A stretch of DNA of 64,000 nt from Cymodocea nodosa. Lineage: Eukaryota; Streptophyta; Magnoliopsida; Alismatales; Cymodoceaceae. Made by a program: the position numbers and the translations under genes. Below are positions 1 through 64,000 of this stretch, piece by piece (the stretch's first letter is position 1; each line of letters starts with the position of its first letter). The notes beneath the pieces were generated by a model that was not told where the DNA came from, searched no databases, and worked only from the letters and a program-made list of their open reading frames with translations. The stretch spans positions 6,262,001-6,326,000 of the forward strand of contig JAZBRI010000011.1 in assembly GCA_036874045.1 (NCBI GenBank), given 5' to 3'.

Positions 1-91
1 TTAATACAATAGGTACTGTGCGCTTGCGATTTATAAATGTAAAATTTGGGATTTTCGTGTTTTAATTCTAAATACAACAAATTTCCTTACA
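1..91 (+). repeat. 3' end of the 5' LTR of element A
   Basis: This is the same sequence as 9657-9747, with 5 transitions in 91 bases. It ends in 'ccttaca' just before the primer binding site. By comparison with the 3' LTR, about 1.95 kb of this LTR lies upstream of the window. Confidence 0.9.
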
Positions 92-97
92 AGTTTT

Positions 98-115
98 TGG
101 CGCCGTTGTCGGGGA
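98..115 (+). other. Primer binding site of element A (tRNA-Asp type)
   Basis: The sequence tggcgccgttgtcgggga lies 6 bases after the LTR end. It differs by one base from the tggcgccgttgccgggga site, complementary to tRNA-Asp, that is typical of Athila/Calypso-type plant gypsy elements. Confidence 0.88.
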
Positions 116-1286
116 GCTTGGTGTTTTAACAATCTTCGAAATTGTGTTTAGTGAATATATTTCTTTGTGTATTGTATTTCTCTTCTAAATATTTTACTTT
201 CTTTTTTCTTTCTTTTTCTTGGAAACACCATATGAGCTAAATATATATATTTAAGTGATTTTGTGAATCTCTTGTGGAATTGAAATGATAATCTTTGTGT
301 AGTCAATTCATAGTGTTGTATGATTTTTAGTACAAAATTTTTTTAAGAATGTGATTTGAAAAACTTTTCTAGTTTGATGCTAGATGTAAAATCTGAGTTT
401 CATGATTTTCTTGAGTTGCTAAAATGTTTAAAGTTTCATTTAAATCAGTATTTGTTGAATTTGGAATTGTATTGAGAGACTTATGAATTTGTGAAGATGA
501 TGGTGTTATGTAGTTTCAGAGCAAAACTAACCTAACTAAAGTTTTTCCTTTGAGAAAACGTTGCAACACCATGATTCAAAGTTTCTAGTAGTTATTTCTC
601 TGTGAAATTACCCTTCTTTATCTATAATTTGAGTATTTTTGCAATAAATTTTGATGTGTAGGAATTTCTGTGTAAATTTTCAAAGTTGATAGATGAGACA
701 GATTTCAAGATAGAGTACATTACACTTTAGCAATTGATAGTCTTTTAAAATTTTATGCATACTTTTGCACAAAAGTAGGACTATGAATTTACATAAATTA
801 CATGGATTGATCTTGCTAATTTAATAAATTCTATGTGTTAATTTAGTCACATGCATATATGTTGTAAAACCCTTTCATCCAAAGTTATGTTTGTGAATAA
901 GATAAATGCTTAAATATCCTTTTGATATACAAAGCCTTTAATTGTTATTCATTGTTATATAGGCTGATCTGAAATAGATATGCATGATTTAAGAATTCAT
1001 AGTCAGTCATGTTATAACTATTTTCCTAGTTGTAAAATGACTTCATTATTGTTGTCAATTAGAGATTGTGGCATTTCTAAGACACTTTAGCATAAGAATT
1101 TCCCTATTTTAGACCTTATCATGTTTATGTTACATAAAGCCATAAATTTCATGTAAGAAAAAGGCACATAGCTCACACACTCTTACAACTCCTTATGCAG
1201 ATTCAACTTGTATTTTGTTACTTCAAGGAATTAATTGAAAAACTCGCTACTGGGTGTGTTATTTGACGACTATTTCATTGTTAAGC
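116..1286 (+). other. Non-coding leader of element A
   Basis: About 1.17 kb of AT-rich sequence between the primer site and the first ORF has no credible reading frame. In a standard gypsy element gag would start here. No capsid-like sequence is present; it is found instead at 5871-7280. Confidence 0.7.
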
Positions 1287-1916
1287 ATGGACAAACATAA
1301 TGCTTTCCATGCTATTATTAAGAAACCTCTTATGCCTACATGTACTAAGTGTATGCTATTTGATCATGAAAATGATGAATGCCCTTTTTACATGTTGAAA
1401 GAAAATGCAAATTTGCATGAGACGAATTGTAATCTCATGGGAAGTGTAGTTGGGCCTAGTGGGAGCACTTTTTCTCATCCTTCAAGCTTTAGTGAAGATT
1501 TAGCTAAAGCTGAAGAATGTTTGAAGCAACTTAGCATGGGCAGAAGCAACCACTATCAATTGGAAAATACTTTTGAGGGTCAACCACATTTTGGGTGGAA
1601 AATGCATAGTGGCCAAGATGTTGAGGTAGATACCTTTGCTCTTTTGAGGTCGGGAAGAGATTATTGTAGGCCTAGTGAAACATCTCAACCATCAATTGTA
1701 GAACCACCCAAAGTAGATCAACCTGCTATCATCTTAGACTCTAATCAAGGACCAGATTCCTATCCACATGGTGATAATGGACTTGCATATAAAGAATCAA
1801 ATAACAATCAACTTGCACCTTATCCCCATAGATTAAGATCTAGGACTAGTTCAAATGAGTCCTTAAACAAGATTAAAGAAATTTTTGAGCAAGTTAGAGT
1901 AAACATTCCCTTCTAG
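1287..1916 (+). pseudogene. Element A 5' ORF: zinc knuckle plus 'LRSG' linker leading into pol
   Basis: The Met at 1287 is preferred over the one at 1254 because its product (MDKHNAF...KP...C) lines up with the 5' ORF of B2. Near the start is a CX2CX4HX4C zinc knuckle (CTKCMLFDHENDEC), normally the nucleocapsid part of gag. Further on comes 'LLRSGRDY', the motif that usually closes Athila-type gag before protease. The ORF ends at a TAG just where 'NIPLLEAI..VP.YAKFLKDLC' should follow. That sequence continues in another frame, so a one-base deletion near 1911 separates it from pol. No capsid domain is present. The likely role is nucleic-acid binding as the N-terminal part of a pol precursor; this is inferred from the motif only. 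Confidence 0.75.
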
Positions 1917-4900
1917 AAGCCATCCAACAAGTCCCGGCTTATGCAAAATTTCTTAAAGACCTGTGCACTAGGAAAAGGATTAGTAGGATCCAAAGGAAAG
2001 TTTTCCTAATAGAAATTTCTAGTTCTCATTTCTCCGATTATACCCCAAAGAAATATGGTGACCCTGGAACCCCTACTATATCTTGTGTCATAGGGAACAC
2101 TTGTTTTGATAAAGCCTTAATAGACTTAGGGGCAACCATCAATGTTGTATCTTCTAGTGTCTACATGGATTTAGGACTTAAAGAAATTAAACCTACTAGG
2201 ATGGTTATCCAATTAGCAGATCATTCGATTAGAACCCCTTTAGGTGTAATAGAAAATATCTTAATTAAAGTTCAAGACTTTATTTACCCAATTGATTTTG
2301 TAGTACTAGAGAGTCATCCTGTTGGCTAGCCTACTAAGAGAAATACTTTATTAATTTTGGGGCAACCTTTCTTGGCAACAACCAATGCTTATATTGGTTG
2401 TAGGAATGGGTCCATGCAGATCTCTTATGGAGATTTAAGGGTGGAGTTGAATATTTTTGAACGAAATAATTAGAATGAGGAGCACCTAGATGAGAATTAT
2501 GAAGTTAAACTTGTAAATGTTTTTGAGGAAATTGACGTTGAATGTGAAGAAGAATGTGTAAATGTGCAAGAGATATATGATGTTGTTGACATAGATGAAT
2601 CATTGGAAGATAGTAATGAAGCAGAAATCAATGTAGTGAACTATGTGGTACCATTGGATTATACTTTATTTGAACCTCGACCAATTAAGAAACCATCAAT
2701 TGTGGAACCTCTAGAGTTAGAACTTAAACCTTTACCCCAAGAGCTTAAGTATGTTTACTTAAGGGAAGGTGAAACTCTTCCTGTGATCATTGCTTCTACT
2801 CTAGCATTAGAGCAAGAAGAGGAATTACTTGAGGTTCTAAGAAGAAATAAGGAAGCTATTGGTTGGACAATAGCAGATATTAAGGGGGTGAGTCCTGCTA
2901 TATGCCAACATAGGATCCGAGAGTAAATGAGGAGATTCGACCTTCTAGAGATCCATAAAGAAGACTTAACCCCAATATGAGTGAAGTAGTAAGGAAAGAA
3001 CTTCAAAAGTGGCTAGATCATGGAATTATTTTTGCTATTTCAGATAGTATTTGGGTTTCACCAGTCCAAGTGGTCCCAAAGAAATCTGGAATAACTATAG
3101 TAGAGAACAACCATAATGAACTAGTACCAACGCGAGTGCAGACAGGGTGGAGAGTTTGCATCAATTATAGGAAATTGAATGTAGCCACTTGGAAAGATCA
3201 CTTCCCCTTCCCTTTACAGATCAGATGTTAGAGAAATTAGCAGGGCAAGAGTTTTATTGTTTTTTAGATGGTTATTCCGGCTATAATCAGATCCCTATCG
3301 CACTAGAGGACCAAGATAAGATGACATTTACCTGTCCCTTTGGAACTTTTGCTTTTCGACGAATGCCATTTGGGCTATGCAATGCACCTACAACCTTTCA
3401 AAGGTGCATGACAGGTATTTTTTCTGATATGATTGGAAGATTCTTAGAGATATTTATGGATGATCTTTCCATATCAGGGTCCTCTTTTAAGGAATGTCTA
3501 CATCACTTAGAGTTGGTACTTCAACGGTGTATAGAATATGACCTTGTACTAAATTGGGAAAAATGTCATTTCATGGTACAACAAGGTGTTGTACTTGGTC
3601 ATATTATATCAAAGAGGGGCTTGGAAGTAGACAAAGCAAAAGTTGATTTGATTGCTAATCTTCCAACTCCAAAGTCTGTGAGAGATATTAGAGCTTTTCT
3701 CGATCATGCTAGATTTTACCGTAGATTTATTAAGGACTTTAGTAAAATTGCCCGTCCATTGACTTCATTGCTTGTGAAGGATCACCCTTTTGAGTTTTCT
3801 GAACTTTGTCATGATGCCTTCAAGCAATTGAAGAGAGCTTTAACAATAGCTCCTATAGTGCATTCCCCAGATTGGAATGAACCATTTGAACTTATGATTG
3901 ATGCTTCAGATTATGCATTAGGAGCTATACTTGGACAAAGACTAGATAATTTACCACGAGTAATATATTATGCTAGCAAGACATTGACCGGTGCTCAATT
4001 GAATTACACTGTTATTGAGAAGGAGTTTCTAGCCGTGGTTTTTGCTTTAGAAAAGTTTAGATCTTACCTTATTGGGTCTCATATTATAATTTACATTGAC
4101 CATTCTGCTATTAAATATTTGTTAGCAAAGAAGGATGCCAAGTCTAGGTTAATTAGGTGGATTTTATTACTACAGGAGTTTGACATTGAAATTAAGGATA
4201 AAAAGGGATGTGAAAATGTGGTCACTGATCATTTGTCCCACCTTACTTCACCACCTGTAGGCCCACCTATCAATGATTCTTTCCCTAATGAACAAGTATT
4301 TGCCATTAACCCTAGCCCTTGGTATGCAAATATAGTCAACAATTTAGTTGTTGAGTTAATACCCCCTCATTGGTCATCTAGGGAGAAAAAGAAATTTTTA
4401 TTTCGAGTTAGAGATTTTTATTGGGATGACCTATATTTGTTTAAAAATTGTCCAGATCTAATAGTACAGAGATGTATACTTGACTCGGAGATTGCAAGTG
4501 TGCTAAATTTTTGCCATGACCAACCTGGAGGAGGTCATTTGAGCTCAAGGAAAACAACAGCCAAGGTCCTTCAATGCAGCTTCTTTTGGCCAACAATTTT
4601 TAAGGATGCTTTTAATCACTGCAAAACTTGTGAATCATGTAAAAGAGTGGGCAAGATTGGAAGGAAAGATATGATGCCACTCACACCAGTAATTGAAGTT
4701 GAGATTTTTGATTTGTTGGGAATAGACTTTATGGGCCCTTTTCCAAATTCTAGAGGCTATTTGTATATCTTATTGGCTATTGATTATGTGTCTAGGTGGA
4801 TAGAGGCCATCCCCACTAAATCTTGTGATACTAAAGTAGTGATTAATTTTATTAGGTTTCACATTTTCTCTCGCTTCGGCACTCCATGAGCAATAATCAG

Positions 4901-5596
4901 TGATCGGGGAACTCATTTCAATAGTAAGAGTTTTGAGGCTCTAATGAAGAAATATGGAATAACACATAAAATGGCAACCCCGTATCACCCTCAAACTAAT
5001 GGTCAAGTGGAGAATGCAAATAAAGCAAATTCTCAAGAAAATAATAGGACCAAATAAGAAGGATTGGGTGGAAAAATTAGACGAAGCTTTATGGGCATAT
5101 AGAACTGCCTACAAGAGTGTCTTGGGAATGTCGCCATTTAGAGCTGTTTATGGTAAAGCATGCCATTTGCTAGTTGAGTTAGAACATAAAGCTATGTGGG
5201 CAATTAAGAAACTCAACTTAGATGAGCATGCAAATAAACAAGCAAGAAACCTACCGATAATGGAATTAGAAGAATTAAGGAACGAGGCTTATGAGAATTC
5301 TAGAATAGCTAAAGAAAAGGCTAAAATATAAGAAGATTTTGAGGAAGGAATTTCAACCAGGCCAGCAAGTGCTACTTTATAACTCTAGACTCCACATTTT
5401 CCCTAGGAAATTTAGATCAAGATGGAGTGGGCCTTATATTGTGAAGAAGATGTACCCTCATGGAGCGTTGGATATAGAAAACCCAAAAACAAAGGATGAA
5501 TTTAAAGTCAATGGCCACCGCCTAAAGCTATTTCTGAACCAGAAGATGGGACGACCTTCTATAGAGCAAGATCTGTTGGAACCCATCTATGGTTAG
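1917..5596 (+). pseudogene. pol: Element A pol: protease, reverse transcriptase, RNase H, integrase (broken)
   Basis: An Athila-type polyprotein in several frames. Protease: 'LIDLGATINV' with the aspartate codon at 2123, and 'ILGQPFLAT' near 2360. RT spans about 2820-3760, with 'WVSPVQVVPKKSG', '[14 protein letters not shown]' and the catalytic 'FMDD' near 3455. RNase H follows from about 3885 ('[11 protein letters not shown]', '[11 protein letters not shown]'). Integrase has an HHCC zinc site near 4515-4650 (H...H...CKTCESC), a core with 'GIDFMGPF', 'SDRGTHF' and 'NGQVE', and a C-terminal '[12 protein letters not shown]' chromodomain-free tail. The longest open piece is 3189-4889. Breaks include TAG in the protease (about 2327), a stop before RT (2924), a frameshift near 3190, CGA to TGA at 4887, and frameshifts near 5010 and 5335. 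It is clearly non-functional now. Confidence 0.9.
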
Positions 5597-5773
5597 GGTA
5601 GTGTTAATATATTTATTTATTTACATACTTATTTTTGCCTTGTTAGTTTATGCTTATTGAGTTGTTTAGTTTTTATCTTATATTAATTATTTATGTTGTA
5701 ACTTCTACCATTCTTGTTGTATCAGTAATTCTTTTCTTTGAAACTATTCAATAGAGCACTACCCATTCTAATG

Positions 5774-5788
5774 TGTTTTTCTTAGCAG
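5774..5788 (+). promoter_or_regulatory. Candidate 3' splice acceptor upstream of relocated gag (element A)
   Basis: The sequence tgtttttcttagcag followed by G is an excellent pyrimidine-rich acceptor. It lies in the short pol-gag spacer, about 80 bases before the gag frame. Splicing from a donor near the 5' leader to this site would place gag near the 5' end of an mRNA. This is inferred from sequence only. Confidence 0.4.
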
Positions 5789-5870
5789 GACTTGAGGACA
5801 ACATATAATTGGTACACTTTTCCTATTTACACTTTTGTTGCACTTCATATTACTTTAGTTATTTGTTACA

Positions 5871-7280
5871 CTGGATAGTCGTTGGAGACGAACGAGGGCA
5901 AATAGACTAGTTAGGGTAGAGGACTTAGACCCACCAATTGTAGAAACGGCCAACCAAAGGGGACTTAGGCCTTTAGTAGATATTTATTATCCACCCCAAG
6001 TTGACCAATCATCTTGCTTAGTTCTACCTCATATTGAAGGTCAGAAATTTGAGTTACACTCCAGTTATATAAGTCAATTGCCAAGATTCTTAGGTTGAGA
6101 AAATGAGGACGTTTATTTGTTTTTGCAAGAATTCAATGAAGTCTGTAGACTGGTGCACATCCCTAACGTACCCATGGATGCTGTACGATTAAGATTCATA
6201 CCATTTGCACTTAAAGATGATGCCAAGCGTTGGATGAATAGTCTTGCACCATCTTCTATAAACTCTTGGGTAGAATTCTGTGCGGCTTTTCTCAAAAAGT
6301 ATAACCCCATCCACCGCACTATTCAATTAAAGAATTCCATACTTAGTTTTAAACAAAAAACTGATGAGACATTTTGGAGATTCTTTGAGTGTTTCAGAAC
6401 CTTATTAGCAAGATGTCCTAATCATGGCATCAAAAAAGCAAAGAAATGTACTATTTTATATGAAGGATTGAATGCTTCTTTGAAGCAGTTATTGGAATCC
6501 ATGTACTTTGGGAGGTTTCTGCAATTTAATGAAGACGAAGCTTGGGAGGCATATGAGCATTTAGCAGAACAAACTATCCAATGGGAAGAACCATCTCCTA
6601 CATCATTAGGAGATAGGAGTATAAGTGCTGCATTAAGTAGAGGGGTTCATGCTGTGGAGCCCCTAACAGCCTTAGAAGCTCAAATGAGTTCTAAAATGAC
6701 TAAGCTAGAGGAACAAATGCAAGAAGTTCTAAATCTTCATAAGAAGAAGTATCCCATTGTCAACATTTCTGAGATTCATTGTGAGGGGTGTGGCCTTGAT
6801 AACCATAGTATTGATCAATGTCCTGTGATTTATGGGCAAACTGAGCCAATCTGTGCTATGCAAAATTTTCGAGGAGGTTATAGCTCTCAATATTATAACC
6901 CAAATTAGAGAAACCACCCAAACTTCTCTTGGAAGATGCAAGATAATCATAGGGGTGGTGGGCCATCAATTGGATTAGGAGTTGGAACATCACAGTCTAG
7001 CCACCTGGCACGCCCTACCCAAGCTTTACCAACTTTGCCAGCCCCTCCCTAGCCTTCTATTATGGATTTGGAGAAGAGATTAATTGAAATGGAAAAAGGC
7101 ATCCAAACGATGCTAAAGATAACACCTGTTCTGACTGAGCATTCACTTGCAATTCAACATATAGAATCCCAGCTTGCGCGATTGTTACCCGCCTCTATAC
7201 CATCCACGGATAGGCAATCATTGCCTAGTTAGCCTGTGCCCAACCCTAGAACCAATCATGGGGGGGGAAGCACTTCTTGA
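5871..7280 (+). pseudogene. gag: Element A gag (capsid plus zinc knuckle), located after pol
   Basis: The frame opens near 5871. No ATG is visible at the expected start (it reads CTG), so the true start is uncertain. 'FELHSSYISQLPRFLG' leads into the retrotransposon-gag capsid domain: 'FLQEFNEVCRLV', 'LRFIPFALKDDAKRWM', 'FLKKYNP', 'FWRFFECFRTLL'. A CX2CX4HX4C knuckle (CEGCGLDNHSIDQC) lies near 6775-6820, then the 'YYNPN' segment found in Athila gags, and a C-terminal 'LPSQPVPNPRTNH' type tail. In-frame stops include TGA near 6098, TAG at 6906 and TAG near 7050. In standard gypsy elements this ORF precedes protease; here it starts about 275 bases after the integrase stop. The same order occurs in family B. 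Confidence 0.88.
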
Positions 7281-7711
7281 TTTTATTCTCACAAGTGGTA
7301 GTGTAAAAAATAAAATAAAAATTTCTACTTTATATGTCTTTATTTCATTTGCTTTGTATTCTATTTTCTTTAGTTATGATCTGTTTGTTAGTTTTGTAGT
7401 TTCCTTTGTGTGTCCAAGAGCAAGGTACGCAATGCTACATCTCTCTACTCTCTATTGCATTTGCACAAATTTTATAGTATACATTTTTCTATAGATATGC
7501 TACGCAATCTCCATTGTATGCCTTTAGGAATAAAACTTTATATGCTTTATGCTTATGTTTGCACATCTTGAAGAGACATCTATTTGCTTACATTGCCTTT
7601 TACTTCTTATTTGTTCAGTGTAATAATAGATCATCTACATGCATAACATTTCCATACTTAAGTGTCATAATAGATTCATTGAGGACAATGCATCATTTAA
7701 GTGTGGGGGGG
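7281..7711 (+). other. Element A 3' untranslated region with polypurine tract (7699-7711)
   Basis: No gene is seen. It ends in 'ttgaggacaatg', then 'catttaagtgtggggggg', the usual context of the Athila polypurine tract, directly before the TG that opens the 3' LTR. Confidence 0.8.
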
Positions 7712-9747
7712 TGGCATGTAGATTGTTCTCATTATTTTTATTGTGTTTTCATGTATTTTTTGTGATGTTAGTGAATTTTCATGTGTTTTTCTTGTTATTG
7801 TTCTTACATTGTGTTTTGATTAGACCCAAGTGATGAGATTTTGAAACTCAAGAAATGCTATTAGGATTTATGGGTTTAGCCCCATTACTTTTTGAGTGGA
7901 CTCCAGAACCTAAAGCGTGGACCTATTGTTATGTTCTTTAGAGAAAGATGAGTCTCATGTTAGTTGTGCCTTGAGTGAAGTCTTCTTTATCACTAGGATT
8001 AATGCCTTGTTTGATGCACTTATTTGAGTGATTCCAAGTTGAGTGGCACCACAAAGAGGTTTGCATATTATGTAATCTTAAGGTGAGATTTTTTTAGGAT
8101 CCTCCCAAACTTTTATGAGATTCTGAAGGATATGCCTAAGAAAGTACCAAGGTTATCATTACTAGCATGCTAAGCAAGTTTTGTTGGGAATCAAGGTTCT
8201 ATGAAAAAAAAAAAAATGAAAACAAAAATGAAAAAAAAAGAAAGAAAGAAAGAAGAAGCAAGTAACATTGAAAAGGGAGCTTAAAGATCATATGGGAAGA
8301 AAGAAAGAAGCTAACTTTCTTCAATTCTTAGCTTTCCCTTCTTTTATGCATATGGGTGTTTGGCATGCTATGTAGTTGGTACCTTTGTAACTTGTACTAG
8401 ACATTTTCCAACATTTCTCAATAGAAGAGAGGGAGTTGTAGTCACTACTTATTATTTGGCTATTACTGCATATTCATAGTCATGTGCATTATATGTTTTT
8501 TTAAGATCTGTAAATTGGTTTTATTAGATGGATAAGTCTAATTTCGTTCAATGGTGAGTTCATAGATTTTTATGAAGAATTGATAAAGTTATCGAGTTTT
8601 TACTGTAAGTGCGCGTTTTGCATTATTTCAAGATCGTTTTGCGCACCTTACTAGGGCTTAATATTATTTTCAATTGTAGATGATTTAGACTGTAAAATGA
8701 CCGTGTCCTTTTAGATAACTTGAAACCATTTCCAGTTCATATTTTTACATGATTTTTCAATTCCTATGTTGGGAGAAATCGTTATTATAAGTAGAGATAT
8801 TTTCTATGATTTCGGAGAACAAATTAGGAAGAGAGCGGATTTTTGTAGTTTTGGATTCTAGCCAAAAAAAATCTTTCCCTACTTTTCTCCTTTCATAAAA
8901 GATGCTTTTGGTAGAGTTTTTTAGTGTTTCTTGATTCTATTTTGTAAGAAATTTCGTGTAGATTACAGTCATGTAAATTTTGTATTTTTTAGAATGTATT
9001 TCGTTGGTTTTTGATTTTTTCTATCAGAGTTCACAGCAGTTTTGAATTCCTATTCGGCTGCTAATTTCAGTGCTTGACGCTTGAGTGTTTCCTGCATTGA
9101 AAACTTTATGGAAATCCTTTCTGTCAATTTTCCATATTAGTAGTACGAGTCTTTGTTCAAAGCCCTCTAATTTCGCCAGATTTCATGGAGTGTTGACCGA
9201 GTTATGATTTTTGCACCAAAAGGTGCGTTTTTGGAAAGTTTACATAGTGGTTCTGTGCCCTGTCAGTAAATCCAATACTTCTAGACTTTTATAATGATTT
9301 CCTCTATGAAATTACTGTCATTTCGAAGATAACTCAAGGATCTTTCCAACCAATATTTTCTGTGGATTTTTCATTGTCCAGGTTGGACGTAAGGAGAGTT
9401 AAAATTAGAACTTAATTTCTATAATTTCAGAGACGAAACTTATTAATTTTCTTGAGTTTCCTAAGGTTTAACCTTAAGAGCTTCTTGGATTTATGACAAT
9501 ACTTGAACTCTTTATCGTATTTATGTAATTATTATCTATTAATATGTAATTAAAGTTTTATCATGGTTTTAGTGATGTGAATATTTTGCTAAGCATTTAT
9601 TTCCTTGAATTCGTTTAAGACAAGCTTCTTGTGGATCAACCCGCTCTTGCATATACTTAATACAATAGGTACCATGCGCTTGCGGTTTATAAATGTAAAA
9701 TTTGGGATTTTCATGTTTTAATTTTAAATACAACAAATTTCCTTACA
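7712..9747 (+). repeat. 3' LTR of element A (about 2.04 kb)
   Basis: It starts tggcatgtag after the polypurine tract and ends ccttaca, matching the 5' LTR end at 1-91. It contains an A-rich tract (8202-8262) and no credible gene. Its last part ('gatcaaccc...cttgca..taatacaatagg') resembles the end region of the family B LTRs, showing that the two families are related. Confidence 0.85.
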
Positions 9748-9956
9748 ACCATCCAGGAAAATTAAGATCTAGATGGGGAGGACCTTACATAGTTCGAAAT
9801 ATTTATCCTTTTGGAGCTATTGAAATTGAAAATCCTAAAAATCAGAATATATTTAGAGTAAATGGACAAAGACTTAGACCTATTCTGAAAACACCAAAAA
9901 ACTCCTTTGGAATTATAGAAGAAGTCAGAGTAGAGGACTACTCAAGCTTTACTTAG
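9748..9956 (+). pseudogene. pol: Integrase C-terminus of B1, cut by element A
   Basis: The frame reads 'GKLRSRWGGPYIVR', 'YPFGAIEIENP', 'FRVNGQRLRPIL' and ends at a stop at 9956. This is the standard C-terminal end of Athila-type integrase, matching 5420-5596 of element A and 45719-45950 (minus strand) of B2. The catalytic core and everything upstream are missing because element A lies in front. The first few residues before 'GKLRSRW' come from LTR sequence of A and are not integrase. Confidence 0.88.
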
Positions 9957-10485
9957 TAAGAAATCAATTTTTATGTTTATATATAATAAAAAAAACACAT
10001 TAAAATATATATATATATATTTTTTAAATATAAAAATCATCCATCGGTATGATCGGAACATAAAAAAAATATGTATATTAATTTTAAGAAAAAAAAAAAA
10101 TTTTATTAGGTCTGACCGAAACATTGTAGTAGTTAAACCGATAAAAAAAAAAAGAAAAACTATTATTTGTAGTATTTTTATTATTATATATATCTGTTTG
10201 TACGGGGAGTCCGTTGAGTTATAGTTAACTCAACGAGCTTACTCCATTGAGTCTTGAGTTAGTCAACGAGCTTATTCCATTGAGTTAACTGTAACTCAAC
10301 GGAGTACTGTAGCTAAGACCACGGATGAGATAGTAATAGTTGGTTCGGGAAATGACCCGATTACCTGCCTAAACTTAGGGCTTATTTATCTTAAACCTAG
10401 GGTTTTGGGGGCATTATCCGGCAAATCATTTAGAATATAGAACAGTAGAAATCAGAGCGATTCTGTGCTGTTGAGTAACTCCACG
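9957..10485 (+). other. B1 spacer between integrase and ORF2, with CGTTGAGTTA hairpins (10208-10306)
   Basis: The AT-rich part contains 'tcggtatgatcggaacat' and related short repeats. It is followed by inverted-repeat hairpins such as 'ttgagttatagttaactcaa' and 'ttgagttaactgtaactcaa'. No gene is seen. Confidence 0.65.
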
Positions 10486-12687
10486 ATGAGGAACATGACA
10501 CCTGAATTCTGGGAAGAGGCTGTTGATACATCAGAATTTCTGAAGGAATCAGAAGAATGGCACATGTGACAGAAGATCAGAAATACGACAAGAGAAAAAG
10601 AGTTACAGAAGGTAGAATTTGAACTTTTTAGATTAAGAAGAATATTAGTAGATTGTGGTATACAAATACCCTAGATAATGGAGACACGAATCAGAGTAGC
10701 AATAGAAATTACAATTAGTAAAGAAAGAAAAATCCGACCAAACAATGAAGTAGCCCTAGAGCTAATTCAACGTAAAGCCAGATTGTGGTTTAAGAAATGC
10801 ATTACTGGTCGAGGAAGTTGGGAAATATGGCAGCAGGAACAATAAGAGGCAACTGAAGAACAAGACGAGCTGACTACTGAAAGACTTGTTCTTGAGGAAC
10901 AACAGCTAGGACCTTTAGTTCCACCATTTAAGCCGTTGACACGAGCATAAATGATGGGGCCTTCGACTGAAGAAGAGTTAAAGGAATTTCAAGCACTGGT
11001 TCAAGTTGGGAAAAACCAAGGAGAATCAAAAGATTTGGCAGTGGCTAAAACACACCTAGTGTTTGATGAACTTTACAAAAAGAGGACTGTAGAAAAGTTG
11101 AAAGCCTAATATAAAATCAAAATGGAACAGCATCAAGAAGCTACTACCAAACCTGTTGTAAAAGGAGATGAGGCTGGTCCTTCGAGACCAGTAATTATAG
11201 GAAAAGTTAAACAGGAAGAGCTAGTACCTGTGGCTCGAAGGCTTGTAGAGCCTACTTTTGTAGATTTAATTTCAGAAGATGAAGAGGAAGAACAAGCACA
11301 ATTAATCAGAAAAAAGAAAGGAAAAGAAAAAATGCCGAGAAATTAAATCTGAGATACCAATGTCAACAGGGCTTGTGGAGCCAATTTTTATAAACTTGCT
11401 ATCCGATTCTGAGGAGGAGTAGTAGCAGCATGAGCAAAGACATGAAGAAAATCAGGCTGAAATTAATCTACAGCCTGTACAAGAAGAATGAACAGAAATT
11501 AGGGTTGAAACTGAATTGCCCGAGACTCCATCCTAATCTGTTACAAAATTAGAAAGAACAGTAATAGAACAGATTGGTAGTCAGGAGGAAGAAGAAAGAG
11601 TAGAAAATGAAGAGTTTGAAAGAAGCCATTTGGACAAAAATAACTTCACAGATTCCATTGAAGAGCAAGAAACTCTTCAGCAATTTATGGAAAGAATTCA
11701 AGACAAAGTGGAGAGTTCTGCTGGCTCACCACCACAGACAGAAACATAAATTCAGGAATCTGTAGAGAATGTTCAAATGCAGCCTATGTTAGAGGAAGAG
11801 CAAGTACAAACCCCTCTGGAACAACAAAGTCACCTTCCTAACCTGACTGAAACAACAATTTTGAATGAAGTACACTTTTGTAGTTAGGAAGCTTATACCA
11901 AATACCAAGAAATAAGGGGTTATGACATTATTTACAGTAGACCAGTAAATTAGGATAGAATGCAAGAAATCAAAGATCTATTTGAATTCCAAGGTCTATT
12001 GCAATTCATTTCTCAAGAGAGAGGGCATGCAGTATATGAGAATTTAGTGCCCTGTTTTTATGTAAATTTAAAAGAAAGAGAAGTAGGATTAATTTCCAAC
12101 GTGGAGGAAGTTGATGTATAGATAACACTAGAGCTTCTCCACAACATTTTTGGATTGAAGAATGAAGGACTAAAAATTTTGGAAGACACAACTACCGTCG
12201 AGTGGACTGAACAGGAAATCAAAGATTGTTTAGCTATCAATCCTAGTGTGCCTTTATTAAACAGATTGAAGCATTTAAGTGGTAAAGCACACATGGTAGC
12301 TAACATTTTGATTAAAATGTCTATCAACGATAGGGCCATGACATAGAATTAAGTCAATTTATCAAATGGGCCACATATGCAGTTGTAAACAGGATTCAAA
12401 TAAATTGGTCTCCAGTTTTTATCTCCAAGCTGAAAGTAGTAAAGAAAAAATTGTTTTATGAAGATTTGATTCCACTACTGATGGTGGACTATATCAATTT
12501 CACTAAATGGACATAAAAAAGGATCAGATCAAGAACCATTTCAGTGAAAGAATACAGAAATTTTGTAGCTGTAGAGATAGATGTACCTTCTAGAGGCATT
12601 ACAGGAGTTGTAGAAAGAATTAGTCAATTAGAACTTCAATTAGAAAAACTCTAGAAGGAAGTAGATGAACTTAGGAATAGAGATTAA
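10486..12687 (+). pseudogene. B1 ORF2: about 730-codon protein of unknown function, broken
   Basis: The start at ATG 10486 (MRNMTPEFW...) matches the B2 start. The N-terminal third is helical and charged ('RLRRILVDCGIQIP', 'NNEVALELIQRKARLWFKK'). The middle is Glu/Lys rich with a 'VDLISEDEEEE' stretch. The C-terminal third has 'FY.NL', a 'LLHNIFGLKNEG' segment and 'KHLSGKAHMVANILI', and ends in a short coiled coil ('RISQLELQLEKL'). The FYxNL...IxxxFGL pattern resembles the plant-transposon domain found in many Athila-type env-position ORFs; this is by eye and unconfirmed. There is no signal peptide or clear membrane segment, so an envelope role is not supported. Several in-frame TAG/TGA/TAA stops and one frameshift near 12140-12340 make it a pseudogene. 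Confidence 0.7.
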
Positions 12688-13626
12688 ATTGTATTGTTCG
12701 TCTACTTGTATAAAATTATATGAAATTGTATGATGTACTTGTAATGTAATTGATTCATATTAATGAATATAATTTTTCAGATGCAATTTTCATACATGTT
12801 TTGGATGTGAAATGAATGGAATTTATTGAATATTATGTAATTTGTGGAACTTTATGAATGAATATGTAACAGATTTACAATTTGCTGAATGACAGGATAA
12901 ATGCTTAAAAATTTCTATATGTTGCAAGGTAAAATGTAAATTCTGTATAACATAAAATGACCTGCAAGTTAAATCTTTATATAATATTCAAATTTAAATG
13001 AATTTTGATTAGAATGATGCATTAATGACATAGATTTAACTTTATTTCAGTTAGCAGAATGAAAAAAAAAGCAGCGAGAAATTTACGAGAGTAAACTTAG
13101 AAGTTGCTAAGTGTTAACTCAATGAAGTAAGTTCGTTGAGTTAACCGTAACTCCACGAGGTCAGTAATATAATATAAGGTCACTTCGTTGAGTTATCTGT
13201 AACTCAATGAAGTTAGTTCGTGGAGTTAGCAACAGTAACCGACTGTGTTCCGTTGAGTTATCTGTAACTCAACGAGGTTAGTTCGTGGATTAAGCAGAAT
13301 GGTTATTCTTTTAACCACAAACGAAACTTCGTCGGTTTAGTAGTTACCAAAATTTAAAATTAATAGTGGTACACGTACCCATAAAAATAGGAACCACGAT
13401 GCATGTTGCAAGACACGTTCTTGCAACGAGATTCATTCACTTTATGGATGTACATTATATATATAAATCAGAATGTTATTTACGAGTTACCAACACTTTT
13501 AAAAGAAAGGAGAATGCGTTGGAGGAATTGGAAGGAGAAGCAGCTGATTCAACTTAATCCGACAACAAATATTTACTGAATGGAAAGCTTCAGACTGGTA
13601 TGTAATTAATCTTCTACTATTTATTT
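12688..13626 (+). other. B1 spacer between ORF2 and gag: hairpins, TATA-like box, small ORF
   Basis: It contains hairpin blocks of GTTGAGTTA/TAACTCAAC and GTGGAGTTA/TAACTCCAC type (13113-13290). An inverted repeat 'ttgcaag...cttgcaa' lies near 13405. A TATATATA box is at about 13456-13468 and a 'ctggtatgt' donor-like site near 13598. A 63-codon ORF (13366-13557, MVHVPIKIG...) recurs in B2, B3 and B5. It may be a real small ORF or just a transcript leader. Confidence 0.5.
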
Positions 13627-14968
13627 ATGAGCACATGGACTCATTCTCTAAGCACTAAACGATTAATAAGAACACCTAACCAGGAATTTTCATTGCAGAG
13701 GAATCTTGGAAATTTTTCTGAACTGAACTTTAATGAAATTCTTTAGGGTGTAGCTAACATTTCTTTAAAAGAGAACGTAGAAATGGTTGTTCCAGTAGAA
13801 AAACCATTAGGAGAGATTTTGTATCCGGAATTAGTTGATGAACCTTCATGTATTCGATTGCCAAACTTTGAGAGAGATAGGTTTGAACTGAAATCTAATT
13901 ATATTAGTCAATTGCCACATTTTCATGGATTAGAAAGAGAGGATGCCTATTATTTCCTTAGAGAATTTAATGAAGTTTGTCAAATGATGAAAATGCCGAA
14001 CATGAGTATAGATACTATTAAACTTAGATATATCCCTTTTTCTTTAAAAGACACAGCTAAGAGAGTTATATACTCTGTCACCTGATTCAATTTCTACATG
14101 GACTGAATTTTTCTCTATTTTTCTGGAAAAATATTATCCAACACACCAAACGATTAAAAAGAAGAAAGAAATCTTAATGTGGAGCCAAAAACAGGGTGAA
14201 TCATTTTGGAAATATTTTGAAAGATTTAAAGATTTACTGATTCAATGTCCACATCATGCAATGAGTAAAGCACAATTAATAGGTATAATTTATGAAGGCA
14301 TGAATGTTTCAACGAAATCTTTATTAGAATCTACTTGTCAAAATGGATTTTTAAAGTTATGTAGTGAAGAAGCATGGGCATATTTAGAAAACTTTGCAAA
14401 AAGAACTGCATAGTGGGAAAATTCGGCTGAAGCTATTGCAGATAAAAAAATATTGCCAAGAGGAATGCATGAAATAGATTCAAGTACTATGCTTGAGGTG
14501 AAATTAAATGAATTAACAAAGAAAATAGAAGAGTTATCATTAAATCAAAAGCTAGCAGAAAAGAATGCAAACATAAATGATTTAGATATTATTTATGCTA
14601 GAAACCAGAGAGATAACTTGGGAAATTCTTATAATCTTAATTGGAGAAATCACCCGAATTTATCTTGGAGAAACAACAATTTCCAGGGAGGAGAAAATAT
14701 GAATGAGAAGAATATAAGTTATGAAGCATTACTAGAACAAGGATCTAGAATAGAGAAGTTAGAAAAGATAATCCAACAATTAAACAATCGTCTAGATTTT
14801 GTATTTGGAAGTGCTGCAATTCAAAATCAGAAGAGAAATATACCACTTAGACAAAAGGAACCAATGGAAGTTAGACCTACTGGGGGATTGCCAATACAAG
14901 CTATACCTAACCCTATCAATAGAACTGTTAATGAAATTGATACCTCTTCTAGGAGGGTAGCTGAATGA
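13627..14968 (+). pseudogene. gag: B1 gag (capsid), downstream of pol and ORF2
   Basis: The start at 13627 (MSTWT...) agrees with B3. 'FELKSNYISQLPHFHGLE' leads into the capsid domain: 'FLREFNEVCQMM', 'LRYIPFSLKDTAKR', 'QKQGESFWKYFERFKDLL', 'CPHHAMSKAQLIGIIYEG'. These are strong matches to the plant retrotransposon gag family. After it come a coiled coil ('LTKKIEELSLNQ') and the Athila-type 'NWRNHPNLSWRNN'. No zinc knuckle is present; it lies in the 5' ORF of the family instead. It is about 447 codons long. Damage: TAG near 13746, a frameshift near 14068, and TAG at about 14411. The ORF is followed after 190 bases by the F-box ORF. Confidence 0.85.
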
Positions 14969-15158
14969 AGCAGCATATCTGAAGCAACTATCTGTATGTA
15001 TATATGTTTTTATTTTTAGTTAATAGTATCGTAGAGTTAGTCCTTAACTCAACAAACTTAGTCTATTGAGTTATTCCTTAACTCCACGAGGGTGTGCAGT
15101 AGTTATGTTAATTTTTTGTCTTTGCTAACTTTTTGTTTGTGTTATACAGAATCAACAA
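14969..15158 (+). other. B1 gag to F-box spacer with hairpin block and candidate splice acceptor
   Basis: Hairpin-type repeats 'agttagtccttaact' and 'attgagttattccttaact' lie at 15027-15100. The pyrimidine-rich 'ttttgtttgtgttatacag' ends at 15150, eight bases before the F-box ATG, and reads as a 3' splice acceptor. B2 has 'ttatatag' at this spot; B3 has a mutated 'tatacaa'. Confidence 0.5.
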
Positions 15159-16298
15159 ATGGAATTGATGCAATTACCGTTGGATGCACTAAGGGAAGTA
15201 CTGAGTAACTTGTCAGCTAAAGATCTGTGCAGGTTGTGTTGTGTATCAAAGGAAATTAAAGACTGTATTGAAGAAAAATATTTTTAGGGACTACAAGCTG
15301 CAAAAATGACTAAGATTAGAGATGGATTCATATGGAGGTCATTTAATCGTAGTTCAAATACCCATGAATATCTGTCTATGGAAGAAACTACTGGAATTCC
15401 ACCTAATACATTAGAAGGAATAAATCATATTATGGGGATAGATGAAGGATTAATCATATACAGGACGAGACCAAGGTATGCAAGTTTATTATTACCTGAT
15501 ATTTTGATAAGAAATCCTATAACAAGAGAAGAATGGAATATAGGAAGACCTAATAGATTTGAAGTACCAACTGTAAATTGTGGATCGGCTTTAATATTTT
15601 CTGATAAAAATTCTGCAATTCCTGAAAAATTATATTATTGGAGACCTATAGGAAATTGGAGTGAAGATTTACGCTTAAGTGTATATAATTTTCTGAATAG
15701 ATCTTGGAATGAAAATATTATGATATATCTAGGACAAAAATCATTAATTAACCAAACACATGTCGTACTTGATGGATATATATATCTTGTCACAGATATT
15801 TCAATTGCATTTGGATCTGATTTATACATAGTGAGCATAGATAGTTATGATGAATATATAGAAATTTTACCTATACCGAGTGATATAGCTAAACCACCAT
15901 CTACAGAATTTAATAAAATTCAAATAGGAATGTGGTATAATGAAGAAGATGATCCTACTTTATGTCTGATAAGATGGTGGGATGAACTGATGAAATTTCA
16001 AATATGGATTATGGAAGACATAAATGAATGGAAGTGGGAAGAGGAATATATTAAAATAGATGTAGAAATAGAAACTTCTACATTACCCTGGAACCAAAAA
16101 TGATCCCTTTCTACATTTCATATCATTAATGGTAATACACTTGTATTTGGAATTTATAATATATTGCACATTTACAAATTAAGAAGGAACAAGAACTGCA
16201 TGAAAATAGAATTAATAGCAAGAAGAACTATGCCTAAAAAGTTTGCTTGGATTGATACATTTATTCCATTTGTTCCTAATTTTCAATCATGTTCTTAA
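15159..16298 (+). pseudogene. B1 F-box protein ORF carried by the retrotransposon, two stops
   Basis: Starting at ATG 15159, the first 45 residues form an F-box: 'LPLDALREVLSNL' then 'DLCRLCCVSKEIKD'. F-box proteins bind SKP1 and bring substrates to SCF ubiquitin ligases. The remaining 330 residues resemble the substrate-side region of plant F-box proteins only in general layout ('PDILIRNPITREEWNIGRPN' like 'LWNPSTRE'). It is otherwise undefined. The total is 379 codons in one frame, with TAG replacing a Gln codon after 'EKYF' (about 15285) and GGA to TGA at 16101. The ORF lies between gag and the polypurine tracts, a place shared by B2, B3 and B4, so it belongs to the element rather than to a host locus. 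Confidence 0.8.
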
Positions 16299-18070
16299 GC
16301 TGTGATTTTGTGTGTTTAATGTTGTGTGTATTCTACATTTATTTTTAGAAAAAATATAGTTTTCATTTTATTTTATAAAAGAAAAAAAAAAAACAAAATA
16401 TCAATCCAGTTTGTTGGTATCTGTTCTAAGAAACCAATTGGCTTGCTTGTGAGCCACCAAAGACATAGGAGCCTAGGTTCCACACAAGACACTGAATTAT
16501 CAATATCTGTTAAATGTTATTTTGTTATATATATATATATATATATATTTTTTATCTGTGAATGAAAAGTTTTCAGAATCAAAAATCTGAATATGTAGAA
16601 GGAGATACAAACAAATCAAGGTATGTAACTAATTACTTATCCTGAATTTTAAATCAACAAAACTGTATTCATGTCTGCTACAATTACTGTATTTACTGCC
16701 AAATCTTTTACATTGAGGACAATGCAAAATGTAGGTATGGGGGGAAGGTAATTAAAGTAGCAACCATGTAAGTTTGTTAATTAAAAAAATTAAAAATTAA
16801 AATGGTACCACAAAGTTTTGTGGAAATTGAAAATTTTTATGAACTTGCTATAACTATCCCATAATTAAGACTGTAAAATTTATATAAACTGTAATTGCTT
16901 GAATGTTATATTTAGAAGGCTATATATGATGCTATAGAATTTACTATTTATGCAAATCTAAATATAGTATCTATTTTTTTTTATGAATTTCATAAGTTTA
17001 ACAGTTTCACGATTTTAAAATGAAATTAGAATGCTTAATGAAAAATCAGTAAATTATTTGAAGTCCTGAAGGAGCTGAGATGTGAATTCTAGATTAAATG
17101 AAACACATATGATTAAAGATACATTTAATTTGACTGATTGAACTTGTAGAATGATTTATGTGTAGATCTTATTAAACTACAAAAAAAGTATGAGCTCACT
17201 ATTATGGATTCATATTTTCAGTAAATGATAGAAGCAAGACTATATGAGATTGGTGTTTTACTTCATCTGTATTAATGAAATATGTACATATACAGTATGT
17301 GATTAATGCTTTGTTTTGTGTGTGTTTAAAAAAAAAAAAAAAAGGAAAAAAGAGAAAAAAATTGAGAGTTTATTGACTTGTTTGATCACGAGCCTTTTGT
17401 ACTTGAGCAGATGGGTATGTATGGATTGTTGCCTTGAAAAAAAAAAAAAAAAGGACTCTTGAAATCTGGCAACCTAAGATCCTGATCAGATCTAGGATTA
17501 TTGACTGAAAGCTCATTACATGGGTACATTAGAAAGCTCTTGTATGATTCAAGCTTGTCAAATTAACTTTTAAAGTATAAAAAAATATATACTGTTCTGA
17601 AAGGTACAAGTGTTTTGTGAAATACAGATATCTTATGAATCGAGTATATTTTCTATTATCTAGAATTACTGAAATATGAATCTGGAATTGACTTTTGAAG
17701 TTGTTTTAATGGAGATACAATTCTTTATTCTACTTGTCTTAATCATATTGAATTGGATTGTACTTTGATTCGTATGTTGTTGAAATTTCTTCTAGAAATC
17801 TTATTGGAAAATTCAGGATGACAGATGATGAAAAGAAGAACAAACGATAATATAATTAACATTTATGTAATGATGATATACTTTGTATGTAATTTGCATA
17901 TATTCTAAGTATATTTGCAGGTTGATTACTGAAACATACAGAATATATATTTTTATGATGAACAAAAGAAAAAAAAGAAAGAAGAAGAATTAGTTCTAGC
18001 ACTTTTTGAAAGACCAATTAATTAGATCTTAGTTTGCTAAGGGACTAGCAAAATTTAGGTATGGGGGAAG
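16299..18070 (+). other. B1 3' region with two polypurine tracts (16732-16747 and 18056-18070)
   Basis: No gene is seen in 1.77 kb. The inner tract taggtatggggggaag follows 'cattgaggacaatgc', the usual Athila context. The outer tract taggtatgggggaag lies directly before the LTR start. The stretch between them is AT-rich with poly-A runs and is conserved in B2, B3 and B4. Confidence 0.7.
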
Positions 18071-19622
18071 TGTTTAGAATGAAAAAGTGCATATTATTAA
18101 TGGCTAAATGATGGTTAATTACATAATATTTAGCTTATCATATAAGAATTAAGCCATTATGTTATAATTGCATCGTTATATGCTTTAATTAGAATTATTG
18201 CTTAATTTTGGGGAATTAATGTCAATTTAGTACATTTTTGAACTATCGATAAGTTGCAGGCTATGAAATTCTTAAGTATCCGAATTTTCTGATATTTTAG
18301 ATAGTTATGTTTAACAGACCGAACATGCCGGATAGTTATGTTTAAATTACCGAACAGTTATGTTTTGAAAGAATATTTTATTATTTCCTAAAATACACGT
18401 GTCAAAACCATAATGCATGACTTAAGTGAACTTTCGGTGAGTTATCTCTAACTATCCGAAATTGCAGTTGAGCATCGAACAGTTATATGTGTAACCCTCT
18501 AAAATCTCTTTTTATTTATAAAATGGTTGACACGTGTCATGTTCTAGTAAAGTGACTTAAGTGGACTTTCGGTGAGTTACCTGTAACTATCCGAAATGCA
18601 TCTGAGCATTAGATAATTAAGTTTGTAAGTATCCAAAATTGCACCTAAGCATCGAATAGTTAAATTTATGCACGTGTTTTATTGTTAAATCAACGAAGAA
18701 AGTCCATTTAGTTATCTGTAACTCCACAGACTATTTATTTTCTAATATGCCATTGTAGCGATTGTAGAAACAGGAAAGTTGGAAGAAAAACCACGATTGC
18801 ATGTATTGCGCAGGGAGAAGAAATCATCGCCGTTGATATGAATGAAGGAAATCCAATCGATCATTCAAGTAGAAGAAGTTACTACTGAAGAAATATAAAA
18901 GAAAAGAAGAAAAAGAAGTACAGTATACGTGGTTGATTGTTGGACGGCCAATGTGTATAGAGGAGGAACACCGTGCTTTCTACAAGCAGTATCGGCAATT
19001 CTCCAAAGTACCACACCAACCATCGTTACCACCACCACCACCATAATCACCAACCATCGGAGGTCTGTGAGAATATTTTCTTGATGTCGGGTCGATTCCA
19101 AGCAAAACACGGTGCCTAACAACCGCTGTGAGGAATGATCGCATCACAAGAAGGGAAGCCATTTTCACCAAGCGCCAACTCATATTTCAGGAGATCGTAA
19201 AGCTTCTAGCCTTGACTTCGGGTTGATGCTTGTATGCTGAAGAGGAGATTATCTTGCAATTCTGGACTCACAATTCTATAGGGAGAGGAGACAAGATTGT
19301 AAGTGGTTTAATTTTCAGTGGTGTAATCGCATCGTATGTAGTGACGGAAGTATTTACTATTGATTAAGATTACTTTACATTTCACCTTTCTCCCATTTCC
19401 ATGTTCATATTAAACCAAAAATACCAAAAATAACTTATTTGCTATTGTATGTTGTATTGTTTGTGTTGTATAGTGATTAATGTTATCTTTGTCAGTGTTG
19501 TGATTGTTTTATGTTTGTTTTAGTTTTACAGTTTACTAAAATTGGTTCGTTCAAAAGACTTAAAGATTTTAATGGTTACTGTTTGAATTATCTGAATGTT
19601 AGTATTGCTTAATGATAAATCC
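18071..19622 (+). repeat. B1 3' LTR, truncated after about 1.55 kb
   Basis: It starts tgtttagaatg after the polypurine tract. It carries two CACGTG-GACTTAAG-hairpin modules (from 18396 and near 18530), a TATAAAAG box at 18894-18901, and an antisense ORF common to these LTRs. At about 19622 it switches to the reverse complement of the first 360 bases of the same LTR (the B2 stub), so its last 0.6 kb is missing. Confidence 0.82.
18894..18901 (+). promoter_or_regulatory. LTR TATA box (B1)
   Basis: The sequence tataaaag sits within 'gaagaaatataaaagaaaag'. It is conserved at the same place in the LTRs of B2 (51712-51719, minus), B3 (30110-30117 and 37434-37441) and B5 (60633-60640). In B4 it is mutated (55972-55979). 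It is the likely core promoter of family B. Confidence 0.6.
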
Positions 19623-19982
19623 ACCAAAAGTTCACTTAAGTCATGCATTATGGTTTCGACACGTGTACTTCAGGAAATAATAAAATATTCTTTTAAAACA
19701 TAACTGTTAGGTACATTAAACATAATTGTCCTGTACGTTAAATATAACTGTCCGAAATAACAAAAAATTCAAATACTCAAGAATTTCACAGCCTACAATT
19801 TACTGACAGTTCAAAAATGCACTAAATTAACATTAATTCCCCGAAATTAAGCAGATTCTTTCATTAAAGCATATAACAGTGCAATTATAACAAAATAGCT
19901 TAATTCTCATATGATAAGCTAAATATTATGCAATTTAACCATCATATAACCGTTAATATTATGCACTTTTTCATTCTAAACA
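19623..19982 (-). repeat. B2 3' LTR stub (first 360 bases of the LTR)
   Basis: The reverse complement begins tgtttagaatg and matches the start of all family B LTRs. It stops at the head-to-head joint with the B1 LTR, with only a 2-3 base overlap at the joint. Confidence 0.82.
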
Positions 19983-20862
19983 CTCCCCCCATACCTAAAT
20001 TTTGCTAGTCCCTTAGTACACTAAGATCTAATTAATTGGTCTTTCTAAAAGTGCTAGAATTAATTCTTCCTTTTTTCTTCTATTCAGCATAAGAACTTGT
20101 ATTATTATATAGATATTCTATATGTTTCAGTAATTTGTTTTAACATTGTTTTCTCCTCTTCAACCTACAAATATACTTAGAATATATGCAAATTACATAC
20201 AAAGTATATCATCATCACATAGGTGTTAATTATATTATCGTTTGTTCTTCTTTTCATCATCTGTCATCCTGAATTTTCCAATAAGATTTCTAGAAAAAAT
20301 TTCAATAACATACGAATCAAAGTACAATCCAATTCAATATGATTAAGACAAGTAGAATAAAGAATTGTATCTCCATAAAACAACTTCAAAAGTCAATTCT
20401 AGATTCATATTTCAGCAATTCTAGATAACAGAAAATATACTCGATTCATAAGATATCTGTATTTCACAAAACACTTGTATCTTTTCAAAATAGTATATGT
20501 ATTTTTGTACTTTAAAAGTTAATTTGACAAGCTTGAATCATACAAGAGCTTTCTAATGTACCCTTGTAACGAGCTTTCATTCAACAATCCCAGATCTGAT
20601 CAGGATCTTAGGTTGCCAGATTTCAAGAGTCCTTTTTTAGGTCAACAATCCTTACATACCTATCTGCTCAAGTATAAAAGGCTCGTGATTAAACAAGTCA
20701 ATAAACTCTCAAAATTTATTTTTTTTTCTCTTTTTTTTTTTTTCAAAACAAAAAACATTAATCACATATTGTATATGTACATATTTCATTAATACAGATG
20801 CAATAAAACACCAATCTCATATAGTCATGCTTCTATTATTTACTAAAAATATGAATCCATAT
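19983..20862 (-). other. B2 3' region, outer part, with polypurine tract (19983-19997)
   Basis: On the minus strand aggtatggggggag precedes the LTR. The rest matches 17180-18070 of B1. No gene is seen. It is interrupted at 20863 by copia element C1 and resumes at 28869. Confidence 0.78.
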
Positions 20863-22393
20863 TGTTAGGACCTTAAGGCTTACTAGAGGGGGGGGTGAAT
20901 GGTAAAAATTCATTTCTTAACCTTTTAGAAGTAGTTTAATGTAAAGTGATAGCAAGCATACAATAAAAGAGATCACATAGATATTTTTAGGTGGTTCACC
21001 ACTAACGGCTAGTCCACCCCCAAAGGATACTTGGGCTTCACTAAACTCTTGCAAACTTACAATCACTTACTTTAAGGTTTAAGTAAGAACCAACTAACCA
21101 TTCACTTGAGCTTCCTTGTCAAAGCTTCAATCAATCCTTTCTCTAAAGTTTTAATCCGTGTACTTCAGTAAACACTATCTTGTGAACAACAGAGTTGAAT
21201 GCGTGATGAGCTTCTGAAATTTGGTCTGTAAGTGTTGAAGATGATTTGATCTCTAAAGCTTTTCTTCTGTTGAGCTTGGTGTAAGTATATGTATGAGCAA
21301 AGCACTACTTAAATCCGTTGTCTGTATCTTGTATATATACCTGACATGTGTAACGATCATATTTTCTTCCAACGGATGTATTCTACTATACTTAATTAGA
21401 CTCTAGTCCCATATATGGTAAGTTACCATTCAGAAAGTTATTTCAAGATGTCTTACCGATTTTCCTAACCTTACGGATAGTTAGCTGTATAACTCTCCAA
21501 AGAATATCTATAACTCACCGAAAGATCACTTAAACCTTTCTACCAGGTAGGATTTCAGAATATTTACTACAAGCTGACATTCAATCGGATGCTTATAATT
21601 GTAACTTATCGAATAGTTATATAACTATCGGATAGTTGGCTACAGTAACCCTCTGTTAACTTTTCGATTGCTTCAATTCAACACGTGCATAAAAGGCTGA
21701 CTTAAGTTTCAGAAGGTTATCCCTGTAACTCACCGAAACACTTCAGGATTTTGGATAGTTATCTTTCTAACTCTCCGAAAACATATTTGATCTTCTTTCT
21801 GGAATTCTACACGTGAGAAATTCAATGACTTAAGTTTCGGATAATTAAACTGTAACTTACCGAAACTCTCTTTGAGATTTTGGATAGTTATCTAACTCTC
21901 CGATTTTTCCTTTAAGCTTTTGACTATCGACTTCTCTATTTTGCATGTGCGTAATAGGATGACTTAAGTTCCAGAAAGTTATACCTGTAACTTACCGAAA
22001 AACTCGAATAGTTATCTAACTCTCTGAAAAGAAAACTCGGATAGTTATCTAACTGTCCGACAAGTCCTTTAAGCTTTCATTCTGTATTTCTGCACGTGAT
22101 TTATTGAATGACTTAGCTTTCAGATAGTTATACCTGTAACTCTCTGAAAAGTCCTTTAAGCTTCCAGATAGTTAACTCCTTAACTATCCGATCATTCAAT
22201 TCTCCTTATCTTGAGAAATACAATTCTTAACTGTTCGATTTTCTATAGCAACATATTCTAAGATTTACTACACCTTGTTTGCTGCTTCGATTTGTCTGTC
22301 TTCTGATCTTTTTGCTGTACAGACTAATCCTGATAAATACAATTCAAAACCTTACATTGATATTTGCATTATCAAAATCTAGAGGTCCTTTCA
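20863..22393 (-). repeat. C1 3' LTR
   Basis: It matches 27342-28868. At 21682-22150 it carries four tandem modules of CACGTG (one is CATGTG), GACTTAAG (one ends AC) 17 bases further on, then an AGTTA/TAACT hairpin. The spacing is constant in all four. Confidence 0.9.
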
Positions 22394-22724
22394 ATCTCCC
22401 ACTTTTTGATAATGGCAAAAACCTTACAATGTATTACATGTATTTCTCTCCCTATATATATCTATACAGAAAAGCACACGAGGAATACAGAATAATGTAA
22501 ATTTAAAGACTCCCCCTGAAATTCTCTCCGTACTTTACTATAGCTTTGCTTACCAAAATATGATATTTCTCCCCCTTTTTTGGCAATTGTCAAAAAGAAG
22601 TGAGAAGACAGATACTGAGTTGGTGGAGCAATTATAGCTAAGTATCAAAATGTCTAAGTTGCTGCAAAATAGAGATGTTAGTAGAACAAGCTCCTAGTTG
22701 TGAACTTGGAGAGTAGATATGAAA
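22394..22724 (-). other. C1 polypurine tracts and 3' non-coding part
   Basis: Sense strand: 'aaaaagtgggagat' directly before the 3' LTR is the polypurine tract. A second purine run 'aaaaaagggggagaaatatc' lies at about 22562-22581, a frequent context in SIRE-like elements. No gene is seen. Confidence 0.65.
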
Positions 22725-25700
22725 TTATAATTCATATAAAGAACAAATCCCTAAATTTCGTCTAATATGATTAAATGCAGCTTTAGATAATGGTTTGGTG
22801 AAGATATCTACAAGTTGTTCTTTAGTAGAGACATATTCTAAGGAAATATGACCTTTTTCAACATGGTCTCTTAAAAAGTGGTGCTTAATCTCGATATGTT
22901 TTGCTCTAGAGTGTAGAACTGTATTTTTGGAGAGATTGATGGCACTGCTGCTATCACAATAAATAATGGTATTCTGAAAATTTAGCTTATAATCTGTCAG
23001 AGTTTGTTGCATCCATAAGATTTGTGCACAACATAGGCCTGCTACCATATATTCAACTTTAGTGGTGGATAGAGCTATAGAGTTTTGTTTCCTGCTGAAC
23101 CAAGAAACAAGTGAATGACCAAGCAACTGACATGTCCCACTGGTGCTTTTTCAATCTGATTTGCATCCTGCATAATCTACATCACTATATCCTGCTAAAG
23201 TCAATTGATTCTATGAAGAATAAAATAAGCCAAACTCCTTGGTACCCTGTAGATATTTAAATATACGTTTAACTGATTTTAAGTGTGATGCTCTTGGAGA
23301 GGCTTGATATCTTGCACAAGTACAAACACTAAAGATTATATCTAGTCTACTAGGTGTTAGATACAGAAGTGATCCAATCGTACCTCTATATTTCTTTTGA
23401 TCTACTGGAATGCGAGAAATGTCTTTATCAAGTTTTTCATTTGAGTTCATTGGAGTACTTGCTGCTTTGGATTTATCCATACCAAATTTCAAGAGAATCT
23501 CTTTGCAAAATTTTTCTTGATTCAGGAAAATGCCATGCTTAAGTTGATGAATTTGCAATCCTAGAAAGAATTTTAATTCTCCCATAAGACTCATCTCAAA
23601 TTCATTCTTCATTAGGATTTGAAAATCATGACATAGATTTTCATGTGTGGCACCAAAAATGATATCATCCACGTAGATCTAAATAATTAACATATAAGAA
23701 CCTTCAGATTTGATGAATAAGGTGTTGTCTGCAGTTCTTACGTTAAACTGATTCTCAAGAAGGAAACTCTTCAGTTTATCATACCATGCACATGGTGCTT
23801 GCTTCAAACCATAGAGAGCTTTATTCAGTTTGTATACATGGTTTGGATTTTCTTCATCTTCAAAACCTGGTAGCTGTTCTACATATATTTCTTGTAGAAT
23901 GCCATTAAGAAATGCACTTTTAACATCCATCTAATAAAGCTTGATTTTCATACTACTTGCAAAGGCAAGTAACATTCTAATTGCTTCAAGTCTTGCAACA
24001 GGTGCAAAAGCTTCTTCATAATCGATTCCTTCCTGTTGGTTGTATCCCTAAGCAATAAGTCTAGCTTTATTTCTGATAATACTACCATTATTGTCAAGTT
24101 TGTTCTTAAACACCCATTTAGTACCAATAATTGATTTTTCGATGGGCCTTTCAATCAAATTCCAGACTTCATTTTTCTTGAACTGATTTAGTTCCTCTTG
24201 CATGGCCATGATCTAGTATTCATTATTGCAGGCATCTTCAACTGTTGAAGGTTCAAGTTCAGACACAAAAGCATAATAATTACAAATATTTTGAATTTTG
24301 CTTCTTGTTTGAACACCTTGATTTATATTCCCAATAATTTGCCCAATGGGATGTTCAGACTTTGTCTTCCATGCTTTTTCTGTCTCAGTAGGTGTAGGCA
24401 GTGTTGAACTATCCTTTTTCTAAGGAATTTTCTGATTTATTACTTCACTTTCACTGTCTATTATTAGCCTCTTCAATTTTCCTACCATGTCTTCATCAAA
24501 GAATACGTTTATTGACTCTTCTACTCTTCTTTCATGTTCAAAATAGACCTTATAGGCCTTGCTTCTTGAAGAGTATCCAATAAGTAGAGCAGGATCAAAT
24601 TTTGCATCAAATTTGTCCTTTTGATCCTTTGTATTAAGCACAAAACATCTTGATCCGAAGACCTTAAAATATCCAACATTTGGTATTTTACCATACCATA
24701 GTTCAAAAGGTGCCTTATGTAGGATAGGTCTAAGGTGAGTTTTGTTTATAGAATAACATGCAGTATTTACAGCTTCAACCCATAGAGACTTTGGTAGATC
24801 AGATGCATTAAGAATTGTCCTTGCCATTTCTTGTACTAATCTATTCTTCCTCTCTACAACTCCATTCTGAGTAGGAGTTCTTGGACATGAGAATTCATGC
24901 AGTATGCCAAAAGAATTGCATAACTCTTCAAATTCTAAATTTTCAAATTCACCTCCATGATCACTTCTGATCTTCTTCATAGTTGAATCTTTTTCATTTT
25001 GAATTCTAATACAGAGATATTTGAATTCATCAAAAGCTTCATTCTTGTGTGTTAAGAAAATAACCCAAGTGAATCTTGTATAATCATCAACTACCACTAA
25101 GGTATATTTTCTTCCTCCTAAACTGGCTGTCTGTGTAGGACCAAACAGGTCCATATGCAATAGATCCAATGGTTGACGTGTGACAATGTCTTCAATACTC
25201 TTGTGTGCTGATTTCTTTTGTTTTCCAATTGTACAGTCACTACATAATTTATCTCTCTTGAATTTGAGCTTAGGCACACCTCTAACAAGATCATGTTTGG
25301 TCAATTTTCTTATAAGTCTCATGTTTGCATGATTTAATCTTTTATGCCATAACCATTCATCTTCATTAGAAGCAACTAAACATGCATCACTAGATATAAT
25401 ATCACATGGAAATTCCAAAGTATCAATTGAATTATTTCTATATCCAGTAAATTTGATTTCATGTGTATCAGGTTGTAATATAAAATAGTTTTCTGCAGTA
25501 AAAAGTATATTGTAACCTTTGTCACATAATTGACCTACACTTAGCAGATTCTGTTTTAAACCATTTACATGTAAGACATTTTCTATTTTTCCATTTTCAG
25601 ATGTAACATTTCCTATGGCAGTAATTCTACATTTTTCATTGTTACCAAACTTAATAGATCTTGAATTTATTGATTTAACAGATTCCAGAAGTCTTTTCTT

Positions 25701-25950
25701 ACCTATCATATGCTTTGAGCAACCACTATCAATGATCCACTTGGACGTTTGAGCTTTCTTGTCCATGTAGTCCTACAAGTCATGTTTAAATTAAGACTTT
25801 TGGTACCCATATCTTCTTGGGTCCATCACTGTTAGTCCTCTGTATACTAAACCTGTTGCCTTTTGGTAGCCATATAGACGTAGATCTCTTCTTAATGACA
25901 AACACAGTGGTGCCATCTTTGTAAGATCTAATTTTTCCACCATAGTAAGG
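22725..25950 (-). pseudogene. pol: C1 pol: protease, integrase, reverse transcriptase, RNase H (broken)
   Basis: Sense order is typical of Ty1/copia. Protease 'WIIDSGCSKHM' is at 25740-25700. The pre-integrase zinc site (LWHKRLNH...CSDC) is near 25340-25235. The integrase core has 'HMDLFGPTQT', 'SDHGGEFEN' and 'NGVVERKNR' (25170-24830). RT has '[20 protein letters not shown]', '[10 protein letters not shown]' and '[12 protein letters not shown]' (about 24060-23790), then 'YVDDIIFGATH' (23670). RNase H has 'SWFSRKQNSIALST', 'YCDSSSAINLSKN' and 'HSRAKHIEIKHHFLRDHV', ending at 22725. The DDIIFGA form and the GPKKIWVPK-like segment before protease fit the SIRE/Maximus lineage. Several CAG to TAG changes interrupt it, including one just before the catalytic YVDD (23679). 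The longest open piece is 24420-25766. Confidence 0.9.
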
Positions 25951-25956
25951 GGTTTC

Positions 25957-27289
25957 CTATGGTACAGCATACCCTAGGCCAAATTTAGCTTTTCCTATTC
26001 TTTGAGATCCTGTGCTTTTATTTAAACTATTTTCACCCTTAGTAAATTTACATACAGTTTTCTTTAAATCAGTAACTTCAGATAATAGATTTTTATTTTC
26101 TTCTTTCAGATCAAAATTTTTACAACTATAGCTATCCATTTTAGTTTTCAATTCCCTATTATCAATTAGGGCTTTTTCTAGTTCAACAAAAACATCTTCT
26201 AGATAGGAATTTAAATTCTTTAATTCTTTCTTGTATTTCTTACATTTTACATATAAGTTATCTATTGTACAGAGAAGACTATCTATATCTACATCATCAT
26301 TTTCTTTGTTCGAGCAATAGGGAGATGTAGAACATACCTCTTGTGTAGCAAAGCACATGTTTGTAGACGCCTCTTCATCTAAGTCTGATGAGTTGCTGGA
26401 TGAACTGATGTCATCCCAAGTGGCTTTCAATGCCATTTTCTTCTTATTCTTCCTTTTCTATTTTTGTTTGTCCTCCTCCTATTGAAAAGGACAGTAAAGT
26501 TGAATGTGTCCCAGTTTCTTGCACTTGTAGCATGTAAGGACTTTCGATTTTGAGGAGCTGGCTTTGCCTCCTTGTCTCATCATCCTTCTGAAGTTCTTGG
26601 CCAGCAGTAACACTTCATCCTCATCCGAGCTTAGTTGATCTTCTATTAAGTGGCTCCTTCTTCTTCTTTCCATTCCTTCATTTGGACTTCATGGGCAAGA
26701 AGGTTTCCCAACAGATCTTCAACTGAATAGTTATCAGATCCTTTGAATCCTGTATGGAAGTAGACTTCTGCTTCCATTCGACTGTCAGGCTCCTTAGGAT
26801 CTTTTGTACCTGTTCATGATTAGAAAAACTCCTCCCAAGGCCTCTTAGTTCATTCACAATTTCTGTGAATCTAGAAAACATTTCAGTGATACTTTCTTTT
26901 TCAAGTATTTTGAATAATTCATATTTTCTTAACAAAATGCTGATTTTAGTATCTTTAACTTGGCTGGTTCCTTCATATGTAATTTGAAGGATCTTCCAAG
27001 CTTCATGGGAGAATTTACAAGCAGATATTTTATTATACTGTTCACTAGTTAATGCATAGTAAATGGAATTAAGCCAACGAGCATCCATCTGGATGATTCT
27101 TTCATTCTCCTCAATCCAGTCACTTTCATGACTGATTGGAGTTGGTGTACCATGTACAAACATTCTCCAAAGTTTCACATCTGTACCCTTGAGAAAGCAC
27201 TCCATCCTATTTTTCTAGTAGCTATAATTGCTACCATCAAAGAGGAGAGGTTAATAGATATTCTGACCCTCTATAGTGTGGAAAGCCAT
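25957..27289 (-). pseudogene. gag: C1 gag: UBN2-type capsid, zinc knuckle, coiled coil (broken)
   Basis: The likely start is ATG at 27289 (MAFHTIEGQN...), followed by stops, then an open stretch from 27205. 'WKILQITYEGTSQVKDTKI' and 'ESITEMFSRFTEIVNELRGL' are hallmarks of the copia UBN2 gag domain. A CX2CX4HX4C knuckle (CYKCKKLGHIQLYC) is at about 26530-26490. A Ser/Asp-rich stretch and a coiled coil follow ('ENKNLLSEVTDLKKTVCKF'). In copia elements this protein forms the particle and binds RNA. Breaks occur near 27255, 27215, 26676 and 26440, so it is not functional as read. Confidence 0.85.
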
Positions 27290-27327
27290 GATCTCAGATG
27301 GTTAAATCTATTAACGAAATCAACCTT

Positions 27328-27341
27328 GCTCTGATACTAAT
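27328..27341 (-). other. C1 primer binding site (initiator Met tRNA type)
   Basis: The sense sequence ttagtatcagagc directly follows the 5' LTR. It differs by one G-to-A change from the usual tggtatcagagc site. Confidence 0.8.
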
Positions 27342-28868
27342 TGTTAGGACCTTAAGGCTTACTAGAGGGGGGTGAATGGTAAAAATTCGTTTCTTAACCT
27401 TTTAAAAGTAGTTTAATGTAAAGTGATAGCAAACATACAATAAAAGAGATCACACAAAGACTTTTAGGTGGATCACCACTAACGGCTAGTCCACCCCCAA
27501 GGGACACTTGGGCTTCACTAAACTCTTGCAAACTTACAATCACTTGCTTTAAGGTTTAAGCAAGAACCAACTAACCATTCACTTGAGCTTCCTTATCAAA
27601 ACTTCAATCAATCCTTTCTCTGAAGTTTTAATTCATGTACTTCAGTAAACACTATCTTGTGAACAACAGAGTTGAATGCGTGATGAGCTTCTAAAATTTG
27701 GTATGTAACTGTTGAAGATGATTTGATCTCTAAAGCTTTTCTTTTGTTGAGCTTAGTGTAAGTATATGTATGAGCAAAGTGCTACTTAAATCCGTTGTCT
27801 GTATCTTGTATATATACCTGACATGTGTAACGATCATATTTTCTTCCAATGGATGTATTCTACTATACTTGATTAGACTCCAGTCCCAAATACGGTAAGT
27901 TACCGTTCAGAAAGTTATTTCAAGATGTCTTACCGATTTTCATAACCTTTCGGATAGTTAGCTGTGTAACTCTCCGAAGAATATCTGTAACTCACCGAAA
28001 GAACACTTAAACCTTTCTGCCAGGTAGGATTCTAGAATATTTACTACGAGTTGACATTCAATCGAATGCTTATAACTGTAACTTACCGAACAGTTATATA
28101 ACTGTCGGATTTAGCTACAATAACCCTCTGTTAACTTTTCGATTGCTTCAATTCAACACGTGGATAAAAGGTTGACTTAAGTTTCAGAAGGTTATCCCTG
28201 TAACTCACCGAAACACTTCAGGATTTTGGATAGTTATCTTTCTAACTCTCCGAAAACATATTTGAGCTTCTTTCTGGAATTCTGCACGTGGGAAATTCAA
28301 TGACTTAAGTTTCAGATAGTTAAATTGTAACTTACCGAAACTCTCTTTGAGATTTCGGATAGTTATCTAACTCTCCGATTTTTCCTTTAAGCTTTTGACT
28401 ACCGACTTCTCTATTCTGCACGTGCGTAATAGGATGACTTAAGTTCCAAAAAGTTATACCTGTAGCTTACCGAAAAACTCGAATAGTTATCTAACTCTCT
28501 GAAAAGAAAACTCGAATAGTTATCTAACTGTCTGACAAGTCCTTTAAGCTTTCATTCTGTATTTCTGCACGTGATTTATTGAATGACTTAGCTTTCAAAT
28601 AATTATACCTGTAACTCTCTGAAAAGTCCTTTAAGCTTCCAGATAGTTAACTCCTTAACTATCCAATCATTCAATCCTCCTTATCCTGAGAAATACAATT
28701 CTTAACTGTTCGATTTTCTGTAGCAGCATATTCTGAGATATACTACACCCTGTTTGCTGCTTTGATTTGTCTATCTTTTGATCTTTTTGCTGTATAGACT
28801 AATCCTGATAAATACAATTAAAAACCTTACACTGATTTTTGCATTATCAAAATCTAGAGGTCCTTTCA
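27342..28868 (-). repeat. C1 5' LTR
   Basis: It matches 20863-22393, including the four CACGTG-GACTTAAG-hairpin modules, here between about 28155 and 28640. Some motif copies have mutated. Confidence 0.9.
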
Positions 28869-29156
28869 ATCAATAAGCTCATACTTTTTCTATAGTTTAA
28901 TAAGATCTACACATAAATCATTCTACAAGTTTAATTAGTCAAACTAAATGTATCTTTAATCTTTGTGTTTCATTTAATCTAGAATTCACATCTCAGCTCT
29001 TTCAGGACTTCAGATAATTTACTGATTTTTCATTAAGCACTCTGATTTCATTTTAAAATCGTGAAACTGTTAAACTCATGAAATTCAGAAAAAACATAAG
29101 ATACTATATCTAGATTTGCATAAATAGTAAATTCTATAACATCTTATATAGCTTTC
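28869..29156 (-). other. B2 3' region, middle part
   Basis: It continues the B2 3' region after the C1 insertion and matches 35325-35610 of B3 in reverse. It ends in 'ctttc' (29152-29156), the left target duplication of B3. No gene is seen. Confidence 0.8.
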
Positions 29157-30466
29157 TGTTTAGAATGAAAAAGTGCATAATATTAACGGTTAAATAATGG
29201 TGAATTGCATAATATTTAGCTTATCATATAAGAATTAAGCCATTATGTTATAATTGCACTGTTATATGCTTTAATGAAAGAATCTGCATAAGTCTAGGGA
29301 ATTAATGTTAATTTAGTACATTTTTGAACTATCCGAAATTGTAGTTGAGCATCGGATAGTTATATGTGTAACTCTCTGAAATCTCCTTTTATTTATAAAA
29401 TAGCTGTGGACACGTGTCATGTTCTGGGAAAGTGACTTAAGTGGATTTTCAGTGAGTTATCTATAACTATCTGAAATGCATCTGACATCGGATAGTTAGA
29501 CCTGTAACTCTCCGTAATGTTTCTTTTATTACTGCTAACAAGTGTCGAGAATTGGTAGATTTACTTAAGTTATATATCGGTGAGTTATTTGTAACTATCC
29601 GAAATACATCTGGGCATCGGATAGTTAAGTTTGTAACTATCCGAAATGCATCTGGGCATCGGATAGTTAAGTTTGTAATTATCCGAAATGCATCTGGGCA
29701 TCAGATAGTTAAGTTTGTAACTATCCAAAATGCATCTGAGCATCGAATAGTTAAGTTTGTAATTATCCGAAATGCATCTTGTCATCGGATAGTTAAGTTT
29801 GTAACTATCTGAAATGCATCTAGGCATCAGATAGTTAAGTTGTAAGTATCTAAAATGCATCTGAGCATCAGATAGTTAAATTTATGTAAGTGTTTTATAG
29901 TTAAATCAATGAAGTAAGTCTGTTGAGTTATCTGTAACTCCACGGACTATTTATTTTCTAATATGCCACTATAGCGGTTGCAGAAACATGACAATTGGAA
30001 GAAAAACCACGATCGCACGTATCGCGCAGGGAGAAGAAAGCATCGTCGTTGATATGAATGAAGGAAATCCAACCGACCATTCAAGAAGAAGTAGTTACCA
30101 CTGAAGAAATATAAAAGAAAAGAAGTAAAAGAAGTAAAGGTGTGTGATCGATGGGTATGGCCAGTGTGTACAGAGGAAGAGTACCGAGCTTTCTGTAGGT
30201 AGCGTCGGCAATTCTCTGAAGTACCACACCAACCATCATTACCACCACCATAACCACTATAATCACCAACCATCGGAGGTCTGTGAGAATACTTTCCTAA
30301 TGTCGGGTCGATTCCAAGCCAAACACAGTGCATGACAACCACTGTGAGGAGTGATCGTGTCGCGAGAAGGGAAGCCATTTTTACCAAGTGCCAACTCATA
30401 TCTCAGGAGATCGTAAAACTTCTAGCCTTGGCTTCGGGTTGATGCCTGTATGCTGAAGAGGAGAAG
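29157..30466 (+). repeat. B3 5' LTR, truncated at the deletion joint
   Basis: It starts tgtttagaatg and contains the TATA box at 30110-30117. It runs into ORF2 at 30461-30468, where 'agaggagaagga' of the LTR overlaps with 'agagaagaagga' of ORF2. This short homology suggests illegitimate recombination. Confidence 0.85.
29607..29882 (+). repeat. 42-bp tandem repeat array in B3 5' LTR (seven units)
   Basis: Units start at 29607, 29649, 29691, 29733, 29775, 29817 and 29858. Each contains 'catcggatagttaag' and 'gtaactatccgaaatg', which can pair as a stem. Other family B LTRs have one to three units here. Confidence 0.9.
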
Positions 30467-31071
30467 GACAATTAATTTCCAATGTGGAGGAAGCTAATGT
30501 ACAGATAACACCAGAGCTTCTCCATAACATTTTTGGATTGAAGAATGAAGGAAAAGAAATTTTGGAAAGCATAACGACTGTTGAATGGACAGAGCAGGAA
30601 ATCAAGAACAGTTTGGCTATCAATCCTAGTATGCCATTGTTAAATAGACTAAAGCATTTAAATGGTAAAGCACACATGATAGCTAACATTTTGATTAAAA
30701 ATGTCCACCAACGACAAGGCCAAGACATTGAACTAAGTCAATTTGTCAAGTGGGCCACTTATGTAGTTGTGAATAGAATTCAAGTTAATTGGTGTCAAGT
30801 CTTCCTATCCAAAATGAAGTCTGCAAAGAAGAAATTATTTTTTGGAGATTTGATACCTATATTGATGGTAGACTGTATTGATTTTGTGAAATGGACATCC
30901 AGAAGGATAAGATCAAGAACCATTTCAGTGAAAGAATACAGAAATTATGCAGCTGCTGAAGTATCTATACCTTCTGGAGGAATTATTGGAGCTGTAGAGA
31001 GGATAAACCAATTAGAGCAGCAATTAGAAAAACTCTAGAAGGAAGTAGATGAACTTAGGAATAAAGGCTAA
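30467..31071 (+). pseudogene. B3 ORF2, C-terminal part only
   Basis: It begins in mid-ORF at the deletion joint and is open to 31038: 'NVEEANVQITPELLHNIF', 'MPLLNRLKHLNGKAHM', 'QFVKWATYVVVNRIQVNW', 'KKKLFFGDLIPILM', 'ISVKEYRNYAAAE', then the coiled coil 'INQLEQQLEKL'. CAG to TAG at 31036 cuts off the last dozen residues, which end at 31071. This is the cleanest view of the C-terminal ORF2 domain in the window. It looks globular and mostly helical, with no catalytic motif that I recognise. Confidence 0.75.
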
Positions 31072-32038
31072 TTATATAGTTCGTTTACTTGTACTTGTAT
31101 ATATTTGTATGAAAAATATCTGATTTGATTGTACTGTAATTGATTCATATGAATGAATATATGTTTTTCAGATATATTTTTCATGCGTGTTTAGAATGAT
31201 GAAATGGATGAACTATATTGAATGTTATATAATTTGTGAAACATTATGCATGAATGTTTAAAAAGATTTATAGTTTGCTGAATGACAAGATTAAATAATA
31301 AATGCTTGAAAATATCTGCATGCTACAAGGTAAAATGTAAATTCTACATAACATGAAATGAACTGCAAGTTAAATATTTATATAATGTTCAGATTTAAAT
31401 GAATTTTGATTAGAATGTTGTATTAATGACATGTATTTAACTTTATTTCAGTTAGCAGAGTGTAGGAGAAAAAAAAAAAAACATAGAGGTACTTACGAGG
31501 AGTAAACTTAGAGGTTGCTAAGTGTTAACTCAACAAACTTACTTCGTTGAGTTAAACTTAACTCCACGAGGTCAGTAATATAATATAAGGTCACGAAGTT
31601 GACTTATCTGTAATTCAACGAAGTTAGTCTGTAGAGTTAGCAATAGTAGCCGACATTGTTCCATTGAGTTATCTGTAACTCAACGAGGTTTGTTTGTGAG
31701 TTAAGCAGAATGATTATTCTTTTAACTGTGAACGAAACTTCGTCGGCTTAGCGGTTACCAAAATTTGAAATTAGTAGTGGTACACGTACCCATAAAAACA
31801 AGAACCACGCTGCACGTTGCAAGGCACGTTCTTGCAATGAGATTTATTTACTTTATGGATGTGCATTATATATATAAAACAGAATGTTATTTACGAGTTA
31901 CCAGCACTTTTAAAAGAAAGGAGAATGCGTTGGGGGAACTGGAAGGAGAAGCAGCTGATTCGACTTCATCCATCAACAAATATTTACTAAATGGAAAGCT
32001 TCAGACTGGTATGTAATTAATCGTCTGCTATTTTATTT
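31072..32038 (+). other. B3 spacer between ORF2 and gag: hairpins, TATA-like box, small ORF
   Basis: Hairpin blocks are at 31515-31700 and TATATATA at 31867-31877. An 83-codon ORF (31765-32016, MKLVVVHVPIKT...) is related to those at 13366, 42039 and 63094. Its coding status is uncertain. Confidence 0.5.
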
Positions 32039-33341
32039 ATGAGCACATGGACTCGTTCTCTTAGCACTAAACGATTAGTAAGAATACCTACCCAGGAATA
32101 TTCAACACAGAGGCATACTGAAACATTTTCTAAACTAGACTTTAACGAAATCCTTAGGGGTGTAGCTAACCTTTCTTTAAAAGAGAATGTAGAGATGGCT
32201 ACTCTAGTAGAAAAACCATTAGGAGAAATTTTGTACCCTGAATTAGTTGATGAACCTTCATGTATTCGATTGCCAAACTTTGAGGAAGATAGGTTTGAAC
32301 TGAAATCTAATTATATTAGTCAATTGCCACATTTTCATGGATTAGAAAGAGAGGATGCCTATTATTTCCTTAAAGAATTTAATGAAGTTTGTCAAATGAT
32401 GAAAATGCTGAACATGAGTATAGATGCTATTAAACTTAGATATATCCCTTTTGCTTTAAAAGACACAGCTAAGAGATGGTTATATACTCTGTCACCTGAT
32501 TCAATTTTTGCATGAACTAAATTTTGCTCTGTTTTTCTGGAAAAATATTATCCAACACATTAAACAATTAAAAAGAAAAAAGAAATATTAATGTGTAGCC
32601 AAAAATAAGGTGAATCATTCTGGAAATATTTTGAAAGATTTAAAGATTTACTGACTCAATGTCCACATCATGCAATGAGTAAAGCACAATTAATAGGTAT
32701 AATTTATGAAGGCATAGATGTTTCAATGAAATCTTTATTAGAATCTACTTGTCAAAATGGATTTCTAAAACTATGTAGTGAAGAAGCATGGCCATATTTA
32801 GAAAACTTTGAAAAAAGAACTGCATAGTGGGAAAACTCGACTGAAGCTATTGCATATAAAAGAATATTGCCAAGAGGAATGCATGAAATAGATTCAAGTA
32901 CTATGCTTGAAGTGAAATTAACTGAATTAACAAAGAAAATAGAAGAGTTATCATTAAATCAAAAGCTAGTAGAAAAAAATGCAAACATTAATGATCTAGA
33001 TATTATTTATGCTAGAAACCAGAAAGATAACTTTGGAAATTTTTATAATCCTAATTAGATAAATCACTCGAATTTATCTTAGAGAAACAACAATTTCTAG
33101 GGAGGAGAAAATATAAATGAAAAGAATATAAGTTATGAAGCATTACTTGAACAAGGATCTAGAATAGAGAAATTAAAAAAGATAATCCAACAATTAAACA
33201 ATCATCTAGATTTTGTATTTGGAAATACTGCAATTCAAAATCAAAATAGAAATTGGAGGATTGTCAATGCAAGCAGTACATAACCCTGTCAATAGAGCTG
33301 TTAATGAAATTGATACCTCTTCTAGGAGGATAGCTGAATGA
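32039..33341 (+). pseudogene. gag: B3 gag (capsid), broken
   Basis: It starts at ATG 32039 (MSTWTRSLSTKRLVR), giving the best gag N-terminus in the window, with 158 open codons through 'IKLRYIPFALKDTAKRWLYT'. Stops then follow: TGA near 32514, and several TAA/TAG around 32560-32830. A further open stretch (32867-33058) carries the coiled coil and 'FGNFYNPN'. It ends at 33341, where the frame is also disturbed by a deletion near 33250. There is no zinc knuckle, as in the other family B gags. It could not yield a full capsid protein, in contrast to the intact F-box ORF directly downstream. Confidence 0.85.
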
Positions 33342-33548
33342 AGTAGTATAACTAAAGTAACTATGTATAATATAGTAAGTAAAAAAAAAAAAAAAACTTT
33401 TTTTTGTAGTTAATAGTATCATAGAGTTATTACTTAACTCAACGAACTTAGTCCGTTGAGTTATGTCCTAACTCCACGAGGGTGTGTAGTAGTTATGTTA
33501 ATTTTTATCTCTACTAAAATTTTTGTATATGTTATACAAAATCAACAA
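33342..33548 (+). other. B3 gag to F-box spacer with hairpin block
   Basis: Hairpins 'agttattacttaact' and 'gttgagttatgtcctaact' lie at 33423-33480. The splice-acceptor position before the F-box ATG reads 'tatacaa' here, a mutated form of the 'tatacag' of B1. Confidence 0.5.
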
Positions 33549-34685
33549 ATGGAATTGATACAATTACTACTGGACGCACTAAAGGAAGTACTAAATAACT
33601 TGTCAGCTAAAGATCTGTGTAGGCTGTGTTGTGTATCAAAGGAAATTAAAGATTGTGTTAGAGAAAAATATTTTCAGAGACTACAAGTTGCAAAAATTAC
33701 TAAGATTAGAGATGGATTCATATGGAAGTCATTTAATCGTAGTTCAATTAGCCATGAATATCTGAATATGGAAGAAACTACTGGAATTCCACCCAATACA
33801 TTAGAAGGAATAGATCATATTATGGGGATGGATGAAGGATTAATTATACATAGGACCAAACCAAGGTATGCAATTCTATTACCTGATATTTTGATCAGAA
33901 ATCTTATCACAAAAGAAGAATGGAATATAGGAAGACCTAATAGATATGCAGTACCAACTGAAAATTGTGGGTCGGCTTTAATATTTTCTGATAAAAACTC
34001 GACCATTCCTGAAAAATTATATTATTGGAGACCTATAGGAAATTGGGATGAAGATTTATGCTTGAGTGTGTATAATTTTCTAAATAGATCTTGGACTGAA
34101 AACACTATGATATATCTGGGACAAAAATCATTAATTAACAGCATGCATATCATACTTGATGAATATATATATCTAGTCACAGATATATCAATTGCATTTA
34201 GATCTGATTTATACATAGTAAGCATAAATAGTTATGATGAATACATAGAAATTTTGCCTATACCGAGAAAAATAGCTAAACCACCATCTGTAGAATTTGA
34301 TAAAATTCAAATAGGGATGTGGTATAATGAATATGATGATCCTACTTTATGTCTGATAAGATGGTGGGATGAGTTGATGAAATTTCAAATATGGATTATG
34401 AAAGACATAAATGAATGGAAGTGGGAAGAGGAATATATTGAAATAGATGTAGAAATAGAAACTGCTACATTATCCTGGAACCGAAAAGGATCTCTTTCTG
34501 CATTTCATTTCATTAATGGTAATACACTTGTATTTAGCAATGATAATATACTACAAGTTTACAAATTAAGAAGGAACACGAGCTGCATTAAAACAGAATT
34601 AATAGCAAGAAGAATTATGCCTAAAAAGTTTACTTGGACTAACACGTTTATTCTATTTGTTTCTACTTTTCAATCATGTTCTTAA
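33549..34685 (+). CDS. F-box protein carried by retrotransposon B3, intact (378 aa)
   Basis: An F-box protein would bind SKP1 and act as the substrate receptor of an SCF ubiquitin ligase in the nucleus or cytosol. Residues 1-45 form the F-box: 'LLLDALKEVLNNL', 'DLCRLCCVSKEIKD'. The rest ('GFIWKSFNRSS', 'LPDILIRNLITKEEWNIGRP', 'LYYWRPIGNWDEDL', 'LCLIRWWDELMKFQIWIMKD', 'WNRKGSLSAFHFINGN') recalls the repeat-like substrate region of plant F-box proteins but matches no subtype I can name. The start at 33549 is used because it aligns with B1 and B2; the frame is open upstream to 33456, but that part is hairpin spacer. It is the only long undamaged ORF in family B here. The first Pro of the F-box is Leu (LLLD instead of LPLD). 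Whether it is expressed is unknown. Confidence 0.78.
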   Translation: MELIQLLLDALKEVLNNLSAKDLCRLCCVSKEIKDCVREKYFQRLQVAKITKIRDGFIWKSFNRSSISHEYLNMEETTGIPPNTLEGIDHIMGMDEGLIIHRTKPRYAILLPDILIRNLITKEEWNIGRPNRYAVPTENCGSALIFSDKNSTIPEKLYYWRPIGNWDEDLCLSVYNFLNRSWTENTMIYLGQKSLINSMHIILDEYIYLVTDISIAFRSDLYIVSINSYDEYIEILPIPRKIAKPPSVEFDKIQIGMWYNEYDDPTLCLIRWWDELMKFQIWIMKDINEWKWEEEYIEIDVEIETATLSWNRKGSLSAFHFINGNTLVFSNDNILQVYKLRRNTSCIKTELIARRIMPKKFTWTNTFILFVSTFQSCS

Positions 34686-36414
34686 GCTTTGATTTTGTGC
34701 TTTTAATGTTGTTTGTTTTTTGCATTTACTTTTAGAAAAATTTTAGTTTTAGTTTATTTTATAATAAAAAAAACAAAAACAAAATATCAATCTAGTTTGT
34801 TGGTATCTATTTTGGGAAACCAACTAGCTTGCTTGTGTGCCACCAAAGGCATAGGAGCTTGGGTTCTACATAAGACACTAATTTATCAATATCTGTTAAA
34901 TGTTATTTTGTTATATATTTTGCTTTTATCTATGAATGAAAAGTTTTTTAGAATAAAAAATCGGAATATGCAGAAGGAGATACAAACGAAACAAGGTATG
35001 TAACTGTTTACTTATCCTGAATTTAGATTTAAACCCATTCGTTGAGTTAGGTGCTAAATCAACGAAATTGTATTCATGCCAGCTACAATTACCGTATTTA
35101 TTGTCAAATCTTTTACATTGACGACAATGCAAAATGTAGGTATGGGGGGAGGTAATTAAAGTAACAGCCATGTAAGTTTGTTAATTAAAGGAATTAAAAT
35201 GGCACTAAAAAGTTTGTGGAAATTGAAATTTTGTTTTTATGAACTTGCTGTAACTATCCCATAATTGAGACTATAAAATTTTTATAAACTGTAACTACTT
35301 GAATGTTATATTTAGAAGGCTATATAAGATGCTATAGAATTTACTATTTATGCAAATCTAGATATAGTATCTTATGTTTTTTCTGAATTTCATGAGTTTA
35401 ACAGTTTCACGATTTTAAAATGAAATCAGAATGCTTAATGAAAAATCAGTAAATTATCTGAAGTCCTAAAAGAGCTGAGATGTGAATTCTAGATTAAATG
35501 AAACACATATGATTAAAGATACATTTAATTTGACTGATTAAACTTGTTGAATGATTTATGTGTAGATCTTATTAAACTACAGAAAAAGTATGAGCTTATT
35601 GTTATGGATTCATATTTTTAGTAAATGATAGAAGCAGGACTATATGAGATTGGTGTTTTATTGCATCTGTATTAATGAAATACATACATATACAGTTTTG
35701 TGAAAAAAAAAAAAAAACTTTGAGAGTTTATTGACTTGCTTGATCACGAGCCTTTTGTACTTGAGTAGATAGGTATGTAAGGATTGTTGACCTAAAAAAG
35801 GACTCTTGAAATCAGGCAACCTAAGATCCTGATCAAATTTGGGATTGTTGACTTAAAGCTTATTACATGGGTACATTAGAAAGCTCTTGTATGATTCAAG
35901 CTTGTCAAATTAACTTTTAAAGTACAAAAATACATATACTATTCTGAAAAGATACAAGTGTTTTGTGAAATACAGATATCTTATGAATCGAGTATATTTT
36001 CTGTTATCTAGAATTGACTTTTGAAGTTGTTTTATGGAGATACAATTCTTTATTCTACTTGTCTTAATCAGATTGAATTGGATTGTACTTTGATTCGTAT
36101 GTTGTTGAAATTTCTTCTAGAAATCTTATTGGAAAATTCAGAATGACAGATGATAAAAAGAAGAACAAACGATAATATAATTAACACCTATGTGATGATG
36201 ATATACTTTGTATGTAATTTGCATATATTCTAAGTATATTTGCAGGTTGAAGAGGAGAAAACAATATTACTAAAACATATAGAATATCTATATAATACAA
36301 GTTCTTATGCTGAACATAAGAAAAAAAGAAGAGTTAATTCTAGCACTTTTAGAAAGACCCATTAATTAGATCTTAGTTTGCTAAGGGACTAGCAAAATTT
36401 AGGTATGGGGGGAG
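34686..36414 (+). other. B3 3' region with two polypurine tracts (35137-35152 and 36400-36414)
   Basis: It has the same layout as 16299-18070. The inner tract is taggtatggggggagg and the outer one, directly at the LTR, is taggtatggggggag. A half hairpin 'cgttgagttaggtgctaaatcaacg' is near 35040. No gene is seen. Confidence 0.7.
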
Positions 36415-38654
36415 TGTTTAGAATGAAAAATGGCATAATATTAATGGTTAAATGATGGTTAATTGCATAATATTTAGCTTATCATATGAGAATTAAGCCA
36501 TTATGTTATAATTGCACTATTATATGCTTTAATGAAAGAATCTGCATAAGTCCAGGGAATTAATGTTAATTTAGTACATTTCTGAACTGTCGGTAAACTG
36601 TAGGCTGTGAAATTTTAAGTATCTGAATTTTCTGTTATTTCGAACAGTTACATTTAACGTACCGAACATGTACCGGACAGTTATGTTTAAATTGCCGAAC
36701 AATTATGTTTTAAAAGAATATTTTATTATTTCCTGAAGTACACGTGTCGAAACCATAATGCATGACTTAAGTAGACTTTTGGTGAGTTATCTCTAAGTAT
36801 CCGAAATTGCAACTAGGCATTGGATAGTTATATGTGTAACTCTCCGAAATCTCCTTTTATTATAAAACTGCTGATGACACATGTCATGTTCTGGAAGAAT
36901 GACTTAAGTGGATTTTCGGTGAGTTATCTCTAACTATCCGAAATGCATCTGGGCATCGGATAGTTAGACTTAACTCTCCGAAATATTTCTTTATTATAAA
37001 ACTACTGATGACACGTGTCGTGATCTGGAAGATTGACTTAAGTAATATATCGGTGAGTTATCTGTAACTATTCGAAATGCATCTGAGCATCGGATAGTTA
37101 AGTCTGTAACTATCCGAAATGCATCTGAGCATTGGATAATTAAGTTTGTAAGTATCTAAAATGAACCTGAGCATCGGATAGTTAAATTTATGCACGTGTT
37201 TTATAGTTAAATCAACGAAGCAAGTTTGTTAAGTTATCTGTAACTCCATGGACCATTTAATTTCTAATATGCCACTATAGCAGTTGCAGGAATAGAACAG
37301 TTGGAAGGAAAAACAACGATTGCACGTATTACGTAGGAATTCACTCGTCGAAGGGAGAAGAAATCATCGTCGTTGATATGAATGAAGGAAATCCAACCGA
37401 TCATTCAAGTAGAAGCAGTTACCACTGAAGAAATATAAAAGAAAAGAAGAAAAAAGAAGTAAAGGTGTGCGATCGATGGGTGTGGCCAGTGTGTGCAAAG
37501 AAGGATCAGCGTCGGCAATTCTCTGAAGTATCACACCAACCATCATCACCACCACCATAATTACCAACCATCAGAGGTCTGTGAGGATACTTTCCTGATG
37601 TCGGGTCGATTTCGAGCCAAACACAGTGCTTGACAACCATTGTGAGGAGTGATCGCGTCACGGGAAAGGAAGCTATTTTCACCAAGCGCCGACTCATATC
37701 TCAAGAGATTGTAAAGCTTCTAGCCTTGGCTTCGGGTTGATGCCTATATGCTGAAGAGGAGATTATCTTGCAATTCTGGACTCGCGATTCTATAGGGAGA
37801 GGAGATAGAATTGTAAGTGGTTTAATTTTCAGTGGTGTAATCGCGTTGCATGTAGTGACGGAAGTATTTACTGTCGACTGAGATTACTTCACATTTCACC
37901 TTTTGCCTATTTCGATGCTCATATCAAAACAAAAATACCAAAAATAACTTATCTGTGTTTATATTTTGTGTTTGAGTGTTGTATTGTTTGTTTTGTATCG
38001 TGATTAATGTTATCTTTGTCAGTGTTGTGATTGTTTTATGTTTGTTTTAGTTTTACAGTTTACTGAAATTGGTTCGTTCAAAAGACTTAAAAATTTTAAT
38101 GGTTATTATTTGAATTATCTGAATGTTAGTATTGCCTAATGATAAATCCAATGTTTACTAACATTAAAGAGCTTAATTGATGTTATTTACAATCAGTGGA
38201 ACCACCCAATGGTTGGCCAAATTCCTTTGTAAATAACGGTATTAAATAGGAAAGACAGGCTCGTGGAGTTAACTTAAGTCCACGAGGTTAGTCCGTTGAG
38301 TTAGCCATAACTCAATGAACTTAGTCCGTTGAGTTAATTGTAACTCAATGGAGAGCTTATTGAATATATAAATTTGATTGTTAAAAATGAAACAGTTCGC
38401 AATTCTTAAGCAATTTCCTATGGGATCAACCTATACTTGCACACTAATACAATAGACACTGTGCACTTGCAGTTAAAATACAAATTGGAATTAATATCTA
38501 ATTTGTGTGAAAGGTTGTTTGTTTACTTCTAAAAAGGAATAGGCATAAAGATAAATTAACTAAGTAAAAACAGAAGTTAACAAATCCAAGTTTTTCTGGC
38601 GCCATTGCTAGGGAACCAATCAAGTTTTCTGGTGCCGTGTTGGAGATCCAAACA
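36415..38654 (+). repeat. B3 3' LTR, complete (2240 bp)
   Basis: It starts tgtttagaatg and ends gatccaaaca, with the target duplication directly after. Three modules start at 36741, 36878 and 37012; in each, GACTTAAG follows the CACGTG (or CACATG) start by exactly 23 bases. The TATA box is at 37434-37441. Near the end lie two degenerate primer-site-like motifs (38597-38614 and 38630-38646) that are inside the LTR by the duplication evidence. Confidence 0.88.
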
Positions 38655-39283
38655 CCTTCTAAATATAACATTCAAGTAGTTACAGTTTATAAAAAATTTT
38701 ACAGTCTCAATTATCAGATAGTTACAGCAAGTTCATAAAAAAAATTTCAATTTCCACAAACTTTTCAGTACTATTTTAATTCCTTTAATTAACAAACTTA
38801 CATGGTTGTTACTTTAATTACCTCTCCCCCATACCTACATTTTGCATTGTCCTCAATGTAAAAGATTTGACAATAAATACGGTAATTGTAGCAGGAATGA
38901 ATACAGTTTCGTTGATTTAGCACCTAACTCAACGAATGAGTTTAAATCTAAATTCAGGATAAGTAATCAGTTACATAGCTTGTTTCGTTTGTATCTCCTT
39001 TTGCATATTCTGATTTTTTATTCTAAAAAACTTTTTATTCACAGATAAAAGTAGAATATATAACAAAATAATAGTTACCAGATATTTATAAATCATTGTC
39101 TTGTGTAGAACCTAGGCTCCTACGCTTTGGTGGCTCACAAGCAAGCCAATTGGTTTCCCAACATAGATACCAACAAACTGGATTGATATATATATATATT
39201 TTTATATAAAATAAACTAAAACTTAAAATTTTTCTAAAAGTAAATGCAAAAAACACACAAAATTACAAGCACAAAATCACAGC
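38655..39283 (-). other. B2 3' region, inner part, with inner polypurine tract (38824-38836)
   Basis: It continues B2 after the B3 insertion; 38655-38659 (ccttc) is the right target duplication. On the minus strand the tract aggtatgggggag follows 'ttgaggacaatgc'. Hairpin remnants are near 38915. No gene is seen. Confidence 0.75.
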
Positions 39284-40420
39284 TTAAGAACATGATTGAA
39301 AAGTAGAAACAAATGGAATAAACGTGTCAATCCAAGCAAACTTTTTAGGCATAATTCTTCTTGCTATTAATTCTATTTTAATGCAGTTCGTGTTCCTTCT
39401 TAATTTGTAAACTTGCAATATATTATCAATGCTAAATACAAGTGTATTAGCATTAATGAAATGAAATGCAGAAAGGGATCCTTTCCGATTCCAGGATAAT
39501 GTAGCAGTTTCTATTTCTACATCTATTTCAATATATTCATCTTCCCACTTCCATTCATTTATGTCTTTCATGATCCATATTTGAGATTTCATCAACTCAT
39601 CCCACCATCTTATCAAACATAAAGTAGGATCATCATATTCATTATACCACATTCCTATTTGAATTTTATCAAATTCTGTAGATGGTGGTTTAGCTATTTC
39701 TCTCGGTATAGGCAAAATTTCTATATATTCATCATAATTATCTATGCTTATTATGTATAAATCAGATCTAAATGCAACTGATATATCTATGACTAGATAT
39801 ATATATCCATCAAGTATGACATGCATGCTGTTAATTAATGATTTCTGTCCTAGATATATCATAGTGTTTTCAGTCCAAGATCTATTTAGAAAATTATACA
39901 CACTCAAGCATAAATCTTCATCCCAATTTCCTGTAGGTCTCCAATAATATAATTTTTCAGGAATGGTCGAATTTTTATCAAAAAATATTAAAGCCGACCC
40001 ACAATTTTTAGTTGGTACTTCATATCTATTAGGTCTTCCTATATTCCATTCTTCTCTTGTGATAGGATTTCTGATCAAAATATCAGGTAATAGAATTGCA
40101 TACCTTGGTTTGGTCCTGTATATAATTAATCATTCATCCATCCCCATAATATGATCTATTCCTTCTAATGTATTGGGTGGAATTCCAGTAGTTTCTTCCA
40201 TATTCAAATATTCATAGCTAATTGAACTACAATTAAATGACTTCCATATGAATCCATCTCTAATCTTAGTCATTTTTGTAGCTTGTAGTCCCTAAAAATA
40301 TTTTTCTCTAACACAATCTTTAATTTCCTTTGATACACAACACAATCTGCACAGATATTTAGTTGACAAGTTACTTAGTACTTCCCTTAGTGCATTTAGC
40401 GGTAATTGCATCAATTCCAT
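39284..40420 (-). pseudogene. B2 F-box protein ORF, two stops
   Basis: The sense start is at 40420, giving 378 codons in one frame with the F-box 'LPLNALREVLSNL' and 'LCRLCCVSKEIKD'. It has the same substrate-side region as B1 and B3 ('PITREEWNIGRPNRYEV', 'WWDELMKSQIWIMKD', 'SLSAFHFINANTLVF'). Two in-frame stops occur: TAG after 'EKYF', the same site and same change as in B1, and GGA to TGA after 'MGMDE'. The last 264 codons (39284-40078) are open. Upstream lies gag, as in the other copies. The shared stop with B1 means either common descent of these two copies or recurrent decay at a methylated CAG. Confidence 0.8.
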
Positions 40421-40614
40421 TTGTTGATTCTATATAACATAAACACAAAAATTTTAGCAAAGACAAAAATTAACATAACTACTGCACACCCTCGTGGAGT
40501 TAGGGCATAACTCAACAGACTAAGTTCGTTGAGTTAAGGACTAACTCTACAATACTATTAACTACAAATAAACTTATATATATATATATATATAGTTACT
40601 TCAGTTATACTACT
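40421..40614 (-). other. B2 gag to F-box spacer with hairpin block
   Basis: Hairpins 'gttgagttatgccctaactcc' and 'agttagtccttaactcaac' lie at 40497-40553. On the sense strand 'tttatgttatatag' just before the F-box ATG is a possible splice acceptor. A (TA)n run is at 40577-40594. Confidence 0.5.
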
Positions 40615-41958
40615 TCATTCAGCTATCCTCCTAGAAGAGGTATCAATTTCATTAACAGTTCTATTGACAGGGTTAGGTATTGCTTGTATTGGCAATCCTC
40701 TAGTAGGTCTAACTTCATTTGATTCCTTCTGTCTAAGCGATATGTTTCTATTCTGATTTTGAATTGTAGCATTTCCAAATACAAGATCTAGACGATTTTT
40801 AATTGTTGGATTATCTTTTCTAATTTCTCTATTCTAGATCCTTGTTCAATTAATGCTTCATAACTTATATTCTTCTCATTTACATTTTCTCCTCCCTGGA
40901 AATTATTGTTTCTCCAAGATAAATTCAGGTAATTTGTCCAATTAGGATTATACGAATTTCCAAAGTTATCTTTCTGGTTTCTAGCATAAATAATATCTAG
41001 ATCATTAATGTTTGCATTCTTTTCTACTAGCTTTTGATTTAATGCTAACTCTTCTATTTTCTTTGTTAATTCAGTTAATTTCACTTCAAGCATAGTGCTT
41101 GAAGCTATTTCACGCATTACTCTTGGCAATATTCTTTTATCTACAATAACTTCAATCGAGTTTTCCCACTATGCAGTTCTTTTTGCAAAGTTTTCTAAAT
41201 ATGGCCATGCTTCTTCACTACATAGTTTCAGAAATCCATTTTGACAAGTAGATTCTAATAAAGATTTCATTGAAACATCTACGCCTTCATAAATTATACT
41301 TATTAATTGTGCTTTACTCATTGCATGATGTGGACATTGAGTCAGTAAATCTTTAAATCTTTCAAAATATTTCCAGAATGATTCACCCTATTTTTGACTA
41401 CACATTAATATTTCTTTTTTCTTTTTAATCATTTGATATGTTGAATAATATTTTTCTAGAAAAATAGAGCAAAATTTAATCCATGCAGAAATTGAATCAG
41501 GCAATAGAGTATATAACCATCTCTTAGTTGTGTCTTTTAAAGCAAAAGGGATATATCTAAGTTTAATAGCATCTATACTCATGTTCGGCATTTTCATCAT
41601 TTGACAAACTTCGTTAAATTCTCTAAGGAAATAATAGGCATCCTCTCTTTCTAATCCATGAAAATGTGGCAATTGACTAATATAATTAGATTTCAGTTAA
41701 AACGTATCTCCCTCAAAGTTTGGCAATCGAGTACATGAAGGTTCATCAACTAATTCAGGGTACAGAATTTCTCCTAATGGTTTTTGTACTGGAGCAGCCA
41801 TATATACGTTCTGTTTTAAAGAAAGGTTAGCTACACCCCAAAGGATTTCGTTAAAGTCTAGTTCAAAAAATGTTTCAATACGCCTCTGTGTTGAATATTC
41901 CTAGGTAGGTGTTCTTACTAATTGCTTAGTGCTAAGAGAACGAGTCCATGTGCCTCAT
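40615..41958 (-). pseudogene. gag: B2 gag (capsid), broken
   Basis: The sense start is at 41958, but an extra G in the fifth codon shifts the frame at once. Open pieces are 41388-41672 ('PHFHGLEREDAYYFLREFNE', 'YIPFALKDTTKRWLYTL') and 40788-41129 (the coiled coil 'LTELTKKIEELALNQ' and the 'SYNPNW.N..NLSWRNN' segment). TAG and TAA codons interrupt it near 41170 and 41390. As in B1 and B3 there is no zinc knuckle, and the gene sits between ORF2 and the F-box ORF. The protein would be the particle-forming capsid. Confidence 0.85.
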
Positions 41959-42929
41959 AAATAAAATAGAAGAAGATTAATTACATACCAGTCTAAGCCT
42001 TTTCATTCAGTAAATATTTGTTGACCGGTGAAGTTGAATCAGCTGCTTCTCCTTCCAGTTCCCCTAACGCATGCATTCTCCTTTCTTTTAACAGTGCTGG
42101 TAACTCGTAAATAACATTCTATTCTATATATATAATGCACATCCATAAAGTAAATAAATCTCGTTCCAAGAACGTGTCTTGTAACGTGTAGCGTGGTTCC
42201 TATTTTTAAGGGTACGTATATCACTACTAATTTCAAATTTTGGTAATCGCTAAACCAACGAAGTTTCGTTTGTGGTTAAAAGAATAACTATTCTGCTTAA
42301 TCCACGAACTAACCTCATTGAGTTACAGATAACTCAACGGAACAATATTGATTACTATTGCTAACTCCACGGACTAACTTCATTGAGTTACAGATAACTC
42401 AACGGAGTGACCTTATATTATATTACTGACCTCGTGGAGTTAAGTTTAACTCAACGAACTTACTTTGTTGAGTTAACACTTAGCAACCTCTAAGTTTACT
42501 CCTCGTAAGTACTTTATGTTTTTTCTTTTTTCTCTCTTGCATTCTACTAACTGAAATTAAGTTAAATACATGTCATTATTGCAGCATTTTAATCAAAATT
42601 CGTTTAAATCTGAACATTATATAAATATTTAACTTGCAGTTCATTTCATGTTATGCAAAATTGACATTTTACCTTGCAGCATGCAGATATTTTAAAGCAT
42701 CTATTATTTAATCCTGTCATTCAGCAACTGTAAATCTTTTTAAACATTCATGCATAATGTTCCACAAATTATATAACATTCAATATAGTTCATCCATTTC
42801 TTCATTCTAAACATGCATGAAAAATATATTTGAAAAACATATATTCATTTATATGAATCGATTACAATACAATCAACTCAGATATTTTTCATACAAATAT
42901 ATAAAAGTACAAGTAGACGAACTATATAA
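41959..42929 (-). other. B2 spacer between ORF2 and gag: hairpins, TATA-like box, small ORF
   Basis: Hairpin blocks are at 42300-42480 and a TATATATA stretch at 42125-42134. A 65-codon ORF (42039-42236) is related to the small ORFs of B1, B3 and B5. No other coding signal is seen. Confidence 0.5.
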
Positions 42930-45139
42930 TTAGCCTCTATTCCTAAGTTCATCTACTTCCTTCTGGAGTTTTTCTAATTGTTGCTGTAATTGTTCTATCC
43001 TTTCTACAGCTCCAATAATGCCTCTAGAAGGTATAGATGCCTCAGCTGCAGCATAATTTCTGTATTCTTTCACTAAAATGGTTATTGATCTTATCCTTTT
43101 GGATGTCCATTTCGTGAAATGAACACAGTCTATCGTCAATATAGGTATCAAATCTCCATAAAATAGTTTCTTGTTTGCAAACTTCATCTTGGATAGGAAG
43201 ACTTGACACCAATTAACTTGAATTCTTTTCACAATTGCATAAGTGGCCCATTTGACAAATTGACTTAGTTCAATATCATGGCCTTGTCATTGGTAGACAT
43301 TTTTAATCAAGATATTAGCTATCATGTGTGCTTTACCATTTAAATGCTTCAGTCTATTTAATAATGGCACACTAGGATTGATAGCCAAACTGTCCTTGAT
43401 TTCCTGCTCTGTCCATTCAATGACAGTTGTGCTTTCCAAAATTTCTTTTCCTTCATTCTTCAATCCAAGAATGTTGTGGAGAAGCCTGGTGTTATCTGTA
43501 TATCAGCTTCCTCCACGTTGGAAATTAATTGTCCTTCTTCTCTTAAATTAGCATAGAAGCAGGGCACTAGATTTTCATGTATTGCATGCCCTTTCTGTTG
43601 AGAAATAATTTGTAGTAGACCTTGAAATTCAAATAATTCCTTAATTTCTTGCATTTCGTCCCAATTTACTAGTCTACTGTATATGATATCATAACCCCTA
43701 ATCTCTTGGTATTTATTATAAGCTTCCTAACTCCAAAAGTGTACTTCATTCAGAACTGTTGCTTCACTTGGGTTAGGAATGTGACTTTGTTGTTCTAGAG
43801 GGGTTTGTTCTTGATCTTCCTCTTCCATAAGCTAAACTTGAATTTGCTGAAAATGTTCTACAGATTCTTGAACATTTGCTTCTGCTTTTGTCTGTGGTGG
43901 TGAGTCGGCAGAACTCTCCACTCTGTCTTGAAGTTTTTCATTAAATTCAGTCGAATCTACAAAGTCATTTTTGTCCATATGGCTTTGTTCAACTTCTTGT
44001 TCATTATCTGTTCTTTCTTCTTCCTCCTGACTACCAATCTGCATTGTCACTGTTCTTTTTGACTCTTTGGCAGATTGAGATGGAGTCACAGGTAATTCAG
44101 TTTCTGCCCTAATTTCTGTTTCTTCTTCTTGTACAGGCTGTAGACTAATTTCAACCTGTTTTTCTTCTTCTTTTTGCTTTTGCTACTACTACTCCCGCTC
44201 CTCCTCAAAATCGGATAGCAAGTTTACAAAAATTGGCTCTACAGGCCTTGTTGATGTTGGTACTTCAGATTTAATCTCCTTTTGACATTCAGGCACTATC
44301 TCTTTTCCTTTCCTTTGTTTGATTAATTGTGCTTAGTCTTCCTCTTCTTCTTTTGAGATTAAATCTACAAGCAAAGGCTCTGCATGCCTATGAGCCATAG
44401 GTACTGGCTCTTCCTATTTAATTTTTTCAATATTTGCTGGTCTCGAAGGACCAGCTTTAGCTTCTCCTCTTACAGCAAATCTGATAGTGGTTCTTTGATG
44501 CTGTTCAATTTTAACTTTGTATTGGGCTTTCAATTTTTCCGTAGCCCTCCTCTTGCAAAGTACATCAAATACCAGGTGTGCTTTAGCTACTACCAAATCT
44601 TCTAGTTCTCCTTGGTTTTTCCCAACTTGAACCAGTCCTAGGAATTCTCTTAATTCCTCTTCAATCGAAGGCCCCAACATTTCTACTCGTGTCAACAGCC
44701 TGAATGGTGGAACTGAAGGTCCTAGCTACTGTTCCTTAGGAACAAGTCTTTCAGCAGTCAACTCCTCTTATTCTTCTTCTTCTTGTTGCTGCCGCCTTAT
44801 TGCACCCCTTGCACGACCAGCAATGCACTTTTTGAACCATAATCTAGCCTTGCGCTAGATTAGCTCTAGGGCTACTTCGTTGTTTGGCCTTATTTTCCTT
44901 TCTTTGCTAACAACAATTTTTGTTGCTACTTTGATTCTTGTTTCCACTATCTGGGGTATTTGTATACCCAAATCTACAAAAAATCTTCTCAAGTTGAAAA
45001 GTTCGGATTCTACCTTCTGTAGCTCTTTTTCTCTTGTCGTATTCCTGATTTTCTATCGCGTGTGCCATTCCTCTAACTGTTTTAGAAATTCTGATGTGTC
45101 AACAACATCTTCCTAGAACTCGGGCGTCATTTTCCTCAT
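42930..45139 (-). pseudogene. B2 ORF2: about 730-codon protein of unknown function, broken
   Basis: The sense start is at 45139 and the end at 42930. The N-terminal part matches B1 ('ELFNLRRFFVDLGIQIPQ', 'NNEVALELI'). The open piece 44414-44695 carries 'PSIEEELREFLGLVQVGKN' and 'KAHLVFDVLCKRRATEKLKA'. The acidic middle is at 43832-44089 ('GSQEEEERTDNEQEVEQSH'). The C-terminal part has 'ENLVPCFYANLREEGQLI', then the ITP..L/F..FL pattern, and ends with 'RIEQLQQQLEKLQKEVDELR', a leucine-zipper-like coiled coil. Stops and frameshifts are spread throughout. No signal peptide or transmembrane helix is evident, so it is unlike a retroviral envelope although it sits in the env position. Confidence 0.72.
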
Positions 45140-45718
45140 CATGGAATTACACAACGGCACGGAATCACTCTAATCTTTTTGTTATAAGTTCTAACTGATC
45201 TTCCAGATAATGCCCCCAAAACCCTAGGTTTTAAAATAAACCCTAAGTTTAGGTAGGTAATCGGGTCATTTTCCGAACCAACTCTTGCTCTCTCATCTGT
45301 GGAATCACGGATAACTCCACGGACTAAGTTCGTGGACTTAACTACAATACTCCGTTGAGTTACAGTTAACTCAACGGCGTAAGCTCATTGACTAACTCAA
45401 GACTCAACGGAGTAAGTTCGTTGAGTTAAGCGTAATTCAACGGAGTAAGTTCGTTGAGTTAAGCGTAATTCAACGGACTTTCCGTATAGACAAATATAAT
45501 AATAAAATACTTCAGATAATAGTTTTTTTTTCTTTCCATTTTTACCTATTTAACTGATACTATGTTTCGTTCAAACCGAATTTTTTCCTAAAAATTAATA
45601 TAAATTTTTTTTATGTTCCATTCATATTAATGGATCTAGTCGGTTGAACCGCAACGATTTTTATATTTTATAATTTTTTTTTTATCAAAATGAAAATAAA
45701 ATAAAAACTGATTTCTTA
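45140..45718 (-). other. B2 spacer between integrase and ORF2 with hairpin block (45305-45480)
   Basis: It contains repeated GTTGAGTTA/TAACTCAAC and GTGGAGTTA inverted repeats, including two near-identical copies 'gtaagttcgttgagttaag'. It then passes into AT-rich sequence shared with 9957-10200 of B1. No gene is seen. Confidence 0.65.
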
Positions 45719-48700
45719 CTAATTAAAGCTCGAGTAGTCCTCTACTCTTACTTCTTCTATAATTCCAAAGGAGCTTTTTAGTATTTTCAAAATAGGTCTA
45801 AGTCTTTGTCCATTTACTTTAAAGATATTCTGATTTTTAGGATTTTCAATCTCAATAGCTCCATAGGGATAAATATTTCAAACTATGTAAGGACTTGCCC
45901 ATCTAGATCTTAATTTTCCTGAATGGTTATGGAGTCTAGCCATGTAAAGATATAGTTCTTGTCCTATTTCAAAGCTTTTTGGAATAATTTTCCTACCATG
46001 CCAGAATTTCATTTTCTCTTTTTCTCTTACAGTCTTTGAATAAGCTTCATTTCTAAATTCTTCTAATTCAATTAATTACCTTTTCATATTTTCAACAACT
46101 TAATTTAAATTAGTGTTCGGAGTTTTTAATGCCCAATAAGCTTTATGTTCTATTTCAGCTGGTAAATGACAACTTTTTCCATATACTAGCCTAAAAGGTG
46201 GCATACCTAAGCTTGTTTTATAAGCAGTTCTATAAGCCCAAAGTGCATCTATCAATCTATTAGCCCAATCTGTTCTAGTAGGATTTACTATTTTTCTAAG
46301 ATTAACTTAATTTGTTTGTTAGCACTTTCTACTTGTCCACTTGTTTACGGATGATATGATGTTGCAATTTTGTGGTTTACTCCATATTTCTTCATTAAGG
46401 CTTCAAAACTTCTATTATAGAAATGAGTTCCTCTATCACTCATAATAGCTTTAGGTATTCTAAATCTAGCAAATATATTGGTTCTTATAAATTGTATTAC
46501 CACTTTGTTGTCATTAGTTTTTGTAAGAATAACTTCTATCTATTTAGATACATAATCCACCCCCAACAATATGTAATTAAATTGATTAGACATAGGAAAT
46601 GGACCCATAAAATCTATCCCCACACATCAAAGATTTCAACCTCAACAATAGGATTAAGAGGCATCATATTCCTCTTTTATATTCTTCCTATTTGTTGACA
46701 TCTTAAACAACTTAAGCAATATTTATGAGCATCTTTGAATAGTGTTGGCCAATAAAACCCACATTGTAGAATTTTTGCAGTAGTTTTTCCTGAGCCAAAA
46801 TTCCCTCCACAAGCATGGTCATGACAGAAAGACAATATGCTATGATATTCAGTTTCTGGAACACATCTCCTTAAAACCAGATCAGGACATTTCTTAAATA
46901 AGTATAGGTCTTCTCAATAATAATATTTTACTCTTGAGAAAAACAATTTCTTATCTTGTCTATTCCAATCCTTAGGTGTTAAATCAATAACTAAGTAATT
47001 AACTATGTCTACATACCAAGGCATTGTATTGATGGTCATTAATTGTTCATCAGGAAAATTATCCTTAATTTCAATATTTGATTTTTCTATTTGTAATCTT
47101 GATAAATGATCTGCTACTACATTCTCACAACCTTTTTTATCTTTAATTTCTAGATCAAATTCCTGTAATAATAATATCTATCGGATCAATCTAGGCTTAA
47201 TTTTTTTTTTTGCTATTAGGTGTTTTAAAGCTGCATGATCCGTGTATACTATTACTTTAGCTCCAATCAGATATGATCTAAACTTTCCAAGGCAAACACA
47301 ATAGCTAATAGTTCTTTTTCAGTAGTTATGTAATTAACTTGAGCATCATTTAATGTTTTGCTTGCATAATGAATCACTCTAGGAGATTTTTCTATCTTCT
47401 GTCTCATCACTACTCCTACAGCAAAATCAGATGCATCACACATTAATTCAAATGGATGGCTCCAATCAGGTGCTTGAATTATAGGAGTTGAAATTAAGCT
47501 AGTTTTAAGTTTGAAAAATGCCTCCTTGCAATTTGTATCAAAGTTAAATGGGACATCTTTTAATAGATTAGTTAAAGGTCTAGCTATTTTGTTAAAGTCT
47601 TTAATAAATCTTCTATAAAAACCAGCATGTCCAAGAAATGATCTAATATTTTTACTGATTTAGGTTCTGGTAGATTAGAAATTACTTCTATTTTAGCTTT
47701 ATCTACTTCCAACCCTTTCTTAGAAACAACATACCCTAAGACTATTCCTTGTTTAACCATGAAGTGACATTTTTCCAAATCTAGAACCAAATTTTTTTCC
47801 ACACAGCGTTTTAATATTTGGTCTAAATTTTTTAAATAAACTTCATATGAGTTGTCATAAACAGTAAAATCATCCATAAATATTTCTAAGAAATCTTCAG
47901 TCATTCTAGTAAATATGCCCTATATATACCTTTGAAAGGTGGCTAGTGCATTGCATAATCCGAATGGCATTCTCTTAAAAGCATAAGTTCCATTAGGACA
48001 GGTGAAAGTTGTTTTCTCTTGATCCTCTAATACTACTGGAATTTGATTACAACCTAAATACCCCTCTAGGAAACAAAAATATTCTTGCCCTACTAATCTT
48101 TCCAGCATTTGATCTATAAAAGGTAAGGGAAAATGATCTTTCCTAGTCACAACATTCAGCTTTCTATAGTCTATACATACTCTCTAGCCTGATTGAATTC
48201 TAGTAGGTATCAATTCTTGACTTTCATTCCTAATAACTGTTAATCCTGATTTCTTGGGAACTACATGGATTGGGCTAACCCACGAGCTATCAGAAATCAG
48301 ATAAATTATGTCATTATCTAACCATTTCACTATTTCTTTCCTGACTACTTCTTTAAAGTTTGGATTTAATCTCCTCTCAGAAATTCTAACAGGTTTAGCA
48401 TTCTCTTCTAAATATATGTGGTGACAGCATAAAGTTGAACTTAACCCTTTTATATCAGTCATAGTCCATCCTATTGCTTCTTTATAACTTTTCACTACAT
48501 CTTTTAATTTAGCTATTTGATCCTCTTTTAAATCTGAAACAATAATGATTGGACATGTTTATTTCTCTTCCAGAAATATATAGGTTAATTCAGGAGGTAA
48601 ATGTTTTAATTCTAAATGTTGTCCATTAGAAGCTAGAGCTCCTAATTGAACATCATCATTTTCTAAATTAATTTCTTCCAGATCTCCTTCTATATTTATG

Positions 48701-49457
48701 CTTTCACTTTCCTCTAAAGTTTCCGAATCGATTTGCCTATTTAATTCTTCTTGAATCACATCATCTAACATATCTCCTTCATCCTCTAAAAAGTCTATAG
48801 TATGTAAGGACATTTCTAACTCCTCAAACCTTTCTAGTTTGAAAATATTTAATTGAGTATCCTCATTACCATATGCTAACTTCATTACTCCAGTTTTACA
48901 ATTTATAACAACCCCTCATGTTGCTAAAAATGGCCTTCCCAAAATTAAAGATGTATCACTATTTTTATGCTTAATTTGTTGGGAATCCAAAATTACAATA
49001 TCAATAGGATATATAAAGTTTTTGATTTTAATTAAGACATCCTCTATTTTTCCTCTTGGGTATCTTATACTTCTATCAGCTAATTGAATAACCGTACTAG
49101 TAGGAGTTAAGCCTTTTAATCTTAAGGATGCAAATATATCACTTGGCATAACATTTATATCTGCACCTAAGTCTATTAAGGTTCTTTCTAGAATGGTATT
49201 TCCTATGGTGCATGATATAACAAGGATTCCAGGATCAGATAACTTTTTAGGAATTTGTGGCAGAAATAGGAAACTACTTTGCTCAACTAAAAGACCTTTC
49301 TAAGAACTTTTTGCTCTCTTTTCTTAGTACATCAATCCTTCAGAAATTTAGCACAATGTGGCATTTTCTACAATAGATCTAACAAAGGAATGTTAACTTG
49401 CACTTTTTCAAAAATTTCTCTGATTTTTTCTTATTTTCCAGGTATTGTTTGTTGTAA
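45719..49457 (-). pseudogene. pol: B2 pol: protease, RT, RNase H, integrase (broken)
   Basis: On the sense strand protease is near 49190-48916 ('LIDLGADINVMPSDIF', 'QLADRSIRYPRGKIEDVLI', 'LILGRPFLAT'). An acidic linker follows (48885-48559). RT has 'WVSPIHVVPKKSGLT', '[20 protein letters not shown]' and catalytic 'FMDD' at about 47880-47869. RNase H has 'CDASDFAVGVVM' and '[14 protein letters not shown]' (about 47450-47200). Integrase has an HHCC zinc site near 46830-46695 (ending CLSCLRC), 'GIDFMGPF' near 46600, 'SDRGTHFYNRSFEAL' near 46430, and a C-terminal domain ending at a stop at 45719. DLGA in place of DTGA is normal for Athila-type elements. Frameshifts and TAG/TGA codons are frequent, so it is inactive. 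Confidence 0.88.
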
Positions 49458-50384
49458 TCATTCAAGATAGGGTGCTAAAGATTGTGATTTAAAAGATTCT
49501 TTTTCTTTCATTTCATTTGTTTGATCATTTTTAGCCTCATTAGCAGATTCAGATTGTTCTTCAGTGATTTCTAGATTTTCAACTATTACATTTTCATTAT
49601 CATTTTGATTTTTACTCTTATCCACCTTCATATTATTTTCATTTTGAGTTCTTGGTGGTATATCAGTTCCAGATCTTAATGTTACACATGCATCTTCCAG
49701 ATTTTCGTTACTCTCATGATGTTTTTGTATATCATTTTCGTGATTATGATCTTCAATTGTTTTTAGTTTTAAAGTGCATTCTTTAAATTCTCTTGCATTA
49801 GTATTTTCTTTTGGCTGTATATTTTGCAAATTATGTAGATCTATAACATTATAATTTTCATTGTCCTATTGCATAACTTGTATTTTCATTATATATTCGT
49901 CCAATGCTTTTAGTTTTCTTTCCAAATCATCTAATCTCATTGCGTTCAATTTTTGATCAATTTTCATTATGATTTTTTCAGTTTCGTAAATTATATCCAT
50001 TTTAAGTTCTGAATATACTTCCTTATAGTTTAATTAGTTGACTTCTTGTTACTGACACATAAAGTATTCTAGTTTGTTCAGGTTTTTCTCTATACTACGC
50101 TCCAGTCTGTCATACGTATCCCAAACTTTAGTGTCTCTCAACATCTTACACATTCTATATTGACCATTAGTTGGGTAAACTATAAGATTCTCATACTCAG
50201 CTCTATTATATTGAGGATAATTCATTTGTTGTTCATGGGATCTAGCCATCTGCAAACATCTCAATTTCAAATAGTTAGAAATGTCGTGTCCTTCAGAATT
50301 GCAGAATTCACATATGCTAACTACAGGTTTCAGAAATCTTTGAGCATAAGCATATGCCATATTCTCAATTACAAAAGAAAACAC
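49458..50384 (-). pseudogene. B2 5' ORF: degenerate zinc knuckle and 'LRSG' linker before protease
   Basis: It starts 53 bases after the primer site; Met at 50384 or the second Met at 50360 is possible. Near the N-terminus, 'CEFCNSEGHDISNY' is a CX2CX4HX4C knuckle whose last Cys has become Tyr. A charged, helical stretch follows, then 'DACVTLRSGTDI', which in standard Athila elements closes gag. It is cut by stops near 50046 and 49868, and open again 49829-49458. It corresponds to 1287-1916 of element A. It supplies the nucleocapsid-like motif that the family B gag lacks, which suggests that the ancestral gag was split, with its N-terminal capsid part moved behind pol. Confidence 0.7.
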
Positions 50385-50436
50385 GCAACACTCTAGCTAT
50401 TAAAATGAAACAATTCTAACAGTTACTTATATGAAT

Positions 50437-50454
50437 TCCCTCACAATGGTATTA
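50437..50454 (-). other. B2 primer binding site (degenerate tRNA-Asp type)
   Basis: The sense sequence taataccattgtgaggga equals tggcgccgttgccgggga apart from changes that are almost all transitions. It lies directly after the LTR end as defined by comparison with B3 and B5. Confidence 0.65.
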
Positions 50455-50462
50455 GAAAAACT

Positions 50463-52552
50463 TGGATTGGATTCCAGCACAGTGCTAGAAAACTTGATTG
50501 GTTACCTAGCAACGCGCTAGAAAAACTTGGATTTATTAACTTCTGTTTTTACTTAGTTCATTTATCTTTATGCCTATATCACTGAATTCATTTTTAGAAG
50601 TAAACAAACAACCTTTCATACAAATTAGATATTAATTCCAATTTGTATTTTAACTGCAAGTGCATAGTGTCTATTGTATTAGTGTGCAAGTACAGGTCGA
50701 TCCCATAGGGAATTGCTTAAGAATTGTGAACTGTTCCATTTTTAACAATTAAATTTATATATTCAATAAGCTCTCCGTTGAGTTATAGTTAACTCAACGG
50801 ACTAAGTTCGTTGAGTTATGGCTAACTCAACGGACTAACCTTGTGGACTTAAGTTAACTCCACAAGCCTGTCTTTCCTATTTAATACTACTATTTACAGA
50901 GGAATTCGGCCAACCATTGGGCGGTTCCACAGATTGTAAATAACATCAATTAAGCTCTTTAATGTTAGTAAACACTGGATTTATCATTAGGCAATACTAA
51001 CATTTAGATAATTCAAACATTAACCATTAAAATCTTTAAGTCTTTTGAATGAACCAATTTCAGTAAACTGTAAAACTAAAACAAACATAAAACATTCACA
51101 ACACTAACAAAGATAACATTAATCACGATACAAAACAAACAATACAATACCCAAATACAAAATACAAACACAGATAAGTTGTTTTTGGTATTTTTGTTTT
51201 GATATGAGCATGAAAATGGGTGAAAGGTGAAATGTAAAGTAATCTCAGTTGATAGTAAATACTTCTGTCACTACATGCGACGCGATTACACCACTGAAAA
51301 TTAAACCAGTTACAATTCTGTCTCCTCACCCTATAGAATCGTGAGTCCAGAATTGCAAGATGATCTCCTCTTTAGCATATAGGCATCAACCCGAAGCCAA
51401 GGCTAGAAGCTTTACGATCTCCTAAGATATGAGTCGGCGCTTGATAAAAATGGCTTCACTTCCCACGACGTGATCACTCCTCACAGTGGTTGTCAGACAC
51501 TATGTTTGGCTTGGAATCGACCCGACATCAGGAAAGTATCCTCACAGACCTCTAATGGTTGGTGATTATGGTGGTTATGGTGGTGGTGGTGATGGTTGGT
51601 GTGGTACTTTAGAGAATTGCCGACGTTGCCTGCAGAAAGTTCGGTGATCCTCCTCTGCACACATTGGCCACACACATCGGCCACACACATTTACTTCTTT
51701 TTTCTTCTTTTCTTTTATATTTCTTCAATGGTAACTACTTATGCTTGAATGATCGGTTGGATTTCCTTCATTCATATCAACGACGATGATTTCTTCTCCC
51801 TTCGATGAGTGAATTCTTGCGTAATACGTGCGATCGTGGTTTTTCTTCCAACTGTTCTGTTCTTGCAACCGCTACAGTGGCATATTAGAAAATAAATGGT
51901 CTGTGGAGTTACAGATAACTCAACGGACTTGCTTCGTTGATTTAACTATAAAACACGTGCATAAACTTAACTATCTGATGCTCAGGTGCATTTCGGATAG
52001 TTACAAACTTAACTATCCGATGCTTAGGTACATTTCAGATAGTTAGAGATAACTCACTGAAAATCCACTTAAGTCATTCTTCTAGAACATGACACGTGTC
52101 CAACAGCTATTTTATAATAAAAGGAGATTTCGAAGAGTTACAAGTCTAACTATTTGATGCTCAACTGCAATTTCGAATAGTTAGAGATAACTCACCGAAA
52201 GTTCACTTAAGTCATGCATTATGGTTTCGACACGTGTACTTCAGGAAATAATAAAATATTCTTTTAAAACATAACTGTTTGGTACATTAAACATAACTGT
52301 CTAGTACATTAAACATAACTGTCTGAAATAACAGAAAATTCGGATACTTAAGAATTTCACAGCCTGCAATTTACCGACAGTTCAAAAATACACTAAATTA
52401 ACATTAATTCCCCGAAATTAAGTAGATTCTTTCATTAAAGCATATAACAGTGCAATTATAACAAAATGGCTTAATTCTCATATGATAAGCTAAATATTAT
52501 GCAATTTAACCATCATATAACATTAATATTATGCACTTTTTCATTCTAAACA
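50463..52552 (-). repeat. B2 5' LTR
   Basis: Its sense start tgtttagaatg is at 52552, and the TATA box is at 51719-51712. The sense end region contains two further primer-site-like motifs (near 50508 and 50480) before the true site. It is flanked on the right by the B4 F-box sequence; 'gtatg' (52553-52557) would be the target duplication, but the left partner is lost. Confidence 0.83.
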
Positions 52553-53371
52553 GTATGCAATTCTGTTACCTGACATTTTGATTAAAAATCTTATCACAAA
52601 AGAAGAATGGAATATAGGAAGGCCTAATAGATATGAAGTACCAACTGAAAATTGTGGGTCAGCTTTAATATTTTTTGATAAAAATTCGACCATTCCTGAA
52701 AAATTGTATTATTGGAGACCAATTGGAAATTGGGATGAAGATTTATGCTTAAGTGTGTATAATTTTCTGAATAGATCTTGGACCGAAAATACTATGATAT
52801 ATCTAGGATAGAAATCATTAATTAACAGCATACATGTCATACTTGATGGATATATATATCTAGTCACAGATTTATCAGTTGCATTTAGATCTGATTTATA
52901 CATAGTAAGCATAGACAGTTATGATGACTTTATAGAAATTTTGCCTATACTGAGTGATATAGCTAAACCACCATCTGCAGAATATGATCAAATTCAATTA
53001 GGAATGTGGTATAATGAATATGATGGTCCTAATTTATGTCGATAAGATGGTGGGATGAATTGATGAAATTTGAAATATGGATTATGAAAGACATAAATGA
53101 ATGGAAGTAGGAAGAGGAATATATTGAAATAGATGTAGAAATGGTAACAACTACATTATCTTAGAACAGAAAAGGATCCCTTTTTACATTTCATTTCATT
53201 AATGGTAATACACTTATATTTAGTATTGATAACATACTGCAAGTTTACAAATTAAAAAGGAAAATGAATGGCATTAAAACAAAATTAATAGCGAGAAGAA
53301 TTATGCCTAAAAAGTTTGCTTGGATTGACACGTTTATTCCATTTGTTACTACTTTTCAATCATGTTCTTAA
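52553..53371 (+). pseudogene. B4 F-box protein ORF, N-terminus lost to B2 insertion
   Basis: It starts at codon 'YAIL' just before 'LLPDILIKN', about residue 115 of the B3 protein, so the F-box itself is absent. The substrate-side region follows ('EEWNIGRPNRYEVPTENCGS', 'LYYWRPIGNWDEDLCLSVYN'). It has an in-frame TAG after 'MIYLG' (52809), further stops near 53110 and 53162, and a one-base deletion near 53040. It ends in '..QSCS' at 53371, like the other copies. It is the most decayed of the four F-box copies, as expected for the oldest host element in the nest. Confidence 0.8.
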
Positions 53372-55165
53372 ATAGTGATTCTATGCTTTTAATGTTGTGT
53401 GTATTCTACATTTATTTTTTAGAAAAAAAAAGTAGAAAGAAAAATTTTAGTTTTAGTTTTATTTTAAAAGAAAAGAAAGACAAAATATTAATCCAATTTG
53501 TTGGTATCTATTCTGGCAAACCAACTAGCTTACTTGTGAGCCACCAAAGGCATAGGAGCCTAGGTTCCACACAAGACATTGGATTAGCAATTTTTGTTAA
53601 ATATTATTTTGATATATATTCTGCTTTTATTTGTGAATGAAAAGTTTTTTAGAAAAAAAATCAGAATATGTTGAAGGAGATACAAAAGAATAAGGTATGT
53701 AATAGATTACTTATCTTGAATTTAGATTTAAACTCAATTCGTAGAGTTATTTAATAACTCAACGAATTAAGTTCGTTGAGTTAGGTGCTAAGTCAACGAA
53801 AAAATATTCATGTCTGCTATAATTATTGTATTTATTGTCAAATCTTTTACATTGAGGACAATGCAAAATGTAGGTATGGGGGGGAGGTAATTAAAGTAAC
53901 AGCCATGTAAGTTTGTTAATTAAAGAAATTAGAATGGTACTACAAAGTTCTATGGAAATTGAAAATTTTTATGAATTTGCTGTAACTATCTGATAATTGA
54001 GACTGTAAAATTTTTTAACTATATCTGCTTGAATGTTATATTCTTATATAAGATGCTACAGAATTTTATTATTCATTCAAATCTAGATATAGTATCTTAT
54101 GTTTTTGCTAAAATTTATGAGTTTAACAGTTTCACAATTTAAAAAAAGAAAAGAAATCAGAATGCTTAACTGAAACTCAATAAATTATCTGAAATCCTGA
54201 AAGAGCTAAAATGTTGATTTTTGGATTAAATGAAATGCATACGAGCAAGGATACATTTAATTTGATTGATTAAACTTGTAGAATGATTTATGTGTAAATC
54301 TTATTAAACTACAAAAAAAAGTATGAGCTTATTGATATGGATTCATATTTTCAGTAAATAATAGAAGTAGGACTATATGAGATTGGTGTTTTATTGCATC
54401 TATATTAATGAAAGACAATGTTGAAAAAAAAAAAACTTTGAGAGTTTATTGACTTGTTTGATCACGAGCCTTTTGTACTTGAGCAGATAGGTATGTAAGG
54501 ATTGTTGACCTGAAAAAGGACTCTTTAAATCTGGCAACCTAAGATCCTGATCATATTTGGGATTGTTGACTGAAAGCTTGATACATGAGTACACTAGAAA
54601 GCTCTTGTATGATTCAAGCTTGTCAAATTAACTTTTAAAGTACAAATATGCATATACTGTTCTGAAAAGATACAAGTGTTTTGTGAAATACAGATATCTT
54701 TTGAATTGAGTATATTTTCTGTTATTTAAGATTGCTGAAGTATGAATCTAGAATAGACTTTTGAAGTTGTTAATTGGAGATACAATTATTTATTCTACTT
54801 GTCTTAATCATATTGAATTGGATTGTATTTTGATTCGTATATTGTTGAAATTTATTCTGGAAATCTTATTGGAAAATTCAGGATGACAAATGTTGAAAAG
54901 AAGAACAAATGATAATATAATTAACACCTATGTGATGCTAATATATTTTGTATGTAATTTACATATATTCTAAGTATATTTGCAGGTTGAAGAGTAGAAA
55001 ACAAAGTTTAAATGGTTTACTCAAACATACAGAATATCTATATAGTAATCTAAATTCTTATTCTGAAGAAGAACAAAAGGAAGAATTAATTCTAGCACTT
55101 TAGAAAGACCAACTAATTAAATCTTAGTTTGCTAAGGGACTAGCAAAATTTAAGTATGGGGGAAG
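53372..55165 (+). other. B4 3' region with two polypurine tracts (53871-53886 and 55151-55165)
   Basis: It has the same layout as B1 and B3. A hairpin pair 'cgtagagttatttaataactcaacg' and 'cgttgagttaggtgctaagtcaacg' lies at 53740-53800. No gene is seen. Confidence 0.7.
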
Positions 55166-57203
55166 TGTTCAGAATGAAAAAGTGCATAATATTTACAGTT
55201 AAATGATGGTTAATTGCATAATATTTAACTTATCATATGAGAATTAAGCCATTATGTTATAATTGCACTGTAATATGCTTTAATGAAAGAATCTACATCA
55301 TTTCAGGGAATTAATGTTAATTTTGTATAATTTTGAACTGTCGGTAAATTACAGGCTATGAAAATTCTTAAGTATCTGAATTTTCTGTTATTTCAGAGAG
55401 TTATGTTTAATGTATCGGATAGTTATGTTTTAAAGAATATTTTATTTCCTAGAGTACACGTGTTAAAACCTTAATGCATGACTTAAGTGAATTTTCGGTA
55501 AGTTATCTGTTAACTATCTGAAATGCATTTGGGCATCGGATAGTTAGGTTTGTAAGTATTCGAAATATTTGAACTTGTTAAGTTAGAATTATGCACATGT
55601 TGAATTTAAATGCTTTAGTATATCACGTGAGATGCACATGTTTAACTAGTTAAGTTAGCATAACTGTACGCGTAGGGTTACATGAATGCACACTAAGATA
55701 ATGTGTTATGTTAGCAGCTTATTTCTTTATTGCACGTGTTTTATAGTTAAATCAACGAAGTAAGTCCATTGAGTTATGTATAACTCCACGGACTATTTAT
55801 TTTCTAATATGCCACTATAGCGGTTATAGAAACAGGACATTCGAAGGAAAACCATGATTGCACGTATCACGTAGGAATTCACTCGTGGAAGGGAGAAGAA
55901 ATCACCATCGTTGATATGAATGAAGGAAATCCAACTGATCATCTAAGTAGAAGCAGTTACTACTAAAGAAATATAAACGAAAAGGAGAAAAGATGTGTGT
56001 GTGTGTGTGTGTAGAGGTGGAGGACTGCGCTAACTGTAGGCAGTGTCGAAAGTTCCCTAAAGCTCCACACCACCACCATAATCACTAACCATCGAAGGTC
56101 TATGAGGGTACTTTCCTGATGTCGGGTCGATTTCGAGCCAAAAACAATGCTTGACAACCACTGTGAGGAGTGATCGCGTCGCGGGAAGGGAAGCCATTTT
56201 CACCAAGCACTGACCCATATCTTAGGAGATCATAAAGCTTCTAGCCTTGGTTTCGGGTTGATGCCAATATGCTAAAGAGGAGATCATCTTGCAATTTTGG
56301 ACTCGCAATTCTATAGGGAGAGGAGGTAGAATTGTAAGTGATTAAGTTTTTAGTAGTGTAATCGTGTAACATGTAGTGACGGAATTATTTACTATCGATA
56401 GAGGAAATTTTTACATTTCACCTTTCGCCCATTTTTAGAAACATCTCAAAACAAAAATACCAAAAACAACTTATCTGTGTTTATATTTAGAATTTAAGTG
56501 TTGTATTGTTTGTTTTGTATTGTGATTAAAGTTATCATTGTCAGTATTGTGAATGTTTTATGTTTGTTTAATTTAGAAATTAGATAATAGTTTTTACAAT
56601 TTACTGAAATTGATTCATTCCAAATACTGAAAGATTTTAATGGTTACTGTTTGAAATATTTGAATGTTAGTATTGACTAATGATAAATCCAATATTCACT
56701 AACATTAAAGAGTTTAATTGATGTTATTTACAATCTATGGAATCGCCCAATGGTTGGCCGAATTCCTTTGTGAATAGCAGTATTTAACTGGAAAGATAGG
56801 CTGTGGAGTTAACATAAGTCCACGAGATTAGTCTGTTGAGTTAGCCATAACTCAACGAACTAAATCTGTTTTGTTAACTGTAACTCAACGGAGTGCTTAA
56901 CTGAACACATAAACTCCAATATAAAAATCTGAACAATACACAATTCTTACTCAATCTCTATGGGATCGACCTGTACTTGCACACAAATACAATATACACT
57001 GTGCACTTGTAGTTAAAATATAAATTGAAATTAATATCTAATTTGTGTGAAAGGTTGTTTGTCTACTTCTAAAAAGAAATTATAGATATAAGCATAAAGA
57101 TAAATTAACCAAGTTAAAAACAGAAGTTAACAAATACAAGTTTTCTAGCAATGTTACTTGGGAACTAAACAAGTTCTCTAGTGCAGCCTAAAGCAACCAA
57201 ATA
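55166..57203 (+). repeat. B4 3' LTR (about 2.04 kb)
   Basis: It starts tgttcagaatg. One full CACGTG-GACTTAAG-hairpin module is present (near 55457), and a different, partly duplicated stretch lies at 55560-55740. The TATA box is mutated (tataaacg, 55972-55979). A (GT)n run is at about 55995-56012. The end is set by similarity to B3. Confidence 0.78.
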
Positions 57204-57990
57204 GATCTCTTTTCAAGTTTTCTAGAAAATGATAATAATGTTTCATTATCATTAGTTCTAGTGTGTTCTGAACTAATTACCTTGTTAGATGCAATGTAAG
57301 GCATAATGTCTAGACGTACATTATCCATTAAAATTAAATCCTCATCTAATTTTTCTTTTCCATCTAAATTTGTTTCCTTAGAAACAATCTCTTTTTGTTT
57401 CAATTTTCTAACTCTTTTTCTTTTATAACAAGTCAGTTTCTCTTCTACTTGTATTATTGTTGTTTTCTTATAAATTTGTTCAAAAAAAGTTTTCTATTTC
57501 AATTCTTCTAAAGCACTTTCTATAGCTATTGCCTTTCGAAGACCTACAACTTTTTCTTAATCTATAGTAATATTTGTCTTTTTTTCTTTGCAAATAAAGG
57601 TGTAGGAATTACAAATTCATGTTCTTCCTCAAATGATGTAAGTTGTGTTCCATTTATAGGTGTTTAAGGAATTCTATTTGATGAACCTATTCCTTTTTCC
57701 ATGTATTGTGCATATTGTTCTAAAAATACTATCTCAGCACACTTCATACAATATTCTCTATCAAAATTACTTCTAATTCCTATATATTGTATACTTTTAG
57801 TAATATGTTTAACTTCTAACCAAACTTCATCAAGAGTTTCTTCTAAAAAGAAATAGTCACTATATATTTTAGCTAACATTTTGTCAACTTGAAGTATCTT
57901 TCTAAACCGTGAACATGAAACTTCATTTTCATCTATCTATTTTCCTCTTGCATTTCCTCTACCACGCCTTTTGTAGAACTTTGAATACAT
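57204..57990 (-). pseudogene. Unrecognised ORF in relic R, cut by B4
   Basis: The sense start is ATG 57990, 'MYSKFYKRRGRGNARG', a basic N-terminus. A stop follows, then the open piece 57879-57664 ('SDYFFLEETLDEVWLEVKHI', 'SIQYIGIRSNFDREYCMKCA'), and after more stops 57403 to the B4 junction. The pattern E.L..V..E(V/L)...I....GI resembles the N-terminal part of ORF2 ('EKELQKVEFELFRLRRILVD'), so it may be a distant ORF2 relative; this is by eye only. About 230 bases upstream the sequence is promoter-like and AT-rich. It is not recognisable as a known protein. Confidence 0.35.
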
Positions 57991-58499
57991 CGTCGCAGGT
58001 GGTTATAGAAGCAAACAAGTGGGAAAGATTTTTAGAAAGATGTTACGAGATAACCTAAGTTTCTATGTAATAAGTGTTTAAATAAGGTTTTTGTAGCAAT
58101 AACTAAACGAGTCTTTTGGTTGGGTTTGGATTTTAAATTAATATTGAATAAACTTTATTCAATCAAGGTACTCAAAAAATTTAAGCATAACTTGTTGAAT
58201 TACCTAAACTAACGAGTAAAACGATGTCTAGAGGCAATTTTACATGTTACCTTACATAATATAACGTCTAATTAGTATACATAACTAAAAGCAATTTTCA
58301 GATGTTTTTAATTGAAAGCTTTCAAAAACAACTTACAATAAGTAACTTACCAAAAATATTATCTTGAGAACATTGTAAATTATTCTAATATTCTTTCTAT
58401 GAACCTAAAATAGTTTGTTTGTCTTTTAAATTGTTTCTTCAAGATTTTAAAAGGACTAAACTCAAATTAACTAAGGTTTTTAATGATATTAATCTATTT
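57991..58499 (-). other. AT-rich non-coding stretch of relic R
   Basis: No gene or clear repeat is seen. It lies between the unrecognised ORF and the family-B-like 3' region. Confidence 0.4.
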
Positions 58500-59574
58500 T
58501 AGATATTGTTATTCCTCCCCCTACAAATATACTTCAAATATATTCAATAACATAGAAAATATACTTGTATAAGATAGGTGTTAATTATAACTATACTTTA
58601 AATTTTTTAGAAACTTCTGTTACCCTAAATTCATCAAGAATGATTTCCAGAATCAACTCCAACTATATATGAATCAAAACATAACTTTAAACTTAATATG
58701 ATTAACACAAGGAGAATATAGAAATGTATCTCAAATAAACATGTTCAAAAGTACTAGTTTAGATTCAACAAATCAGTAGTCATATTGGTAGAAACTATAT
58801 TCGATTCAAAGATATTTGTATTTAATGAAACAACTTTTATCTTTTCAAAATAGTAAATATAGATAATTTTCTCTAAAAGTTAGCTTGAAAAGCTTGAATC
58901 ATATAAGAGCTTTTTGATGTACCCGTATAATGAACTTCCAGTCAACAATCCTAGGTCTAGTCAGGACCTTAGGTTGTTAGATTTAAAGAGTCCTTTTTTA
59001 GGACAACAATCCTTACATACCTATCTACTCAAGTACAAGAGTCTCGTGATTAAACTAATCAATAAATTCTCAAAGATTTTCACTTTATAAGCACTTTTAA
59101 TTTGAAGCATAGTATATATGTATTTCATTAATACAGATGCAATAACGCACAAATCTCATACAATTTTTGCTTTTATGATTTTACTGAAAATATGAATCAA
59201 TTTCAATAAGCACATACTTTTGATCAATAGCTTAATATGATTTACATATAAATTATTCTACAAGTTTAATCAATCAAGTCAAACTCATTCTTAATCATCT
59301 GCACTTTCATTGATCCAATGAAAACACTTAATCAAAATTTTAGGATTTCAGAGGAATTTAATGTTTTTCATTAACATTTCTACTTAAAATTTTAAAAACC
59401 ATTAAACTTAGAAAAATAAGTAAAATCAATAAGATACTACTATAATTTTATCATAAATACAAAGTATCTTATGCAGCAATTTAAATATTACTTAGATATT
59501 TATGATAAGTATATAATATCTATGAGGTAAACAACATCATCAACAATATTTATCTTTTATGGAATTCAAGCATT
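58500..59574 (-). repeat. Diverged family-B-like 3' region in relic R
   Basis: Blocks such as 'gcttgaatcatataagagct' and 'caacaatccttacatacc' match 20525-20700 of B2 in the same orientation, with many differences. It lacks a recognisable LTR start at the expected end. Confidence 0.65.
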
Positions 59575-60026
59575 TTACACATCACATAGCCTACAAATAC
59601 CTAAATTTAATCTTATGTTGCAAAATGTATTTTCATCTAGAGGTTTTGTAAAAATATCATCTAATTGATTTTTACTAAACACAAATCCTAATTTAATTTT
59701 TTCTTTATTTACGTTATCTCTTAGAAAATGATGTCTAACCTCTATATGCTTTGCTCTAGAATGTAATACAAGATTTTTGGAAAGATTTATTACAGAACTA
59801 CTATCATAATAAATCTCAGTTGTATCATAAGATAAACCAAAATCTTCTAATGTTTGCCTTATCCATAGAATCTAAGTACAACACAATGCAACAGCAACAT
59901 ATTCAACCTCAGTGGTTGAAAGTGCTACATAATTTTGCTTTTTACTAAACCATGATACCAAATTATTTCCCAATAATTGACATGTGCCACTAGTACTCTT
60001 TCTATCAAATTTAGATCCTACATAAT
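59575..60026 (-). pseudogene. pol: Copia RNase H and pol C-terminus in relic R, cut by B5
   Basis: The sense strand reads 'NYVGSKFDRKSTSGTCQLLG', 'LVSWFSKKQNYVALSTTEVE', 'YYDSSSVINLSKNLVLHSRA', 'KHIEVRHHFLRDNV', 'DIFTKPLDENTF', and ends 'NLGICRLCDV' with a stop at 59575. This is the same domain as 22725-23130 of C1 but clearly diverged, so it is a different copia element. One CAG to TAG and a small frameshift are visible. The upstream part of pol would lie beyond the B5 insertion. Directly after the stop codon comes family-B-like non-coding sequence rather than a copia 3' end. Confidence 0.8.
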
Positions 60027-61834
60027 TGTTTTGAATGAAAAAGTGCATATTATTAACAGTTAAATGATGGTTAATTGCATAATATTTAGCTTATCATATG
60101 AGAATTAAGCCATTATGTTATAATTGCACTGTTATATGCTTTAATTGAAGAATCTGCTTAATTTTGGGGAATTAATGTTAATTTAGTACATTTACGAACT
60201 ATCGGTAAGTTGCAGGCTGTGAAATTCTTAAATATCTGAATTTTTTGATATTTCGGATAGTTATGTTTAAATTGCCGAACAGTTATGTTTAGAGAGAATA
60301 TTTTATTATTTCCAGATGTACATGTGTCGAGATCCGGTAGATTTACTTAAGTTTAACTCGTTAAGTTAGTATAACTGCATGCGTTGAGTTACATGAATAT
60401 ACACTAAGGTAACGCGTTAGGTTAGCGGCTTATTTCTTTATTGCATGTATTTTATAGTTATTTTCTAAAATGCCACTATAGTAGTTGCAAGAACAGACAG
60501 TTGGAAGGAAAAACCACGTTTGCATGTATCACACAGGAATTCAATCGCGCATGGAGAAGGAAGCATCGCCATTGATCTAAAGGAAGGAAATCCAACCGAT
60601 CATTCAAGCAGAAGCAATTACTACTGAAGAAATATAAAAGAAAAGAAGAAAAAAAGAAGAAAGTGTGATCAATGGACGATAGTATATACAGAGGAGGAGC
60701 ATCGAGCTTTCTACAAACAGTATCGGTGATTCTCCGAAGTATCACACCAACCATCGTATCACCACCATAATCACCAACCATCGGAGGTCTGTGAGAATAC
60801 TTTCTTGATGTCGGGTCGATTCCGAGCCAAACACAGTGCCTGACAACCACTGTGAGGAGTGATCGCGTCGCAGGAAGGGAAGCCATTTTCACAAAGCGCC
60901 GACTCATATTTCAAGAGATCGTAAAGCTTTTAGCCTTGGCTTCGGGTTGATGCCTGTATGCTGAAGAGGAGATCATCTTGCAATTCTAGACTCGCAATTC
61001 TATAGGGAGAGGAGACAGAATTGTAAGTGGTTTAATTTTCAGTGGTGTAATCGCGTTGCAAGTAGTGTCGGAAGTATTTACTATCAAGTGAGATTACTTT
61101 ACATTTCACCTTTCGCCCATTTCCATGTTCACATCAAAACAAAAATACCAAAAATAATTTATCTTTGTTTGTATGTTGTATTTGAGTATTGTATTGTTTG
61201 TGTTGTATCGTGATTAATGTTATGTGTATCAGTTTTATGATTGTTTTATGTTAGTTTTAATTTTACAATTTACTGAAATTGGTTCGTACAAAAAACTTAA
61301 AGATTTTAATGGTGACTATTTGAATAATCTAAATGTTAGTATTGCTTAATGATAAATCCAATGTTAACTAGCATTAAAAAGCTTAATTGATGTTATTTAC
61401 AATCTGTGGAATCGCCCAATGGTTGGCCGAATTCCTCTGTAAATAGCAGTATTATAAAGAAGAGACAGGCTCGTGGAGTTAACTTAAGTCCACGAGGATA
61501 GTCTGTTGAGTTAGCCATAACTCAACGAACTTAGTCCATTGAGTTAACTGTAACTCAACGGAGTGCTTATGGAATATAAATTTGAATTGTTCACAATCAA
61601 ACATTTCTTAAATTCGTCAACAATTCCCTATGGGATCAACCTGTACTTGCACACTGATACAATAGACACTGTGCACTTGCAGTTAAAGTACAAATTGGAA
61701 TTAATATCTAAATTGTATTAAAGGTTGTTTGTTTACATCTAAAAGAAAGAATAGGCATAAAGATAAATTAACTAAGTAAAAATAGAAGTAACAAATCCAA
61801 GTTTTTCTAGTGTAGTGCTGGGAAAACCCAAACA
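60027..61834 (+). repeat. B5 5' LTR (1808 bp)
   Basis: It starts tgttttgaatg and ends acccaaaca. It lacks most of the hairpin modules of the longer LTRs. The TATA box is at 60633-60640. A degenerate primer-site-like motif (near 61808-61822) precedes the LTR end. Confidence 0.83.
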
Positions 61835-61841
61835 AGTTTTG

Positions 61842-61859
61842 TGGCACCGTTGCCGGGGA
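61842..61859 (+). other. B5 primer binding site (tRNA-Asp type)
   Basis: The sequence tggcaccgttgccgggga lies seven bases after the LTR end and has one mismatch to the usual site. It is the best preserved primer site of family B here. Confidence 0.85.
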
Positions 61860-62368
61860 ATTGAATTGAATTGAATTGAGTTAAACATTAAAAATATATA
61901 TATAACATAAAAATAGTTGCGGTTCAATCGATTGGATCCATCGGTATGACCGGAACATTAAAATAAAAAAAAAAAAAATTGTATATTAATTTTTAGAAAA
62001 AAATATTGGTTTTACCGAAACATAGTATCGATCCAATCGAAAGAAAAATAAAAAAATAAAAAATATTTTGGTTTAACCGAAGCATAGTATCGGTTAAACC
62101 GGCAAAAAAAAATTGTATATTAATTTTCAAAAAAAATATTGGTTTTACCGAAACATAGTATCGGTCCAACCAAAAGAAAAATAAAAAAAATAAAAATATT
62201 TAGGTCTGACCGAAGCATAGTATCGGTTAAATCGGTAAAAAAATAGAAAAACTATTCTCTGTAATATTTTTATTATTATATTTGCTTGTACGGGGAGTCC
62301 ATTGAGTTACGCTTAACTCAACGAGCATACTCTGTTAAGTCTTGAGTTAGTCAATGAGCTTATTCCGT
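61860..62368 (+). other. B5 spacer with 'accgaa..tatcggt' tandem repeat (61979-62238)
   Basis: It begins with an (aattg)n run at 61859-61881. A unit of about 130 bp then occurs twice (from 61979 and 62113). Each unit contains two 'accgaa(a/g)catagtatcg' motifs, and one forms an 11-base inverted repeat 'ggtttaaccga'/'tcggttaaacc'. It corresponds to the shorter spacer at 9980-10300 of B1. The hairpin block follows at 62296-62368. Confidence 0.7.
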
Positions 62369-62417
62369 ATTAGAAAAACTCCAAAAGGAAGTAGATGAAT
62401 TTAGGCATAGAGATTAA
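62369..62417 (+). pseudogene. B5 ORF2 remnant (last 16 codons)
   Basis: The coding remnant reads 'LEKLQKEVDEF', then the stop, joined directly to the integrase-ORF2 spacer. It marks the right end of a deletion of about 2.1 kb relative to B1. Confidence 0.75.
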
Positions 62418-63367
62418 ATTGTATTGTTCGTCTACTTGTGTAAAATTATATGAAATTGTATGGTGTACTTGTAATGTAATTGATTCATATTAATGAATAT
62501 AATTTTTCAGATGCAATTTTCATACGTATTTGGATGTGAAATGAATGGAATTTATTGAATATTATGTAATTTGTGGAACTTTGTGAATATGTAACAGATT
62601 TACAATTTGCTGAATGACAGGATAACTGCTTAAAAAGTTCTGCATGTTATAAGGTAAAATGTAAATTCTACATAACGTAAAATGACCTGCAAGTTAAATC
62701 TTTATATAATGTTCAGATTTAAATGTATTTTAATCAAAATGTGGCATTAATGACAGATTTAACTTTATTATAGTTAGCAGAATGAAAAACAAAGAAAAAA
62801 AAAAACAGAATAGAAAACTTATGAGAGTGAAACTTAGATGTTGCCAAGTGTTAAAACTCAACGAAGTAAGTCCATTGAGTTAACTGTAAACTCCACGAGG
62901 TCAGTAATATAATATAAGGTCACTCCGTTGAGTTATGTGTAACTCAACGAAGTTAGTCCGTGGAGTTAGCAACAGTAACCGACTGTGTTCTGTTGAGTAA
63001 TTTGTAACTCAACCAGGTTAGTTCGTGGATTAAGCAGAACGGTTATTCTTTTAACCACAAACGAAACTTCGTCGGTTCAGCAGTTACCAAAATTTGAAAT
63101 TAGTAGTGGTACACATACCCATAAAAATAGGAACCACGATGCACGTTGCAAGCCACATTCTTGCAACGAGATTTATTCACTTTATGGATGCGCAGTATAT
63201 ATATGAAACAGAATGTTATTTACGAGTTACCAGCACTTTTAAAAGAAAGGAGAAAGTGTTGGAGGAACTGGAAGGAGAAGTAGTTGATTCAACCTTCATC
63301 CGACAACAAATATTTATAGAATGGAAAGCTTCAGACTGGTATGTAATTAATCTTTTACTATTTATTT
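62418..63367 (+). other. B5 spacer before gag: hairpins, TATA-like box, small ORF
   Basis: Hairpin blocks are at 62850-63030 and TATATATA near 63195-63204. A 101-codon ORF (63094-63399, MKLVVVHIPIKIG...) belongs to the small-ORF set also seen before gag in B1, B2 and B3; here it overlaps the gag start. Confidence 0.5.
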
Positions 63368-64000
63368 ATGAGCACATGGACTCGTTCTCTAAGCACTAAA
63401 TGATTAGTAAGAACACCTACCTAGGAATTTTCATTGTAGAAGAGTACTGAAAAATTTTCTAAACTAAACTTTAACGAAATTCTTTGGGGTGTAGCTAACC
63501 TTTCTTTAAAAGAGAACGTAGAGATGGCTACTCTAGTAGAAAAACCATTAGGAGAGATTCTATATCCTGAATTAATTGATGAACCTTCATGTATTCGATT
63601 GCCAAACTTTAAGGGAGATAGGTTTGAATTGAAATCTAATTATATTAGTCAATTGCCACATTTTCATGGATTAGAAAGAGACGATGCCTATTATTTCCTT
63701 AGAGAATTTAACGAAGTTTGTCAAATGATGAGAATGCCGAACATGAGTATAAATGCTATTAAACTTAGATATAGCCCTTTTTCTTTAAAAGATACAGCTA
63801 AGAGATTGTTATTTACTCTATCGCCTAATTCAATTTCTACATGGACTGAATTTTGCTCTATTTTTCTGGAAAAATACTATCCAACACATCAAACGATTAA
63901 AAAGAAGAAAGAAATATTAATGTGTAGCCAAAAACAGGGTGAATCATTCTGGAAATATTTTGAATGATTTAAAGATTTACTAACTCAATGTCCACATCAT
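63368..64000 (+). pseudogene. gag: B5 gag (capsid), 5' part, broken, runs off window
   Basis: The start is at 63368 (MSTWTRSLSTK), followed at once by CGA to TGA. From 63524 the frame is open for 147 codons: 'FELKSNYISQLPHFHGLERD', 'FLREFNEVCQMM', 'LKDTAKRLLFTL', 'QKQGESFWKYFE'. It stops at a TGA (63965) in place of the Arg codon of 'YFERFKDLL'. The remaining capsid, the coiled coil and any F-box ORF would lie beyond the window. The sequence is close to gag of B1 and B3. Confidence 0.83.

Follow-up and report, generated by a model that had tools for sequence, protein, structure and literature searches.

Results

Four copies of an F-box reading frame in nested insertions

The stretch of Cymodocea nodosa DNA analyzed here (64,000 nucleotides of contig JAZBRI010000011.1, positions 6,262,001 to 6,326,000; hereafter the window) contains four copies of one F-box reading frame, and both the reading of open frames and alignment placed all four where an earlier note, made from the sequence alone, had put them. 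The copy at 33549..34685 on the plus strand (B3) is an open F-box/FBA-like frame of 378 codons; those at 15159..16298 (plus) and 39284..40420 (minus) carry two internal stops each; and at 52553..53371 (plus) only the 3' part is left, spread over two reading frames and interrupted at 52552/52553, where the 5' LTR of the minus-strand element cuts into it. In nucleotide alignment, the 33549 copy and the minus copy are 94% identical over 1251 nt, and the other pairs within the window 88-93% over 0.3-0.9 kb. A gag frame lies directly 5' of the three copies with a preserved 5' side, as had been proposed, at 13699..14851 (plus), 32111..33247 (plus) and 40800..41885 (minus), with about 300 bp between gag and F-box in each case, and the juxtaposition of an open F-box with a broken gag in B3 was likewise borne out, its gag carrying stops. 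The statement that all four copies precede a 3' region and an LTR holds directly for three of them, but not for the minus copy, which is truncated about 630 bp behind the F-box, at 38655, where the neighboring plus-strand element ends; the adjoining LTR (36415-38654) is part of that neighbor and not of the minus element.

Copy B3 resides in a mobile insertion (29157-38654) that lacks a PBS and pol and consists, in this order, of a truncated 5' LTR, a Transposase_32-like ORF, gag, the F-box, a purine tract and a 3' LTR. The truncated 5' LTR (29157..30464, plus) is fused to the Transposase_32-like ORF (putative plant transposon protein; 30463..31020, plus), which lies 5' of gag and takes its label from homologous ORFs scoring 24-30 bits, below the cutoff of 45. 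The gag frame is of the Retrotrans_gag type, with PF03732 scored on the homologous ORF of another copy (L017), and lies between putative splice sites, while the purine tract directly precedes the 3' LTR (36415..38654, plus). The flanks of the insertion, CTTTC and CCTTC, form a target-site duplication agreeing at four of five bases. A repetition in 42-base steps occupies 29530-29842 within the truncated 5' LTR, and a similar stretch is found at 37003-37189 in the 3' LTR.

Other family members lie on both sides of this insertion. Behind the 15159 F-box lies a partial 3' LTR (18071..19623, plus), and family LTR pieces at 19614-19982 and 18071-19623 are joined with opposite orientations, a sign of rearrangement between nested copies; a further Transposase_32-like ORF of the family is seen at 11954-12633. 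The minus element begins with a 5' LTR (50467..52552, inner end approximate), followed by pol (45881..49865), upstream of its own gag and F-box and made up of a gag-tail linker and protease (49865-48985), RT-RNase H (48123-47049) and integrase (47045-45881), then by a glutamate-rich ORF (44192..45098), the L017 homologue of which has no Pfam match, and a Transposase_32-like ORF (42996..43660), all on the minus strand. The fourth F-box is followed by a 3' LTR at 55166..57184 (plus, ends approximate). A further family LTR (60027..61859, plus), with a PBS-like sequence at 61842-61859, belongs to a copy from which pol, the glutamate-rich ORF and the Transposase_32-like ORF are deleted, and whose gag starts at 63440 and runs past the window end. 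A Ty1/copia-type element (20861-28871, minus), with profile matches to gag (26678-27205) and part of an integrase (24420-25766), is inserted among the nested F-box elements; its segments 20861-22396 and 27340-28871 are 94.5% identical and are probably its LTRs.

A complete element and the extent of the family

In the genome (374.6 Mb in 28 contigs), ten F-box copies outside the window were read with 10 kb per side, three of them 6 kb further upstream, and were found to have a common core between about -10 kb and +3.8 kb relative to the F-box. The complete copy (L030/L023/L024) spans about 17 kb and features a 5' LTR (-12058 to -10000), then a PBS-like sequence with GTTGCCGGGGAA at its end, pol, the glutamate-rich ORF, the Transposase_32-like ORF, gag, the F-box, a purine tract and a 3' LTR, with its two LTRs 93.2% identical. 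Target-site duplications match at four of five bases in both copies inspected and are hence imperfect. The LTRs, PBS-like sequence and purine tract, together with the position of RT-RNase H before integrase, are those of a Ty3/Gypsy element. The order pol, ORFs, gag, F-box recurs in seven of the ten flanked copies and in the minus copy of the window; two of the others (L017 and L011) have gag and, within 10 kb, no pol at its position, and L015 lacks both genes. A candidate LTR in the flank of L027 proved to be a pol repeat, and in L029 the stretch from about -15999 to -10001 contains two tandem family members with one common LTR (F-box end, LTR, next element).

The presence of four F-box copies in one window is not a chance observation, for at least 109 F-box matches with 86-100% identity were scored in the genome with a first query, and a second F-box copy used as query added 19 further loci, giving at least 128 distinct loci together. 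Among the gag matches listed, 13 of 150 had a listed F-box at the fixed distance, which might be taken to mean that many gag copies lack the F-box; this was not borne out in the five sampled from the other 137, at ranks 2, 30, 60, 90 and 120, all of which had F-box DNA at the fixed distance (best F-box match 92-96%, one of the five being frame-shifted in the stretch read). An F-box without gag was seen in one of the ten flanked copies (L015). A capture-recapture estimate (150 x 128 / 13), which assumes that the two lists are independent, places the family at roughly 1,480 members, of the order of 1,500 copies. The site is fixed, in the order gag, F-box, purine tract and LTR, in nearly all copies examined. 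The proposal that the F-box is a regular component of a Ty3/Gypsy family is hence upheld, both by the at least 128 loci and by the five of five sampled gag copies.

The F-box protein

Profile searches support the assignment of the reading frame to the F-box proteins. PF00646 matches the 33549 ORF with 31.1 bits and all eight of the other open copies scanned with 29-43 bits, against a cutoff of 20.5, in agreement with the F-box motifs previously proposed for the N-terminus, but the motif string quoted for them is that of the 15159 copy and not of the 33549 copy. The F-box-associated profile TIGR01640 reaches 18.8-33.2 bits in the four copies tested, in all of them below its cutoff of 37.9, with E values from 8e-4 to 3.3e-8, the best over residues 113-334 of copy L040, and PF07734 (FBA_1) reaches 13.5-15.4 bits, against a cutoff of 21.1, in four of eight copies, the other four having no match. 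The suggestion of a captured host F-box gene is therefore consistent with the host-type F-box/FBA appearance of the protein, but the TIGR01640 part of that likeness is weak. At the cutoffs used (1530 and 2846 candidates), no homologous proteins were found in a database of 5.8 billion sequences that includes plant proteins; because a generic F-box similarity of about 30 bits is not significant among so many sequences, the search shows only that close relatives of this ORF were not seen there. Searches of solved structures returned one match at E 2.3 in one search and none in a second, and Rfam and tRNA searches returned no match.

Relative order of pol and gag

The first 10 kb of the window hold a related element without F-box, whose 5' LTR (-1160 to 92) lies partly outside the window and is followed by a PBS-like sequence (98-115). 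Its pol (1239..5593, plus), in several frames, comprises a zinc knuckle, protease, RT, RNase H and integrase, and its gag (5859..7229, plus; PF03732 with 73.6 bits on 6117-6908) lies downstream of this pol and ahead of a 3' LTR (8496..9748, plus) that is 93.4% identical to the 5' LTR. In protease, RT and integrase, 57-65% of residues are common to this element and the F-box family. By eye, zinc-knuckle-like motifs (CX2CX4HX4C) can be made out in the related element both in 1239-1913, near the pol start, and in 6099-6905, near the gag end, as would be expected had gag and pol been separated within the tail of gag.

The location of gag downstream of pol, which the earlier note had missed, is established in several families. 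Among the matches listed for the related families (77 pol and 145 gag), all 54 pol-gag pairs within 6 kb, involving 53 distinct pol matches, have gag downstream and on the same strand by position, and none has it upstream or on the opposite strand. For the F-box family, gag is downstream in all 11 integrase-gag pairs within 9 kb among the matches listed (150 of each), and gag queries found no match between PBS and protease, gag lying behind the integrase. The possibility that the upstream pol belongs to another element was rejected on the basis of the coverage of the shared core, the positions of LTRs and PBS, and the order counts. No description of a pol-before-gag order was found in the open-access literature searched, subscription journals being mostly outside that search.

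Splice-site-like sequences around gag

In 15 of 17 alignable copies, the F-box ATG is preceded at 9 nt by a run rich in pyrimidines that ends in ACAG or ATAG; in the other two, which include the 33549 copy, the AG of this putative 3' splice site is lost. In L015, the copy without gag, which has an open F-box (L037), the sequence preceding gag runs into the F-box precisely at this AG; judged by eye, the junction slides by one base only. The piece missing from L015 starts with GTATGT in 11 of the 13 copies compared. The 3' splice site had been noted from the alignment before the L015 junction was seen, and the gag-less, putatively spliced form occurs in one of the 18 copies read on their 5' side. 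The copy at 60027 was also considered as a spliced form and rejected, since its two deletion junctions are not GT-AG.

Constraint on the F-box during propagation

Selection was analyzed on 50 F-box copies from the match list of the first query, including the three full-length copies of the window and 13 open copies, which are all the open ones of that list. The aligned copies are 90-99% identical and, having been drawn from the best protein matches, under-represent frame-shifted ones. Variants were grouped according to how many copies have them in common, with mutation-type-specific expectations as the reference. In the true frame, omega falls from 0.99 for variants in one copy to 0.89 for those in 2-5 copies, 0.42 for those in at least 6 and 0.26 for those in at least 10 of the 50 copies (Fisher test, singletons against at least 6 copies, P = 2.7e-5), against 0.92, 1.14, 0.73 and 0.72 in wrong frame 1 and 1.38, 0.96, 0.93 and 1.57 in wrong frame 2. 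Codon bootstrapping of the class of at least 6 copies gives 0.30-0.57 in the true frame, as compared with 0.73 (0.51-1.07) in frame 1 and 0.93 (0.66-1.34) in frame 2; as frame 1 dips too, mutational hot spots that were hit repeatedly may account for part of the drop in this class. With C>T and G>A removed, the four values are 0.88, 0.60, 0.28 and 0.41, the last class consisting of 17 variants (Fisher test, P = 4e-4). The 37 stop-bearing copies alone yield 1.00, 0.93, 0.38 and 0.22 for variants in 1, 2-4, at least 5 and at least 8 copies, versus 0.94, 1.18, 0.65 and 0.85 and 1.52, 0.78, 1.14 and 1.61 in the wrong frames. Plain pairwise dN/dS is uninformative here, as a control frame gives the same value (0.43 in the true frame, 0.42 in frame 1 and 0.57 in frame 2).

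For variants in at least 3 copies, omega is 0.43 in the F-box (18 copies), 0.47 in gag (16 copies), 0.36 in the Transposase_32-like ORF (12 copies), and 0.33 and 0.43 in RT-RNase H and integrase (8 copies; 16 and 8 variants), as compared with 0.71, 0.74 and 1.21 in the three frames of the noncoding 3' region. Among variants dating from propagation, selection against amino-acid change was thus about equally strong in the F-box, gag and pol. Little constraint is seen, for the same class of variants, in the C-terminal part of gag (0.85) and in the glutamate-rich ORF (0.73), and the Transposase_32-like ORF is as strongly constrained as pol despite its sub-cutoff Pfam score. The F-box copies form a star-like tree: terminal branches account for 90% of its length, and support reaches 0.9 or more at 9 of 47 nodes. 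On this weakly supported tree the three commonest stops inspected (codons 43, 97 and 192) are scattered and form no clades, as expected of recurrent deamination, and a broken F-box as founder of a subfamily was rejected on the same grounds. Across 17 copies, F-box divergence correlates with that of the gag side (r = 0.73, P = 0.0002) and of the 3' side (r = 0.61, P = 0.003), and this co-divergence with both flanks argues for a single capture.

Discussion

A probably captured F-box gene and its possible target

Taken together, these results make it likely that a Ty3/Gypsy family took up a host F-box/FBA gene behind gag and has maintained it as a working accessory gene. In the proposed model, a large Ty3/Gypsy-type element would have captured the gene behind gag, and the F-box protein would be made from a spliced RNA in which gag acts as an intron, a step that one copy supports. 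By analogy with its protein family, the product would serve as an SCF substrate adaptor, its F-box binding host SKP1/ASK and its FBA-like part bringing a substrate to the SCF ubiquitin ligase. The most likely target, put forward tentatively and by comparison with polerovirus P0, may be part of host silencing or of a different restriction step, and control of the element's own Gag ranks next. That second option, in which the F-box would act on the element's own products, for instance through a Gag turnover that sets copy number or timing, appears less probable. It draws on the location of gag directly 5' of the F-box in nine of the ten flanked copies, on the co-divergence of the F-box with the gag side, and on splicing, through which an RNA would serve either gag or the F-box; position, however, says little about targets, and the related element, which lacks an F-box, likewise has gag behind pol and some 20 close gag relatives. 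The full combination, an element ordered pol, ORFs, gag and F-box that splices out gag and deploys an F-box/FBA protein as an SCF adaptor against silencing, would be a retrotransposon counterpart of P0, a possibility that we regard as rather speculative.

The evidence for splicing, which the earlier note had missed, comes from L015, a copy with the look of a reverse-transcribed spliced RNA that supports gag as a putative intron of the F-box message. An accidental deletion is an improbable source of this exact loss of gag. In its favor, a single such copy has been seen, and the two other family deletions, in the copy at 60027, have no GT-AG ends; against it, in L015 both ends fall on splice-site-like sequences conserved in other copies, the 3' one of which had been noted beforehand.

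The model also requires that the F-box was of use to the element, and here the age of the variants is informative. The earlier note had proposed that a dN/dS near 1 would mark a passenger; variants dating from propagation are instead constrained (0.42 and 0.26), while private ones are neutral, which we read as copies decaying neutrally after insertion and the F-box being maintained while the elements were spreading. It is very unlikely that the captured gene simply rode along without function. The neutrality of variants private to one copy and the stops in 96 of the 109 copies listed, which leave 13 stop-free, would suit a passenger, but shared variants are constrained in the true frame as they are in gag, RT and integrase, and the ATG is kept in 47 of the 50 copies. 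About as improbable is a selection signal borrowed from selected host F-box genes, through several captures or gene conversion; plants do have large F-box families, but 50 copies that are 90-99% identical, in a star-like tree and co-diverging with gag and the 3' region, are as expected for one capture. That nested or tandem elements, in which this region is rich, mimic a pol-before-gag order is likewise very improbable, given that both families have members with 5' LTR, PBS, pol, gag and 3' LTR, that gag is downstream in 54 of 54 related pairs (53 of the 77 listed pol matches) and 11 of 11 F-box-family pairs, and that gag queries matched nothing between PBS and protease.

Relation to known elements and F-box proteins

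In canonical plant Ty3/Gypsy elements gag comes first. From its RT, RNase H, integrase and gag type, we take the present family to be Athila/OTA-like; it further resembles that group in its extra ORFs, its long non-coding parts and a PBS presumably of the tRNA-Asp type, and differs from it in having gag behind pol and an F-box ORF behind gag. The canonical Athila order, gag followed by protease-RT-RNase H-integrase, was absent from seven of the ten flanked copies, from the minus copy of the window and from the related element, the remaining three flanked copies having no pol in place within 10 kb. According to one account, most OTA (Ogre-Tat-Athila) elements carry extra ORFs and GAG heads the list of domains, and its main text contains neither "F-box" nor "order of" (PMC6317226). 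No description of an F-box in LTR retrotransposons was found in the titles and abstract starts of the literature searched.

F-box proteins encoded by other parasitic genomes offer precedents. Some polerovirus P0 proteins target AGO1 and bind SKP1, and autophagy contributes to the loss of AGO1, according to PMC6593998; P0 is likewise an F-box-like protein of a parasitic genome, but it belongs to an RNA virus and acts on silencing, a role that is hypothetical for the element's protein. The nanovirus protein Clink, as described in PMC3588083, is an F-box protein that binds SKP1 and pRB and acts on the cell cycle via an LxCxE motif. As a viral F-box accessory protein it offers a cell-cycle alternative for the target. 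On the host side, the F-box protein FBW2 regulates AGO1 (PMC2914764), and P0 and FBW2 together show that F-box proteins can act on AGO1. With the plant F-box/FBA proteins (TIGR01640, FBA_1) the element protein has in common an N-terminal F-box and an FBA-like C-terminus, the latter under the curated cutoffs, and unlike them it is encoded by a multicopy, element-borne gene.

Maize Bs1 is reportedly a case of host-gene capture by an LTR retrotransposon, and to our knowledge such captures are mostly few-copy passengers. The present family is similar in carrying a host-type gene between its LTRs, and differs in its at least 128 loci and in the measurable constraint during spread. Retroviruses reach 3' accessory genes by splicing out upstream genes, and the F-box would be a 3' accessory gene reached by putative splicing in the same manner, except that here gag itself, placed behind pol, would be the intron.

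Implications

Captured genes are usually taken for passengers; here, a host-type regulator present throughout a large family was under selection comparable to that on gag and pol while the elements multiplied. This suggests that the element makes use of the host protein-disposal machinery, and a single protein now allows one to test whether counter-defence genes occur in plant retrotransposons. Should the pol-before-gag order hold in other species as well, it raises the question of how Gag, encoded downstream, can outnumber Pol, and removal of gag by splicing would suggest a control of expression much like that of complex retroviruses.
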